Shown: piece by piece, positions 1 to 64,000 of the stretch | Layout: every line of letters begins with the position of its first letter | Position numbering within the stretch: the stretch's first letter is position 1 | Assembly (NCBI RefSeq): GCF_964030895.1 | Contig: NZ_OZ034986.1 | Span: forward strand, 558,001 to 622,000 | Source of the DNA: Spiroplasma endosymbiont of Nebria brevicollis | GTDB lineage: Bacteria; Bacillota_I; Bacilli_A; Mycoplasmatales; VBWQ01 | Reading direction: 5' to 3' | DNA: 64,000 nucleotides | Translations under genes and position numbers: made by a program | Notes under the pieces: model-generated | Told to the model about the DNA's origin: nothing | The model's input: only the letters and a program-made list of their open reading frames with translations | The model's database searches: none

Positions 1-821
1 TAGATTACGATGTAAGTAAAGAATTAACGACTATTTTAGAGAATCGTGGCGTAAAAATTATTACCGGTCATAGTGTTAATGAATTAAATGGTAAAACTTT
101 AACTTATTATGCAGCTAGTGATAAAGAGCAGAAAAAACCGATGACAGTTACTAGTGATTACTGTTTATTAAGTACAGGACGCACACCAATTACTGAAGGT
201 TTCACTAACTTAGGAATTCAAATTAAACCTAATCATTCATTTGCTGTTAATGAAAAATTAGAAGCATTAGATGATAATAATAATCCGTTAGATAACATTT
301 ATGTTATTGGTGATGCTAATGGTCAACGAATGTTAGCCCACGTAGCATCGGCACAAGGGTTAATGGCACTTAACAACATCTTTGTTAAAGAAGGTAAAAA
401 AAGTTATGATGGAACGCCATTAGTGCAACAAAAAATTGATTACAATAAAATGCCTAGTTGTATTTATACTTTCCCTGAAGTAGCAAGTGTTGGTTGAACT
501 GAAGAGGAATGTAAAATCGCTAAAATTGATTACTTAGTGAAGAAATTACCATTCAAAAACAATGGTAAAGCATTAGCTGATAGTGAAACTGATGGTTTTG
601 TTAAAATCATTATTGGTAAAAAATATGGGGAAATTCTTGGTGCCCATATTTTATGTTCAACAGCTACTGATATGATTTCTGAAATTGTTAATATTATGGA
701 AACTGAAGGAACGATTGTTGAATTAGCTAACGCTTGTCATCCTCATCCGACATTATCAGAAGTTGTGATGGATGTTGCTCAAGACTTAGAACTAGAATGA
801 TATAAAGTTAATAAAAAATAA
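1..821 (+). CDS. pdhD: Dihydrolipoyl dehydrogenase (E3), 5' truncated by window
   Basis: This is the C-terminal 272 residues of dihydrolipoyl dehydrogenase, the FAD flavoprotein that reoxidises the lipoyl arm of the pyruvate dehydrogenase complex using NAD. Visible motifs are the second nucleotide-binding segment (STGRTPITEG), the FAD-binding end VIGDANGQRMLAHVAS, and the dimer-interface active-site motif HPHPTLSE that supplies the His-Glu pair. The frame is open from base 3. Two UGA codons (495 and 798) read as Trp, and the true stop is TAA at 819-821. The redox-active CxxxxC lies upstream of the window. A damaged partial copy sits at 2386-2732. Function is very likely; the N-terminus is not visible. 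Confidence 0.95.
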
Positions 822-876
822 AATAGTATATAAACTGCTAATAAATAGGTTATTTAACCAACCGTTGATAAAGATA

Positions 877-906
877 TTGACATAATCGTTGTATATGGTA
901 TATAAT
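877..906 (+). promoter_or_regulatory. Strong sigma-70-type promoter
   Basis: TTGACA (877-882) and TATAAT (901-906) are both perfect consensus hexamers separated by 18 bases. No ORF follows before the terminator at 1021-1049, so the promoter appears to drive the non-coding transcript described next. A short RNA starting near 911-913 is predicted. Confidence 0.7.
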
Positions 907-910
907 ATAT

Positions 911-1050
911 ACATCATAATAGTGATGTGTCTAATTCTGTAAAGAGTTAGAAGTCTGTAAAACTAGTTCTTAATTGAAACTAGATGTCTTGGTTTTATAT
1001 TAAAACTAAGAAGTTTAAAAGACTTAGTAATTTTACTAAGTCTTTTTTTC
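911..1050 (+). ncRNA. Candidate small RNA: five hairpins in series ending in a terminator
   Basis: Directly after a consensus promoter lie five adjacent stem-loops: 911-928 (ACATCA/TGATGT), 931-950 (CTAATTCT/AGAGTTAG, one wobble), 963-983 (CTAGTT/AACTAG), 989-1009 (TTGGTTTTA/TAAAACTAA) and 1021-1042 (perfect 10-bp GACTTAGTAA stem) followed by seven T. No ORF with a ribosome binding site is present. The design (promoter, hairpin array, intrinsic terminator, about 140 nt) is that of a stand-alone regulatory RNA. I do not recognise it as tmRNA, SRP RNA, 6S RNA or a riboswitch class. Its function is unknown. Confidence 0.5.
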
Positions 1051-1255
1051 TTTTTACAGTTTAATTGTAATAGAAAGTTTGCTAATTTTAATTAAGAATT
1101 TTTAAATTTAAAATTACCTTTATTTTATATCCTACGATTCACAACAATTTTACTCACTCTTACAATTTCGGTAAGCGGTGTTTAAATTTAAAATATGTTA
1201 TTATTCAAATAAACGCATAAGCGTTTTAAAATATTTAGATTAAAAGGAGTTTTTT

Positions 1256-1897
1256 ATGAAATTTTTACTAATAGCATTAAGTACTTTAACAATTGGAACC
1301 ACTACAGGGAATATATTAGATATAACGTCACAAAAAAATAGTATTGTGTCTAGTTCAATTAGGACTGATAAAACACAACAAGATACTATTTATATTGATA
1401 AAGATGGGAAACAACAAACAACTAATCTAGAAAATTTATGAAACTTAGAAACTACTGAAATTATTCAAATTGGGTTTTATCAAAACGCAAATGGAGAAAT
1501 TCAAGTTGTTCGAATGCCAAAAATGATTAGAAAAGTACCCAATCAATTGCCAGAAGAAATAACATCTTTGAGTCAAATGTTTGAAAATACCTGATGTTTT
1601 AATCAAGATATTTCAGGATGAGATACTTCAAAAGTAACAAATATGAGTTATATGTTTAGTGATGCCTTCAAGTTTAATCAAGATATTTCAAAATGAAATG
1701 TTTCAAATGTAACAAATATGAGTTATATGTTTGATAATGCCTGATATTTTAATCAAGATTTATCAAAATGAAAAGTAGATAAGGTAACAAACTGGGAGTC
1801 ATTTAGTGTGGGTTCAGCGATTCCAGACTATAAACTACCAAAATTTCACAATTCATTATTAATAATACAAATTACTTTTAATTTTGGAGAAAAGTAG
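1256..1897 (+). CDS. BspA-like (DUF285) repeat surface protein
   Basis: A 213-residue protein with an N-terminal hydrophobic export-type segment (residues 1-20, no lipobox Cys). The second half carries about two and a half DUF285 repeats of the form FNQDISGWDTSKVTNMSYMF, followed by a hydrophobic tail. DUF285/BspA-like repeats are common on secreted Mollicutes proteins and are thought to mediate surface contacts; that role is inference here. The start has a good AAAGGAG ribosome site and the gene ends at TAG 1895. All repeat tryptophans are UGA codons. It has its own upstream AT-rich region and a terminator at 1926-1963, so it is probably monocistronic. Confidence 0.8.
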
Positions 1898-1925
1898 GGG
1901 AAAAATAAAAAGAGGTATCAACACG

Positions 1926-1963
1926 ACCTAAAATTTGATTTTATTGAATTTTGGGTTTTTTAT
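1926..1963 (+). terminator. Intrinsic terminator after DUF285 gene
   Basis: Inverted repeat ACCTAAAATT (1926-1935) and AATTTTGGGT (1947-1956), followed by a T-rich run, 30 bases past the stop codon. Confidence 0.75.
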
Positions 1964-2139
1964 TCTTTATATAAGAAAAGGATAGTGGTTAGATAAGTTT
2001 ACTTTCGTTTCTCCAAATCTGTAAGGGCTGATTTGGAGACATTTTCAATCGTAATATCATTCGGCATTGGTTCATCAACACCAGTTATGAATCAAGGAAT
2101 TAACGTTGCTAAATTGAAAGTTTTGGAAAAGTTGAACAC

Positions 2140-2388
2140 ATGCTATTATCTAGAATCCGAAAAGTCGTTGTCAACCAAATGTCATTATCAGTTTATACAG
2201 CACCCCATGTTAGTTTAATTATTAATATTGATGCTGAACATCTAATTCAATTACGCTCTATTTTAAAAGACTCAGATGGAGCAGCAAAATTAACATTTAT
2301 GCCATTCTTTGTGAAGACTGTTGCTAAAACTTTAAAAGAAGAACGGTTTAAATTATTAAACTCAATATTAAATATACAACTTCGTTAA
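2140..2388 (+). pseudogene. Fragment of pyruvate dehydrogenase E2 (acetyltransferase)
   Basis: The reading RIRKVVVNQMSLSVYTAPHV, then DGAAKLTFMPFFVKTVAKTLKE, matches the start of the catalytic domain of dihydrolipoamide acetyltransferase (family pattern R-KxIAxxMxxSxxTAPHVT and LTFxPFxVKA). Only about 75 residues remain; the lipoyl domain and the catalytic HxxxDG are missing. It runs directly into a decayed E3 fragment, so this is a leftover of a pdhC-pdhD duplication that suffered large deletions. Bases 1985-2139 upstream contain no recognisable domain. Confidence 0.75.
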
Positions 2389-2732
2389 AGAAGGTAAAAA
2401 AAAGTTATGATGGAACCCCATTGGTACAACAAAAAATTGATTACTTAGTGAAGAAATTACCATTCAAAAACAATGTTAAAGCATTAGCTGATAGTGAAAC
2501 TGATGGGTTTGTTAAAATCATTATTGGTAAAAAATATGGGGAAATTCTTGGTGCCCATATTTTATGTTCAACAGCTACTGATATGATTTCTGAAATTGTT
2601 AATATTATGGAAACTGAAGGAATGATTGTTGAATTAGCTAACGCTTGTCATCCTCATCCGACATTATCAGAAGTTGTGATGGATGTTGCTCAAGATTTAG
2701 TTCTAGAATGATATAAAGTTAATAAAAAATAA
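2386..2732 (+). pseudogene. Decayed partial copy of pdhD
   Basis: Nearly identical to bases 388-821 of the intact pdhD in this window, continuing through the same HPHPTLSE motif and the same C-terminal EWYKVNKK ending at TAA 2730. Two changes break it. One extra A in the poly-A of GGTAAAAAAAAG near 2398 shifts the frame relative to the start of the fragment. In addition, 90 bp are missing between the two 12-bp AAAATTGATTAC repeats seen in the intact gene at 432-443 and 522-533. There is no start codon or FAD/NAD domain, so it is not functional as E3. Confidence 0.9.
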
Positions 2733-2915
2733 ATAAATAAATGAAAACTAATATAATTAAAGTTGTTATGTTATAAATAAGAGAGGTGTTAAATTAATAA
2801 AATAGAGAGTATAAATAAACACTTTCTATTTTATTATTATATTATTTAGTTTTAAATATGTCATAGGAAGTATTAACAGTTTTTCAACTGAAAAATTAGA
2901 AATTAAACTTTAAGT

Positions 2916-4522
2916 TTATGATCAAACATTATCATTTTCACCTTGTTCAACACTATAAGTATTTCCTGATAGTGGTATAATACAGTTGATACCATTGATA
3001 TTCAGATAAACAATATCATGTGCCTTTTTATCAATACTAATTTGATATTTATTTTTAGTAAAATGTTCATTTAAAATCTTTTGTTCAAATGTTTCTGTAT
3101 TTAAACCTTTTAAGTTAAAATAGTCATTTGTTTTAATAGCATTTTCATTTAATGCTAGTGTTTTTATGTTTGAATCTAAATAATTAATAGTATCATAAAA
3201 AGTTTTATTCTTATAATTATCAAAATCACTGTTATTCATTTTTAAATTTATTGTATCTGGATTGTTTGTTGTTCAAAACTTGTTCATTAATATTCCTTTG
3301 TCTAAAACAATACTAATGAATTTTTGTAATGTATCAGCTAGTTTAGTAGTTCTTGTTTCATTTTCAATGACAGCGAAAGGAAGTGGTTTTGATATTAACC
3401 TTAAATCATCATATTTTCAGTTAGTTAACGTAATATCACCAAATAAGGTAACTTTATCTAAATCGTCATTTGAAATTAAATTTTTATGACTTCAAGCATT
3501 TAACTCATCTGTAAATTTACCAGCTTGGAGATTATATTTAATATTATACAAATTAGTTATGTATTCAGTAGTATTACTTAAAGGTTTATCATTGGCATAA
3601 GAAAAATTTGATCCACCATAATTGGCATAAGTTAAACTTCTTGTTGGTGTTGTTCAAGCATCACCGTTGGAGTTTACAGGAGGTATGGAAACATTAGTTA
3701 TTGTACATGAGGATTAACAATTTTGTTAGTTAGAGTGGTCTTGGCAGTATTGATTAATTTATTATCTTTATCAGGTTTATCTAAATCAAATTTTTGCGCT
3801 CCAATGATTGGATCTAAATAATCTTTTAAACTTTTATCAACATTATTGCTAACAGCTTTAACAACTTTACTTAAATCAGAACCTTGATTGGCAAAGTACA
3901 TGTCGTATGTTTGATTAACAGTGTTGGTATTACTTTTGCCATTTTCACCTAAACATGTGAAATCTAACTTTAAATCAGCAGTAAGATAATATCAATCAGT
4001 AACGTTATATGGATCTTCTTTTGCATCAAAACCTGTTATACAAAAAGTATTATTTTTTCATGTAAATGTTTTACTGGTTAATAATGTATCTAAGTTACTG
4101 GTATTTATTTTTAAAATCTCGTTGGGATTGATGCCGTTGAATAATGGTTTTAATTCTGGGTAGTTTTTTGCTAAGTTGTTGCTAATAGTACCAACTTGTT
4201 GGTTTAAGATTTCCAAGAAACCAGCAAATGTTTCTGGAAAATCAGCTTCAGTAATTTTTACATCTGCTGTTTGAAAAGTGGTTTCTAATTTTTCCATAAT
4301 GGCACCACCATTTGTGACATCACCAACTTTTCGTAGATTTTGTCCATCATTAACCAAATTAGCAAATTCATTCTGAATTTTTTCTTTTGCTGTTTGGGCT
4401 AGGGTTAAATAGTCAGTTTGGTCTGTTTCAGGTGGTGTTTTAGTTCCGCCACAGGCAATCACATTTAGTGAGACTGGTGTTGTTACTGTTAACACTGTTA
4501 GTAAAGATAGTAGTTTTCTCAT
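2916..4522 (-). pseudogene. Spiroplasma-type lipoprotein with one frameshift
   Basis: The start at 4522 gives a typical lipoprotein signal (MRKLLSLLTVLTVTTPVSL, then NVIAC with Cys24 as the lipidated residue), followed by a GGTKTPPETDQTDYLTLAQ linker. The first frame runs to TAA at 3698. The sequence then continues without stops in another frame (CTITNVSIPPVNSNGDAW onward) to TAA 2916, giving a product of about 535 residues if one base near 3700-3715 is corrected. This is either a real frameshift or a base-call error. Function unknown; an exposed membrane-anchored surface protein is inferred. A shorter ghost of the same gene start lies at 58722-58846. Confidence 0.75.
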
Positions 4523-4816
4523 AAATTGTTTTGTTACCCTCTTTCTGTGTATTATATTGAAAGTGCCACTCACTTATTTAGTGAAACATTCTATCCTTTA
4601 TTATATATATAATAAAGTGTGAATTATGCTCTAAAGGGCATATTTTAACACTTATTTAAAACTAAAAATTTTATCTACTCATCTATCTAATAGGAGTAAA
4701 TAAGAACGTGAACTATCCCTTGTAACAAAAATTATAAATGATATTTATTTTCTGTTTTAAGTAATTGTTATTCGTTTCTATAACCTTATGTTATAATCAA
4801 CTTAGAGAGGTGGATT

Positions 4817-5557
4817 ATGGAATGTTATTTTACCAAAGATAAAGCCGACAACACTTTAATATTAGATACTGATGATAGCAATCATGCAATTAAAGTGATG
4901 CGACATAAAATCAATGATGAAATTATCGTCATTTATGAACAACAAAAATATCAAACTAAAATCATTATTACTAAACCTAATGTGCAATGTGAAATTATTA
5001 AACCATTAACTAATAGTAATGCTGAATTATCATGTAAAATTACTTTAGTAATGGCATTATTAAAAGAACAAAAATTTGATTATGTTATTCAAAAAGTCGT
5101 TGAATTAGGCGTTCATCAAATTGTACCAATGCAATTAAAACGATGTGTTAGTGTATTAACAACGCAAAAGGCAGAACAAAAAGTAGCAAGATGACAAAGT
5201 ATTGCTAAAGCTGCTGCTAAGCAAGCTAACCGTAATATTATTCCCATTATTAGTCCTACTGTATTTATGATTAAAGACTTAGCACCATATAAGTCACAAT
5301 TAAACTTAGTAGCTGATGAGAATGGCAATGATACTACTTGAATTGCTTGCTTTAATAAGAAGTTGTTAACAACAACGATTGTTATTGGCCCTGAAGGTGG
5401 TATTACACGTGAAGAAATTACTGATTTTCACAACCTTGGCTTTAGTAGTATTAGTCTAGGAAAACTAATTTTGCGAGCTGAAACTGCACCATTATTTTTA
5501 ATATCAATTATTAATTATGAAACAAATTTAAAACTTAAAGGAGTAAACAATGATTAA
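4817..5557 (+). CDS. rsmE: 16S rRNA (uracil1498-N3)-methyltransferase
   Basis: A 246-residue SPOUT-family methyltransferase. It has an N-terminal PUA-like half with NHAIKVMRHKINDEI, then the conserved ALLKEQKFDYVIQKVVELGV, and the C-terminal knot motifs VIGPEGGITREE and SLGKLILRAETA that bind SAM. It methylates U1498 of 16S rRNA in the assembled 30S subunit. The start has AGAGAGGTGG a few bases upstream, and a TATAAT at 4792 may be its promoter. UGA codons read as Trp twice. Its last 8 bases overlap the start of the next gene, so it is translationally linked with the oxidoreductase-deoC run. Confidence 0.93.
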
Positions 5558-6524
5558 GATGGGTATTATTGGAACAGGTGAAATTGTTCAAAGATTTTTA
5601 AAACAAGCTAAACAAAATAATAAAATTAAAATTAATTGTATGTATTCACGAACTTTAAGCAAGGCCCAAGAATTTGCTAAAACCTATGACATTCCCAATG
5701 CAACAGATAATTTAAAAACAATGGTTAAACATGTTAATGCTGTTTATATTGCTTCACCAAATGGTTTGCATTTTGAGCAAACTAAATTTTTCTTAAGTAA
5801 TAACATTCATGTACTAGTAGAAAAAACAATGACATTTACTGTTACAGAAGCACAAGAGCTAATTGATTTAGCTCGTAAAAATAACTTAATTTTACAAGAA
5901 GCATTTATTACTGTTCATTTACCAATTTTTACTAAACTAAAAAAATTAGTCCATGAAATACAACCAGAAGTAGTTAATCTTAATTTTAATCGTGTTTCAT
6001 CTCGGATGCCAATGGTCGAAAAAGGTATCTATGATTCAGTTTTTGACAAAGATTTAGGTAAAGGTTCAACCTATGATAGCTTAGTTTATCCCTTAGAATT
6101 AGCATTATATTTATTAGGAAAAGTAACTTCTGTTAAAGCAGTAGCAACCAAACTACCTAATGGTGTTAATTTAGCTAACTATGTTATTTTAACCCATGAA
6201 AATAAGACTATTACTACTATTACTTGTAGTAAAGGTGTAACCTCATATGCTCCTAGTGAATTCATTGGTCATGATAGTAGCGTGACTATTGATAAAGTTC
6301 ATCCTTTAAGAGGAATCAAAGTTTATAATAAGCATGGTGTTAAAGAATATAGTGATGACACTAATAGTAGTACCTTGATGATTTATGAATTAAGAGATTT
6401 CATAAAAATGATTATGACCAAAGATTATTTAAGCCGTGACTATTGATTAAATCATAGTCTAATGAATTTACAAGTTATTGCAGCAATTATTAAAAGTGAA
6501 AATGAAAACGGAGTTGAAGTATAA
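5550..6524 (+). CDS. Gfo/Idh/MocA-family NAD(P)-dependent oxidoreductase
   Basis: A 324-residue protein with an N-terminal Rossmann motif GIIGTGEIV (residues 5-13), the family pattern YIASPNGLHFEQ, and VEKTMT in place of the usual EKP loop. The C-terminal half matches the Gfo/Idh/MocA substrate domain (EKGIYDSVFDKDLGKGSTYD). Members oxidise or reduce sugars, cyclitols or related alcohols; the substrate cannot be read from sequence. It overlaps rsmE by 8 bases and shares the A of TAATG with deoC. This points to one transcript and perhaps a role in sugar or nucleoside breakdown (inference). Confidence 0.88.
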
Positions 6525-7204
6525 TGAAAAACATTATTAATTTAAATGAGTATATAGATCATACCCTTTTAAAACCAGATGCTACTTTGACTATGATTAA
6601 AAAATTATGTCAAGAAGCCAAAAAAGCTTATTTTAAAACAGTTTGTATTAATCCATTTTATGTTAAACATGCTGCTAGTTTTTTAGCAGATAGTAATGTT
6701 AAAGTTTGTACAGTTGTCGGATTTCCGCTTGGTGCTAATGCTACTAGTACTAAAGTGCAAGAAACAGTTACTGCTAGTAAAGCAGGTGCTACTGAAATTG
6801 ATGTGGTTATTAATATTGGTGCCTTAAAAGATAATAATCAAGCAGTAGTTTTACAAGATTTACAAGATGTTCGTGCTGTATGTCCTAAAAATATAATTTT
6901 AAAAGTAATTATTGAATGTTCATTATTAAATGAAGAAGAAAAAATTATTGCTTGTCAACTTGTAACCAAAGCCCAAGCTGATTTTATTAAAACTTCTTCT
7001 GGTTTTGCTGGTGGTGGGGCAACAGTGGCTGATATTAAATTAATGAAAGATAATATTGGGCCTAATGTTGCTATTAAAGCCTCAGGTGGAATTAAAACTA
7101 AAGATGATGCTTTAGCGATGATTGCTGCTGGAGCAACAAGAATTGGCACTAGTAATGGTATATTAATTATTAATAATAAGTCTAATGATAGTGAAGGATA
7201 TTAG
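6524..7204 (+). CDS. deoC: Deoxyribose-phosphate aldolase
   Basis: A 226-residue TIM-barrel class I aldolase that cleaves 2-deoxyribose-5-phosphate to glyceraldehyde-3-phosphate and acetaldehyde in deoxynucleoside salvage. Key features are DHTLLKPDAT near the N-terminus, EIDVVINIG (Asp93), the Schiff-base lysine Lys156 in DFIKTSSGF, and the proton-relay lysine Lys185 in IKASGGI. Its length is typical for the family. The ATG overlaps the stop of the upstream oxidoreductase by one base. No UGA Trp codon is needed to read it. No deoxynucleoside kinase or phosphorylase is nearby. Confidence 0.96.
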   Translation: MKNIINLNEYIDHTLLKPDATLTMIKKLCQEAKKAYFKTVCINPFYVKHAASFLADSNVKVCTVVGFPLGANATSTKVQETVTASKAGATEIDVVINIGALKDNNQAVVLQDLQDVRAVCPKNIILKVIIECSLLNEEEKIIACQLVTKAQADFIKTSSGFAGGGATVADIKLMKDNIGPNVAIKASGGIKTKDDALAMIAAGATRIGTSNGILIINNKSNDSEGY

Positions 7205-7252
7205 TTAACGTTTATTAAGAATATTAAAAAGAATTGAATGGAGCAATTTAAA

Positions 7253-8605
7253 ATGATAGAAAATAATGATATTAAATATGATGTTATTATTATTGGCAGT
7301 GGTTTTTCTGGTTTAGCAGCAGCTTTAAAACTAGAACAAGAAAATAAAAATCTTAAAATCTTAATGATTGAAGCTGACAATAGAATTGGTGGCCGTAGTT
7401 TTTCTAAATATTTAGATGATGGTACTTTAATTGAATTAGGAGGTCAATGAGTTGGTCCTAAACACGAACAAATGCTAAAATTAATCAAACAATTTAATTT
7501 AAAAACTTATGTTACTCCGCCATTTAATAAAGGAAAAAATTTATATTTTTACAATAATACCATCCAAGAATTACCAAGTGCAGAGTTTAATGCTCTTGTC
7601 AAAGAAATTGATAAACTAACTAACTCTATTAATTTAGAACAGCCATGAAATCATCAACAAGCAAAACTATGAGATAAGATTACATTTCAAAAGTTTATGA
7701 AAAATTATAAAAGTGATAGTTGAGTAAAAATTTTAATTGAAAAATTAATTGCTCCTGCCTTAGTATCAATTGATTCTAATAAAGTATCTTTACTACAAGC
7801 CTTATTTTATATTGCTAGTAATGGTGGTTTTACTTTTGCTACTAGTGCTAATAAAGGTGCTCAAAATTACCGAGTTTTAGGAGGAACTTGACAAATTGCA
7901 CAAAAGATTGCTGATAGTTTAAAACAAACTAAAATCATTTTAAATGAAGAAGTTACGATGATTGATGATGCTAAAAACCAAGTGATTATTACAATTAATA
8001 CTAATAAAAATTACTATGGAAAACATTGTGTTTTAGCATTATCACCAGTTGTTATTAACAATATTAAGTTTAAACAATCATTACCAAAAGTATGCAAATC
8101 ATTATTAGCTAGTTATAATTCTGGTGGTGCTTTAAAAGTTCACTTTGTTTATTCTTCACCATTTTGGATAAAGGATAATAAATCAGGAACTGTTAATAGT
8201 TGTCAAGGTTATATTAGTGAAGTTGTTGATAATACTACTCCTGGTAGTAAAAAAGGAATTTTAACAGTATTTATTTATGGAGGAAAAAGAACTAAAATTT
8301 TAAATTTTTCTGAAAATGAGCGAAAAGAACTATTAATTAATGAATTAACAAATTTTTTTGGTGATAAAGCAAAAGCCGCAAAAGAATATATTGAATTTAA
8401 TTGAATAGAAGATTCGTGAACAGGTGGCTGTTTTGTTGCTAATTTAAAACTAGGTGCTTGAGTTAAATATGGTGAATATTGAAAACAACCAATAGGGTTA
8501 TTACACTTTGCTGGCACTGAAACAAGTTCATATTTTTATGGTTATCTTGAAGGAGCAATTTTAGCAGGTCAAAGAGTTGCAAATGAAGTTATTAAAAACT
8601 TATAA
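7253..8605 (+). CDS. Flavin amine oxidase / FAD-dependent oxidoreductase
   Basis: A 450-residue monoamine-oxidase-like flavoprotein. It has the dinucleotide-binding motif IIGSGFSGLAAA near residue 15, IEADNRIGGRSFS, ELGGQWVGP (substrate/flavin loop) and the C-terminal FAD motif LHFAGTETSSYFYGYLEGAI. It should oxidise an amine or related substrate and release H2O2; the substrate is unknown. An in-frame ATG lies at 7238, but the GGAG at 7241 fits the ATG at 7253 better. Ten or so UGA codons are read as Trp. It lies 48 bases after deoC and ends before a strong terminator, so it likely closes that operon. Confidence 0.9.
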
Positions 8606-8673
8606 AAATAAATGTCAATGACTTTTTAAAATTAATTTGGAATAAATAAAGTTTTTGTTGTTCTTCACTTGAC

Positions 8674-8716
8674 AAAGGTAGTTAGTAAGGACTTATTCTT
8701 ACTAACTACCTTTTTA
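8674..8716 (+). terminator. Intrinsic terminator after amine oxidase gene
   Basis: A long stem, AAAGGTAGTTAGTAAG with CTTACTAACTACCTTTTT, is formed around a short loop and followed by T residues. The stem also works on the other strand. Confidence 0.85.
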
Positions 8717-9280
8717 TTATGGAAAAGTATGCGCATTTACCTCAAGGTTTTATTTGCATAATAATTACAACTTACAGTTCTTCAGCAACACAAAAATTCC
8801 AAGTTTGATGCTTAGATTTTAATAGTTCTGTTATTTTTTTTGATATAAAAGTTGTTGATGGTGGTGTAATATTCACTAGCAAACTTTCTTTTATTTTTTT
8901 ATACAACTTAATTGTAATAGAAGGTTTATTAATTAAGATTTACTATATTATAAAATTATGGGATAACTAAAAATTAGTTTTCAAGTATAGCTTACGGCCA
9001 ACTTATTTACTCAACAAACTCCAACAGAGAATATTATGTTATTATTAGACTAACAATTTTAGAAACATAGAAAATGAAAAAAGTCAGAAAACATGCCGTT
9101 TATGCACTACAATAATAGGCATATAGAATTAATATAAACTCTTAAAAGTTTAAATAACAAAAATTATTTTATGCATTATAATAACATTAGTGAATTATTC
9201 AAACTAATATGTTGTACATAAAAGTATTGAAAATAATTTCTCACGTCTAATTTAAATTTAACTTAAGGGGGTTAAAATAT
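8717..9280. other. AT-rich gap, no convincing gene
   Basis: About 560 bases without a supported gene. A minus-strand open stretch at roughly 8776-8893 (peptide containing VNITPPSTTFISKKITELL) has no start site I can support and may be a gene fragment. The segment around 8907-8935 (ACTTAATTGTAATAGAAGG) resembles 1056-1085 upstream of the DUF285 gene, so these two leaders may share an origin. Nothing else stands out. Confidence 0.4.
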
Positions 9281-9849
9281 ATGAAAAGTATAAGAATACT
9301 ATTAAAACTATTAGGTGCCGTTACTTTAACAGCAATTCCAGTAGTTACTGTTATAGATTGTGGTAACGAAGAAGATGAAGGCAAGTTATTACTAGATAAA
9401 GTATCAATAAATTTAGGTTTAACAGATGCCTCAGGAAAGGGTTTGAAAGCTATTATGCTTAATTGAGATAATGATAAACCTTATTCCGCAATTAAGAGTA
9501 ATGATATTTTAGTTACTAAATTATTAGAAGGCGATGCTACTACTGGTGAAGCCAAAGCTAAGGATAAAGAAAGTTTTGATTTTTTAAAATCTGTTTTACA
9601 ACAAAAATTAAAATCAGGAACAACATTTGAAGATGGTACTTTTGATGTAGCAGAAGTTGTTAAAATTAAGTATAAATTGTCCAATATAAAAATTTTTGCT
9701 GCTAAATTTGTAGAACCAAATGATGAAGAAAAACTTATTGTAAATGATGGAGCATATAATTTACAATTCTTTAAAGAAGATGATAGTACAAATTTAGGTG
9801 ATAAATATAAAGTAAAAGTAGAAACTAACACTGATGCTTTATTTAATAT

Positions 9850-10793
9850 GGCTTTTATCCCTTTATGTACTTTTTTAAATTTTATCACATAAACAAGAAT
9901 AAAAGCCTACCTAGGAAATTATCCCCGCATGTACTTATATTAAGCACAATATAAGTGTTTAAAAAGTTAGAAGTTTATTAAACTTATATGCAGATTCTTT
10001 GGCATATAAGTGAATTTTTTCTTTTGAAACCCTGACATGAGTTCTGAAAGTCTTCCTCAAATGTTTTCACACTGACTCAATTTGGTTTGTGTTGACACCA
10101 TTTGATGACACATAACCAAATTGATGATTTACTGTTTCATGTTTAGGATAAGAAGTTTTAAAACTTTGATATCCTTTTCAAGAATCAGTAAACAATGGAC
10201 AGCTAACAGAAATGTGCTGCAAAGCAAACTTCAAAAGGTTTTTCTTGTCTGCTTTTTTTAAAACTTTCACAATTAAATTATTGGTTGTTTTTTCATAAAT
10301 GCCAACAATCAATGTTTTATTCAACAAAGATCTCCCTTGTTTTTTTGAACCCATATGTGAAAGATACATTTCATCCATTTGTGGAATGCCATTGATAATG
10401 AGTTGTGATTCTTGTTTTGCAATTCTATTTCTGATTTCATGATCCATTCTTCAAGTTGTTTTATAAGTCACACCTAATTCTTTTGTAAGAACTGTTGCAG
10501 AGGTATGCCATGCTTGGTGTTTATTCATCTAAAGATAAGATAAAATCAAAATGTCAATTTGGTTTGTGACTTATAAAAAATGGTGCCATGTAAGATGCTA
10601 AATGTTTGATGACATTTCAAACATCTTATTCTTCTAAAATCAGAAACATTTAGACATTTGGTGTCACACTTGATACATTTAATTGTTTTCAAATTTGCGA
10701 TATATTTTAAACAATCTTTTTCTGTTTGAAAACTGTTGTTGAACTCGTTGAGTTTCATTTTTTCCTCCACAAGTACATGCGGGGATAATTTCC
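9850..10793 (-). mobile_element. IS1595-type element, copy A (944 bp, inactive)
   Basis: The element is flanked by 8-bp direct repeats TTTAATAT (9842-9849 and 10794-10801), the target-duplication size known for the IS1595 family. Inverted repeats of at least 20 bp (GGAAATTATCCCCGCATGTA) lie at about 9914 and at 10793. Outside the inner repeat on the transposase 3' side is a further palindrome, 9850-9907 (GGCTTTTAT ... ATAAAAGCC), still inside the target duplication. The transposase is on the minus strand and frameshifted. Compare copy B at 38504-39441, which has the same architecture. Confidence 0.88.
9959..10758 (-). pseudogene. IS1595/ISXO2-type transposase, frameshifted
   Basis: The start at 10758 follows GGAGGAAAAA. 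The N-terminal zinc ribbon is visible (IKCIKCDTKCLN ... IRCLKCHQTF), then the DDE-type domain with IPQMDEMYLSHMG, LFTDSWKGYQSF and TNQIESVWKHLRKTF. Compared with the intact copy B (273 residues), one base is missing near 10501, after WINTKHGIP. The frame shifts there, between the zinc ribbon and the catalytic domain. The catalytic half is otherwise complete to TAA at 9959. The product cannot be full length without frameshifting. Confidence 0.88.
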
Positions 10794-11159
10794 TTTAATA
10801 TTTTTGGCGCTAGTGCTCGTATTAAATTAGGTTATAAAGAATTTGTTTATTCAGGAAGTCCTATTGAAAATTTTAAAAGTAGCATAAAAAATGATGTTGC
10901 TAAAAACGATTGGGTGAAAAATAAAATAGAGGTACCATTAATAAGTAAAAAAAGAACTGAACCAGCTATCAAATTTAATAACTTTGAAGAACTAGTTGGT
11001 TGAAAGTCAAAATTTAATGTAAATAAATATACTCAAGTTATAGAAGGTAATCCACGTTTTGCAGAATTCGATAGCCTATCTTTTTCTATAAAATTAATTA
11101 AAAATAAAGAAGAAATAAAATTATCTAAACAGCAAATTATATCTATTATTAACGATTAA

Positions 11160-11414
11160 AAGTTATAAACTAAGTTTATTTTAATAATTGCGAGGTTCAA
11201 AATTAAGATCAGTTCTTGCATTAAAAAGGTAAATTATATTAAAATTAATAATTATTGAAAGCAAAAAATACAAAACAATTTGGTCATTACGCTAAAGATT
11301 TTGAAAAAGAAAAATATCAAACACTAGCTAATGTTATTAAAGAATAATGAAAACTAGTTTCAAACAATTCTGTCTGATACAATAATACCAATTAAATATG
11401 AGAGGAAAAATTGA
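11160..11414. other. Short gap with a gene scrap
   Basis: A stretch near 11260-11347 reads NTKQFGHYAKDFEKEKYQTLANVIKE before TAA but has no start codon. It could be the tail of a lost gene. I see no other feature. Confidence 0.3.
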
Positions 11415-12244
11415 ATGAAGAAATTTATTAAATTTTATTGTCAGGATTGAAAATTTTGATTTAAAATTATATTATTGTTATTTTAAGTGTCTTTGGATTA
11501 TTAACTGATTATCTTTGAAATGTTTTACATTTAAATAAAGTAGTAATTACAGATGCAACAGGTAAAAACATTTATCTTTGGGCAGTTTATGATGAAATGG
11601 GAAGAATTAGCCATTGAAATTATATTGGCTATACATTGTCATGATTATCATTTTTTACAACTCAAACCAATGTTTTAGTTTTAGTTTGATTTTTTATTGC
11701 TATAATAAAACATCTTCAAGAGGGAAAAATTAAACTATTACAATCATATTTTTCGTTATCAGTGACAGTTTATATTACAGTCACTTGTTTAGTGTATAAT
11801 TTTTTATTATTGCCAATGGCATTATTAAATAATAGTAATAGTATGGGTTTAACTAGTTGACAGTGGCTATCACAACTTATTTTGCATACTTTTGTGCCAA
11901 TTTTAGCAGTAGTATATATTATTATTTTTGCCAAACATTCTCAGTTAATTCCAACGAAAATGTTTTACAAACAAAAACTAGGATTATTTTTTATTTATCC
12001 TGTTATCTATCTTACTTTATGGAATTGCAAAAGGATTATTATGTGAATATAGCGGTATGCATACTATAGTATTGCCTATCAATATTTCTTTTTACAAGTT
12101 ACTAATCCAAACATTTTAGGTCTTCCTGGAACAGTATGATTAATTATTGCCTCATTTTTAATTTGTGTCATCATTGTTGTATCTACAGGATTATACAATT
12201 TTTGGTATTGATTGATTGAAAGATATCATGCAAAGAATAATTAA
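11415..12244 (+). pseudogene. Pr6Pr-family membrane protein, several frameshifts
   Basis: The start at 11415 follows GAGAGGAAAAATTGA. The translation needs at least three frame changes: near 11475, near 12020 and near 12075. Segments such as YTLSWLSFFTTQTNVLVLVW, SVTVYITVTCLVYNFLL and LILHTFVPILAVVYIIIF correspond to the intact multi-pass protein at 54332-55165 (YYSYFTTESNYMVVIYF, VTVYITITMLVFWL, VILHLIMPITMITSFVL). The tail YNFWYWLIERYHAKNN ends at TAA 12242. It is a dead or dying paralogue; the family's function in Spiroplasma is unknown. Confidence 0.75.
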
Positions 12245-12460
12245 AGTAACAGATTTATTTTTTATGAATAAATAATAAGATTTTTTACTAAGTTGCTTTC
12301 GAGAAGTCTACTCTCATCTACTGTATAGCTGCAAAACATTTTATGTTTCTACGATACATACTTTTCCCATATGATACCTCCTTGAGACATAATCAAAAGA
12401 TAACTAGTAAGACATTATCATAAGATAACGACAACTTTTTAAAATTAATTTGTATGACTA
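12245..12460. other. Gap with a tiny SD-led ORF and a direct repeat
   Basis: On the minus strand a near-perfect ribosome site AAGGAGG (12377-12383) precedes ATG at 12370. The ORF is only MGKVCIVET then TAA, so it is either a leader peptide or the stub of a deleted gene. On the plus strand 12411-12444 carries GACATTATCATAAGATAA, repeated at 13484. No larger gene is visible. Confidence 0.4.
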
Positions 12461-12463
12461 TTA

Positions 12464-12491
12464 TTGATTTTTCATTCAATTATACTATAAT
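12464..12491 (+). promoter_or_regulatory. Promoter for candidate small RNA
   Basis: TTGATT (12464-12469), 16 bases, TATAAT (12486-12491). A transcript would begin near 12498, just before a structured stretch ending in a terminator. Confidence 0.5.
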
Positions 12492-12497
12492 TTATAT

Positions 12498-12580
12498 AGG
12501 TCTACATCTTTCACATTTAATGTGATTGCTCAAATGTAGTGTTGATGTCTGAGATAGTTGTAAAACTGTCTCTTTTTTTA
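12498..12580 (+). ncRNA. Candidate small RNA or leader upstream of PemK-like gene
   Basis: Bases 12502-12539 form an outer stem CTACAT/ATGTAG enclosing an inner hairpin TCACATTTAATGTGA. This is followed by GAGATAGTTGTAAAACTGTCTC (12551-12572) and seven T, a clear intrinsic terminator. Together with the promoter at 12464-12491 this predicts an RNA of about 80 nt, ending roughly 90 bases before the PemK/MazF-like ORF. It could be an independent small RNA or an attenuating leader. I do not recognise a known class. Confidence 0.45.
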
Positions 12581-12668
12581 AATCCACAATCCAGATAATA
12601 AATTCAATATTTAACTTGCTCATTATAAAATAATTTAGTGAGCATTTTTATATTAAAGGAGAGAAAAA

Positions 12669-13253
12669 ATGAAAATACAACAAGAGTTATTAATCAATGA
12701 TATTTGGATTATAAATTATTCTGTTCCTTATAAAAATACTTTATTAAGACCATTTATTATTACTAATATCATCAACAACATTGTTTATGGAATTCCGTTA
12801 ACATCTTTTAATAAAAAACGTTATATGCCTAATTTAGGCGATATAATATTTCAAGAACAATACTTAATCAAAAAATCAATTATCAAGCCATATCAATTAT
12901 TAATTCACATAAGAAAAAACAACTTTGTTAATAAAATTGGTACTGTAAATCCGGAGTTAGTAAAAAATATTAATAATAAAATTGATAATAACATTAGCAA
13001 GTATTTATCTATGAAAAACATTAATAGTATTATGCGTGAGTATTTAATTGAACGACAAAATCAAAAAATTGAAGTTTTACAGCAAGAAAATAATGTTCTT
13101 AAAACGGATTTATTGAATACTAAATTTCAATTACAACTCAGACAAAAAGATAAAGAATTATTTTTAAAAACCACCAATGATAAGGTAATTATTCTAGAAC
13201 AAAAAATTGAAAATTTGGAAAAGAAATTAACATTAAAAAATAAAAAATGTTAA
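12669..13253 (+). CDS. PemK/MazF-like domain protein with C-terminal coiled coil
   Basis: A 194-residue protein. Residues 5-100 follow the PemK/MazF pattern: INDIWIINYSVP, RPFIITNIINNIVYGIPLTS, NLGDIIFQEQ, KPYQLLIHIRKNN and a late IGTVNPELVKNINNKI helix. Residues 125-190 are a charged coiled coil (ERQNQKIEVLQQENNVLK ... KIENLEKKLTLKNKK). PemK/MazF proteins are usually ribosome-independent mRNA endonucleases, but many Mollicutes homologues are uncharacterised and the activity here is inference. There is a good AAAGGAGAG ribosome site. No antitoxin gene is adjacent. A related shape, frameshifted, occurs at 45207-45696. Confidence 0.6.
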   Translation: MKIQQELLINDIWIINYSVPYKNTLLRPFIITNIINNIVYGIPLTSFNKKRYMPNLGDIIFQEQYLIKKSIIKPYQLLIHIRKNNFVNKIGTVNPELVKNINNKIDNNISKYLSMKNINSIMREYLIERQNQKIEVLQQENNVLKTDLLNTKFQLQLRQKDKELFLKTTNDKVIILEQKIENLEKKLTLKNKKC

Positions 13254-13595
13254 TTTATTATTGTTCGAGGTAAACCGAATCCGACCTGTTAAAGATTATG
13301 ATAACCACATTAAAAACCTTCATCATCAAACATAAACTATTAAAGATACTAAAAATAATGATTATGTAGAATCCAATCAATTAAAACTCAACAGTTTAAT
13401 CAACTATTTTCACAAGTTCAATTTATAATCATAAACCAACGATGATAATTACTGATGTAATTTTATACAAGATTCTTGGTTGAGACATTATCATAAGATA
13501 ATGACAAATTTTTTTAAAAACTTACAAAAATAAATAGATTTTTCTTGCATTTCAATATATAATTTATAAGACCCAAAAGTAAGGAGGCAACAATT
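13254..13595. other. Gap with gene scrap and second direct repeat
   Basis: Bases 13276-13426 read NRIRPVKDYDNHIKNLHHQT, a stop, then further open sequence ending KFNL at TAA, without a start codon; probably a remnant. At 13484-13519 lies the second copy of the GACATTATCATAAGATAA repeat, just before the rpmF leader. Confidence 0.35.
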
Positions 13596-13808
13596 ATGGC
13601 TGTACCAGCAAGAAGAACGTCTAAAATGCGTAAGAATACTCGTCGTGCTCACGATGGACTAACTGTAACAACAACAACTAACTGCTTAAATTGTGGTTCA
13701 GTAACTAAACCACACCATGCCTGTATGAAATGTATGACATATAAAGGTGTACCAATTACTAACCCATTAAAACAAGCACCAGTGGTTCAAGTTGAAAACA
13801 AAAAATAA
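13596..13808 (+). CDS. rpmF: 50S ribosomal protein L32
   Basis: A 70-residue protein beginning MAVPARRTSKMRKNTRRAH, the classic L32 N-terminus, with a four-cysteine zinc site CLNCG ... CMKCM. L32 is a late-assembling structural protein of the 50S subunit. The start has a strong AGTAAGGAGG ribosome site. A TATAAT at 13558 suggests its own promoter, and a weak terminator (CCTCT/AGAGG then T-run, 13847-13876) follows, so it is likely transcribed alone. Confidence 0.97.
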   Translation: MAVPARRTSKMRKNTRRAHDGLTVTTTTNCLNCGSVTKPHHACMKCMTYKGVPITNPLKQAPVVQVENKK

Positions 13809-14032
13809 GTTTTAACACAAACTTTAAATAAATATCCCTCTATATATTTGAAAAAATATTGCAGAGGTTTTTTATTTTTAAATTATTTTTTATTTAACTC
13901 TGTAATAAAAAATGAGAGATTTACTAATATGTTGGGCTTTAATCTATCTTAACTTTATCTAATTAACCATTGCAATTATATTGACAACATATCATAATTA
14001 AACATAATAAGCAAGAGGGAGGGAACATCACA

Positions 14033-17000
14033 ATGAAAAATAATGGATACTATGATTTGCTATTAAAACTAAGCGATAATATTAATGATAACTATCAAAT
14101 TTCTTCTATTAATAATGAAAAACATAACATTAAAGATATCGATAGTTATCTTATTAAGCAATTATCTAGTTTACTCATTGAGCAATTGAAAACTATTAAA
14201 CAACCTACTGATAAAATTATCTTTCTTAATAAAATGATAAGTAGTTTTACAACTCATGAGTTTAGTAACAATATCTTATTACACGTTAACAATAAAAATA
14301 CCGAAGATTTTATTAATCATGACATTCGTTTAAGCGACAATTACCTTTTTACCAATGATAACCAACAAGCACTTATTAATCAACTAAATAAAGAAATCAA
14401 AACTTGTGATGAAGTGTATTTTATTTATCCTTTTATTGCTAATTCCTTAATTAACAAACTTCGAAGTGCTTTTACATATGCTACTAATCATAATATTCCT
14501 ATTAATTTTATTACTACGACCTTTGATGAGATGGCGTTATTTGTTAACCTTTATACTTTAGTAAAGTTAATTAAACAATATCCCAACATTAAAATTAGAG
14601 TGGAAAATAACTTAGAAAAACGTAGCGAACGTATTCATATTAAAGCTGCTATCTTTAAACGTAAATCAGGATTTTCATCAGCAATTGTTGGTTCATCTAA
14701 TTTAACGACCAAAGGGATGATTCTTGGCAAAGAATGAAACATTAAAATCAATGAATTTGATAATCAAAACCTTTACCAAAACATTTTACAACAATATCAC
14801 AAACTATGAAATGATAGATTAGTAGATTTAAATGATGAGCAACAACGGATTGAATTACTAGCTAAAATAGAGTATAACCGTAGTCTACTTACAAAAACCG
14901 ATAATGAATTTCTTCCAACTAATTATTTCCTTTATGATTTTCAAGAACAATTAATTAATAAATTAATTGTACGCAGAAAACTAAATAAAAATAACCACTT
15001 AATAGTTATGGCAACAGGTGTTGGTAAAACTGTTATTTCAGCGTTTGACTATTTAACACAAATCAAAGAACACAATGGTCACAAACCATCGATTTTATTG
15101 CTTGGACACCAAACAGAAATCGTTGACCAAGCACTTTTAACGTTTCGCAAAGTTTTAAACGATAAAACGTTTGGACAAAAATTAAATAGTAAAGATAAAA
15201 ACTATGATTATCCATATTTATTTGCTACCGTGCAAACCATTCATCGTCATCTTCATAAATTTCAACCCCACCAATTTAACATTATTATTTTTGATGAAGC
15301 TCATCACTTAGGTGCGAGAACTTTTCAAACCATTATTAATTACTTCCAATCACAACAAACAATTGGTCTAACAGCCACCCCGGAACGCGAAGATAATAAA
15401 AACATCCTTACGTACTTTGACAATGAATTTGCCCATGAATTACGAATATGAGATGCTATTAATGAAAAACTATTAGCACCTTTTGACTACTATTGTATTG
15501 ATGACATTAGTAGTAACTTAACAGGAGTTGATTTAAATAACGAACAACAATTATTTAAAAACCTAAATACTGATAGTAGAAACCAAGTATTACTAAGTGT
15601 TATTAATGATTATATTGGATTTTACAATACTCCTGTTTGCGTTATCTTTTGTATTAATATGACTCATGCCCAAATCATTGCTACTTTTTTACAAAGTAAA
15701 GGATTAAAAGCTGATTACTTAACAAGCAAAGTTAATACTAACAGAAATAAGATAATTAATAGTTTTAAAAAACGACAAATTAATTATTTATGTGTCGTTA
15801 ATATGTTTAATGAAGGAATTGATATTCCCGAAATTGATACTATTATCTTATTAAGACCAACCAACTCAAAAACAGTTTACTTACAACAGTTAGGACGTGG
15901 TTTACGTAAGATTGAAAATAAAAATAATTTAGAAGTTTATGACCTCATTGCTAATATTGATAAAAAATATGATATTACCTTAGGTATTAAAAATTTATCT
16001 AATTCCCATCTTACTAACAATAATTTTAATAATTTAACCACTAGTTTTAATTTACCTGCTAATTGCACTATTACTTTAGAACCTCGAGTACAAGCAGTTA
16101 TTTTAAGTAATTTAAAACAATGATATCAATCACGAAACCGTATTCATTTAGTAATTAAAGAATACTATGAACGTTATCAAGACCATGGTATTAGTAAAAT
16201 TTGTCAAGACTATGACTTGACAATTCAAGAATTTTATAATTATTTTAATGATTTTTACTTGCGTGTCGGAAAAAATATTAAAATATATGAACCACATGCC
16301 AATGATAGTAATCGTAATCAAAACATTTTAAAACAATTTTTATTTCTCAATGACTACCAAATCATTAACTATTTTTATTTACGATTAAGCAATAAACTAC
16401 CCAAACCACAAATTAACTATCATTATGATAACTTATTAATATCTTCACTACTCTATGAAGTAACAAGCATGATGGTTTTCATAACTATTTTTCCTAAGCA
16501 TGAAACAATTCCTGATTTAATTACTCATTTTATGAACACTAACCAGCTAATAGTTAAAGAATTAATTATCATTTGTCAAATCATGCTAGCAACCCAAACC
16601 CTCTTAACTAATGAACGCCAACTTGCAAATTACCCACTATTATCATATCAAGCAACGTTTACTGTACGTCAAGCATTATGTGCTATTAATCGTGTTAACT
16701 TTATTAAACAGTTAGGACCACTTAAAATCATTGCTTTTCAAGCAGGACATTTAACGTTCAATGAAAATAAATCTGTTATCTTTGCTGATGTCGATGGTTC
16801 TAACTATGGAAAACTAACTAGTTACAATCACCAAACCAAAACTTACTATTGGTCAATCCCTGAAAGCAAAACCATTAATTCAAAATTAGTTTGCGATTTA
16901 ATTAATCCAAATATTGAAAAAATATTATTTTTAAACAATATTATTAATAAAAAATTTCCTAATTTAAATTTAAAACTTTATGATTTTATTGGTCTTGGTC

Positions 17001-17056
17001 AATATCAAGACATTATTGAAAGTGATTACATAACACTTAAATTTAAAATTAATTAA
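14033..17056 (+). CDS. PLD nuclease - SF2 helicase - DUF3427 fusion
   Basis: A single 1007-residue frame, intact in code 4. Residues 100-230 are a phospholipase-D-like nuclease region ending in HIKAAIF...SAIVGSSNLTTKGM. A superfamily 2 helicase follows: Walker A ATGVGKTVIS near residue 328, motif II IIFDEAHH near 420, motif III GLTATPE near 445, and motif VI QLGRGLRKI near 620. The C-terminal part (about 700-1007) resembles DUF3427. Proteins with this layout are widespread and often occur in defence-type loci, suggesting nucleic-acid restriction or repair; that is inference. It stands alone between rpmF and the rRNA promoter. Confidence 0.82.
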
Positions 17057-17189
17057 TCAATGCCCAATGTAAATTTAGTAAATTAGGCTATATTATAGAA
17101 TATTTTTTTAACTTAGAAGTGCTTATCATGACTGAAAAAGAAGCACTTAAAATTAAGTAAAAATTATTTATTTTTTTCTTGTAATTATG

Positions 17190-17218
17190 TTGACATTGGT
17201 TATTGGTTGCTGTAATAT
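17190..17218 (+). promoter_or_regulatory. rRNA operon promoter
   Basis: TTGACA (17190-17195), a 17-base spacer and TAATAT (17213-17218), about 137 bases upstream of 16S. The transcribed leader contains GATCTTTGAAAACTAAATAG, a boxA-like antitermination segment also common before Firmicutes and Mollicutes rRNA. Confidence 0.7.
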
Positions 17219-17354
17219 TCCTATTGTGACCAAAAACAAAGTGGTCGCAAACCAGAAAAAACGATCTTTGAAAACTAAATAGAACAAGAATTAATCCGTC
17301 AATTTTTATTAAAAAATTAAATAAGTCAGACATCATTCTTTTAACAAAAAACAA

Positions 17355-18882
<1,528 letters not shown>

Positions 18883-19077
18883 ATGGAGTTTAATTTCTTT
18901 CGAGAAATCAAGACAACAAGAAAAATCAGATGTGTGACTTATTGGATTAATTTAATTGTTCTGTTTAGTTTTCAGGGATTGTTATCTCTGAGTAATTGTT
19001 CTTTAAAAACTGGATAATAGACATCTTTTAAAAAAAATAAGATAAATTTTATCTTGCAATAGGATATTCTAAAAATA
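18883..19077 (+). other. 16S-23S spacer, no tRNA
   Basis: A spacer of about 195 bases with a second boxA-like element (TTGTTCTTTAAAAACTGG near 18996-19013). No cloverleaf or CCA-type tRNA is present, in line with other Spiroplasma spacers. Confidence 0.7.
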
Positions 19078-22012
<2,935 letters not shown>

Positions 22013-22090
22013 TTCTCTATTGCAAATCAAAAGTAATCAAATTTAAAGATGTCTATTTCTAGTTTTTAGGGAGCAATTGCTGTAAACTAT

Positions 22091-22196
22091 TTGGTGTCAA
22101 TGGCGGAGTGGTCACACCTGTTCCCATCTCGAACACAGCAGTTAAGCACTCCAGCGGCGAAAATACCAGTAATGGGAAAATAGCACGATGCCAAAT
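22091..22196 (+). rRNA. rrf: 5S ribosomal RNA
   Basis: About 106 nt. Terminal stem TTGGTGTC with GATGCCAA, conserved CCATCTCGAACACAG near 22122, and a GGCGGAGTGGTCACACCTG helix region. Co-transcribed with 16S and 23S and followed by a terminator at 22216. Confidence 0.96.
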
Positions 22197-22215
22197 TTTT
22201 TATTATTTTTTTACA

Positions 22216-22247
22216 AATCTTAATTTTAAACATTAAGATTTTTTTAT
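22216..22247 (+). terminator. rRNA operon terminator
   Basis: AATCTTAAT and ATTAAGATT form a stem followed by seven T, 20 bases after 5S. Confidence 0.8.
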
Positions 22248-22274
22248 TTTGTTTAAATACTAAAAATTAATTAA

Positions 22275-22308
22275 AAGGTTGCCTACTTATTTACAAGTAG
22301 GCAACCTT
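22275..22308. terminator. Bidirectional terminator between rRNA and ridA
   Basis: A perfect 14-bp inverted repeat, AAGGTTGCCTACTT/AAGTAGGCAACCTT, with a 6-base loop and A/T-rich flanks. It lies 7 bases after the end of the convergent ridA gene and can serve both strands. Confidence 0.8.
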
Positions 22309-22314
22309 AAACTT

Positions 22315-22695
22315 TTATTTTAAGTAAGCAATAGCTTCAATCTCAATTAAAGCATCTTTAGGAATACGAGCAACTTGGACAGCAGCTCTTGCTGGTTTAT
22401 GGTCACCAAATAGTTCTCCATAAACAACGTTCATATCCATAAAATGGTTTAAGTCTTGTAAAAAAATATTTACCTTCACAATATGGTTTAAAGTAATTTT
22501 AGCAGCTTCACAAATGGCTTTAATGTTTATTAAACATTGTTTAGTCTGAGCAGTAATATCCTTCCTAGCAAACTCACCTGTGACACTATTAATAGGTAGT
22601 TGTCCGGAAATGTATAAGAAGTCACCAGCAATTATAGCTTGACTATAAGGACCAATCGCAAAAGGGGCTTTATCAGTTTGAATGGTTTTATTCAT
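22315..22695 (-). CDS. ridA: RidA family reactive enamine/imine deaminase
   Basis: A 126-residue protein of the YjgF/YER057c/UK114 family. It has [26 protein letters not shown], the conserved Arg in [13 protein letters not shown] and the closing [10 protein letters not shown]. RidA homologues form trimers that hydrolyse reactive 2-aminoacrylate-type enamines released by PLP enzymes. A GTG three codons upstream is possible, but ATG at 22695, with GAGAAAGAG before it, is the better start. It is single and convergent with the rRNA operon. Confidence 0.94.
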
Positions 22696-22704
22696 TGTTA
22701 TCAC

Positions 22705-23443
22705 TCTTTCTCTATATAAATATTTATGATGTTCAAATTAATCCTTGTGTTGATCTAAACATTTTTGCAAAGCAGGAGATTAATTTTTTTAAGTTAATAA
22801 TATAACCTATATTAGCAACTTGAACTATAACTACATTTTACCTGATTTTAGTTTAATAATTAATAAAATTTTAATTATATAACAGGTTGAAGTATTTATT
22901 AAACTTATCTAATTCATGGTTGTAACTTTTGATTTGCAATTAGATTCAGGTTTAACTATTGTTAGTGTAAGGAGTTTTAGATTATAAGTATTTGTTTAAA
23001 GATAAAAAATATTCATTTTTTTGGAATCTTTGGTAAGTTGTTTTGGACATAAATAAGAATAAGTTTTTTGATTTATAACAAAAGTAAGTGATACATGATA
23101 ATTCGTCTTACGTCAATTATTAACATTTAAAGTTTTATTATAACTAGTAAATAATCAATAATTTTTTAATTTTTTCAAATATTTTTCTTACAATTTTCTA
23201 TTATCATTATAGATAATTTTCAATTTTATAACACTTATAAAATTAATTTATTTTAAATATTTTTTTTAACACTTATTTATTAATTTTTCTTGATTTATTT
23301 TCGAAAAAATCAAAATTTATAGTTCATTTAGTTAAAACTTATTATATAATTTTAAGTATAAACCAGTATCATTTTTAATTTGGTTTGAAAAAAAGTTATA
23401 GTAAAAAAATATAACTTTTGAAAACATGAGGAGGAAATCTTTT
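22705..23443. other. Long AT-rich gap without a gene
   Basis: About 740 bases, close to 80% A+T, with stops in all frames. I see no terminator, repeat or promoter I can defend, apart from the likely HU promoter region near 23330-23420. Confidence 0.5.
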
Positions 23444-23752
23444 ATGACAAAAGGTAATACTAAAACTAAAGCAGATATTATTAAATTGGTTGCACAAAAG
23501 TGTGACATTACTATCATCTCTGCAACTAGTATTATTGATGCTTTTTTTGATGAAGTCAAAAACGAAATTGCTAATGGAGGAAAAATTAATATACCTAAAT
23601 TTGGTATTTTTGAATCTATTTTACGTTCTTCAAGGATAGGGCGTAATCCCCAAACTGGTGAAACTATTACAATTAATGCTTCTAAGGCACCTAAGTTTAA
23701 AGCAAGTTCTGAATTTAAAAAACATGCAAACAAAGTAGAAATTAACATTTAA
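23444..23752 (+). CDS. hup: HU-family DNA-binding protein
   Basis: A 102-residue histone-like protein. It has the helical N-terminal body, then KINIPKFGIFES and the DNA-arm motif RIGRNPQTGETITINASKAPKF. HU bends and compacts DNA non-specifically. The ATG at 23444 has GAGGAGG eight bases upstream and is preferred over the earlier in-frame ATG at 23426. The stop overlaps by 4 bases the stop of the convergent recU-like gene, so its terminator hairpin (23771-23827) lies inside that gene. Confidence 0.95.
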   Translation: MTKGNTKTKADIIKLVAQKCDITIISATSIIDAFFDEVKNEIANGGKINIPKFGIFESILRSSRIGRNPQTGETITINASKAPKFKASSEFKKHANKVEINI

Positions 23753-24211
23753 AACAAAAACTTTAAAAAATCAAGAGAAAATGGATATAAAATTTCTAAC
23801 TTATGTCCATTTTTTATTATCTCTTGATAAGAAAGATTTTTTTTATTTAATTTTATGGTTTTTAATTGTTCTCAAAAAACTAAAAAATATTCATCATATT
23901 GTCAAAAATAAATGATAATAAAACTAATCCCCCCCAAGATTAAAAACATTTTCTAGATAATCCAACTGATGAATTTTAAAATTATTTCAGAGTAGTGTTA
24001 AACTTTTAGTACTTTTAGCTTCAAAACATAAGTATTTACCTTTGTAAATACCATGATAGTCAACATTACTTTTTTCCATAAACTTACCATGTTTATTACT
24101 CATAGTTAGAGGATTATGTTTAAAAATTAATGCTCGTTTTTCATTATTTATTATTTCAATAGTATAATTAATTATGGCTTCCAAAAACATGCCACGATTT
24201 GCATAAAACAT
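23749..24211 (-). pseudogene. recU: RecU Holliday-junction resolvase with poly-G frameshift
   Basis: The start at 24211 follows AGGAG. The sequence MFYANRGMFLEAIINYT, then FMEKSNVDYHGIYKGKYLCFEAKST and IHQLDYLENVFNLGG, matches RecU (NRGMxLE; catalytic DYxGxYxGKxLxFEAK; HQxxxL). A run of seven G on this strand (23929-23935) puts the frame out by one: as written it gives LGGD-stop, whereas six G gives the expected GGISFIIIYFW and continues to TAA at 23749. RecU cleaves Holliday junctions during recombination and segregation. The break may be real, slippage-prone or a base-call error. Confidence 0.8.
23771..23827. terminator. Hairpin terminator after HU
   Basis: The outer stem is TCAAGAGA/TCTCTTGA and the inner stem AATGGA/TCCATT, with a T-rich run on the plus strand. 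It lies within the convergent recU reading frame. Confidence 0.55.
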
Positions 24212-24289
24212 AATTATCAACTCCTAATGATAACTAATAAATTGCAAATAACTTTTCTTTTTAATTTACAAATAAAGTGAGGTTTAATT

Positions 24290-24607
24290 ATGAATATTAA
24301 TAAAAAAGATATAATTAATAAAGAATTTAGTGTTGACTATAAAGGTTATAACGCACAAGAGGTAGACTTATTTTTAGATTTAGTAGCTTCTAATTTTGAA
24401 TTGTTAGAAGAGTATGTTACTAAACTAAAAAAACAAAATGAAATTTTAGAAGCAGATAATAATAAAATGTTGTTAGAAAATGATAGTTTAAAGACACACC
24501 TAGTAATTTTAAAACAACAAAAACAAAAATTAGAAGCAAAAGGTGTAGAGAACATTGATATTATTACTAGATTAAGTAAATTAGAAAGTATTGTACATGA
24601 AGAATAA
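24290..24607 (+). CDS. DivIVA/GpsB-like domain protein
   Basis: A 105-residue protein. Its first 35 residues follow the DivIVA/GpsB membrane-binding pattern (KKDIINKEFSVDYKGYNAQEVDLFLD), and the remainder is a continuous coiled coil (EEYVTKLKKQNEILEADNNK onward). DivIVA-type proteins bind curved membrane and organise division or cell poles. In a wall-less cell the role is uncertain. The start follows AAAGTGAGG. The gene ends 20 bases before the promoter-proximal TATAAT of rnpB, and its 3' end contains the rnpB -35 box. Confidence 0.8.
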   Translation: MNINKKDIINKEFSVDYKGYNAQEVDLFLDLVASNFELLEEYVTKLKKQNEILEADNNKMLLENDSLKTHLVILKQQKQKLEAKGVENIDIITRLSKLESIVHEE

Positions 24608-24619
24608 ATATGATATAAT
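24591..24619 (+). promoter_or_regulatory. rnpB promoter
   Basis: TTGTAC (24591-24596), 17 bases, TATAAT (24614-24619). The -35 box sits inside the end of the DivIVA-like gene. Confidence 0.65.
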
Positions 24620-24635
24620 CTTATCCTAAAAGAAT

Positions 24636-24983
24636 AAAAAATGAGCTAATCGCTGCAGTAATATGTAGAGGAAAGTCCACGCTCGCACTTTCTGTGATGA
24701 AAGTAATGTTTGTGTTAGAGGAAACAATAACTCTAAGCAGTAATCCTGACGGCTGACAAGAACCTAAGTTTGAAAAATAAGGTTGGCGTCTATAAAAGTG
24801 TCATAGAGACGAGTTTTAGGGAAACCTAAAGTATGGAACGAGGTAAACCCCACAAGCGAGAAACCCAAATTTAGGTAGGGGCATTGGTTTATTGGAATCG
24901 AACAATAAACCGAACTATTGGAAACAGTGGTAGATAAATGGTTAGCACTTGCAAATGCAAGAACAGAACGTGGCTTATGATTT
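24636..24983 (+). ncRNA. rnpB: RNase P RNA (type B)
   Basis: It has the conserved 5' core GCTAATCGCTGCAGTAATATGTAGAGGAAAGTCC, cited here only by its ends (24643-24676), and the 3' core segments AGACGAGTT-type helix, ACAAGCGAGAAACCCAAATT near 24851 and ACAGAACGTGGCTTAT near 24963. This is the catalytic RNA that matures tRNA 5' ends. Size (about 345 nt) and layout fit the Firmicutes/Mollicutes B type. A T-run follows at 24981. Confidence 0.96.
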
Positions 24984-25029
24984 TTTTATTCTTTTTTTCT
25001 TTTAAAATATTTTATTGAAGGTTTAAAAG

Positions 25030-25497
25030 ATGAATGAACTTATAGAATTAATAGAAAGATTAAATTTTAAAATTAGTTCTTGTGAAAGTATTACGGGTGG
25101 TCTTTTTGCCCAAAAATTTACTATTATTGCTGGTGTTTCACAATACTTTAATGGAGGTATTGCAACATACAGTGATGAAGCTAAAATAAATATTGCAAAA
25201 ATTAAAAAACAAACTATTAAAAAATATGATTCAGTTAGTAAAGAATGTGCATTAGAAATGGCAATTAATAGTCAAAGCATGTTTAAAACAGAAGTTGCTA
25301 TTAGTTTTTACTGGTAATGCTGACCAAGAACTATGGAAACTAAACTAATTGGTTTAGTTTACGTGGGCATTGTTATAAATGATAAAACTTGATGTGAAAC
25401 TTTTCAATTTGTTGGTAACAGAAATGAAATTAGAACTCAAGTTGTAGAACAAGCAATAATTATTTTAAAAAAGATTTTATTAAATTTTAAAAAATAA
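25030..25497 (+). pseudogene. cinA: CinA C-terminal domain (NMN amidohydrolase), broken
   Basis: The reading MNELIELIERLNFKISSCES, TGGLFAQKFTIIAGVSQYFNGGIATYS is the CinA/PncC family (CESxTGG motif), which deamidates nicotinamide mononucleotide in NAD salvage. As written, frame 1 hits TAA at 25315. The expected core TGNAGPRTMETK is recovered only if one T is removed near 25306 and one G is added near 25321. The two indels cancel, so the rest (KLIGLVYVGIVINDKTW ... ILLNFKK, TAA 25495) is in the starting frame. It is either a double lesion or a pair of sequencing errors. Confidence 0.75.
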
Positions 25498-25505
25498 AAA
25501 AAGGT

Positions 25506-25542
25506 ATCACCTCGTTTGCACGTTAATTGTTTACGAGGTGAT
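25506..25542 (+). promoter_or_regulatory. Hairpin that encloses the recA ribosome site
   Basis: ATCACCTCGT (25506-25515) pairs perfectly with ACGAGGTGAT (25533-25542). The right arm contains GAGGTG, the Shine-Dalgarno sequence for the recA ATG at 25547. When folded, the site is hidden; alternatively the hairpin acts as a weak terminator for the upstream gene. Confidence 0.55.
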
Positions 25543-25546
25543 TTTA

Positions 25547-26545
25547 ATGCAAGAAAAAAATTTGCAAACAAATATTAAAAGTAAAGAAGATTTGGTTTCA
25601 ATAGCCATGAAACAAATTGAAAAAGAATTTGGTAAAGGTGCTATTATGTTATTAAGTGATAGTACTATTACTGATATAGAAGTGATTAGTTCGGGTAGTA
25701 TGTTATTAGATGATATTTTAGGAATTAAAGGTTTTCCTAAAGGTCGAATTATTGAAATTTATGGTCCTGAATCCGCTGGTAAAACTACATTAGCATTAAT
25801 GGCTTTAGCACAAGCCCAAAAAATAAATGGTAAAATAGCTTTCATTGATGCTGAACATGCTTTAGACCGTCAGTATAGTCAAAAACTGGGAGTGGATATT
25901 AACTGTTTATTAGTATCACAACCAGACTCTGGTGAACAAGCTTTAGAAATCTTAGACATTTTAGTTAAATCGCAAGCATTAGATATGATTGTCGTTGATT
26001 CATTAGCAGCATTGGTACCACAAGTGGAACTTGATGGTGATATGACAGAACAAACAATTGGCGCTCAAGTTCGATTAATGTCCAAAGCCTTACGAAAACT
26101 AAGTGGTAGTATTGCTAAAACAAATTGTATTGTTATATTTATTAATCAAATTCGTGAAAAAGTTGGTATTATATATGGTAATCCTGAGATAACACCAGGT
26201 GGCAAAGCTTTACGGTTCTATAGTAGTATTAGATTAGAAGTACGGAAAGGTGAACAATTATTAAAAAATAGTCAAATCATTGGACATAATAGAAAAATAA
26301 AGGTCGTAAAAAATAAAGTAGCACCGCCCTTTAAAACCGCCATTATTGATTTCTATTTTGCGCAGGGATTTTCACAGCAAAGTGAAATTATTGATATTGC
26401 CGTTGAGAAGGGAATTATTAATAAATCAGGTGGATGGTATAATTATGGAGAAATAAAATTAGGTCAAGGAAAAGAAAAAGCAAAAGAAAATTTAGAACTA
26501 AATACTACACTTTTAAATGAAATTAAGGCACAAATCAATTTTTAA
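25547..26545 (+). CDS. recA: Recombinase A
   Basis: A full-length 332-residue RecA. Walker A is GPESAGKTTLAL near residue 67, Walker B MIVVDSLAALVP, loop 1 VELDGDMTEQTIGAQVRLMSKALRKL, then FINQIREKVGIIYGNPEITPGGKALRFYSS spanning loop 2, and a shortened C-terminus. It forms ATP-dependent filaments on single-stranded DNA for strand exchange and repair. ATG 25547 fits the GAGGTG ribosome site better than upstream alternatives. recA is known to be truncated in some spiroplasmas such as S. citri; here it is intact, although the neighbouring recU and cinA appear broken. Confidence 0.97.
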   Translation: MQEKNLQTNIKSKEDLVSIAMKQIEKEFGKGAIMLLSDSTITDIEVISSGSMLLDDILGIKGFPKGRIIEIYGPESAGKTTLALMALAQAQKINGKIAFIDAEHALDRQYSQKLGVDINCLLVSQPDSGEQALEILDILVKSQALDMIVVDSLAALVPQVELDGDMTEQTIGAQVRLMSKALRKLSGSIAKTNCIVIFINQIREKVGIIYGNPEITPGGKALRFYSSIRLEVRKGEQLLKNSQIIGHNRKIKVVKNKVAPPFKTAIIDFYFAQGFSQQSEIIDIAVEKGIINKSGGWYNYGEIKLGQGKEKAKENLELNTTLLNEIKAQINF

Positions 26546-26696
26546 TTTTTACAATTAAAACATGTTAAAATTAAGACAGGATAATAATCCTACGTATTTG
26601 TGTTGAGATTAGAAAAACTGTTATTATTGAATTTTAATTTTTTCAATTTTAAGGCGTCTTATTTTTCCTTGCTATCAATCAAGGAGAGGATATATT

Positions 26697-28271
26697 ATGA
26701 AAATTAGTATAACAACATTATTAATAAGTATAATTAGTGGACAAATGGGAATATACTTGAGTATAATAATAGCGATAACACTGACTATAGGGATAATAGC
26801 AGGTGTTTTTATTAGAAAATTTTATTTAAAGAAACAAGAAGAAAAAAGTTTGGATAACATTAAACAGAAGGAAAAAGAAGCACAAAAATTAATTCAAACT
26901 ACAAAAGCTGATGCTAAAGTTGAAATTGCTAAACTAAGAAAAGATTTATATGCTGAAATTGATTTTCGCAAAGAACAAAATTTAGATTATGAGAAAATAT
27001 TAAATAAACGTGAGCGCAAGTTAACTGAACGAGAAGAAATAATTGAAACACAAACTCAAAATCTTTATCATCAACGTGAAATTGTTAAAAATATTAAATT
27101 AGATTATCATCACAAAATTGATCAAATTATTGTAGAATTAGAAAAAAACTCTGGTATGAGTAAACATGAAGCTAAAGAAGAATTGTTTAAAAAATTAGAA
27201 GAACGCTTGTCATTAGAATTTAATAAAATGATTAAAAATCATGAATACAATACTAAACTACAAGCAAAAGAACTTGCTAACAATATCATAAGTGAAGCGA
27301 TTGAACGTTATGCTAGTAACTTTGTAGTTGATAAATCAGTTGCTTATGTTAAGTTGCCAAATGATGAAATGAAAGGACGGATTATAGGAAAAGAAGACCG
27401 TAACATTAAATCATTTGAATTAACTGCTGGTGTTGATATTATTATTGATGACACACCAGAAACTATTCAAATTTCATCTTTTAATCCTATTAGAAGAGAA
27501 ATTGCCACTAGGGCGTTAGAAGATTTAGTTAAAGATGGACGTATTCATCCCATTAGAATTGAAGAAGTTTTAAAATTTCATGAACAAGAATTAAATGAAA
27601 ACTTTAAAATTGATGGTAAAAAAATAATTGATGAACTAAAATTAACCAATTTTGAACCAGAATTAGTTAATTATATTGGTCGTTTAAAATATCGTACTAG
27701 TTATGGTCAAAATGTTTTATTACATTCCTATGAAGTTGCTAAATTAGCAGGTACTATGGCTGCTGAATTAGGACTAGATATTAATCTAGCTAAACGTGCT
27801 GGTTTACTACATGATATTGGAAAAGCAGTTGATTATGAATTAGAAGGTTCACACGTTTATAACGGTGTTATCCTAGCCAAAAAATATGGTGAAGAAGATA
27901 TTATTATTAATGCTATTCATTCTCACCATGGTGATGTTCCAAAAAATAATATTTATTCTTGTTTAGTGTCAACAGCCGATACATTATCAGCAGCACGACC
28001 TGGTGCTCGTAATAATTCATTAGAAGAATTTATTACAAGAATTAAAGAAATTGAAGATTTATGTAAAACGATTAAAGGTGTTGATAAAGCCTATGCTGTG
28101 CAAGCAGGACGTCAAATAAGAGTTATTGTTGACCCAAATGTTATTAATGATATTGATGCTCACACATTAGCTCGCACGTTAAAAGAAAAATTACAACGTA
28201 TTATTACTATTCCTGGTGATATTCATATTACTGTGATTCGTGAAGTTCGTGCTACAGAATTAATTAGTTAA
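26697..28271 (+). CDS. rny: Ribonuclease Y
   Basis: A 524-residue membrane-anchored endoribonuclease that starts mRNA decay. It has a hydrophobic segment at residues 17-40, a long coiled coil (about 45-200), a KH domain with MKGRIIGKEDRNIKSFE near 225, and an HD domain with LLHSYEVAKLAG, RAGLLHDIGKAVD (the HD pair) and NAIHSHHGD. The end, IHITVIREVRATE, is typical. A good CAAGGAGAGG ribosome site is present. It is transcribed separately from recA after a 150-base gap and followed by its own terminator. Confidence 0.97.
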   Translation: MKISITTLLISIISGQMGIYLSIIIAITLTIGIIAGVFIRKFYLKKQEEKSLDNIKQKEKEAQKLIQTTKADAKVEIAKLRKDLYAEIDFRKEQNLDYEKILNKRERKLTEREEIIETQTQNLYHQREIVKNIKLDYHHKIDQIIVELEKNSGMSKHEAKEELFKKLEERLSLEFNKMIKNHEYNTKLQAKELANNIISEAIERYASNFVVDKSVAYVKLPNDEMKGRIIGKEDRNIKSFELTAGVDIIIDDTPETIQISSFNPIRREIATRALEDLVKDGRIHPIRIEEVLKFHEQELNENFKIDGKKIIDELKLTNFEPELVNYIGRLKYRTSYGQNVLLHSYEVAKLAGTMAAELGLDINLAKRAGLLHDIGKAVDYELEGSHVYNGVILAKKYGEEDIIINAIHSHHGDVPKNNIYSCLVSTADTLSAARPGARNNSLEEFITRIKEIEDLCKTIKGVDKAYAVQAGRQIRVIVDPNVINDIDAHTLARTLKEKLQRIITIPGDIHITVIREVRATELIS

Positions 28272-28289
28272 AATTTGAAATATAAATCA

Positions 28290-28320
28290 AAAATATAAGT
28301 TGTTAAGTGCTTATATTTTT
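28290..28320 (+). terminator. Terminator after rny
   Basis: AAAATATAAG and CTTATATTTT form a stem ending in a T-run, 18 bases after the rny stop. Confidence 0.65.
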
Positions 28321-28387
28321 AATGTTTAAGATAAATTTAATGTTAAAATTAAATATGTCTTAAAAAAACAAGAGGTGAATAACAAAT

Positions 28388-29743
28388 ATGAGTTTTGCTG
28401 ATATGATGTCGAAAAAAGTCCAAAAAACTTTAGAAAAAAATTTAAGTAAAAAAACATTAACATTGGAGAACATGGAAGATACAATTAAAGAGTTCAGATT
28501 AATTTTATTAGAAGCTGACGTTAACTTTCGTGTTGTTAAAACTTTAATTAATGAAATTACTGCTAAAGCCAAAGGTGAGTTTATTAAAGAAGGTTTAGAC
28601 CAAAAAGAAATGCTAGTTAAAATCATGCATGAAGAATTAACAAAAATTATGGGTGCTAAAAATATTGAACTTAATCTATCTGGTAATCTGGCAGTGATTA
28701 TGGTTGTGGGTTTACAAGGTTCAGGAAAAACAACAACGATTGCTAAATTGGCTAAGCTAATAACTGATAAATATAAAAAACGATGCTTATTAGTTGCAGG
28801 TGATATTTATCGCCCTGCTGCGGTTGAACAATTAAAAGTTTTAGGAAAGAATCTACACATTGAAGTATTTTCATTAGAAAATGAAACACCACAAACAATC
28901 GTTAAAAATGCCCAAGCATATGCTGATAAAAATAAATTTGATGTTGTCTTAATTGATACAGCAGGAAGATTACACATTGATGAAAAATTAATGAATGAGT
29001 TAGTGGATATTAAAAAAATTACTCAACCACAAGAAATCTTATTAGTTTGTGATGGAATGGCTGGTCAAGATATTATTAATGTTGCCATTGAATTTAATAA
29101 TGCTATTCCTGTTACAGGAAGCATTATTACTAAATTAGATGGCACAGCCAAAGGTGGTTCTGCCCTTTCGATTGCTTATTTAACTAAAATTCCTGTTAAG
29201 TTTTTAGGTATGGGTGAGAAAGTTACTGATTTAGAAACTTTTTATCCTGAGCGAATGGCGGAACGAATTTTAGGTATGGGTGATATTGCCACATTAATGG
29301 AAAAAGCTCAAAGTACTGTTTCCTCTCGTGACGTTGAAGAAACTATGAATCGCATGATGTTAGGACAATTTGATTTAAATGATCTTGTTAATCAAATGAA
29401 ACAAATTAAGAAAATGGGTAAATTAGGTTCATTAGTAAAAATGATTCCAGGTATGTCTGCTAAGATTAGTGAGAATAAGATTAGTGATGCTGAAGCTGAT
29501 TTAAAAATTGCGGAATACATTATCGCGTCAACAACTGCACAAGAACGTGAAAAACCACAAATCTTACGTTATCCAACTCGTAAAACACGAGTTCTAAAGG
29601 GCTCTGGTCGTAGTGAAAAAGAATTAAATAAAGTTTTGAATCAATTTGAAAAAACCAAAAAAGTCATGGATCAAATTGCTGGTCAAATTAAACGTGGTGA
29701 AATGCCAAGCATTCCTGGTATGGAAGATCTTATGAAAAAATAA
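28388..29743 (+). CDS. ffh: Signal recognition particle protein Ffh (SRP54)
   Basis: A 451-residue GTPase that binds SRP RNA and signal sequences of membrane and secreted proteins. G1 is VGLQGSGKTTTIAKLA near residue 105, G3 DTAGRLHID near 190, and G4 TKLDGTAKGG near 247. The C-terminal M domain is rich in Met (MEETMNRMMLGQFDLNDLV, KMGKLGSLVKMIPGM) with the RNA-binding RVLKGSGRSEKELNK. Length is normal. The SRP RNA gene was not found in this window. The start has ACAAGAGGTG upstream. Confidence 0.98.
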   Translation: MSFADMMSKKVQKTLEKNLSKKTLTLENMEDTIKEFRLILLEADVNFRVVKTLINEITAKAKGEFIKEGLDQKEMLVKIMHEELTKIMGAKNIELNLSGNLAVIMVVGLQGSGKTTTIAKLAKLITDKYKKRCLLVAGDIYRPAAVEQLKVLGKNLHIEVFSLENETPQTIVKNAQAYADKNKFDVVLIDTAGRLHIDEKLMNELVDIKKITQPQEILLVCDGMAGQDIINVAIEFNNAIPVTGSIITKLDGTAKGGSALSIAYLTKIPVKFLGMGEKVTDLETFYPERMAERILGMGDIATLMEKAQSTVSSRDVEETMNRMMLGQFDLNDLVNQMKQIKKMGKLGSLVKMIPGMSAKISENKISDAEADLKIAEYIIASTTAQEREKPQILRYPTRKTRVLKGSGRSEKELNKVLNQFEKTKKVMDQIAGQIKRGEMPSIPGMEDLMKK

Positions 29744-29929
29744 TGTTAAAAAATGTTAAAAAAAATAATTTATATAATTTTATAACTTAGTTTCTAACTA
29801 CATTTTTAATTTAAATATACATATAGACAATAGATATTTAAATTAAAGTCATAAAATATGACAATTGTAAAGACTAACAAATTATAAAAAAGATTTGTTA
29901 TTTTAAATTAATTTGTTAAAATTTACTCA

Positions 29930-29973
29930 ACTCAAGAAATTTGTTGGAAATTCTTTGATTTTCTTGAGTTTTA
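29930..29973 (+). terminator. Terminator downstream of ffh
   Basis: ACTCAAGAAA pairs with TTTCTTGAGT, followed by T. It lies about 190 bases after the ffh stop in an otherwise empty AT-rich gap (29744-30127). That gap also holds a modest hairpin near 30043-30078 (CTGACTGC/GGGCAAATCAG) before the next operon. Confidence 0.6.
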
Positions 29974-30127
29974 TAAATATTGTCTTAAAATGGGTTGTAT
30001 TGAGTTTAAATTAAAAAGAACTAGGAAGTACAAATTTTCTACGCTGACTGCTTAAAAAGTTTGGGCAAATCAGAAGACTTTTTCTTGAGTTTGGTAGTTA
30101 AATTAAATTCAGTTAGGAGACAATATT

Positions 30128-30373
30128 ATGAAAGATACATTTGCATCAGTTCGCTTATCTCAAAAACCACAAAATTCATTTTCCTGCTATCGTTGTGGAA
30201 GAGTAATTTTAATAGCAGATTACTTAGAAGGCAGAAATATTCAAGTTAACTGTAATCGATGTGGTTTTAAAAAGCGTGTTGAAACTATGAAAATTGAAAA
30301 GAAAGAGAACAATATTAAATCAAACTCGAAACATAATGAGTTATTAACTGAGGAAAAAAAATGAAATTCTTAA
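30128..30373 (+). CDS. Small zinc-ribbon protein of the secretion locus
   Basis: An 81-residue protein with two Cys pairs, FSCYRCGRVIL and VNCNRCGFKKR (about residues 23-50), a zinc-ribbon arrangement, and a charged tail. The first UGA at 30362 is Trp, so the protein runs to TAA 30371 and overlaps the VirB4-like start at 30361 by 13 bases. The overlap suggests coupled translation with the ATPase. Its function is unknown; a nucleic-acid or protein-binding accessory of the secretion/conjugation machine is a guess. Confidence 0.6.
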
Positions 30374-33078
30374 TACCTAAAACCATTAAATTTGTTAAAT
30401 TACAAATTTGAAGAAATGTTGGTTTAGTTGATTTACTAATTATCTTAATGGTTATTGGATTTGCTTCAATTATAATTTTGCTGTTAAATATTAACATCAT
30501 TTTAAAGTTATTATCAGTTTCTTTAGTAGCAATTGCAACAATTCCATTAACTTTTTCGTGACAACCACGAAAAAAAGGTTGAGAAATCATTATTTTATGA
30601 TTTAAATTTCATAGTAAAAGTCGTTATTATAAATCTGATAAAACCTCACAAGCATTAGTACCTTTTAAAAAAATTATTAGCGAAAATGTGATGCAATTAA
30701 ATGTTAAAAATACCAATTATACGCGGACGTTGTTATTAGAAGGTTTTAATATTACGTTATTATCAAATGAAGAAGCATCTAATAAGATTAAAGATTTAGC
30801 TGCTGCTTTTAAAATTGTTAATATTTCTATGTCACTAATAAAAATTGATATGCCGTTAGATATTAGTGCTCAAACTAATTTTTACCAAACACAATTAGAA
30901 CAAGTGGATTTAGAAAACATTAGCGTTAAAGCCAAAAAAGCACGAAGAGAGCAATTGTTAACATCAATTGCTGTTAATAATGAAATTCAAAATGAAAGTG
31001 AAATGACTCAACCATTCTTTTACTTATTTTTTTACAGTTCCAATCAAGACAAACTTCGTGAAGAAGTGAATGCCTTTAAAAATTATATTAGTCGTAGTGG
31101 TGTCAAAACTACTGACGTTAATGTTTTGGAAATGATGGTCGTTTATAGAAAACTAATTAATACAAATGAAAATGCTATTTTAAATGACATGTTCACTACT
31201 AATTTAGATAAAACTATGAAAAGTAAAGATTTAACTAATGATTTAGCTATCAAAGAATTACTGGTTCATAAAAATAATTTAGAATTTGCTAACTGCTTTC
31301 AAACTATTTATAATATATATGATTATCCTTTTGAAGTATCAGCAGTTTGATTAGCTAATCTTGTTACTATTCCTAATTCCAGTTTAATTTTTACTTTTAA
31401 TAGTATTAGCGAAGAAAGTGCTAAAAAACAATTAAATAAAGCTATGCAAAATTTAGCAACTTTAAATTATATGACCAAATCAGTCTCAGAACGAAGAGAT
31501 TATGATTATCACTATGAATCACTTAACGAGTTATTAAATCAAATTTCTGGTGGTGGCGAAAAGATTTTTAATACCAATTTATATTTAATGATTTCTGGTT
31601 CTAATCGTAAAGATTTGAAAAAGAATATGAGTACAGCAGAATATGAAATTAAAAATAATGGTATGAAATTTGATAAACTATATTATCGGCAGTTAGAAGC
31701 ATTTTTATCAATTATGCCCGATAGTGCTGACTGATTTAAAATTACTGGTCATGAAATGCCTTGTTTAACGATTGCTGCTAGCTTTCCATTTTTAAATCAA
31801 GAATTAAATGATAAACAAGGTTTATTTTTAGGATTTAATGAAAGCGGTAATAAAGTTTTTTTTGACCAACGAACAAAAGGTGGTAATAGAAAGAATCATA
31901 ATCAATTAATTATCGGAACTAGTGGCTCTGGTAAATCTTATACTTCTAAAAAAGAAGTTAATTATCAAATTATGCTCGGTCATAAAGTGATTGTTATTGA
32001 CCCAGAGCGTGAATATCGTGATTTATGTAACTATCATGATGGAAGCTGAATTGATGTCGGTGATGGTTCATCAGGAAACATTAACCCCTTTCAAATTACT
32101 TTAGCTTTAAGTGACGATGCTAATAATGATAACAATGGTCGTGATATTCTAGCACCCCATATGCAATTTTTAGAACAATTTTTAAATGTTGCTTCTGGTG
32201 GCCTAACTCGCAATGAATCAAGTTTACTTATGATTTATGTGCGTTTAATGTATGAAAATGCTGGCATTACAACCAGAACTAAAATTCATTTATTACAACC
32301 ACATGAATTCCCCATTTTTCAAGACTTATACCATATTATTGAAACTGATATGTTAAAAGAAACTGATATGCGTAATAAAAATGACTTAAAAAATTTATTA
32401 ATTATTTTATCAAGATTTGTTAGCGGAGGAACCGATTCCAATTTATGAAATGCCCATACTAATCTGAATGATACTAATAGTTTAGTACAAGTTTATGATT
32501 TATATACTTTAACACAATCTGGTAATAAACGATTAGTTAATGCCCAAATGTTTTTAATTTTAAAATACATTGAAAATGAAGTGCGAAAAAATAAAAATGA
32601 TAATGAAATCAACAAAAAAGAACAATGAATTTCCATCACCATTGATGAAGCACATTTATTAATTGATAAAGAATTCCCTGCGGCATTATTATTCATGTAC
32701 CAAATTGTAAAACGAATTAGAAAGTATACAGGGATGATTAATATTATTACTCAAAATATTAATGATTTTCTAGGTTCTGAGGAAATTAAAAAGTATACAA
32801 CTGCCATTATTAACTCTAGCCAATATTTGAAAGTTTTAAACCTTCAACCCCATGACTTAGCAGCGCTAAATGAACTGTATGCTTCTTATGGCGGAATTTC
32901 TCCTAATGAAACGGACTTTATTGCTCGTGCCAAAGTCGGAGAATGTTTATTTGCTATTTCTAGTTTATATCGTATGTGTTTAACTATTAATGTTAGTATT
33001 GGAGAAACTAATGCCATTAAAGGAATTAGTTCTTCGTATGAAGATGAAACTAATAGTATTTTTGAAATTAATGAATAA
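30361..33078 (+). CDS. VirB4-like (TrsE/TraE-type) secretion ATPase
   Basis: A 905-residue ATPase, intact in code 4. The N-terminus has two hydrophobic segments (about residues 24-62; PrgI/VirB3-like), followed by a CagE/TrbE-like middle region. The motor domain starts with Walker A IIGTSGSGKSYTSKKEV near residue 520, VIVIDPEREYRDL, and Walker B ISITIDEAHLLID near 757. A motif resembling TQNINDFLGS follows. VirB4 proteins energise type IV secretion and conjugative pilus assembly at the inner membrane. It is the second gene of a locus with pilin-, VirB6- and VirD4-like genes. A fragment of a second relative lies at 45686. Confidence 0.88.
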
Positions 33079-33175
33079 TATTCTTAAATGTTATTTACTT
33101 TATTTTAAAATTAACTATAATTAAAGTGTATCAATATTATTTAATATTATTTATAAAATATGAATTTTGACTATT

Positions 33176-33214
33176 AGTCCTAATTTACTTATTACAAGTA
33201 AAATAGGGCTTTTT
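33176..33214 (+). terminator. Terminator between VirB4-like and pilin-like genes
   Basis: AGTCCTAATTTACTT pairs with AAGTAAAATAGGGCT, followed by T. The next gene therefore probably has its own promoter, or partial read-through sets the pilin level. Confidence 0.6.
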
Positions 33215-33302
33215 ATAGTTTTACTAAAAAAATTCATGCTTTATAAACAATTTTGATTAATGATACTTTTTATATTTTTTAAAACCAAGGGAGAAGCAAA
33301 TT

Positions 33303-33602
33303 ATGAATCTTAATTTTTTAGATGGTTTTGACACAGACAAAATTATCACTGCCATAAAACCTTATGTAACAGCAGTAACAGCACTTTTAATTGCTGCTTT
33401 AGTTGCTTTTAGTGTTTTCAAAATTGTTATTTTAGCAAAAGATTTAGCTGCTGCAGGTGATGATCCACAAAGAAGAAGTGAGATAAAAAAAGCCTTTATG
33501 TATACATTAATTGCCCCAATCATTGGTGTTGCTGCTTCAGGTACGATGATGATTTTTGTCAATGTCTTTAAAGCAGGTAGCGGAAACGTGCTTGCTAATT
33601 AG
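33303..33602 (+). CDS. Pilin-like (VirB2-type) membrane protein
   Basis: A 99-residue protein with two hydrophobic helices (about residues 22-45 and 66-90) separated by a short charged loop, DLAAAGDDPQRRSEIKKA. Size and topology match the small pilin-like conjugation proteins annotated in mycoplasma integrative elements (Mbov_0395 type, from memory). It sits between the VirB4-like ATPase and a VirB6-like protein, as VirB2 genes often do. The ribosome site AAGGGAGAAG is good. Whether it forms a filament is unknown. Confidence 0.65.
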   Translation: MNLNFLDGFDTDKIITAIKPYVTAVTALLIAALVAFSVFKIVILAKDLAAAGDDPQRRSEIKKAFMYTLIAPIIGVAASGTMMIFVNVFKAGSGNVLAN

Positions 33603-33642
33603 TCTTAAATAAAAATAATTTTATGAAACGAGGTGAGAACGT

Positions 33643-35007
33643 ATGAATTGACTATGAGATGGGCTATTGCATATATTATTACTCCTTCCATGAATGATAT
33701 TTGTTTCTGGACCATTAGAAATAATTCACTTGCTATTATCACCACATGGTATATTTGACTATTTAACAACTGATGCCTTAACTAATTTAATTTTTGGTAA
33801 CTTTATAGATGATCCATTTAATACTAAGCATTTGCCGCAATTCTTTTTAGCACTTTCTATTGTTGCTGTCGGTTTAATTGTTATTATGTTTATTATGCAA
33901 TTAATAATCATTCAATTTACTGAGACCCATACGATACGTGAGAAACTAGGTAAGGCCATTAAAAATACTTTTTTAGCAGTCTTAGTTATTGTGTTTATCC
34001 CCTTATTTTTTAGTTTAATTAATTATTTAATAACAGGATTGTTAGTGGTTTTGAAAATTACTGCTGAAGGTAGTTTTACTGATTTAGCAGATAGGTTATG
34101 AGGAATTGGTGCCCCTAATGCGCAAAGTGCCAGCCAAGTTGCTGAAGGTTATGGTATGCCACCAGGATCGATAGAAAATTGAAATTTTATTTTAGAACTT
34201 GTTGCGATTTGATTTACATTATATGTATTATTTGTTGCGGCCATGACTCTAGTAGAACGAATCATTGATTTAATTCTTTTGTTCTCAATTTCGCCAATTG
34301 TTGCTTCTATGATGCCTGTCGACCAAGGAAAAAGGTTAGGTGTTTGAAAAGAAATGGTGATTGGTAAATTTATTATCGGTCCTGGTACCATGTTGCCAAT
34401 TTACATTTTTATGCAAGTATTACCGGCTGCAGTTGTTGATATTAGTAAAACATTTAACGGTTCTAGTGGTGATATCTGATTAGAAAAACAAATTCTATAT
34501 GCCTTATTTTGTACAGCAGGTGCTATTAGTTGTTTAAAAACCCAAAAAATCATTAACCATTTAGTAACTCAAAACTTGGGAGTGCAAAGCGCTATTGATT
34601 CTAATGGTGCAGGGATTGCTGGCAGTATTGCTGGTAAAGCGCGTGGTTTTGCTAGCCTTGCTTCTGGTGGTGCTGGTGCCTTAAAACTTGGAAAACAAAT
34701 GCTGGTGGGTGGTGCTAAGGATGGCAAAAATCCTGATGGAAGTACTAATTCTGCCAATGGATTACTGAAAAATGGATTAACTGGTTACATTGGTAAAGGT
34801 GGTAAATGAGGTGCTAACATTGCAGGAAGAATTGGAAAGTCCCATGCTGAGGGTACTAAAGCCAAAGACTTTGGAAGTAAACTTGTAAGTCCCATTACAA
34901 CTCCAGTAAAAAATGTATTGGGTACTCTTAGTAGTGCACGCGATGCATTGAGTAGTTCTTATGGCGAAGGCAGATATGGCGGTCCTAATTATGATCAAAT
35001 GGACTAA
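33643..35007 (+). CDS. VirB6-like polytopic membrane protein
   Basis: A 454-residue protein. Residues 1-300 contain about six to seven transmembrane segments (for example FFLALSIVAVGLIVIMFIMQ, TFLAVLVIVFIPLFFSLIN, IIDLILLFSISPIVASMM). Residues 310-454 form a soluble Gly/Ala/Ser-rich tail. It resembles the VirB6/TrbL-type and the Mbov_0396-type membrane proteins of mycoplasma integrative elements (from memory). It should form the inner-membrane channel around the VirB4-like ATPase. The start has ACGAGGTGAG, and several UGA Trp codons lie in the first 20 residues. Confidence 0.72.
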
Positions 35008-35042
35008 AATCATGTTTTAATAAATGTAACTAGGAGTTTATT

Positions 35043-35162
35043 ATGAAAGCAAAAAACGAATTTAAAAAGAAAAAAAGTTATCGGTTTCGTCGTAATGTCA
35101 TAATTGGGATCTGCATGCTTATTGTTTGTACAATTGCTGGAGCAATTGCCACTTACGGTTAA
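35043..35162 (+). CDS. 39-residue single-span membrane peptide
   Basis: The peptide has a basic N-terminus KAKNEFKKKKSYRFRRN followed by one hydrophobic helix, VIIGICMLIVCTIAGAIATYG, and TAA. An AGGAG ribosome site lies 9 bases before the ATG. It is placed tightly between the VirB6-like and VirD4-like genes, which argues it is real and part of the machine. No family is recognised. Confidence 0.6.
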   Translation: MKAKNEFKKKKSYRFRRNVIIGICMLIVCTIAGAIATYG

Positions 35163-35192
35163 TATTCAATTTTATTAAAATAGGAGCAAAAC

Positions 35193-37088
35193 ATGAAATT
35201 TCTACGCACAAAAAAATGAGTCTTACCAACTATCTTATTGATAGTAATACCGTTCTTAGTTGTTATTAATACTTTAGGTATTTATGCTATTATTTTCGTT
35301 AGTAGTATGTTTACTGATGCTAAACAAGAACAATCATTTACTTTCGAACATTTAATTCAAGGTGTTAAAAATCATTGATTGATATTTTTAGTTTTATGAG
35401 TAATCGAAATTAGTGTTTTATTGTTTTACTTAATGATGCATAAATATAAGATTCACCGCGAAACACATAATAAAAGTCGCTTTCTTCGTGATTCTAAAAA
35501 TAAAGTTTATGGTTCTGCAGCATGACTAACAACTAATGAAATTGCTAATATTTTCCCCTTATCAAAAACAGTCAAGGATGATTATGGAATTGTTGTGCAA
35601 ACATCAAAAGCTAAAATTGGTGGTGTCCAATTTAATATTAAGCCTGATGCCCATAACATTGTGATTGGAGGGACTGGTTCTGGTAAAACCCAAAAATTAG
35701 TTATTCCTACTTTATATTTAAATGCGCAATCAAAAGTTAAACCATCAATGGTTATTACCGACCCCAAAGGAGAACTATTTCAAAATCATTCTAAGATTTT
35801 AAAAGATAATGGTTATGATGTTTACGTTATTAATTTACGTGATACGTCAGTTTCTAATTCTTGAAATCCCTTTGTTAAAGTTTATGATTTCTATGTGGAA
35901 TCAATGCGCTTAAAAAAAGAAAATAATCCGTTAAACGAATCTATTACTTATGAATCAATGGCGTTATCATGAATTAATGATATTGTTGAAGCATTGTTTC
36001 CTGAATCAGACCCAAAACAAAAGTTTTGAAATCAATCAGCGATGCAAGTTGTGAAAGCTATTATGTTATTTATGCTTGAACAATTAGAAGATCAGCCTGA
36101 CGTGCCATTAAAATACTTTAGCATGTCTAATGCAGCGATTGTAGCTACTAATCGTCAACGTTTCGTTGAAATTCTAAAGAAGATGCCAACTCAAAGTTTG
36201 GCGCGTCAAATTGGATTAGGAGTGTTAGAAGGAGCTGAAGAAACTGCAGGTTCAATTAGTCAAATGGTAGCCAATGGATTACGTTTATTTACTGATCCTG
36301 TTACTAGAAATATTAGTTGTAGCAATGATATTAATTTAGATGATGTTGTTAAAAAACCAAGTGCTGTTTTCTTAGTTGTTCCTGATGAATCTAATGAACG
36401 TAATGCCTTTGTCTCAATGTTTATTGCTCAGTTATATAAGAATACTATTCGTTATGCTAGTACTTTACCTGATTTAAAGTTACCGCGTCCTTTATATTTC
36501 ATTTTTGATGAGTTTGGAAATATTCCAACGATTGCTAATATGGCACAAATGATTACCGTAGCACGAAGTCGTAATATTTTCTTTATGATGATTATGCAAG
36601 ATTTACAACAGCTAACACAAAAATATGGTAAAGAAACGGCGGAAACTATTTTTAATAACTGTATTTTACATACGTTTTTACAAACTATGGATTTACAAAC
36701 TGCTAATAAATATTCTGATATGTTTGGTGAAAAAACTATTATTAACTATAGCCACTCGGGTAATAAAGATAAAAAAGCTGATAATATTAACTCTTCTTTG
36801 CAAGGTAAGAAATTGATTACTGGTAGTGAATTGATGAAATTAGATTTTAATACTGCCGTTATTTTCTTAGCTAAACATAACCCTGCCAAAACAAGATTAA
36901 TCCCCTTTTATGAATGAGGTGTTAAACCGACAGGAATGTCATCTGTTACTAATGCTTCACGGTTAATTGATTTTAATAAAGATTACTATTTAAGTTATAT
37001 TGGTCTCTTTTATTATATTGAAAAACGGAAAAATCCTGAAGCTGCTGCTCGTGAACAGAAAGAATCAGAACCTCAAGCGAAAAGATAA
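35193..37088 (+). CDS. VirD4/TraG-type coupling ATPase
   Basis: A 631-residue protein. Two N-terminal transmembrane helices (about residues 10-40 and 62-88) precede a motor domain with Walker A IGGTGSGKTQKLVIPTLYL near residue 158, ITDPKGELF, SWNPF, and Walker B LYFIFDEFGNIP near 434. An NIFFMMIMQDLQQL motif follows. Coupling proteins bring DNA-protein substrates to type IV secretion channels. It is the last gene of the locus, closed by a terminator at 37100. A decayed relative of a different lineage lies at 42791-43650. Confidence 0.9.
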
Positions 37089-37099
37089 TTTAATTAAGA

Positions 37100-37146
37100 A
37101 AACTTCTTTATTAGTATTAATTGTTAGTTTTAATAAAGAAGTTTTT
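37100..37146 (+). terminator. Terminator of the secretion locus
   Basis: AAACTTCTTTATTA pairs with TAATAAAGAAGTTT, followed by T, 12 bases after the VirD4-like stop. Confidence 0.8.
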
Positions 37147-37206
37147 TAAATTTTAAAAATTAATAAATATCTTAATCGATACTAGTAATAACAAATAAGT
37201 GGTATA

Positions 37207-37400
37207 GTGTGCCATAGCCAAGTTGTGTAGTAGATGAGGGTAGGGCCCCCCTTGGATCGACTTACAAGAGTAGGTTTAAACCACCATAAGTTGCGTTGGT
37301 AAAGAGCCAAGGTAATGATCGTTATGGAAAAGGAGTTATTTGAAAGCGTCAGGTGTTAAATAGAGAGATGAACACAAGTGAACCTTTGATCAAGTATCGT
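37207..37400 (+). ncRNA. Structured RNA, group II intron 5' domain-like
   Basis: About 190 bases of clearly higher G+C than the surroundings, with no ORF. It begins GTGTGCC, matching the group II intron 5' splice consensus GUGYG, and contains GGGTAGGGCCCCCCTTGG and, near 37366-37399, GATGAACACAAGTGAACC followed by TTGATCAAGTATCG. The latter resembles the domain I exon-binding-site region of bacterial group II introns. No reverse transcriptase or domain V is present, so it would be a 5' remnant. A TATAGT at 37203 and a terminator at 37473 leave open a stand-alone transcript. Confidence 0.4.
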
Positions 37401-37472
37401 AAATTTCAACAATGGCAAAAGTTATTAAAAAAATATTAGTGTTATAATTTGCATATCTTAATATAAGTTGTG

Positions 37473-37510
37473 AAAACCCTTGAAAATTTTATAATTTTCA
37501 AGGGTTTTTA
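37473..37510 (+). terminator. Terminator before ankyrin gene
   Basis: A perfect stem AAAACCCTTGAAAATT/AATTTTCAAGGGTTTT with T-run, 22 bases before the ankyrin ATG. It could end the structured RNA transcript or attenuate the ankyrin gene. Confidence 0.75.
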
Positions 37511-37531
37511 TTTTGAAAGGAGAACAGAAAA

Positions 37532-38335
37532 ATGAATGAAAATGAAAGAAGAGATATTAGTTTATTAACAGCTGCTAAAAAAGGACGTTTAGATGTAGTG
37601 GAAGAATTAATAGTTGCTGGTGCTGATGTCAACCATAAAGATGAATATGGTTATACTCCTTTAATGTTTGTTGCTAGAAATGGTCATCTAGAAATAGATA
37701 GAATGTTATTAGGGAAAGGTGCTGATGTCAACCATAAAGATGAATATGTTGAAACTGCTTTAATCTTAGCTGAGCGAAATGGTCATACAGAAATAAAAGA
37801 AGCATTAGATAAATTTTTAGAGATTAAAGGATGAATAGAAACCAATAAAGAAGTTGAAGATAGTTTTGAAGACATTAGTGCTATTGAAGAGTTAGAGCAA
37901 GAAACACGGATAATAGAGTTATTAGAAGCTTTTCAAACTAAAATAGAAGCAGAAAGTAAGGAATTAAATTTAAACGTTGTAAACTTTCTAAAAAAAGAAT
38001 TTATCAATAATTTAGAGTTCGATGAAGGTTCTTCAATATTACATATAGCAGTAAGAAAAAACATGCCAAATTTATTTAATTATTTAGTTGAAAACCAACA
38101 AGTTGATATTAATGCTAAAGATAAGGCAGTATTAACAGCATGAAAACATGCTTGTTTATTATTACAAAAGGAAAATGTTTTTACTCTTAAAAAACCTGAG
38201 GAAGTAACCGATGAAGAAAGAGAATTTCTAAAAGAGAATCTTGGTTTATTTTCAACGTTAAATAAAAATGACCCAAATGTTATTACTTATAAGAGTTTGT
38301 TTAAAATCTTTGTAATAAAAGGCAATGAAACATAA
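37532..38335 (+). CDS. Ankyrin-repeat protein
   Basis: A 267-residue protein. Two clear ankyrin repeats lie at residues 8-75 (LLTAAKKGRLDVVEELIVAG, ADVNHKDEYGYTPLMFVARNG), with the same ADVNHKDEY phrase used twice, and a degenerate third repeat follows. A further weak pair lies near residues 165-205 (GSSILHIAVRKNMPNLFNYL). No signal peptide is seen. Ankyrin proteins in endosymbionts are candidate host-interaction factors (inference). A GAAAGGAG ribosome site precedes the ATG. The 3' end touches the end of the opposite-strand IS5 remnant, so the C-terminus may have been altered by that insertion. Confidence 0.78.
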
Positions 38336-38503
38336 AACAATCATTTGTAAACTAGTATTGAGTTTACGTTCGCAATTTTTTCATAATTGTCTGCATTTTT
38401 CTAATCAACCAAAAGAACGTTTTACAACTCATCTTTTGGGTAATACAACAAAATTGTGTAATTCGTTACGTTTTACTACTTCAACATTTGTATTTATATT
38501 AAT
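38336..38503 (-). pseudogene. IS5-type transposase, C-terminal fragment
   Basis: The minus-strand reading INTNVEVVKRNELHNF, VVLPKRWVVKRSFGWLEK, CRQLWKNCERKLNTSLQM is the conserved C-terminal block of IS5-family transposases (PKRWVVERSFGWL). It is separated from its N-terminal half (39442 onward) by the IS1595-type element copy B. The frame joins exactly across the 8-bp target duplication. Confidence 0.85.
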
Positions 38504-39441
38504 CGGACTTCTCCCCACATGTACTTGTGGAGGAAAAAATGAATTGAAATGAATTCAACAGAATATTTCAAACTGAAAAACAATGTCTTGCATATATAGC
38601 AAGTTTGAAACAAAGCAAATGTATTAGGTGTTCTAGTTTTAATTTGAATACTTCTGATTTAAAAAGAATGAGATGTTTGAAATGTCATCAAACATTTAGT
38701 ATTCTCACGGGCACTATATTTTCAAAGTCCCAAACGTCTTTAATATCTTGGTTTTATCTCATCTTTAGATGAATAAACACCAAACATGGAATTCCATCAA
38801 CTGATGTTGCAAAAGAATTGGGAGTGACCTTGAAAACAGCTTGAAGAATGGGTCATAAAATCCGAAGTGCCATTGCTAAACAAAAACCTCAATTCATTGT
38901 TGAAGGGATAGTGCAAATAGATGAAATGTATCTTTCACATATGGGTTTTAAAAAACAAGGAAGATCCTTGTTAAACAAAACCTTGATTGTTGGCATTTAT
39001 CAAAAAACAACCAATAATTTAATTGTGAAAGTATTGAAAAACGCAAACAGTAAAAATCTTTTGCAGTTTGCAAGAAACCACATGTCTTCAAAGTGTGATG
39101 TACATACTGATTTGTGAAAAGGATATCGCGATTTGAAATCGGTTTTCACTAAGCATGAAACAGTTAACCATCAAAATGGCTATGTTTCAAAAACTGGTGT
39201 AAATACCAACCAAATTGAATCAGTATGAAAACATATACGAAGAACATTTAAAACACATATCAAAGTTGCAAAACATCATGTTCATTTATATGCAAAAGAA
39301 TCAGCATATAAATTCAATAACATACCTAGTTTTGAAACTGTAATGCTATGTTTGATTTAAAACTGTGGGGAGAAGTCCGTAGATAGGCTTTTCTCAGCAT
39401 TTATGTGATAAAATTTAATAGTACATAAAGGGAGAAAAGCC
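38504..39441 (+). mobile_element. IS1595-type element, copy B (938 bp, intact)
   Basis: Flanked by 8-bp direct repeats ATATTAAT (38496-38503 and 39442-39449). The left end is CGGACTTCTCCCCACATGTA, its complement ACTGTGGGGAGAAGTCCG is at 39362-39379, then TAGATA, then a palindrome GGCTTTTCTC ... GAGAAAAGCC at 39386-39441 that reaches the target duplication. The outer arm of the palindrome resembles the left end (shared TTCTCCC and ATGTACT). The same architecture occurs in copy A. It carries an intact transposase and is inserted in an IS5-type transposase gene. Confidence 0.9.
38539..39360 (+). CDS. IS1595/ISXO2-type transposase, intact
   Basis: A 273-residue transposase. The zinc ribbon SKCIRCSSFN ... 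MRCLKCHQTFS covers residues about 27-60. A helical linker ISWFYLIFRWINTKHGIP and helix-turn-helix TDVAKELGVTLKTAWRMG follow. The DDE-type catalytic region has VQIDEMYLSHMG (Asp), DVHTDLWKGYRD (Asp) and TNQIESVWKHIRRTF (Asn/Glu). A GTGGAGGAAAAA ribosome site is present. Length is normal for short IS1595 members. All motifs are present, so this copy may still be active. Confidence 0.92.
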
Positions 39442-39790
39442 ATATTAATTTCTATTATTTGATTTGCAAATTTTTCTCCCGGATAACCTCCATCAACTAG
39501 TATATTTTTTACTTCAGAGAGATTTTCTTGTGTTTTCTTAACCATTGTTGTAGCACCGTTACGATCAGTTATTTCTGCTATTGTTACATAAATTGCATGT
39601 GGTAAACCCTGATTATCAACTGCAATATGGCGTTTTATGTCTGAAATCTTTTTACCAGCATCATACCCTTTTGTTTCAGCAGTATCTGTGTTTTTTACGC
39701 TTTGCGAATTGATGATGCAGAAACTAGTTTTTTCTTCTCATTTTTAGTTCAGGAATTTTTGTTAGGTTACTTATTTGTTTTTTCCAAACT
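39442..39790 (-). pseudogene. IS5-type transposase, N-terminal/central fragment
   Basis: The minus-strand reading TSFCIINSQSVKNTDTAETK, GYDAGKKISDIKRHIAVDNQG, LPHAIYVTIAEITDRNGA, VKNILVDGGYPGEKFANQI is the catalytic region of an IS5-family (DDE) transposase, with Asp in DxxG and LVDGGYPG. It is interrupted at EIN by the IS1595-type element and lacks the N-terminal domain. Together with 38336-38503 it forms one broken gene. Confidence 0.85.
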
Positions 39791-39854
39791 TCTTTATACA
39801 AACTGTGGTATATAGTATAATAGATAAGTAAACTTATATGAAAGGATTTTGTTC

Positions 39855-40502
39855 ATGAACGTTCCTAATTCAATATCATTATTCAGACTATTATTGGCGC
39901 CAGTGATTATATTTTTAATGATAATCGCACCTATTAATGATAGTTTCTATCATTTATGAAATGGTACTATTAATATTAGAAACTATCAATTGCCTATTAG
40001 TTGATTAATGGCAGGTATCTTATTTATTATCGCTTCAATTAGTGATTTTATTGATGGGTGGTGAGCACGAAAATTTAATCAAGTAACTGTCTTTGGTAAG
40101 TTTTTTGATTCGATTGCTGATAAATTACTAACTAATGGTGTCATAATTGTTATGGCTTGCGCTACTATCGTTCCCATTTGAATGGCAGTTATTTTAGTAT
40201 TACGTGATTTTATTATCGATGTTGTCCGTCAAATTTTAGCTAGCAAAGGTACGATTATGGCTGCTGATAATTATGGTCGTGTCAAAGCAGCAGTGCAAAT
40301 GGTAGGAATCACAATCTTATTTTTTGTTAATTTTCGCTTCCTAAGTGGAACTGTTAGTGGTAACAGTATCAATGATTACTATGGTATAATTAACCAATTA
40401 GTACTATTACCAATGTATATTGCTACTATTTTAAGTATTTTTAGTGCTTATAATTATATTCATCTTAATGCTAAAAATTTATTTAGTGTGGAAAAAAAAT
40501 AA
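39855..40502 (+). CDS. pgsA: CDP-diacylglycerol-glycerol-3-phosphate 3-phosphatidyltransferase
   Basis: A 215-residue integral membrane enzyme that makes phosphatidylglycerophosphate, the first step to phosphatidylglycerol and cardiolipin. The CDP-alcohol phosphotransferase signature D-G-x2-A-R-x8-G-x3-D-x3-D is complete in FIDGWWARKFNQVTVFGKFF followed by DSIADK. Around five to six hydrophobic helices are visible. The start follows GAAAGGATTTT. Seventeen bases downstream is an SDR gene in the same direction, probably co-transcribed. cdsA, which supplies its substrate, is at 47257. Confidence 0.95.
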
Positions 40503-40519
40503 AAAAAGGAGTATCAAAT

Positions 40520-41326
40520 ATGAAAAACAAAGTTAGTGTATTAAATCAATGAGCAGTTGTAACTGGTGCTTCTAAAGGTCTAGGGTATTTTTATTGTCAA
40601 TTTTTATTATCCCAAGGCTATCATGTCTTAGGTGTTTCACGTAATAGTAAAAATATTTTAGACTTAGTCAAACAATATCCTCATTTACAAGTTAAAAATT
40701 ATGATTGTGATTTATCATATATTAAAAATGCTTACCAATTATTTGAATTTACCAAAGAATTAAATGTGACAGTAGTTATCAATAACGCTGGCTATGGAGT
40801 ATGAGGCAAATTTCAAGAAAGTTCTTTAGAACAAGAATTAAATATGATTAATTTAAATATTACTACTTTGCATATTTTAACGAAACTATTTGTGCAACGT
40901 TTTGCTAAAAATAATTTTGGGCGGGTTATTAATATTGGGAGTATGGCGTCATTTACACCAGGTCCTTCTTTTGCTAGTTACTATGCATCTAAAGCTTATG
41001 TATGAAATTTAGGAGTAGCGATTAATTATGAATTAGTTCGCGCTAAGAGTAAAGTTCGTGTTGTTACTATTTGTCCTGGACCATTAGAAACTGATTTTTG
41101 AAATCGTAGTAGTAATGGTAAAGGTAGCAAAGAACATTATAGTTCATTATTACCAGTTTTGGATACGCAAACTTATGCCGATAAGTCTTTGAAGAAAGCT
41201 TTAAAAGTAAAAAGAAAAGGATTTTTGGTAGTAGGTGGTTCTAACAAAATCACAAAATGTATTATGAAAATTTTACCATTTAGAATAGTATTAAAAATGG
41301 TATACAATTATCAAAGTAAACGTTAA
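40520..41326 (+). CDS. Short-chain dehydrogenase/reductase
   Basis: A 268-residue SDR. It has the N-terminal cofactor motif VVTGASKGLGY (TGxxxGxG) near residue 13, the structural INNAGYG (NNAG), the catalytic Ser in NIGSMASFTP and the YxxxK pair in SYYASKAYVW, then CPGPLETDFW. The C-terminal 40 residues are basic and partly hydrophobic, as in the DltE-like/ketoreductase branch that can sit at the membrane. Reduces or oxidises an unknown carbonyl or alcohol using NAD(P)H. It follows pgsA by 17 bases with an AAAGGAG site. Confidence 0.92.
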
Positions 41327-41588
41327 AATATCAACTTAAACAAGTATAATATTGCTTTTAAATATTTTAATCCCTAATTAATGATATTATGAATATATTA
41401 AATTTTTTGTATAATCTCAAACTAAAATAAATATTGCTTTGGTTTTATTAATAAAAATTTTAAATGATTTATGCAAGAAATCTAATATTGAAGAATAAAA
41501 ATCTAATTAATAGTGTATGAAATTAATTATTGAGCAAATCTAAAAGAATAAATACTAACATTTCCATATTTTAGAAAGGGATGAATGT

Positions 41589-41985
41589 ATGAAAAAAAAG
41601 AAAAAGGTTTGATTATCTATTGTTTTATCATCAATATTAATTGCTAGTGGTATTATATTTGTTATTATTTTTTAAATTTAGTAGTTGCACCAATCAAAAA
41701 ATAAGCACTCCCTTTAACCAATTATCTGGTTGACAAGAAACAAATGGTTGGGTTATTATAGTTTAGCAGTTTTTGGTAATGATTTATATATTGGAACAGG
41801 AAATAATAATCATACAGGTAAATTCTTTAAATTTGATGGCACCACAATTACTTTAATAAATAATTGGCAAGCAACAAATGGTTGAATTAATAGGTTATAC
41901 ACTTTTGGTAATGATTTATATATCGGAACAATAACTGGTAGTCATAAAGGCAAATTATTAAAGGTAACGCAATTTGATAATTAAC
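41589..41985 (+). pseudogene. Broken lipoprotein with W-x-ATNGW / FGNDLYIGT repeats
   Basis: The start at 41589 gives MKKKKKVWLSIVLSSILIAS and a hydrophobic stretch, then a frameshift just before a SSCTNQK-type lipobox. Two copies of a repeat follow: ATNGW, L-x-FGNDLYIGT, GKFFKFDGTTIT (about 45 residues each). These resemble the tandem blades of secreted repeat or beta-propeller-type Spiroplasma proteins. A second frame break lies near 41765. The reading ends abruptly as it runs into an IS1595-type fragment. Function unknown; the gene is dead. Confidence 0.55.
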
Positions 41986-42027
41986 TCTTCAGTTGCAATA
42001 CTTTTAATGTTTTTCCAATAGTTTTTT

Positions 42028-42152
42028 AAATCAGAAGTATTTAAATTAGAACATCGTATGCATTTGATTTCTTTCAAAATTGCTATATATTTAAGATTTT
42101 GTTGTTTGGTTTGAAGAGTATTATTGAAATAAGTAGCATTTGAACAAAACCT
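42028..42152 (-). mobile_element. IS1595-type transposase fragment (third copy)
   Basis: The minus-strand reading FNNTLQTKQQNLKYIAILK, EIKCIRCSNLNTSDLK is the zinc-ribbon start of the same transposase as copies A and B (FNRIFQTEKQCLAYIASLK, SKCIRCSS.NLNTSDLK). Only about 40 codons remain, with no inverted repeat. Confidence 0.75.
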
Positions 42153-42174
42153 TATTATTGATGATAAACTACCT

Positions 42175-42264
42175 AATCGCTCATTTTATGATAAAATTTG
42201 AAGATTGAATTAATCTGAATTAGTAATTTTGTAAAACTAAGTTGCACAGATTACTGGAAAGCCT
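42175..42264 (+). mobile_element. IS256-type 3' end fragment
   Basis: The sequence AATCGCTCATTTTATGATAA and the following 70 bases, to GGAAAGCC, match the complement of 58503-58592. In that copy it encodes the IS256-type C-terminus (NEAIAHFMIKFEDKI) and the element end. This is a short relic in the same orientation as the plus strand. Confidence 0.6.
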
Positions 42265-42437
42265 CTCTCCTTTGTCCAAACTTTCACTTTTTATTTAGAA
42301 AAACTCATTACTACTGAGCAATTAATACCTTTTCCTTTTACATAATAACTACTTGCTGATGAACTTTGGACTTAACCACTTTCGTGAATTGTAATTTAAA
42401 TTGGGATAATGGTAGATTATCATTACTTTGTTATAAA

Positions 42438-42788
42438 TTAAAGATAATTATGATAACACAGAGTCTCCTTAGAGGGTTTTTTACTCTTAGGAACTAGTGG
42501 TTCTGGGAATTCACTGTTGCAAACTTCTAAATCAGACATTTCAAGGATTAGTTGGTTAAATTTTTTTGATGGTACTCCTTCATTAGTTACTAAATTATTA
42601 TTAATGTATTCTACAGAAGAAAAATTTTCCTAATTATTTTTTAATACCTCAATCTTATCACAACATTTTTTTGAATCGCTTAGTAACTCGTCTGCTCTTT
42701 CTACTGTGTATTCACTTTCTTTTTTATTTAATAACGATTCTCTTTGGATTAATGCTTGAATTTCTTTTTCAGTAAATGACAAATTCAT
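42438..42788 (-). pseudogene. Hypothetical charged protein with internal stop
   Basis: Start 42788: MNLSFTEKEIQALIQRESLL, NKKESEYTVERADELLSDSK, then an in-frame TAG, then ENFSSVEYINNNLVTNEGVP to TAA 42438. About 115 residues if the stop is ignored. Helical and acidic; no family recognised. It is divergent from the VirD4-like fragment that starts 3 bases away, so it may belong to the same lost plasmid-like unit. Confidence 0.35.
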
Positions 42789-42790
42789 AC

Positions 42791-43650
42791 CTTATTTCCC
42801 ATTCCCAAATCTGATAATCCGATGTGAACACAAAATGCAGGACGTATGACTGCTGGGGTTATATGTGCACTATTAGAAATCCTTGATGTCAATGATTTAC
42901 CATTAGCACGAATTAACTTAACAACAGTCGCGTTCTTACTTGCCAATCAAGAAAATTTAGTAAAGTGATTTACTAACCTTGGGTTAGTTAAACCAACGAG
43001 TAAAGCCTTTATCACAGCTGCGCCAGTAGTTAATTCAGTTGAACAAACACGACAAGGAGCATTCTCAAATATTGGTCCTGCTCTTAAAATCTTTGAAGAG
43101 TTAGGAGTACAAAACATTACTTGTAATAATGACATTGACTTATTTAAGTTTACCGAAAAACCCAAAGCTCTATTTTTAATCATTCCCGATGAAAAACTAA
43201 TCGCCATATTATTGGTTCATTGTTTGTCTCACAATTATATAAAGCCAATGTTTTTAGTGCCAATGAATATTGAATATGCTTATAATTGTCCTAGTTTTAA
43301 TTTAAGAACTTATAACCCCATTGATAAAAGAAAAGTTAATGTTATTGATTTTTACCAAGACCATTTCTTTGATTTAATTAAGTATGACTTTCAAGTTAAA
43401 TTAAAAAAAATACATCTTTGAAATCCAAGAGTTACTGGATTTACAAAATAACAATTTAGAACTGTATAGTGAAAATCAAGAACAATTGCAACAAGATGAA
43501 GCACTGATTAGAGACCAAATTCATCAATTAGAACTAGAACAAAGTGATGTTGAAACCTTAACTACTGAAGAACGGTTAATGTTAGGTAATTTAAGGAGTA
43601 AATTAACCAACATCAAAAATAAATTAAATATTTTCAATCAATCAGAGTAA
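42791..43650 (+). pseudogene. VirD4/TraG-type coupling protein fragment
   Basis: The reading NAGRMTAGVICALLEILDVNDL, TRQGAFSNIGPALKIFEELG and KPKALFLIIPDEK aligns in order with the chromosomal VirD4-like protein (NQSAMQVVKAIMLFMLEQL, AGSISQMVANGLRLF, KPSAVFLVVPDES). A frame break follows at about 43194, after which HIIGSLFVSQLYKANVFSAN matches the next motif. A coiled-coil tail (LYSENQEQLQQDEALIRDQI ... KLNIFNQSE) ends at TAA 43648 after another poly-A frameshift near 43410. Walker A and B are lost. It comes from a lineage distinct from 35193-37088, probably a pSci-like plasmid (inference). Confidence 0.65.
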
Positions 43651-43977
43651 TTCTGATTTTTTGTTTGTATAATAATTACAATATGGTTAAGAAAATATAC
43701 TACAAATTATATTAAAATTTAAAATGAAAATAACATTAAAAGTATATCACTAGATTATAGAAGTAAAAAACCTTTAAATTTATATGCTGAAAATTTTACA
43801 AAAAATAAAGTTTTACGAATTTGAATCTTAATAGAATTTATTGATGATAAAGTATTTTATTGAATTGATACTGATACAGATGAAAAATCTGATAAGAATG
43901 ATAAAGAAAAATTTTTAATCAAGCATCAATTAGACATTGAATTATAAATATTAAATTGAAATAGAAGGTATATTAAA
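43651..43977 (+). other. Remnant ORF without start
   Basis: A 75-codon open stretch reads NNIKSISLDYRSKKPLNLYA, then KVLRIWILIEFIDDKVFYWI and ends IKHQLDIEL before TAA 43945-43947. No start codon or family is recognised. Probably a decayed accessory gene of the neighbouring plasmid-like unit. Confidence 0.3.
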
Positions 43978-44573
43978 ATGAAAAATAAAAGAACTAAAAG
44001 ATACTTTAAAAAAAATTGATACTAAAAATATTAACAGTTCAAAAATTGCTTTATTTAAAAAAACTATTCTTACAACTTTTCCTAATGAATTAAATATTTT
44101 AGATGAAAAAGTTCCAAACTTAAAAGAAATTCAAACTGAAGCAGGTATATGCAAGTTTAAAGTTATCATCAACTCAAAAAAACTTGTTCAAGACTGAAAT
44201 AATTTGCCTATAATCTTTTCTACTGATTATATCCTAAATAATTATTTATCTTTTGAAAATGTTGAAGGATTTTGTTTTTGAAATGATAAAGATATTTTGA
44301 ACAAAGAAATAAACAATAATAATCCTTTATTTCCTTATTAAAGGAAATCAGCATAGTTCAGATGATTTAGTAAAAGAATTACTTTTTAAAGGCAATCATA
44401 TAATTCATATAAAATATTGTGAAGTTAACTCACAATTAACAGAAAAAGGTTTAGAAATTTTAAATAGCAATCCATGAACAAGAAATTATAAATGATTAGT
44501 TCCTATTTTTACTACATTATTAGCTGTTGCTGGATTAGTTGCTGCAATAATTACTTTAGCTATAAAAAAATAA
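43978..44573 (+). pseudogene. Hypothetical protein with C-terminal membrane anchor, frameshifted
   Basis: ATG 43978 is out of frame with the main reading KIKELKDTLKKIDTKNINSS by one A in a poly-A run. The frame breaks again near 44337 at FPY-stop, where FIKGNQHSSDDLVKELLFKG continues in another frame. The tail LVPIFTTLLAVAGLVAAIITLAIKK is a transmembrane anchor ending at TAA 44571. About 195 residues when repaired. No family is recognised. Terminator at 44581. Confidence 0.45.
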
Positions 44574-44580
44574 TTATTCT

Positions 44581-44602
44581 AAACTCGGTTTCCGAGTTTT
44601 TT
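44581..44602 (+). terminator. Terminator
   Basis: AAACTCGG/CCGAGTTT with a 3-base loop and a T-run, 8 bases after the preceding stop. Confidence 0.75.
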
Positions 44603-44694
44603 GTTGCTTGCCACAAATTTGGACACACCAAAAAGTACGGTTAACACCTCCTTTTTTGAATGTGTATGGTCAAATTTAGGTACAACAAAATATC

Positions 44695-44758
44695 GAGTTG
44701 GGACAATCACTCATTTTATCCGGTGTAGACCGGATAAAATGAGTGATTGTCCCAACTC
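44695..44758. repeat. Perfect 30-bp inverted repeat with 4-base loop
   Basis: The left arm 44695-44724 starts GAGTTGGGACAATCACTC and ends TATCCGGT. The right arm 44729-44758 is its exact reverse complement. The loop is GTAG. There is no mismatch in 30 bp. It is richer in G+C than its surroundings and is not followed by a T-run, so it is not an ordinary terminator. It lies in a gene-free plasmid-like stretch. A replication origin, transfer origin or fossil element end are all possible. Confidence 0.9.
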
Positions 44759-44797
44759 CTTAACCTGTTTTCTTTTAAGTGGTAGATTAAAAGGGAA

Positions 44798-44841
44798 GTC
44801 AGGGAAATTTGTGCCTTTTTAGGTGGCAAAATTTCCCTGAC
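44798..44841. repeat. Inverted repeat GTCAGGGAAATTT
   Basis: GTCAGGGAAATTT (44798-44810) is repeated inverted as AAATTTCCCTGAC (44829-44841). The inner bases GTGCC/GGTGGC extend it imperfectly. It lies 40 bases after the perfect 30-bp palindrome. Confidence 0.75.
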
Positions 44842-44849
44842 AAAATAAA

Positions 44850-44871
44850 AGAGAACCCTTGTGGTTCTCAT
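44850..44871 (-). terminator. Minus-strand terminator-like hairpin 1
   Basis: GAGAACC-CTTGT-GGTTCTC. On the minus strand the stem is followed by TTTTATTTT, as in an intrinsic terminator. A second hairpin with the same stem is at 45019-45036. Confidence 0.5.
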
Positions 44872-44943
44872 CCATTCATAAGACTAAATATTCAAAATTA
44901 TTGACTATAAAATGCTATAATTTAATAGTATATAACTATCGTA

Positions 44944-44983
44944 AACGCAAAAACATGTTTCACATCTTTTTGCGTTTTTTTGT
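44944..44983 (+). terminator. Plus-strand terminator
   Basis: ACGCAAAAA pairs with TTTTTGCGT across a CATGTTTCACATC loop, followed by seven T. A promoter-like TTGACT lies at 44901 with TATAAT at 44916, but that spacing is too short for a standard promoter. Confidence 0.6.
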
Positions 44984-45018
44984 TTTTAAAACGAATTATC
45001 AATTAAGATAAGAAAAAA

Positions 45019-45036
45019 GAGAACCTAACGGTTCTC
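45019..45036 (-). terminator. Minus-strand terminator-like hairpin 2
   Basis: GAGAACC-TAAC-GGTTCTC. On the minus strand it is followed by TTTTTTCTT. Same stem as 44850-44871, 165 bases apart. A further hairpin, TTGGTTA/TAACCAA, is at about 45056-45087. Confidence 0.5.
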
Positions 45037-45206
45037 CATAATCTAAGTGAGATTTGGTTACCCACCGGTTAACTTTCATTAACCAATAACAATAATATTA
45101 TTACACATTTAATTTAAATTACAAGTAGGAAACTTGATGATTTTTTATTAATTATGATTAGACCCTAATTATGAAAGGAACATATAAAATGATAAATTTT
45201 TAAAAA

Positions 45207-45696
45207 ATGTACATTTATAAACTTTTAAGAACTAAGGAGTTAGATCATGAGTTTGGCCGACCTGCAATATTTTTAGATTTTTTCGGCAACGAATCATTAG
45301 TATGATTTGGTACATCAATCAAATCAGAACTTAGTGAAAAACCACTTACTATTAAAATTAATAACGGTTAATACCTATTTTTATAATAAAGGTTTAACAA
45401 AAGTGAATACTAAGAAATTAGTTGATAAATGAAGAAATCGTAATACTAACAAAATTATTATGTTGTCAGACTTACAACAAAAACAATTAATTGCTAAATT
45501 TAGTACTTTAACCTTACAACCAAATCTCTATCTAACCATTAATGAGTTAAGAGAGAATAACGAAGACTTAATAATTAAAACCAACAACATTTTTAAACTA
45601 TTAGATAACTACGATCTTAAAATCAAAATCTTAGAAACGAAAGTTGAAAAACTAGAAAAACAAATTAAAAATGAGCAGTTAACCCATGGACAATAA
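45207..45696 (+). pseudogene. PemK-like/ICE-associated protein with coiled coil, frameshifted
   Basis: ATG 45207 reads MYIYKLLRTKELDHEFGRPA, IFLDFFGNESLVWFGTSIK, stopping at TAA 45369. Shifting frame there gives VNTYFYNKGLTKVNTKKLV and a coiled-coil end, KIKILETKVEKLEKQIKN, to TAA 45694. The RP-x-I-F-L-D, FGTSIK and GLTKVNTKKL spacing resembles PemK/MazF-fold proteins and the Mbov_0400-type proteins of mycoplasma integrative elements (from memory). It overlaps the next ORF by 11 bases, an operon-like arrangement. Confidence 0.5.
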
Positions 45697-46276
45697 CCTA
45701 ATCCCCAAATTCTTAAACCAACAACATGTTATTATTTTCAAAAATTTTACCTTCTATGACTTAGGATTAGCAATTGCCTATTTTCTAGTTGCTGTCCTAA
45801 CAACAGTAGGATTAGTTATGATTCTCCTACTTTATCGTGTCATGACAGCGATTACTATTTTCACCTTATTATCTTTAACCCTAGTTACTAATAACCGTTA
45901 CAATTTGAAAATTTACCAAATTTTAATTTGAGTATTCCGTTTTCGTACCAAGAAAAAAAATTTTCATCAAAGTAGCAAAACTAGTAATACTAGTTTTCTC
46001 ATGCCCTATGCCAAACTAGTTAATAATTTTATTGAAAGCGAACGTTTAGAAGGTGGTTTAAAGTGATACATTACTGCCATTGAAATTAAAGGATTTAACA
46101 TTAGTACTTTAAGTCCAGAAGAACAACTTTTAAAATGCAGAAAACTTCAAGATGTCTTTAAGTTCTTAGACTGTCATCTTAGCTTAGTTAAAATTGACCA
46201 ACCAATTAATATTAATGATTGAATAACTTATTGCAGAAATCATGTAAAAATGATATCATATAAAAAAGTTACTTAA
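45686..46276 (+). pseudogene. N-terminal remnant of VirB3-VirB4-type conjugation protein
   Basis: A 196-residue product. It has two hydrophobic helices (about residues 25-50 and 53-75, PrgI/VirB3-like), then LEGGLKWYITAIEIKGFNIS and LQDVFKFLDCHLSLVKIDQP. The latter parallels IKDLAAAFKIVNISMSLIKI in the intact VirB4-like protein at 30361. The motor domain is missing and the sequence ends at TAA 46274. Most likely the truncated start of a second, plasmid- or ICE-derived secretion ATPase. Confidence 0.55.
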
Positions 46277-46307
46277 TTTAACAACAATGAAAGCAGGTAG
46301 TATATTT

Positions 46308-46571
46308 ATGACAAAAGCAGGGAGCATTTTAATTCTCATTGTTTTTATTTTTGAATCAATTTTTATTATTCCATTATTTTGAACCATTCCTGGTTTCAAT
46401 TTATACTTAAAAGTAAATAAAGGCCAAGCAACTGAAGAACAAAAAATGACTTTAGCAATTTTAGGAATTATTTTTGGGGCATTACTAGGTATTATTGGAG
46501 GTATTTTAATGCTTGTTGATTTAAACAATAGAACAACAGTCATAAATCGTGGTAGCAGAGTTATAAAATAA
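46308..46571 (+). CDS. Small two-helix membrane protein
   Basis: An 87-residue protein with transmembrane helices at about 6-28 and 48-70 (SILILIVFIFESIFIIPLFW; TLAILGIIFGALLGIIGGIL) and a polar C-terminus. An in-frame ATG at 46287 would add seven residues that duplicate the MxKAGSI phrase. It loosely resembles DUF4064-type membrane proteins of Mollicutes. A stem GCAGAGTT/AATTCTGC with T-run (46555-46584) ends the gene. Function unknown. Confidence 0.55.
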
Positions 46572-46584
46572 TTCTGCTTTTTTT
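46555..46584 (+). terminator. Terminator overlapping the small membrane gene end
   Basis: GCAGAG ... CTCTGC-type stem (GCAGAGTT/AATTCTGC, one mismatch) followed by seven T. Confidence 0.55.
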
Positions 46585-46685
46585 GTAGTTTATAATAATT
46601 TTCATTGGTTTTGTAAAAAAATATTATATAATTTTTATAGTTTGATTTAAAAACATAATACTAATCAAGTAACTGGAGGTAACCA

Positions 46686-47228
46686 ATGGAAGTTATTGTT
46701 TTAACAACAACAAAAGAAATGGATAATGTAATTTCACATTACAAACAAGAAATTAATAAAATTAGAACAGGAAGAGCAAATCCAGCAATTTTATATGCCA
46801 TTAATATTAGATGTTATGGGAGTATGGATCGTCTAAGTCATAATGCTCGTATTAATGTAGAAGGTGCGCATCAATTAGTAGTACGTCCTCATGATCGTAG
46901 TTTAGTTAAGTCTATTACCGAAGCTATTACTGCTGCTGATTTACGCTTACAAATTAAAACTGAAGCTGATGCTGTTCGTTTAATTTTCCCCCAATTAACA
47001 GAAGAAATCCGTAAGAGTCTAGTGAAAGATTTAGCAAAAATTACTGAAGAATACAAAATTAAAGTTCGTAATGTTAGACGTGATGCTATTCATAGTCTCA
47101 AAAAACAAGAGTTACCAGAAGACCAAAATAAAAAAGGTGAAGAAAGAATTCAAAAATTAACTGATATTAAAATTACTGAATTAATGAAAGTAGAAAAAGA
47201 TAAAATTACTGAACTAATGAAAATTTAA
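46686..47228 (+). CDS. frr: Ribosome recycling factor
   Basis: A 180-residue RRF that, with EF-G, splits post-termination ribosomes. Signatures are INKIRTGRANPAILYAINI, CYGSMDRLSHNARINVEG, and the C-terminal helix TEEIRKSLVKDLAKITEEYK, KVRNVRRDAIHSLKKQE. The sequence is divergent but collinear with the family. ACTGGAGGTAACC precedes the ATG. The usual upstream neighbour pyrH is absent; the gene instead follows a decayed accessory region. cdsA starts 28 bases downstream, giving an frr-cdsA-rseP-polC order common in Firmicutes. Confidence 0.93.
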   Translation: MEVIVLTTTKEMDNVISHYKQEINKIRTGRANPAILYAINIRCYGSMDRLSHNARINVEGAHQLVVRPHDRSLVKSITEAITAADLRLQIKTEADAVRLIFPQLTEEIRKSLVKDLAKITEEYKIKVRNVRRDAIHSLKKQELPEDQNKKGEERIQKLTDIKITELMKVEKDKITELMKI

Positions 47229-47256
47229 ATAAGAGGTGAATTAGGGGGTTAAAATT

Positions 47257-48279
47257 GTGAAAGCAAAAGCAATTTCTTCAATACAAAATGAAGATAAAAA
47301 GATATTAAAAGATAATTCATGGTTTTTTAAAAAGTATCAACAACGAATTATTACTAGTATTGTGCTAATTATGGCCGCATCAGTGTGGATGTTTATTGGT
47401 GCTGTGTATTTAGAACCAATATTTGGTGTCAAACCATTATGGTCTGCATATACGTTCATGGCGATTAATACTTTAATCTTAATTGGATGTTTGTGAGAAA
47501 TCATTAATTTAAGACAAGCAGCAAAGTGACCACTAGCCTTAAAATTATTAGTTATTACGATGGGAATTATCTTTCTCTGATTTCCGATTGGTAAAGAAAC
47601 CTTTGGTCCATATCTTTATAATCATTTATGATTTGAAACATGAATGTCAATGGTAGTGTTATTTGGATTTATTGCTATTTTTCTTTTAATTGCTTATCGC
47701 GCTAAAACCTTTCAATTAGGTGATGTGTTATTTGTGTTTTTATGAGTTGTTTATTTAGTATTAGCGTTTAAATCTGTTAACTTTTTGATGTTATCACAAA
47801 TTAATTCTGTTCAAAAATTAGGTTGACCAACATTATTATTCTTATTTGTGATCGTCATGTCGAATGATATTGGTGCTTTTATTGGTGGTGTTATTTATGG
47901 TAAAACTAAGTTAGCCCCCCGTGTTTCACCCAATAAAACTTGAGAAGGTGCTGCTACTGGACTAGGAGTTGCTATGGTATTAAGTATGGTGACAGTTATT
48001 ATTTTCTTACAAACAAGTAATTACAATCCGTTACCTTTCTATGAAGGTTCAATTGGTAAAGCACCAATTTATATTGCTTATGTTGCTGTAGTTTTTATCT
48101 TATCACTGATTAGTCAAATGGGCGATTTATTGTTTTCATACTTAAAACGTAATTATGATGTTAAAGATTTTTCTAATATATTTCCTGGTCATGGTGGATT
48201 GTTAGATCGTTTAGATTCATTTTCTGCTGTTGCGATTGCCGGATTTATTGTGGCACTATTGTTTTCAAGTGTCATTTAA
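47257..48279 (+). CDS. cdsA: Phosphatidate cytidylyltransferase
   Basis: A 340-residue polytopic enzyme that makes CDP-diacylglycerol from phosphatidic acid and CTP, the precursor for PgsA. The family signature is visible as [33 protein letters not shown], plus [20 protein letters not shown] and [13 protein letters not shown] near the C-terminus. About eight membrane helices. Translation starts at GTG 47257 with GGGGG upstream; no better ATG is near. It lies between frr and rseP in one apparent operon. Confidence 0.95.
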
Positions 48280-48310
48280 TAATTAATAAAAAATATTTAA
48301 GGATGAAGTT

Positions 48311-49420
48311 ATGTATATCTTTTTAGCCATTTTAATTGGTTTATTTACAATATTATTTTTAATTACCCTCCATGAATTTGCTCACTTTGTAATTGCTAAA
48401 TTATCTGGTGCGTATGTTTATGAATTTGCCATTGGTATGGGTCCCAAGATTTTCCAATGGGGTAAAAAAGAAACCCGTTATACATTGCGTCTATTACCGT
48501 TAGGTGGTTATGTATCAGTAGCATCGGAAATTGCTGATGCTCCTAAAGGTCGTGAAGAAGAAGTTGTTGAACCTAAACGAATGATGGAAAATCTTCATCG
48601 TGGTAAAAAAGCGGCTTTTATTAGTGCTGGGGCCATTATGAACTTATTATTAGCATTTGTTTTACTTATGGTTGGGTACGGGATTTATCCTTACAAATAT
48701 GATCCTAATTTACCACCAACTTATGCTAACACAGGACCATTATATGAGGATGTGGAAAAATATAATAAAGATAATCCAACTATGCCTATTTTAAGTAGTT
48801 CTGAGATTACTCATATTTATAATACTGGTGCTTCTAAATCTGCTACGGATATTAAGTCTTATTATGATTTACAAAAATGATTGAATAGTTATAATAAAAA
48901 GTACAATGATACTATTCACGATTATCAAATTACTTTTGATAAAATTAAAGTTGTTACCTTTAAACCAGAATACCAAAAAGGTGTCTTGTTTATTGGTGTT
49001 AGTCAACGTAGTTATCATTTAAGTTCAGGTTCTGTTTTTACTGAAGGTATTGTCGATGCGTTTAAAGATAGTTATAGTTTATTACAAGCTCTAGGTCAGC
49101 TAGTTACTTTCCACTGACAAAATATATCTGGACCTGTCGGTATTGTTAAATCAACAAATAGTTTTTTAAATCCTGACTTGTCAGCAACCCAAGGGGCAAG
49201 TACTTATTTTCGCTGAGCTGCCTTACTTTCTTCTAACTTGTTTTTATTAAATATGTTACCAATCCCACCACTGGATGGTTATAAATTTGTTGAGAACGCA
49301 GTAGAAGCTGCCTCTAGAAAAAAACTTAATACTAAATATAAAACCATTGTTACAATAGCAGGAGCCTTACTATTTTTAATTATCTTTGTTGTTACTACGA
49401 TTAAAGATATATTCTTTTAA
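48311..49420 (+). CDS. rseP: RIP metalloprotease RseP (site-2 protease)
   Basis: A 369-residue membrane zinc metalloprotease of intramembrane proteolysis. The zinc motif [11 protein letters not shown] (HExxH) is near residue 21, [29 protein letters not shown] follows, an extracytoplasmic PDZ-like region spans about 130-250, and the second metal motif [14 protein letters not shown] (LDG) is near 320. It is likely to cleave membrane-bound regulators or signal-peptide remnants; the substrate is unknown. AAGGATG precedes the ATG. Transcribed after cdsA. Confidence 0.94.
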
Positions 49421-49951
49421 TAAAAGTGATGATAATATGTTAATTAACAATTTAATGACAAAAGATTGAGCATGGTAAACAGAAAATAAGACCTGGTTTT
49501 GTTATTAACTCTTATCCAAAACATGTAAAAGTGCAATTATTTTTGTAATTAATGGTAAGAAACAATATATAAGATTTATTTATCATAAAACCATTGATTT
49601 TTCAGAAATTATTAACTTTGATATGAAAAAGATAAAAATTGAAAACAATAGTAAACCTTTTGAAAAAATCATTCAAAATATAAAAATGTATAAACAACAA
49701 GGAAATAAAGTAACTAATTTAGAAAAAGAAATGAAAGATTTAAAAACTAGCTTAATTTAACCAAAAAATACAAAGCTCTCATTCAAAAAAAATTCAGAAA
49801 TGAGTAAAGAAATAAAATCTTTAACAAATGATATTATAAAATATGTTAATAAAAATGATAATTATATGTTAATCTTAGAAACAAAACATCTTAATCCAAA
49901 AAATACGATATAATTAACCCACTAATTATGATGAAAGGAAACATAAAACCA
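49421..49951 (+). other. Gene scraps between rseP and polC
   Basis: Open stretches without starts: about 49547-49760 (VINGKKQYIRFIYHKTIDFS, ending in a coiled coil NKVTNLEKEMKDLKTSLI) and 49793-49912 (EMSKEIKSLTNDIIKYVNKN). The first resembles the tail of the coiled-coil PemK-like or ICE-type proteins elsewhere in the window. Probably one decayed accessory gene inserted in the frr-polC cluster. Confidence 0.35.
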
Positions 49952-52900
49952 ATGAACCAAGATTTACAAAAACTTTTCCATGAAATAGGATTTGACGATT
50001 TTGATAATGATTTTACTAACGCCACTGTCCATAGTGTCCAATATTTTCATCATAATCAACAAGCCAACATCACTATTAATTTACCTAACTTCTTACCAAT
50101 TACTACCCTAAAACGCTTTGAACAACACTTCAAACAATTAGGAGTACCTAATCTTAATATTTACTTTACTGTTAATAACAATTTTAATGAACAATTAGTT
50201 TTAACATATTTTGAATATATTAAAACCTACAAACTCCATTTATTAGCTGGTATTTACTACTCATTACCGACATCTGCCCTTAATTGCATTAATAACATGA
50301 TTACTATTACTATTCACAATAGTGTTGAAGAAAAATTAATTAAAAATGAATTAACACAATTTATTAGTTACTTTCATCAATATGGTTTTCTTAGTTTACA
50401 AATCAAAACTGTGATTAATCCAAATCAACAACCATTTTCTAGTTACGAAAGTGAAGCAAAAGCACAAGTCCAAAAAATAACAGAGGCTTTAAAATCAAAA
50501 CCAATAACTAATACTATTACTCCACCAAAACAAACGTATGGTGCTTATCGTAAAAAATCCAAAGTGAACTTAGAAATTACTAATTACACGCACCAAATTA
50601 AAGATATTCTTAACGATGAACCCAACATCATTGTGACAGGTAAAGTTTTTAAAATTAATAAATTCTTAACTAAAACTCAAAAATGATTTTATTCATTTTC
50701 GATTACTGATTATACTGATGCTATTACTTGTAAATCATTTATTAGTAGCGACCAACCTGATGCAAAATTAGATAGTATCAAAGTTGATGATTGAATTAAA
50801 GTTTCAGCCAATAGTCGTTATGATAACTTTAGTAAAGAACAAGTTTTATGGATTGATGATGTTATTGTTGACCAATCATTAAATATTGTTGTTAATGATG
50901 ATGCTGTTTCAAAACGAATTGAATTTCATACCCACACCAAAATGAGTGCTATGGATGGAATTACTTCGGCACAAGATTATATTCATCAAATTGTCAAATG
51001 AGGTCATCAAGCCATTGGTTTTACTGACCACTTAAACGTTCAAGCCTACCCTGATATTGCTAGTGCTGCTAAAAAATATCCTAATTTAAAAGTTATGTAT
51101 GGTGTGGAAATGGATTTGATTCCTAACAATATTAGTATTGTCAAAAATGTTATCAATGAACAAATAGCAAACCTTGAATACATAGTACTTGACTTAGAAA
51201 CAACCGGACTATCTGTTAACTTTCATGAAATTATTGAATTAGGATATGTAATTATGAAAAATAATGTAGTTATTAAACAAGATACGATTCTCATTAAACC
51301 TCGCACGTTAGTACCAGAACACATTACTGAATTTACTAATATTACTAATGCCATGCTAAAAGATAAACCAGAACTAGCAACAGTGTTACCAACCATTGTC
51401 GAATTAATTGGTAATCGTACGATTGTTGCCCATAATGCTAATTTTGATTTTGGATTTTTACAAGTTGCCATGAAAAACCATAATCTTCCTTTATTAACTA
51501 ATCCAGTGATCGATACTTTGCAATTATCACGTGTTATGCAAGCGCAATTAAAATATTATCGTTTAGGTGCGATTTGTCGCGTTTATGGTATTAAATATGA
51601 TGACGATACTGCCCATAGGGCTGACTATGATGCTAATGTGTTAGCACAAGTTTTTGGTAAAATGTTAAAACAATTGCGTGATGAATTTAATTGTTTATTA
51701 TTAAGTGATGTTAATAAGTTAATTTCTTCTGATATTAACAACAAACTTCGCGGTGAACATATTACTGTCTTTGCTAAAAATCAAACTGGTTTAAAAAGTC
51801 TTTATCAATTAGTTTCATTATCACACACGCAATATTTTTATAAATCTCCTAAGATTGTTACTAAAGCGATTGATTATTTACGAAAAGACTTATTAATTGG
51901 TAGTAGTTGTGTTAATGGTGCTGTTTTTGAAACTGCTATGAATAAAAGTGATGAACAATTAGGAGCGATTATGCAATGATTTGATTTCATTGAAGTTCAA
52001 CCACCTTCGGTTTACCAAAACTTAGTACAAATGGGTAATATTACCCAAGAACAACTCCATGATATTATTAAAAAAATTATTGATAATGCCATGAAACTAA
52101 ATAAATTAGTTATTGCCACTAGTGATGCTCATTATTTACATCCTCATGAAAAAATGTATCGTGATGTTATTATTAATAGTAAAGGGATTGGAGGAGTATT
52201 TCATCCATTATATGATCGACGAGGTAAAGTTACTTCATACCCTGACCAATATGTTCGCACGACAAGTCAAATGTTAAAAGAATTTAGTTTTTTAGATAAT
52301 CCCAATTTAATTAATGATATTGTTATTAACAATACCCAACAATTAAGCAATCAATTTACCATGGTTAAACCGATTAAAGATGGTTTATTTACACCAACCA
52401 TTGATAATGTTGATCAAAAATTACGTAACCTTTGTTATGAAGAAGCGTGAAAAAGATATGGTAATCCGCTGCCAACCATTGTTGAAAAACGTTTAACACG
52501 TGAATTAAATGCTATTATTACGCATGGTTTTGCTGTGGTTTATTGAATTGCCCATAAGTTAGTAGCAAAGTCTTTGCATGATGGTTATTTAGTGGGGTCG
52601 CGTGGTTCGGTTGGTTCTTCATTAGTAGCAACCTTTGCTAATATTACGGAAGTTAATCCCTTACAACCACATTATTTATGTCCACAATGTAAAGCCAGTC
52701 AATTCATTAGTAATGGTGCTGTGAAATGTGGTTATGATTTACCATTTCAAGTTTGTTTAAAGTGTAATGTCAACATGATTAGTGATGGTCATGATATTCC
52801 CTTTGAAACCTTTTTAGGATTTGATGGCGATAAAACTCCTGATATCGATTTAAACTTTTCAGGTGAATACCAAATGCAAGCTCATGATTTTACAAAAGAA

Positions 52901-54301
52901 ATGTTTGGTGAAAACTTTGTCTTCCGTGCTGGAACTATTTCCACCATTGCTAATAAAACTGCGTTTGGTTATGTTAAAGCCTATGCTGAAAAAATTGGCC
53001 AAACGGATATGCGCACAGCAAAAATCGAAATGTTAAGTCAAGGTTGTGTTGGAATCAAAAGAACGACTGGTCAACACCCAGGAGGAATTATTGTCTTACC
53101 AAAAGCATATGATATTACCGATTTTACGCCGATTAATTATCCAGCTGATGATACTAGTTCGACTTGAAAAACTACCCATTTTGATTTTGACGCCATTCAT
53201 GATAATTTATTAAAACTAGATATTTTGGGCCATGTTGATCCCACAGCTTTAAAAATGTTAGAAAACTTAACAGGAATTAACCCGAAAACGATTCCTAATC
53301 AAGATACAAAAGTACTATCATTATTTTCTAATTTAAGTGCATTAAATATTACTAAACACGATTTGCTTGGTGAAATAACAGGAGCGATCGGAATTCCTGA
53401 ATTTGGTACTAGTTTTGTTCGTAAAATGCTAAGTGATACGTTACCAACATCATTTGCTGAATTAGTCCAAATTTCTGGGCTTTCACATGGAACTGATGTC
53501 TGATTAAATAATGCCGATGAATTAATTAGTAAGCAGGGATTAAAATTAAAAGATGTAATTGGCTGTCGTGATGACATTATGACTTACCTAGTATATCAAG
53601 GTTTACCTGCCGAAATGGCCTTTAGTATTATGGAAGATGTGCGAAAAGGTAAAGGTGTAAAACCAGAATATGAAACTGTTATGCAACAAATGAAAGTGCC
53701 TAATTGATACATCCAATCTTGTAAAAAGATTAAATACATGTTCCCGAAAGCTCATGCTACAGCTTATGTCTTAATGGCATGACGAGTATCTTGATACAAA
53801 GTTTATTATCCTCATGAATATTACGCTACTTACTTTACAACAAGATGTGATGGTTTTGATATTGAAACGATGTTGCAAGGAATTGGTGCTATTACCAATA
53901 AATTAAAAAATATTAATGAACAATTAAAAAATAGTACTAATCAAAAAACCGCTATTACTAGTAAAGAACGAGAACTTATTCCATTATTAGAAGTGGCGTT
54001 GGAGATGCATGCTCGTAATATTAAATTTAGTAATATTAGTATTGAACACTCAGCAGCAAAAAGTTTTCAAGTAATAACCATTGATGGTGAAAAACAAATT
54101 TTACCGCCATTCATTGCTTTAGATGGCTTAGGAGAAATTGTGGCTAATTCTATTATTAACGCTCGTAATGAAAAACCCATAACTTCTAAAAATGATTTAC
54201 AATTACGAACAGGACTTACTAAAACTAACTATCAATTATTGTTAACAATAGGTGTATTAGAACATTTAGATGAAAATAGTCAATTAATGTTAGAATTATA
54301 G
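49952..54301 (+). CDS. polC: DNA polymerase III alpha subunit, PolC type
   Basis: A 1449-residue replicative polymerase with its own proofreading exonuclease, intact in code 4. Order: an N-terminal region, an OB-fold (about 210-310), a PHP domain start [15 protein letters not shown] near 323, and a 3'-5' exonuclease with [11 protein letters not shown] near 410, HNANFDFGF and [13 protein letters not shown]. The PHP domain then resumes ([16 protein letters not shown]). [15 protein letters not shown] and a zinc finger CPQCKASQF...CLKCN follow near 910, then catalytic aspartates in [15 protein letters not shown] near 961. The start at 49952 has AAAGGAAAC upstream; an ATG at 49928 is also in frame. 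Confidence 0.97.
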
Positions 54302-54331
54302 TAGCAACTATTTTAGAAGTGTAGGTGTATT

Positions 54332-55165
54332 ATGTATAAATTAAGTAATAAAGCCAATTTTTACATGCGTCTGTCAGCACTAATTATGTTGATTTTATTT
54401 TTAATTATTGATTTGATTTCTGCAATTTATTTTCCTATGGAAAAGTTTAAAGATTTAGGTTTTAGTGAGCGAGTAGGAAGTTATTATTCTTATTTTACAA
54501 CTGAAAGTAATTATATGGTTGTAATATATTTTTGTTTATATTTATTTGATGCTCATTTTCGGGGAACGAAACCTAGTTTTCAAACGCGATTAGCTGTAAC
54601 AGTTTATATTACTATTACCATGTTAGTGTTCTGGTTAGGAATCTTTACAGCAGAACAAGACCCGAAACAGTATAGTTTTTCTAATTGAATATCAACTGTT
54701 ATTTTACATTTGATTATGCCCATCACCATGATTACTAGTTTTGTCTTAACTTGTGGTCAAAATTTTGTTAGTTTAAAGAAACAACATAAAATTTATTTAT
54801 GATTAATTGTGCTTTATCCAGCTATTTATTGTATAGTGATTTTAATTCGTGGTCATTTACGTTATTTAGACTATATGGAAAGTATTGCTAGAGGTGATAT
54901 TCTTCCCCATCCACCATGTGACACGTGATATCCATATTTCTTTTTTGATTATTCCAATGGAGCAAATGGATGATTAATGGCTGCTGCAGCAGTGGTTGTG
55001 GTGTTTGGTTTGTGTTTTGGATTACAATATTTTTATATTTGAATTAACAATTTAATGTATAAACGTTATCAAAGTCGTGAACATCGGCTTCATTATTTTT
55101 ACCAAAAAGTATTACGAAAACTTGATAAAAAAAGTAAGCATGATAAAGATAATGGTAAAAAATAG
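54332..55165 (+). CDS. Pr6Pr-family integral membrane protein
   Basis: A 277-residue multi-pass protein with six hydrophobic segments (for example RLSALIMLILFLIIDLISA, TVYITITMLVFWLGIFTA, VILHLIMPITMITSFVLT, AAAAVVVVFGLCFGLQYF) and a basic C-terminal tail, KLDKKSKHDKDNGKK. It follows the Pr6Pr family layout (FTTESNYMVVIYFCL, CDTWYPYFFFDYSNGANGW). The function of the family is unknown. It follows polC by 30 bases. A broken paralogue is at 11415-12244. Confidence 0.75.
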
Positions 55166-55202
55166 TTATTATTTTAAATAACAAAATAAGTGTTTACTTT
55201 TT

Positions 55203-55238
55203 AATTAAGTAACACAATTCAATTAAGTAACACAATTC
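55203..55238. repeat. Two perfect tandem 18-bp repeats upstream of rep
   Basis: AATTAAGTAACACAATTC occurs twice without a gap (55203-55220, 55221-55238), 96 bases before the Rep start. Iteron-like repeats next to a rolling-circle Rep gene are candidate Rep-binding or origin sequences. Confidence 0.85.
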
Positions 55239-55333
55239 ACCGTAAGATAATTTATTAATTATTTTGTTTTTTGTGTTATGATTATTTTGTTATTAAAGTA
55301 TATAAAATAAAAAAAATACTTGCAGGTGTTTTA

Positions 55334-56188
55334 ATGTGTGTTCAAGAGAATTTTTATATTAAAAAAGTTTATTATGGTGCTTATGTTAAAAATATAATTT
55401 TACCTATGAGTGCTATATTAAATAATAAACGTAATGAAATTGGTATTAAAAATTTAGGTATTAATGATAAAAAGTTACGTAATTCTACTATTCGTACTAA
55501 AACAAAATTAATACATAAAGCTTATCATAATTTTTATAATGCAAAAGTTTTAAGTTTTGTTACTTTAACTTATTGAGATAACATGCAAGATATTAATAAA
55601 GCAAAACATGATATTGCTATATTCTTTAAACGCTTAAAGCGTTGGTGAAATGACCCTAAGCGTTCTAAGTATTTAGGTAAATTAAAGTATATGTATGTTT
55701 ATGAATATCAAAAACGTGGTGCTATTCATTTTCATATTTTATTTAATAGAAAAATACATAAAAGTATGTTACCACAGTGATGACCATTTGGTTTTAATGA
55801 TGTAAGAGTTGTTCAAAAAGGTACTAATGAAAATATAGTTAAATATTTAGCAAAATATGTTACTAAGGTTCAAAATGATGTTAAATCTTTAAATCAATAT
55901 GATTTAGGTGTACGTGCTTATGCTTTTTCTCGTAATTGTTCTAATCCAAAAGTGGTTAAAGGTCAGAAGGTAATGTTATATCAGCGTTTAGTTGACGCTT
56001 CTGTTAATGTTTTACATACACAATTTTTCAAAAAGAAAATTGATAATTTAGGTCGTACTATACTTTTTGGTGGTAGTTTTGATACTACTGTTTTTGGTGA
56101 TAATTTTAAAGATTATGATGAATATGTCTCAATTGATAGTATTAGATTCAGGAATGCAATTAAACGTGTACCAAGAATTTTACATTAA
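55334..56188 (+). CDS. Rolling-circle replication initiator (HUH, plectrovirus/plasmid type)
   Basis: A 284-residue protein. The HUH metal motif is YEYQKRGAIHFHILFNR (His-Phe-His) near residue 133. The likely nicking tyrosine lies in ENIVKYLAKYVTKVQ near 180. The upstream motif VLSFVTLTYW (motif I) completes the Rep order. Such proteins nick the plus-strand origin to start rolling-circle replication of plectroviruses (SpV1/SVTS2 type) or small plasmids. ATG 55334 follows AGGTG; four UGA codons read Trp. It is the first gene of a small run with a membrane protein, an ssDNA-binding-like protein and a Cys-rich protein. Confidence 0.78.
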
Positions 56189-56408
56189 GCAATTTTTAAA
56201 AAATAAAACTTATATTATATTAAGTAATAAAATAATTAATTTTTGAAAAAAACATAAGAATTTTATGAACTATTTAATATATTTAATTTTTGGAAAGTAT
56301 ATTAAAATCTATTTATTAATGATAAAATAATAATCTAAAAATAAATTAAATTTTTATTTAATTTTTATTTTTGAAAAATAATTTGTAAGAAAGTAAAATT
56401 ATATTATA

Positions 56409-57059
56409 ATGAAGTCTGTTTTTTATTTAATTATTGGTGCTTTTATATCTAGTTTAGTTGGAATACTTTTTTCTGTTATTACTAATTGATTTAAAAATAA
56501 AATATTTTTGGTAAATTATTATATAAAAAGTAAAGAAATATATTTTAAAATTGAGCAATTAGATTATATAGCAAATTCTTATGCAAATGAATTATTAAAA
56601 ATATTTAAAGATAATGAAATAATAATTGCACATATAAAAAAGCAAATTAAAAATAGAAAATTTTTAGTTGTATGTTTTTGGAAAGACTTAAATCCATTTA
56701 CAAATATATTAGATGATGAATATAGAAAGTTATGAAGTAAGTTTGAAAAAAAACTTAAAGAAAAATATTTTCAAAAATATTATGTTGTTAAATATATTGA
56801 AGACTCAGAATTTATACAAACTAGATTGATTAATATTTTAAGAGAATTTATAAAATATTCTGATTTTAATACTAAGTTTAAATATTCAGAAGAATTAGAT
56901 AATATTTTTATTAAATGAGAAATTTTTATTGAAGATAATAATATAATTGATTTGTATAAAAATTATAGTAGTCAAAAATATATTAAAAAAATGAAAAAAG
57001 TAAAATATATGTTTTTATTAAAAAATAAAATGTATAAACAAATTAATAAATGGATTTAA
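56409..57059 (+). CDS. Membrane-anchored hypothetical protein of the rep module
   Basis: A 216-residue protein. One N-terminal transmembrane helix (YLIIGAFISSLVGILFSVIT, residues 6-25) is followed by a long basic, Lys/Tyr-rich helical region (EKKLKEKYFQKYYVVKYIED and similar). Very low G+C, more extreme than core genes. No family recognised. There is no strong ribosome site; TATTATAATG overlaps the start. It ends 42 bases before a strong terminator (57101-57154) in the rep module. Confidence 0.5.
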
Positions 57060-57090
57060 AAAATATTAGAAAAATACTTGTATATATATA

Positions 57091-57450
57091 ATGGTTAATA
57101 GCAAATACGTAAAGTTTTTACCTGCAAGTAGGCTTTATGTTTTTGCGTTTTTTTGTTGTAAATTTTATTTTTTATGTCAATTGACAAAAATTAGAAGTAA
57201 TGAAGTAATTAAAGATGAGAAAAGTGGTAAGTCCAAAAAATATGATGTACTTACTTTTTCGCCTTTTTATATTACTGATAAAGGTATTAAAATATCAACT
57301 GGTGAAAAATCTAAGGATAAATGAGTTTTACATGATAGTGAATTATTTACTAAAATTGCAAAAATGAATTTAAGTCTTGGTTCCTATTATGATGTTGAAA
57401 TAACATGAGAAGCAAAAATTATTGACATACATAATTTAAAAACTAAATAG
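57091..57450 (+). CDS. Possible ssDNA-binding protein of the rep module
   Basis: The convincing part is about 90 residues: TKIRSNEVIKDEKSGKSKKY, DVLTFSPFYITDKGIKISTG, WVLHDSELFTKIAKMNLSLG, SYYDVEITWEAK, ending at TAG 57448. A small beta-rich protein behind a viral Rep suggests a single-stranded-DNA-binding protein, but this is inference. The start is unclear. The in-frame ATG at 57091 lies before the terminator at 57101-57154; a TTG near 57180 is the only later candidate. The ATG at 57174 is out of frame. Confidence 0.45.
57101..57154 (+). terminator. Strong terminator in the rep module
   Basis: GCAAATACGTAAAG pairs (two non-Watson-Crick positions) with CTTTATGTTTTTGC around an inner CCTGCAAGTAGG hairpin, followed by G and seven T. 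Confidence 0.7.
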
Positions 57451-57498
57451 TTATTTATTATAGGGTAATTTTAAATAATTATTTAAAGGATTAAATTT

Positions 57499-57693
57499 AT
57501 GTCAAAAATTAATAATTGTGCTTGTCAACAACCTTTTCATTTAGCAATGTATATGTGTAAACTTTGTGACCAAGTTATTTGTCCTAAGAAAGTTTTACAA
57601 AATTTATATACTAAAGAATATTATTGTCCAAGTTGTATATTAGATATTGCTTTGGTTAAACAAAAAGGACAATTACAACAAAAAGAAAATTAA
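57499..57693 (+). CDS. Small Cys-rich zinc-binding-type protein
   Basis: A 64-residue protein with five Cys-containing sites: NNCACQQPFH, MYMCKLCDQVICPKK, EYYCPSCILD. The two CxxC pairs plus flanking Cys/His resemble a B-box/FYVE-like double zinc site. The ribosome site AAAGGATTAAATT is acceptable. Last gene of the rep module. A hairpin AAGGGGCA ... TGCCCTT at 57714-57752 follows. Function unknown. Confidence 0.5.
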   Translation: MSKINNCACQQPFHLAMYMCKLCDQVICPKKVLQNLYTKEYYCPSCILDIALVKQKGQLQQKEN

Positions 57694-57788
57694 AAAAACT
57701 AAATAAGGGGCATATATATACTTTTTAGTGTATTTTTGCCCTTTACTCTAATTAGTATAAATATGCTCCTTAAAGATGAAAAATATGC

Positions 57789-58445
57789 ATGACACTACTA
57801 GAATTAGGAGCAGACGTATACGGGCCAAGTCCACAGGAAGGTTCACGATTGGAGTTGGCTTTACGTAATAACTATTTAACATTAGCAAAGGAATTAATGG
57901 AAAGAGGATTTGATGTTAATTTTGCCGACAAAAACCAAGAAACTGCTTTGCATAAAATGTGTTCTAACGGAACTGATGAAAAAATTTTATTTTTACTTGA
58001 GCATGGAGCTGATGTTAAATGTAAAAATGCAGAAGGTAAGACACCATTAGAAATTTATCGTGCTAGCGATAATTGTTCACAAGCAGTAATAGCAAAATTT
58101 GAAAAGCAAGCAAATGAATTACAAAAACTATCGGAAATTAAAGTTGATAGATTAGAAGAAATAAGCGTTAATGAATTTTCAATAAATAGTCCATCTACAT
58201 CATCTAATTGTGATTATAATCAAAAACAAACAAATAAACTTAGTAATAAAAAATAACTTCCACCAATGACTCAAACGGCATCTATCAAAGAATGCTCTTT
58301 TAAACAACCTGAACGTGCTTCTTACAACAGTGGAGATACTAATAATGTTGCAAAATTAGCACAAAAAGTTCAAGAAGCAGAAAAACAAAAAGATCGCGAA
58401 AAAATAATGTCAAAACAAAAAAATATTTCTTTCTCTATGAGATAA
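57789..58445 (+). pseudogene. Ankyrin-repeat protein with in-frame stop
   Basis: The reading starts in the middle of a repeat (TLLELGADVYGPSPQEGSRL) and contains two fuller repeats (YLTLAKELMERGFDVNFADK; DEKILFLLEHGADVKCKNAE, GKTPLEIY), then a Ser/Asn-rich tail to TAA 58254. The same frame continues without another stop for 62 codons (QTASIKECSFKQPERASYNS ... QKNISFSMR) to TAA 58443. There is no ribosome site before ATG 57789. So it is truncated at the 5' end and carries a nonsense codon. Possibly a former host-interaction protein. Confidence 0.6.
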
Positions 58446-58502
58446 CTTGAATAAGCTACAATTATATTGTAGCGTGAATCTTAAGAGTTAAGCATTAATA
58501 AA

Positions 58503-58700
58503 ATTAGGCTTTCCAATTAACTGTGTAAGTTAATTTTATAAAATTACTAATTAAGATTAATTTTATCTTCAAATTTTATCATAAAATGAGCGATTGCTTC
58601 ATTTCAATTTTGAATTAGCATTGTTCATTTTTTGTCATTGATTCAATTGCTAAATAAAAGATTTTGAAAACTGACATGTCATTAGGAGCGTATGTCCAAT
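58503..58700 (-). mobile_element. IS256-type (mutator) transposase 3' fragment
   Basis: The minus-strand reading APNDMSVFKIFYLAIESMTK, NEQC, a frame shift, then IQNWNEAIAHFMIKFEDKIN matches the C-terminus of IS256-family transposases (FP-D-SL-K-LYLA ... RDWGQILAQL.I.FEERI). The 90 bases to 58503 continue into the element end (AAATTAGGCTTTCCAATTAA on the plus strand) and match a second relic at 42175-42264. Confidence 0.65.
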
Positions 58701-58721
58701 AAACTAAATATTGCTTTGATT

Positions 58722-58846
58722 TTTAATGTTAAATAGTCAGTTTGGTCTGTTTCAGGTGGCGTGTTAGTTGTACCACAGGTTATGACATTTAGTAGTTACT
58801 GCATTGTCAGTATTAATAGGGTTAATAAAGATAGTAGTTTTCTCAT
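58722..58846 (-). pseudogene. Ghost of lipoprotein gene start
   Basis: The minus-strand reading MRKLLSLLTLLILTMQ, stop, then NVITCGTTNTPPETDQTDYL matches the start of the lipoprotein at 4522 (MRKLLSLLTVLTVTTPVSL, NVIACGGTKTPPETDQTDYL). The promoter-side sequence 58847-58960 also matches 4523-4650. Only about 40 codons remain. Confidence 0.85.
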
Positions 58847-59191
58847 ATTTTCTTACCTTTTTTCTTTTTCGTATTGAAAGCACCACTTATTTAGTGAAAC
58901 ACTCTACTATTTATTATATATAAGTGTTAAATGCGCTTAGAGAGGAGTGTCTCTAAGTTGAATAACACTATTAAACTAAAAATTGATTTGCATCCTTAGC
59001 ACAAGAATAACTACCATATGAAGGTTATAAAACTACAAAAGAAGGTATTGATTTAATGTTCCACCAATAACCTAATTTAAAATACAATAATAAAATTTCA
59101 TTTTAGGAATCAGAAATTTGTTTTTAAAAATTTTTACATTTTTAGCTCAAAAATAAGATAAAATATTAGTATTAAAGAAAAAGGTGAACCA
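58847..59191. other. Gap before helicase gene
   Basis: It holds the ghost lipoprotein leader (to about 58960). Near 58995-59070 an open stretch reads LPYEGYKTTKEGIDLMFHQ, without a start. Otherwise AT-rich with no feature. Confidence 0.4.
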
Positions 59192-60553
59192 ATGTCATTT
59201 CAACAATTCAATTTACAACCATGATTAATTGATAATTTACAAAAAGAAAAAATTATCACCCCCACACAAGTACAAACAGAAATTATTCCACTTGCACTAA
59301 ATAATCAAAACTTAATTATTCAAAGTCCAACTGGAAGTGGTAAAACCCACACTTTTTTAATTCCGATTTTAAATAAATGTGATACTACCATTAAAACTAC
59401 CCAAGCGGTTATTATTGCCCCAACCAGAGAACTTGCCCAACAAACATTTAACTTTTGTAAAGCGTTAATGAAAGACCAAGATATTACTATTGCGTGTTTA
59501 GTTGGCGGAAAAGATATTAACCGTCAAAGTAATAATTTAATACATAATCAACCTCAAATTGTTATTGGTACGCCAACTAGATTAAAAAAATTATATGAAT
59601 TAAATATGTTAGCAATTACTACTACTAAGATTTTAGTAATTGATGAATGTGATATGCTCTTTGAAATGGGTTTCATGGATGATTTAGACTTTTTAATTTC
59701 TAAAATGCACCAACAAGTACAAATCATGACTTTTTCAGCAACGATTTTACCACAACTTGCTAGTTGATTAAAAAAATATATGACTAATACAACAACGATT
59801 ACTATTGCCAATCAAGCTCAACAAATTCGTCATGTTTTTATTAATCTTCACCATCAAGATGTTAAAAAACAATTACCATCTTTACTGTCGATGTTTGAGC
59901 CATATTTATGCTTAATCTTTGTTAACAATAAAGATGAAATTAAGACCATTGGTGATATTTTAATTAAACTAGATAAAAAAGTAGCAATCTTACATGGTGG
60001 ATTACCAGCCCGTGAACGAACACAAACTTTTAAGCGTATTAAAAACTTTGATTATCAATACGTTATTTGTTCTGACATTGCTGCCAGAGGAATTGATATT
60101 GAAGGAGTATCACATGTTATTTCTTTACAATTACCAACTAATAATATGGAGTACTATTTTCACCGTGCTGGAAGAACTGGACGTGGTAAATACTCTGGTA
60201 TTTCTTATGTCTTTTATGACAAAAGTGATAACTCCGCGCTCCATAAATTAAAAAACTTACATGTTCCTTTAGAATATTATAAAATTAAAGATAATAAATT
60301 AGTAGCAGAAATTACTAGTGAAACTATTGTTCGCAAAGGTAAAAAAAATCAACCTAACAAAGCAGAACAATACATTATTAATAAATTTAAAGCTAACAAA
60401 AAAGTCACGCCTGGCTACAAGAAAAAATTAAACCGTGATTTAGAAGCAGTTAAAAAAGCAACTAGACGCCAGCACATTAAAGCATCAATTAAAAAAATCA
60501 AAAAAACGGAAGCTATTGCCCGTAGAAAAAAATTATTTGAAGAATCTAAATAA
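59192..60553 (+). CDS. DEAD-box-family RNA helicase (DECD variant)
   Basis: A 453-residue ATP-dependent RNA helicase. Q motif region MSFQQFNLQPW ... TPTQVQTEIIP, motif I SPTGSGKTHTF near 50, Ia APTRELAQQT, Ib GTPTRL, motif II IDECDMLFEMGF (DECD instead of DEAD), motif III TFSATI, motif V SDIAARGIDIEG and motif VI YFHRAGRTGRG. The tail is highly basic (YKKKLNRDLEAVKKATRRQH ... RRKKL), as in CshA/CshB-type helicases that act in mRNA decay or ribosome assembly. AAAGGTG precedes the ATG. nfo follows 18 bases later. Confidence 0.93.
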
Positions 60554-60571
60554 CGAAAGTTGGATAAATTA

Positions 60572-61468
60572 ATGGAAGCAAAAGATTTAATTATTGGTTG
60601 CCATGTCGCAATGAAAGCACCTAAATATTTACTCAATTCACTCCAAGAAGCACTTAGTTATGGTGCCAATGCTTTTATGATTTATACAGGGGCACCACAA
60701 AATACCATTCGTAAACCAACCAAAGATTTATTCATTACTGAATTTCAACAAACGTTAAAAACTAATAATATTAGTATTGACAATGTTATTGTTCATGCCC
60801 CATATATTATTAACTTAGGTAATAGTGTCAAACCTAGTACTTTTCAATTGGCAGTTGATTTTTTACGTACCGAGATTATACGTTGCCAAGACATTGGTAT
60901 TAAAACCTTAGTTTTACATCCAGGCGCTGCTGTGGGAGCACTACCCCAAGTTGCTTTAGATCAAATTGTGAAAGGACTAGACGCTGCTTGTTTACCTAAT
61001 CAAACTTTAAAGATTGCTTTAGAAACGATGTCAGGTAAAGGTAGCGAAGTAGGAATTAATTTTGAACAATTACAATATATTATTAATAATGTTAAACAAC
61101 CTAACTTAATTGGTGTTTGTTGAGACACTTGTCATTTATCTGATGCTGGTTATGATTTAAATAATAATTTAGATGAAGTTATAAATGAGTTTGATCATCT
61201 AATTGGTTTAGAAAAATTATTTGTTATGCACATTAATGACTCTAAAAACCCACTTGGTAGTCGTAAAGACCGACATGCCAATTTAGGAATGGGTTATTTA
61301 GGTTTTGAAACTTTAGTTAATATCATTTATCATCCTAAGTTAATTAACAAAATTAAGATTTTAGAAACGCCCTGAATTAATGACCAATCACCATACTTAC
61401 ATGAAATCAAAATGATTAGAACTAAACAATATAATAAAGACATCTTATTAGCATTAGGGGAAAAATAA
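60572..61468 (+). CDS. nfo: Endonuclease IV (AP endonuclease)
   Basis: A 298-residue TIM-barrel zinc enzyme that cuts DNA 5' to abasic sites in base excision repair. Metal-binding residues are visible in order: [12 protein letters not shown] (His), [11 protein letters not shown] (His), ALETMSGKG (Glu), [13 protein letters not shown] (Asp, His), [20 protein letters not shown] (His, Asp, His) and KILETPW (Glu). ATG 60572 is preferred over the upstream TTG at 60560. The stop is followed after one base by the nadD ATG, so the two are co-translated. Confidence 0.96.
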
Positions 61469-61469
61469 C

Positions 61470-62567
61470 ATGAAAAAAATTGGTATTTTGGGTGGTACCT
61501 TTGACCCGTTTCACAATCAGCATTTAAATATTATCAAAACTGCTTATCAAAAACTGCAATTAGATGAAGTATGAATTTTACCAACCAACCAAAATCCCTT
61601 AAAAGATAGTGTTAGTGCAACTAGTGAACAACGAGTAGCAATGATTAACTTAGTCATTAAAGATTATCCATGATTAAAACTTAACGAATATGAATTGACA
61701 AATAGTGAACCTAGTTGTACTATTAATACCGTTACTTATTTTACTAACACTTATTGTGACTATAAATTCTATTTTATCATTGGTTCTGATAATTTATACA
61801 CTTTAAACCAGTGGCAAGGCATTGACCAATTAATTAATTTAGTAAAAATTGTTGTTGTTAATCGCCCCCATTTTCGGAAAACGTTAGATTTAATGAAAAA
61901 ATATCAATGTCGTAACTTAGTTGTCAGTCCAAGTAGTGACATTAGTTCTGCCAAAATCAGAAGTGGCGAAGTCATAAATCAACTTGATAGTAGGGTAAAT
62001 AATTATATTAATAATAATTTATTATACAATAATACTAGGTTGCAATTTAATTTAGATGAGAAACGAACACAACATTGTCTTAATGTTGGTGAAATGGCAC
62101 GAAAATTGGCTATTCACTATAATATTAATCCTATTCATGCCCAAATTGCTGGTAATTATCATGATCTTTGTAAACAGTGAAGTAAAGGCAAAATGACAAG
62201 GTATTTAACGAAACATAATAAAGATATCCTACAAGAACCGTTTCCAGTTTGACACGGTTATGTAGCAGCATTATATTTAAAAAACCATTATCTAGTCACT
62301 AATGAGGCAATCATTCTCGCGATTGCTAAACATACTATGGGTGCTATTATGATGACAAAATTAGATTTAATAGTGTTATTAGCTGATAAAATTTCTATCG
62401 AACGAACATCACCTTATGTCGAACAATTACGAACACTGGCATTTAAAGATTTAACTTTAGCCTTTAAATTTTATTTAAAAACCTTAAAAACCAATTTGGA
62501 AGCAAAACATCAACCACTAAATAAAAACTTTTTAACAATTTATGAATCATGAATCACTAAGGAGTAA
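61470..62567 (+). CDS. nadD: Nicotinate-nucleotide adenylyltransferase fused to YqeK-like HD domain
   Basis: A 365-residue two-domain protein. Residues 1-190 are NadD (GILGGTFDPFHNQHLNI with the nucleotidyl-transferase HxxH-like site, LPTNQNPLKD, FIIGSDNLYTLNQWQ, SSAKIRSGEV); it makes nicotinate adenine dinucleotide in NAD synthesis. Residues 195-360 are an HD hydrolase of the YqeK type (RTQHCLNVGEMARKLA, AGNYHDLCKQWSK with the HD pair, WHGYVAALYLK, AIAKHTMG), which in relatives cleaves Ap4A. The two are adjacent genes in Bacillus (nadD, yqeK), so the fusion fits. It follows nfo by one base. Confidence 0.94.
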
Positions 62568-62569
62568 CA

Positions 62570-64000
62570 ATGATGGCAGAAAAAACTAACAAAAAATCCA
62601 AACTGATAAAGTCTGATGAGATTAATGTGCAACCAGAAAATAAAGTTGACAATAACAATTTTAATGATAACCAAACAACACCCAATAAAAAACGTGCTAA
62701 ATTAAAAAAAGGAATATCAGGTTTTAATGAACTACGTATTAAAAAAAGTGGTTTCATGCTAACTGTTTTTAAATATTTTAAAAAGTATCCAATCCTTTAT
62801 ATTGTTGCCATGATAGCAACTGTAGCATCAGCGGCAGTATCAGTAATCATTCCTAAAATTACCAATAATTTTTTAGCAGTACCTGATGGTTTTAGTAATT
62901 GAAATAACATTTTAAATTTAGCGTATATTCTTATTAGCTTACAAATTGGTTCGGGATTATTTATGTATGTTCGTAATTTAACAGGAAGTATGATTGGTGT
63001 TAAAGTAGAAATTGAATATCGTAATAAAGTTTTAAAACATTTATTAGAATTAGATATGTCATATTATGAAGACCGTAAAATTGGCGATACTCTAACTAAA
63101 CTTATTAGTGATACAGGTGTGATTGGTGAAAACATGCAATCAATTCCCTTAACTATTCTTAGTTCTGTTGTTACCTTCTTTGGTTCAATTTATGTTATCT
63201 TCTCTTTAAATTGACAGTTATCATTAATTGTTTTAGGAATTGTTTTATTAATCTTAGTAGTGTCAATATTAAATGTCCAAATTATTCGTTACTTAAACTA
63301 CAAATGACGAAAAGTATATACTGATGTTAATGCTGATATTACCGACCGTTTAAGTACCATTACCTTAATTAAAAGTAATGCTACTGAAAAAACAGAGAAT
63401 GAAAGATTTGTTAATGAACATCTTAAATACTACCAAGCTGCTAAGAAAACTATTACCTTTGATAGTTTTACGAGAGCATTACTAATTACCTTACTAACAG
63501 GTATTAATATTGTTGGATTAGTAGCAGGATTTATCTTTGTTAATAAAGGAATGTTACAACCCACAACTCTAATTGCTTTTATCTTAGCTGTTAATACTTT
63601 AATTTTCCCAGTTATTCAAAGTATTGTCTTACTTGGGAACCTTGCTAAAACATCAACTTCAATTATACGAGTTAACGAAATTTTAGACGTTGAACCAAAA
63701 ATTAAAACTAAAGATAATGCTTTAGCAGTTAATGAAATTACTAATGATATTGTTTTTGAAAATGTTAACTTCCGTTATGATGATAAAGAAGCATGAATCT
63801 TAGAAAACTTTAACTTCACATTTGAAAAAGGAAAAAGTTATGCCATAGTTGGTGCCACAGGAGTTGGTAAAACGACTATCTCAAAATTACTATTACGTTA
63901 TTATGATCCAGCCCAAGGTCGAATTTTAATTAATAAAGATACTGATTTACGTGATGTTGACTTAACACAATATTTACACCACATTGGTTATATTGAACAA
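62570..64000 (+). CDS. ABC exporter, fused permease-ATPase (3' truncated by window)
   Basis: At least 477 residues, continuing past the window. An unusually long charged N-terminal tail (about 55 residues, KTNKKSKLIKSDEINVQPEN...) precedes the ABC membrane domain with six helices (ILYIVAMIATVASAAVSVII, SIPLTILSSVVTFFGSIYVI, SLIVLGIVLLILVVSILNVQ, ALLITLLTGINIVGLVAGF). The nucleotide-binding domain begins IVFENVNFRYDDKEAW, then Walker A VGATGVGKTTISKLLLRYYD and the Q-loop start IGYIEQ. A type IV (MsbA/LmrA-like) exporter of lipid, drug or peptide; the substrate is unknown. AAGGAG precedes the ATG, 2 bases after nadD. Confidence 0.92.

Follow-up and report, generated by a model that had tools for sequence, protein, structure and literature searches.

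An IS1595-family insertion sequence of Spiroplasma whose right end carries an added inner repeat, 6-nt gap and terminal hairpin, and its possible role in end joining

The IS1595 family groups insertion sequences with ISXO2-like DDE transposases and has a eukaryotic relative, Merlin. An N-terminal zinc-binding domain is a trait of every IS1595 group except IS1016. To our knowledge, these DDE enzymes use no single-stranded step, and we know of strand pairing as a means of joining ends only in HUH elements such as IS200/IS605. In IS30, tandem dimers are formed in which the inverted repeats of two copies are joined with a spacing of 2 bp, and the spacer in this model involves bases bordering the ends (PMC9333248). 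In IS200/IS605, internal guides pair with the element's own ends on single strands, and single-stranded circular intermediates occur (PMC6006769). No paper linking IS1595 with minicircles was found in our literature search. Among seven distant Bacillota IS1595 elements with ends defined by target-site duplications, the two ends are alike over 17-20 of 20 nt, and an inner repeat or terminal hairpin is absent from all seven.

The locus described here lies in a window of 64 kb, the whole stretch of DNA analysed, from a Spiroplasma genome of 1.49 Mb in one contig in which TGA is read as tryptophan. A 944-bp IS1595-family element, referred to as A type, occupies 9850-10793 on the minus strand; the 8-bp duplications around it and around its sister copies fix the ends, and its IS1595 transposase domain gives the family. 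The target-site duplication TTTAATAT is found at 9842-9849 and in the same letters at 10794-10801. The first-pass annotation of this DNA had placed the element's ends at 9850 and 10793, and all of its coordinates are right. It had also claimed that a lipoprotein reading frame is restored once the element and one duplication are removed, and the arithmetic agrees: together they make 952 nt, and the lipoprotein frame (9281, 2 mod 3) coincides with the downstream open frame (10683, 0 mod 3; 2 mod 3 after subtraction of 952). The C-terminal part of the transposase, which contains the DDE domain, spans 9959-10528 on the minus strand (PF12762, E=1e-24; NF033547, E=1e-34). Translation and comparison with intact B copies place the N-terminal part at 10474-10758 on the same strand, frameshifted from the remainder in the window's A copy, and a ribosome-binding site, GGAGG, is located at 10764-10768 (minus strand), a few nt inside the left terminal repeat. 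A B-type copy of the same family with an intact transposase lies at 38504-39441 on the plus strand (locus L009, G000:C1:596504-597441), with the duplication ATATTAAT on both sides. The DDE_Tnp_IS1595 domain is identified in both types, with PF12762 E-values of 1e-24 (A-copy fragment) and 1.1e-27 (B) and NF033547 scores of 120 and 146 bits, vs a cut-off of 75. Two CxxC pairs are visible at the transposase N-terminus; no IS1595-specific Pfam zinc-domain model matched.

The ends of the element are built from more parts than two simple repeats. The outer right terminal inverted repeat (IRR, GGCTTTTATCCCTTTATGTACTT, 9850-9872, plus strand) adjoins the duplication wherever a copy has kept its duplications intact, and the left terminal inverted repeat (IRL, GGAAATTATCCCCGCATGTACTT on the minus strand, 10771-10793) likewise adjoins its duplication. 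IRR and a complementary arm, IRR', whose end ...ATAAAAGCC is at 9907, form a 58-nt terminal hairpin (9850-9907) supported by folding and by compensatory changes among the A, B and C lineages. It is followed by a 6-nt gap between two stems (9908-9913; TACCTA on the plus strand, TAGGTA on the transposase strand) and by an inner repeat (9914-9936, plus strand) that is the exact reverse complement of IRL over 23/23 nt, or 24 with one flanking base. The inner repeat starts 64 nt inside the right end, and its 24-nt arm is 100% complementary to the 10793 end; the earlier observations of a perfect repeat about 64 bases inside and of a palindrome filling the difference therefore hold, the palindrome covering 9850-9907 and TACCTA the remainder. 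Read on the transposase strand, the order is IRL (23 nt), GGAGG, transposase, inner repeat, six unpaired nt, the IRR' arm, loop, IRR and end. Of the compound end with three end-like sequences proposed at first, the compound end stands and the count becomes four, since IRR', the inner arm of the palindrome, is also end-like. Chance is excluded as the origin of the IRL match in the 3' tail: among 2,000 shuffles of 3' tails, the best agreement with the first 16 nt of IRL was 12/16, vs 16/16 observed. A search of Rfam returned one sub-threshold chance match.

In the predicted fold, both stems are flush to the terminus: the first nucleotide of IRL is paired to the final one of the inner repeat, and the final nucleotide of IRR to the first of IRR', with six bases left between the stems. 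Fold z-scores, with terminal bases paired on both sides of the gap, are -8.7 (SHM, a strain of Spiroplasma ixodetis) and -12.7 (A). The gap is 6 nt long in the A, B, SHM and C lineages and reads TAGGTA in A, TAGATA in B and SHM, and TATTTA in the fragment L013. IRL and outer IRR are identical at 17/23 nt in A and 13/20 in B, weaker than in other IS1595 members, and in the B lineage their tips are unlike each other (CGGACTT vs GGCTTTT).

To locate the true ends, we used a set of 155 distinct full copies from the window's own genome and SHM, in which 139 have perfect 8-bp duplications outside the hairpin and outside IRL. Another two copies have one mismatch, and in a few the duplication is shifted by 1-2 nt. 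An unselected sample, the first 400 kb of the SHM chromosome, contains 64 element spans, some of them interrupted by other insertions; 60 have perfect 8-bp duplications and all contain the inner repeat. The early identification of an IS1595-type element with 8-bp duplications is supported, and the compound right end belongs to the lineage, as had been suggested. In the window's genome, the seven identical B copies all have perfect 8-bp duplications at the outer boundaries, as do L001, L003 and L004 among the four full A copies, with L002 the exception. No duplication directly at the inner repeat, the arrangement named by the first-pass annotation as the sign of an unrelated neighbouring insertion, was seen in any of the 155 copies of the two genomes or anywhere in the 400-kb SHM stretch. 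The hairpin tip is the true right end of the element, and the duplications outside the hairpin across the 155 copies rule out the palindrome as a neighbouring insertion. The end architecture at 9850-10793 is real and lineage-specific, on an otherwise ordinary IS1595-family element: a working lineage in which inner repeat, 6-nt gap and hairpin have been added to the right end. L003 and L004 have a common deletion of ~42 bp in the transposase gene yet different perfect 8-bp duplications; a defective copy therefore moved, presumably in trans.

The closest relative carrying the element is S. ixodetis, with at least 150 copies in SHM, and 64 spans in 400 kb is a very high load for a single insertion sequence lineage, which may help explain rearrangement in these symbionts. 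One SHM copy (L102) is flanked by a 26-bp direct repeat, not 8 bp, and the same sequence adjoins a truncated copy (L134). Bases 1-61 of plasmid pSAP_1 of S. ixodetis sAp269 hold a truncated copy (L339) with the IRL tip CGGACTTCTCCCCGCATGTACTT, intermediate between A and B. For plasmid relatives in Treponema, Megaera, Entomospira and Sulfitobacter, the ends could not be set by duplications.

Comparison of the lineages shows that pairing has persisted while sequence has changed. A and B share 76% DNA identity (24% of positions differ), and between them 16/16 pairs of IRL with the inner repeat are kept, through five double changes and one single-sided pair that is still standard. The outer ten pairs of IRR with IRR' persist, with A-T replaced by C-G in B and C-G replaced by T-A in C (L013). 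In the B and SHM inner repeats, the ATGTACTT core, presumably the transposase binding site, is gone and 16-17 nt of complementarity to IRL remain; in the abundant B lineage this core is retained only at the two true ends. Since an inner repeat without the ATGTACTT part is still matched to IRL, what is maintained is its complementarity to the IRL tip and not a full end, which goes against the earlier idea of a tandem or captured second end as an added site for the transposase. In a few copies the duplications are perfect despite one mismatch in the stem of IRL and inner repeat; exact pairing is therefore not essential. Repeated copying, instead of selection, could be the source of the compensatory changes. 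Counts of G-U vs A-C pairs were considered as a guide to which strand pairs and were set aside as too few and confounded by hybrid copies.

A search of SHM for head-to-tail joints with spacers up to about 30 nt found two, both with the spacer TATCTA and reading AAAAGCC-TATCTA-CGRACTT (IRR-TATCTA-IRL). The spacer is the complement of the B/SHM gap TAGATA. It had escaped the first-pass annotation that both termini pair flush with internal complements across the 6-nt gap and that the tandem junctions carry the complement of this gap. Among the fetched loci, no other direct neighbours lie closer together than 127 bp, and the outer flanks of each tandem pair form no duplication. At one pair (L082), an IS3-like element present in 26+ copies shows the host sequence without interruption; the ~20 bp of host DNA that once separated two insertion sites are missing, with TATCTA in their place. 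A host flank was rejected as the source of TATCTA because the uninterrupted L082 target has another sequence. What precedes the joint is IRR in its own direction and not IRR'. Were the joint a product of homologous recombination between only the inner repeat and IRL, IRR' would stand beside TATCTA in place of IRR; simple recombination of this kind therefore fails to give the joint, whereas fold-back templating does give it. Insertion into the hairpin or inner region of an inverted neighbour (target CCTATCTA) was also dismissed, as the hairpin orientation and right flank misfit. Both known joints are in SHM; none was found in the window's genome and none for the A type. Viral contigs gave no confirmed relative and no match to the junction, and a phage collection gave no match. 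Elsewhere in SHM, a full copy is joined to a 3'-truncated copy with one duplication, TAATCAAA, flanking the composite (L053), which is explained by insertion at TTATTTAA and recombination between two hairpin ends.

Judged from sequence comparison, it is nearly an even question whether the fold of the element templates an end-to-end junction in its normal life, as in circle or dimer formation. One strand would be exposed, either displaced in transposition or at a replication fork, and would fold such that a single template held its 3' end (IRR) and its 5' end (IRL) with six bases between them. An IRR-6bp-IRL junction would then arise by fill-in and joining, or by snap-back extension followed by re-annealing. 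Insertion sequences that form circles or dimers paste such a junction into new sites as their intermediate, and, in keeping with the clean duplications, the spacer would be lost at insertion. More tentatively, a DDE insertion sequence may circularise or dimerise through its folded single strand acting as its own splint, with the termini brought together on an internal template and the fixed 6-nt junction copied from it. On the other hand, cut-and-paste alone would be sufficient for the insertions. With only two joints, both from one genome, a transposase-driven reaction and replication fold-back are inseparable, and our confidence in the templating proposal therefore stays just short of even.

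The tandem joints may instead be replication accidents, in which a nascent strand at the hairpin snaps back, copies gap and inner repeat and re-anneals to a nearby IRL, while the end structure serves some other purpose or is maintained by that copying itself (concerted evolution). Replication fold-back events readily occur at long palindromes, the joint requires no transposase, and in L082 a single IS3-like copy held both elements with ~20 bp of host sequence between them, close enough for an easy template switch. We nevertheless consider this unlikely, as it offers nothing but coincidence to explain why both stems are in flush register with the cut sites and why the gap stays at 6 nt from lineage to lineage. 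It is less likely again that the structure acts at the RNA level, with the inner repeat at the mRNA 3' end pairing with the 5' leader before the ribosome-binding site, the 3' hairpin ending or stabilising the transcript and read-through expression being damped. The IRL end does lie a few nt ahead of GGAGG and ATG, the predicted RNA folding is strong (-48.9 and -60.3 kcal/mol) and pairing is kept by G-U in some hybrid copies. However, control of this kind would not call for stems flush with the DNA cut sites or a gap fixed at 6 nt, most of the ribosome-binding site is unpaired in the fold, and a terminator scan found no terminator-like site. The last result also speaks against the earlier suggestion that the hairpin is a terminator, although a low-GC hairpin could still act as one. 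In two genomes, a decayed terminal-like hairpin follows similar upstream sequence (L016, own genome, G000:C1:132688-132742; L208, G006); this hairpin may be an old insertion that has taken on a terminator role.

A role of the inner repeat as a back-up end or further site for transposase binding, yielding a shorter 880-bp element, appears improbable: the repeat matches IRL exactly over 23 nt in A copies, but no duplication abuts it in any copy found and the ATGTACTT core is lost from the B and SHM inner repeats. Least probable of all is a passive relic of an ancestral insertion beside a palindromic mini-element, carried along because the transposase uses the outer tip, which would account for decayed hairpin-like sequences standing alone in the genome (L016, L018) but not for pairing that persists through 24% divergence with double changes, nor for the 0/64 spans without an inner repeat in 400 kb of SHM, and the solo hairpins are few and decayed, with none examined having a duplication. 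A population of solo hairpin mini-elements was discarded, with just the two decayed examples in the window's genome.

If the junction is self-templated, as the templating proposal has it, a DDE transposon uses strand pairing for end joining, and the element offers a route to study intermediates of IS1595 and perhaps of its Merlin relatives. Its likeness to the IS1595 family lies in the DDE_Tnp_IS1595 domain, an NF033547 score above cut-off, 8-bp duplications and a single transposase gene (PMC8101967), together with terminal inverted repeats at both ends, whereas the other members tested have near-perfect simple end repeats. With IS30 dimerisation and copy-out-paste-in it shares directly oriented copies head to tail and a short spacer of fixed length (PMC9333248). 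Copy-out-paste-in elements of the IS30 and IS3 type are marked by covalently closed element circles as intermediates and by head-to-tail IRR-IRL junctions with a short spacer, and the latter are present in the two SHM joints. The Spiroplasma spacer, however, is 6 bp, element-encoded and complementary to the internal gap, in contrast to the 2 bp of IS30. As in IS200/IS605, internal sequences pair with the element's own termini and hairpins lie near the ends (PMC6006769). The IS200/IS605 elements rely on HUH tyrosine (Y1) enzymes with 4-nt guides and leave the target unduplicated, whereas the Spiroplasma element combines a DDE enzyme with stems of 10-23 bp and an 8-bp duplication, which places it outside that group.

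Follow-up and report, generated by a model that had tools for sequence, protein, structure and literature searches.

A long perfect palindrome within a hairpin cluster of a Spiroplasma chromosome, tentatively read as the relic of a plasmid control site

The chromosome of the Spiroplasma endosymbiont of Nebria brevicollis carries a 64-base palindrome (H3, 44695-44758) in which two exact 30-bp arms enclose the loop GTAG, and this palindrome belongs to a compact row of hairpins at 44600-44841. Positions refer to the window, that is, the whole stretch of 64,000 nucleotides analysed here (558001-622000 of a single contig of 1,490,306 bases, with genes read under code 4). Our preferred reading, held tentatively and at less than even confidence, is that the cluster may be the relic of a plasmid control site that arrived when a conjugative plasmid or ICE integrated, resembling the Inverted Repeat Region (IRR) of Spiroplasma plasmids and yet of a different type.

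The palindrome is real. Its arms pair at 30 of 30 positions, as an earlier note on this DNA had described, while about 1.3e-10 such arms would be expected by chance (loop of at most 20, 64 kb, window composition). Dinucleotide shuffling of the window (200 times) yielded perfect arms of 17 bp at most, and with 44600-44850 removed the longest one left in the window itself is 16 bp, so that chance can be excluded. The same note was right that the arms are richer in G+C than their surroundings (13/30 against about 27%) and that no T-run adjoins them; none follows the stem on either strand, and H3 does not qualify as an intrinsic terminator. Other stretches of the same genome (226 kb) hold 10 perfect arms of at least 15 bp, all of them 15-20 bp long and A+T-rich, which makes a 30-bp arm with 13 G+C an outlier. 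Beyond H3 a weaker pairing extends outward (41-nt arms at 88%), the perfect match ending abruptly on both sides, and the flanks, AATATC and CTTAAC, form no target-site duplication.

The cluster of further hairpins that had been claimed around H3 is also present (H2, H4, H5 and H6; Table 1). Folding of 44570-44990 against shuffled sequence gave z = -13.2 for RNA and -14.1 for DNA. We then scanned fold energy in 3,765 G+C-corrected bins of 250 nt, re-scaled on 1,590 sampled chromosome bins. The bin at 44626 reaches -107.2 kcal/mol, or z = -8.3 against the chromosome sample, and ranks first among the 511 bins of the window; the lowest z among the 1,590 sampled bins is -4.28, placing the cluster beyond all of them. 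Several long hairpins within about 250 nt of non-coding DNA, a mark of the plasmid IRR, are found here.

Table 1. Hairpins of the cluster and neighbouring features, in window coordinates.
Feature	Position	Strand	Remarks
Coupling protein fragment of a T4SS (TraG/TraM-recognition type)	42756-43451	+	blastp E 2e-5 to the pSciBLHMB-2 ORF under a 'TraM recognition' gene; no Pfam match
H1, ordinary terminator	44581-44602	+	AAACTCGG TTT CCGAGTTT and T-run; ends the decayed gene at left; left border of the cluster
H2, imperfect hairpin	44600-44689	none	90 nt; fold
H3, left arm	44695-44724	none	30 nt, perfect inverted repeat
H3, loop	44725-44728	none	GTAG
H3, right arm	44729-44758	none	30 nt, exact reverse complement of the left arm (30/30)
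H4, weaker T-rich/A-rich hairpin	44768-44797	none	11 pairs with G-U, 8-nt loop
H5, hairpin	44798-44841	none	13 perfect outer pairs and 4 inner pairs
H6, terminator-like hairpin	44851-44869	-	right border of the cluster
Repeated plasmid-derived non-coding module	44858-45240	+	promoter-like stretch, hairpins H7 (44943-44977) and H8 (45018-45037); precedes the small protein gene
Small protein gene, split in two frames	45207-45696	+	45207-45371 and 45307-45696; homologous to psAtri3, psAtri4 and psAtri7 genes
VirB4-type (DUF87) conjugation ATPase, N-terminal fragment	45686-46276	+	

The cluster is flanked by remains of conjugative elements. The coupling-protein fragment lies 1.2 kb to its left, with 1.1 kb of another decayed gene in between, and to its right stand the small protein gene, shared with the psAtri plasmids of a Drosophila atripex symbiont, and the VirB4-type fragment, for which tblastn against phages and a search for related loci both returned nothing. 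That the palindrome lies in plasmid or ICE debris, as the earlier note had stated, agrees with these fragments, with the shared psAtri gene and with a fold of plasmid strength. The origin of transfer proposed in the note is a candidate role, and the cluster fails the sequence models of the IRR (see below).

The non-coding module immediately to the right of the cluster recurs at 81-84% identity once more in the same genome (L025) and twice in a related one (L026 and L027), its matches beginning at 44909, 44918 and 44858, respectively. At all four places it stands before a small plasmid-type protein gene and contains a hairpin, AAACGCAAA...TTTTGCGTTT, with a T-run, followed by a second hairpin; a leader or small RNA is a possible identity.

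Further conjugation genes, long ones, occupy 30337-37085 of the window (a VirB4-type gene at 30337-33075 and plasmid-like ORFs at 33619-35004 and 35184-37085). They are adjoined by a complete rRNA operon (17356-22196) and the RNase P RNA (24637-24982), and are followed by a group II intron piece (37236-37354) and then an ankyrin-repeat protein (37532-38335). At 38261-39743 an IS1595-type element with the terminal repeat CGGACTTCTCCCCACA, which is unrelated to H3, interrupts an IS5-type transposase gene and is flanked by its two halves.

In Spiroplasma citri plasmids, five hairpins upstream of the gene pF form the 'Inverted Repeat Region', for which Saillard and colleagues suggested a role as replication or conjugation signal (PMC2386487). 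That 2008 paper found neither a Rep origin nor a relaxase nor a recognised oriT and proposed the IRR as a candidate (PMC2386487); for pBJS-O, too, no recognisable oriT is reported (PMC1318496). Neither a nic site nor a relaxase is known for these plasmids. On pSciBLHMB-2 we found the IRR to consist of a 28-bp perfect palindrome at 9934-9989 together with further hairpins, pF lying at 9303-9893, and 35 plasmid records match it, all from Spiroplasma. On pSci3 one pair of the same palindrome differs, yet both sides have changed together and the palindrome stays perfect; from this compensatory change it follows that the genus keeps such palindromes. The earlier note had argued that H3, being unstable in bacteria, must be either very recent or maintained; this does not agree with the plasmids, and for 64 bases the premise is overstated. 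The severe effects of palindromes in E. coli concern much longer ones; one such study reportedly used 460 bp. Since Spiroplasma plasmids keep long perfect palindromes, length and perfection by themselves do not imply an artefact or a recent origin.

Hairpin clusters of comparable strength occur on plasmids of the genus, as a rule one on each. The top bins reach z = -7.6 and -6.2 on psAtri1 (which has two clusters and also two rep and two ParA genes), -6.2 on psAtri2, -6.7 on psAtri3, -5.1 on psAtri4, -6.4 on psAtri6, -5.3 on psAtri7 and -7.1 on pSciBLHMB-2, at a similar G+C (0.27-0.38). The element is also present on psAtri5, where the top bin coincides with the cluster but reaches no more than -3.9. 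On psAtri3 and psAtri6 the cluster lies between the coupling-protein gene and the gene of a protein of about 200 aa, which in psAtri6 is 47% identical to the pF of S. citri.

A covariance model (R1) was built from nine aligned clusters (alignment A2). Over 614 kb it recovered, outside its training set, psAtri2, psAtri5, the locus L165, S. citri, pSci3 and two S. poulsonii plasmids. In the resulting alignment of 16 matches (A3), which was fitted to the model and so leans towards the structure, 94.0% of cells are paired, 34 of the 49 pairs are changed on both sides, and the covariation score is 0.554 against 0.137 in shuffles, with 0 of 500 shuffles as high; slid controls drop to 0.08-0.13. Judged from these alignments, what we call the IRR-pF element unexpectedly covaries strongly across two Spiroplasma groups. 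Its members (L171:926-1152, L172, L181, L182, L162, L153, L164, L155 and L160 in alignments A1-A3, and L154:9880-10160) include S. citri-type plasmids, plasmids of the D. atripex symbiont and sites in the genus of the window itself, and share nested covarying stems, then a T-rich palindrome, then pF. The loop CAACGTAA..TTATGA is conserved in one form on psAtri1, 4, 6 and 7 (motif AACGTAA..TTATGA). The pF protein has weak winged-helix and nuclease-like (CoiA) Pfam matches, and among 20 pF loci a cluster is present at 5 of the 5 where pF starts at residue 1 and at 1 of the 15 others, one of which offered too short an upstream stretch for scanning. At L165:2177-2266 (G003:C1:47838-47927) the IRR is seen beside a complete pF gene in a form lacking the inner hairpin, with 21 perfect pairs and a 4-nt loop.

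The window cluster is not a member of this family. R1 did not find it over the 614 kb at E up to 1, nor did a covariance search of its own genome at E up to 0.1, which did list chance-level places at 21 bits and a recognisable IRR relic elsewhere (C1:1437087-1437144). With filters off, the cluster scored 21.3 and 19.9 bits under R1 and 20.8 and 20.6 under R2, on both strands and in disagreeing registers, the behaviour of a generic hairpin; hairpin controls gave 14.8 and 14.9 bits and true IRR members 40-166. It fails with both training sets, although the first had yielded 21 bits with filters off. The loop motif has 0 matches in the window at up to 1 mismatch, and no ORF at 22-47 kb of the window matches plasmid pF proteins, the pF relics of this genome lying elsewhere. 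Because covariance match, pF gene and loop motif are all missing, we rejected the cluster as an IRR-pF site.

Relatives of the cluster by sequence were sought widely. The earlier note had proposed searching for the arm in Spiroplasma plasmids and plectroviruses, and neither plasmids nor phages gave a match: blastn of the cluster against plasmid records returned nothing better than E 3, and blastn against phage records returned nothing for 43000-46700 and nothing beyond E of about 3 for 44600-44858. The arm has no second copy in its own genome at up to 3 mismatches, and its 25-mer, at the same tolerance, is absent from 319 other genomes of the order. Its exact 18-mer has 2 matches in contigs of 84,980 species and 3 in IMG/VR, which we judged to be due to chance (one lies inside a phage HNH-type gene, for instance) and near which no second arm occurs in either collection; patterns of the palindrome centre had no match in IMG/VR. 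BLAST of the cluster against 320 genomes of the order gave short matches only, the best outside itself at E 6e-4, scattered and without shared context. Two adjacent weak matches (G000:C1:478676 and G002:C55:10143) turned out on reading to be the start of a gene with a Shine-Dalgarno-like sequence and were set aside.

At E up to 10, true relatives appeared only for the module right of 44858, and the interval 44603-44857 has none in its own genome, none convincing in the 319 other genomes of the order and none in plasmids or phages. No known RNA family matches within 40000-50000 or, in a search of the whole window, over the palindrome, and no tRNA was detected. In the literature on Spiroplasma plasmids, as far as its partial journal coverage extends, we found no report of the H3 palindrome or of an IRR in D. 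atripex plasmids. As no collection searched holds a relative with the same cluster, conservation cannot argue for a function.

We nevertheless hold an IRR-like relic to be the most likely origin, because the strength, compactness, composition and setting of the cluster match those of the plasmid clusters, though its sequence and gene neighbour differ. H3 would then be one hairpin of a non-coding cluster that remained after a conjugative plasmid or ICE had integrated and decayed, and we infer that the cluster belonged to the plasmid debris around it. In the intact element the cluster may have acted in cis, as proposed for the IRR of Spiroplasma plasmids. Whenever the DNA was single-stranded, as on the lagging or the transferred strand, the 30-bp arms would have folded back beside the neighbouring hairpins, and the folded hairpins could have shown an initiator protein the site at which to begin replication or transfer. 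At its present chromosomal place the cluster is probably idle, since the conjugation genes flanking it are fragments. A bolder variant supposes that Spiroplasma has a second type of plasmid or ICE, as yet undescribed, and that the cluster served it as origin of replication or transfer. This origin would share no sequence with IRR-pF but would follow the same principle of a perfect long hairpin with lesser ones at its sides, and it may still be usable in trans from the chromosome; this we think decidedly unlikely.

Somewhat unlikely, and the first of the alternatives to be weighed, is an origin of H3 from fused element ends. H3 would be a minimal element (a MITE or an internally deleted IS) with two 30-bp terminal inverted repeats and 4 bp between them, and H2, H3 and H5 would be remnants lying side by side. 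Mobile elements abound nearby, among them the nested IS1595-type element and the group II intron piece described above, and H3 can be read as TGGGACA...TGTCCCA. The comparison with IS3-family ends divides the two hairpins. The inner part of H2 (TGG...TCA) is bordered by TG...CA, with AATT at either end, and contains a segment resembling the IS3 leader of the genus, but its alignment statistics are marginal (p 0.004 at best, without correction, in 49 comparisons), and on this weak evidence it may be a shrunken IS3-type remnant. The arm of H3, in contrast, resembles none of the seven IS ends of the genus compared (IS3, IS5 and the IS1595-type of the window; none below p 0.03), so that among these families the known IS terminus named in the earlier note finds no support. 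H3 has neither a target-site duplication nor, at up to 3 mismatches, another copy of its arm in the genome or the order, and perfection over 30 bp is rare among known IS ends.

Elsewhere in the collection, an IS3-type element (L072, 150-1525, near G005:C1:1936806) has the loop of a hairpin, TTTGTACCTA...TAGGTACAAA, as its insertion site, as though hairpins were its target. At L129 and L137 (G001), near IS5-type transposases, lie inverted repeats whose arms measure about 156-164 nt, probably a MITE-like family.

An ordinary, functionless intergenic hairpin could also have been made perfect by template switching, in which the polymerase uses one arm of a quasi-palindrome as template for the other, a process reported from E. 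coli and yeast. In favour of it are the abrupt ends of the match with weaker pairing further out, and the frequent occurrence in this genome of A+T-rich perfect palindromes 15-20 bp long; left unexplained are the G+C-rich arms and the position of the strongest hairpin of the sample within a row of four others, and we regard this account as unlikely. A transcription barrier is very improbable. Its RNA hairpin would shield the plasmid-derived gene between the terminators H1 on the plus strand and H6 and H8 on the minus strand, and terminator-like sites do surround H3 (plus strand 44581; minus strand 44869 and 45037), yet H3 has no T-run, is far longer than needed and stands where ordinary terminators are already present. 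Assembly error is more improbable still: fold-back chimeras of a single arm can produce perfect palindromes, but the flanks of H3 are wholly different, its loop is asymmetric, the contig is a single 1.49-Mb sequence, and the neighbouring hairpins, being imperfect, are not explained by the same artefact.

If the cluster is a second type of site, it would offer another handle on the question of how Spiroplasma plasmids start replication and transfer. Set against the pSci IRR of S. citri, the window cluster differs in being chromosomal and in having no sequence match, no model match and no adjoining pF; set against the psAtri-type clusters, it lacks the CAACGTAA..TTATGA loop, sequence homology and pF. 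With the pSci IRR it shares compact, non-coding, G+C-rich hairpins near conjugation genes, a perfect palindrome (28 bp there), the absence of T-runs and the rank of strongest fold, in S. citri of the replicon and here of the window and beyond all sampled chromosome bins. With the clusters upstream of pF on psAtri plasmids and in the genus (R1 and R2) it shares nested long stems and a T-rich palindrome about 10 nt further on. The perfect 21-pair stem with a 4-nt loop at L165 recalls H3, and the gene order of the window resembles that of psAtri3 and psAtri6, where the cluster lies downstream of TraG: TraG comes first, then the cluster and then plasmid genes, with a single strand carrying them all.
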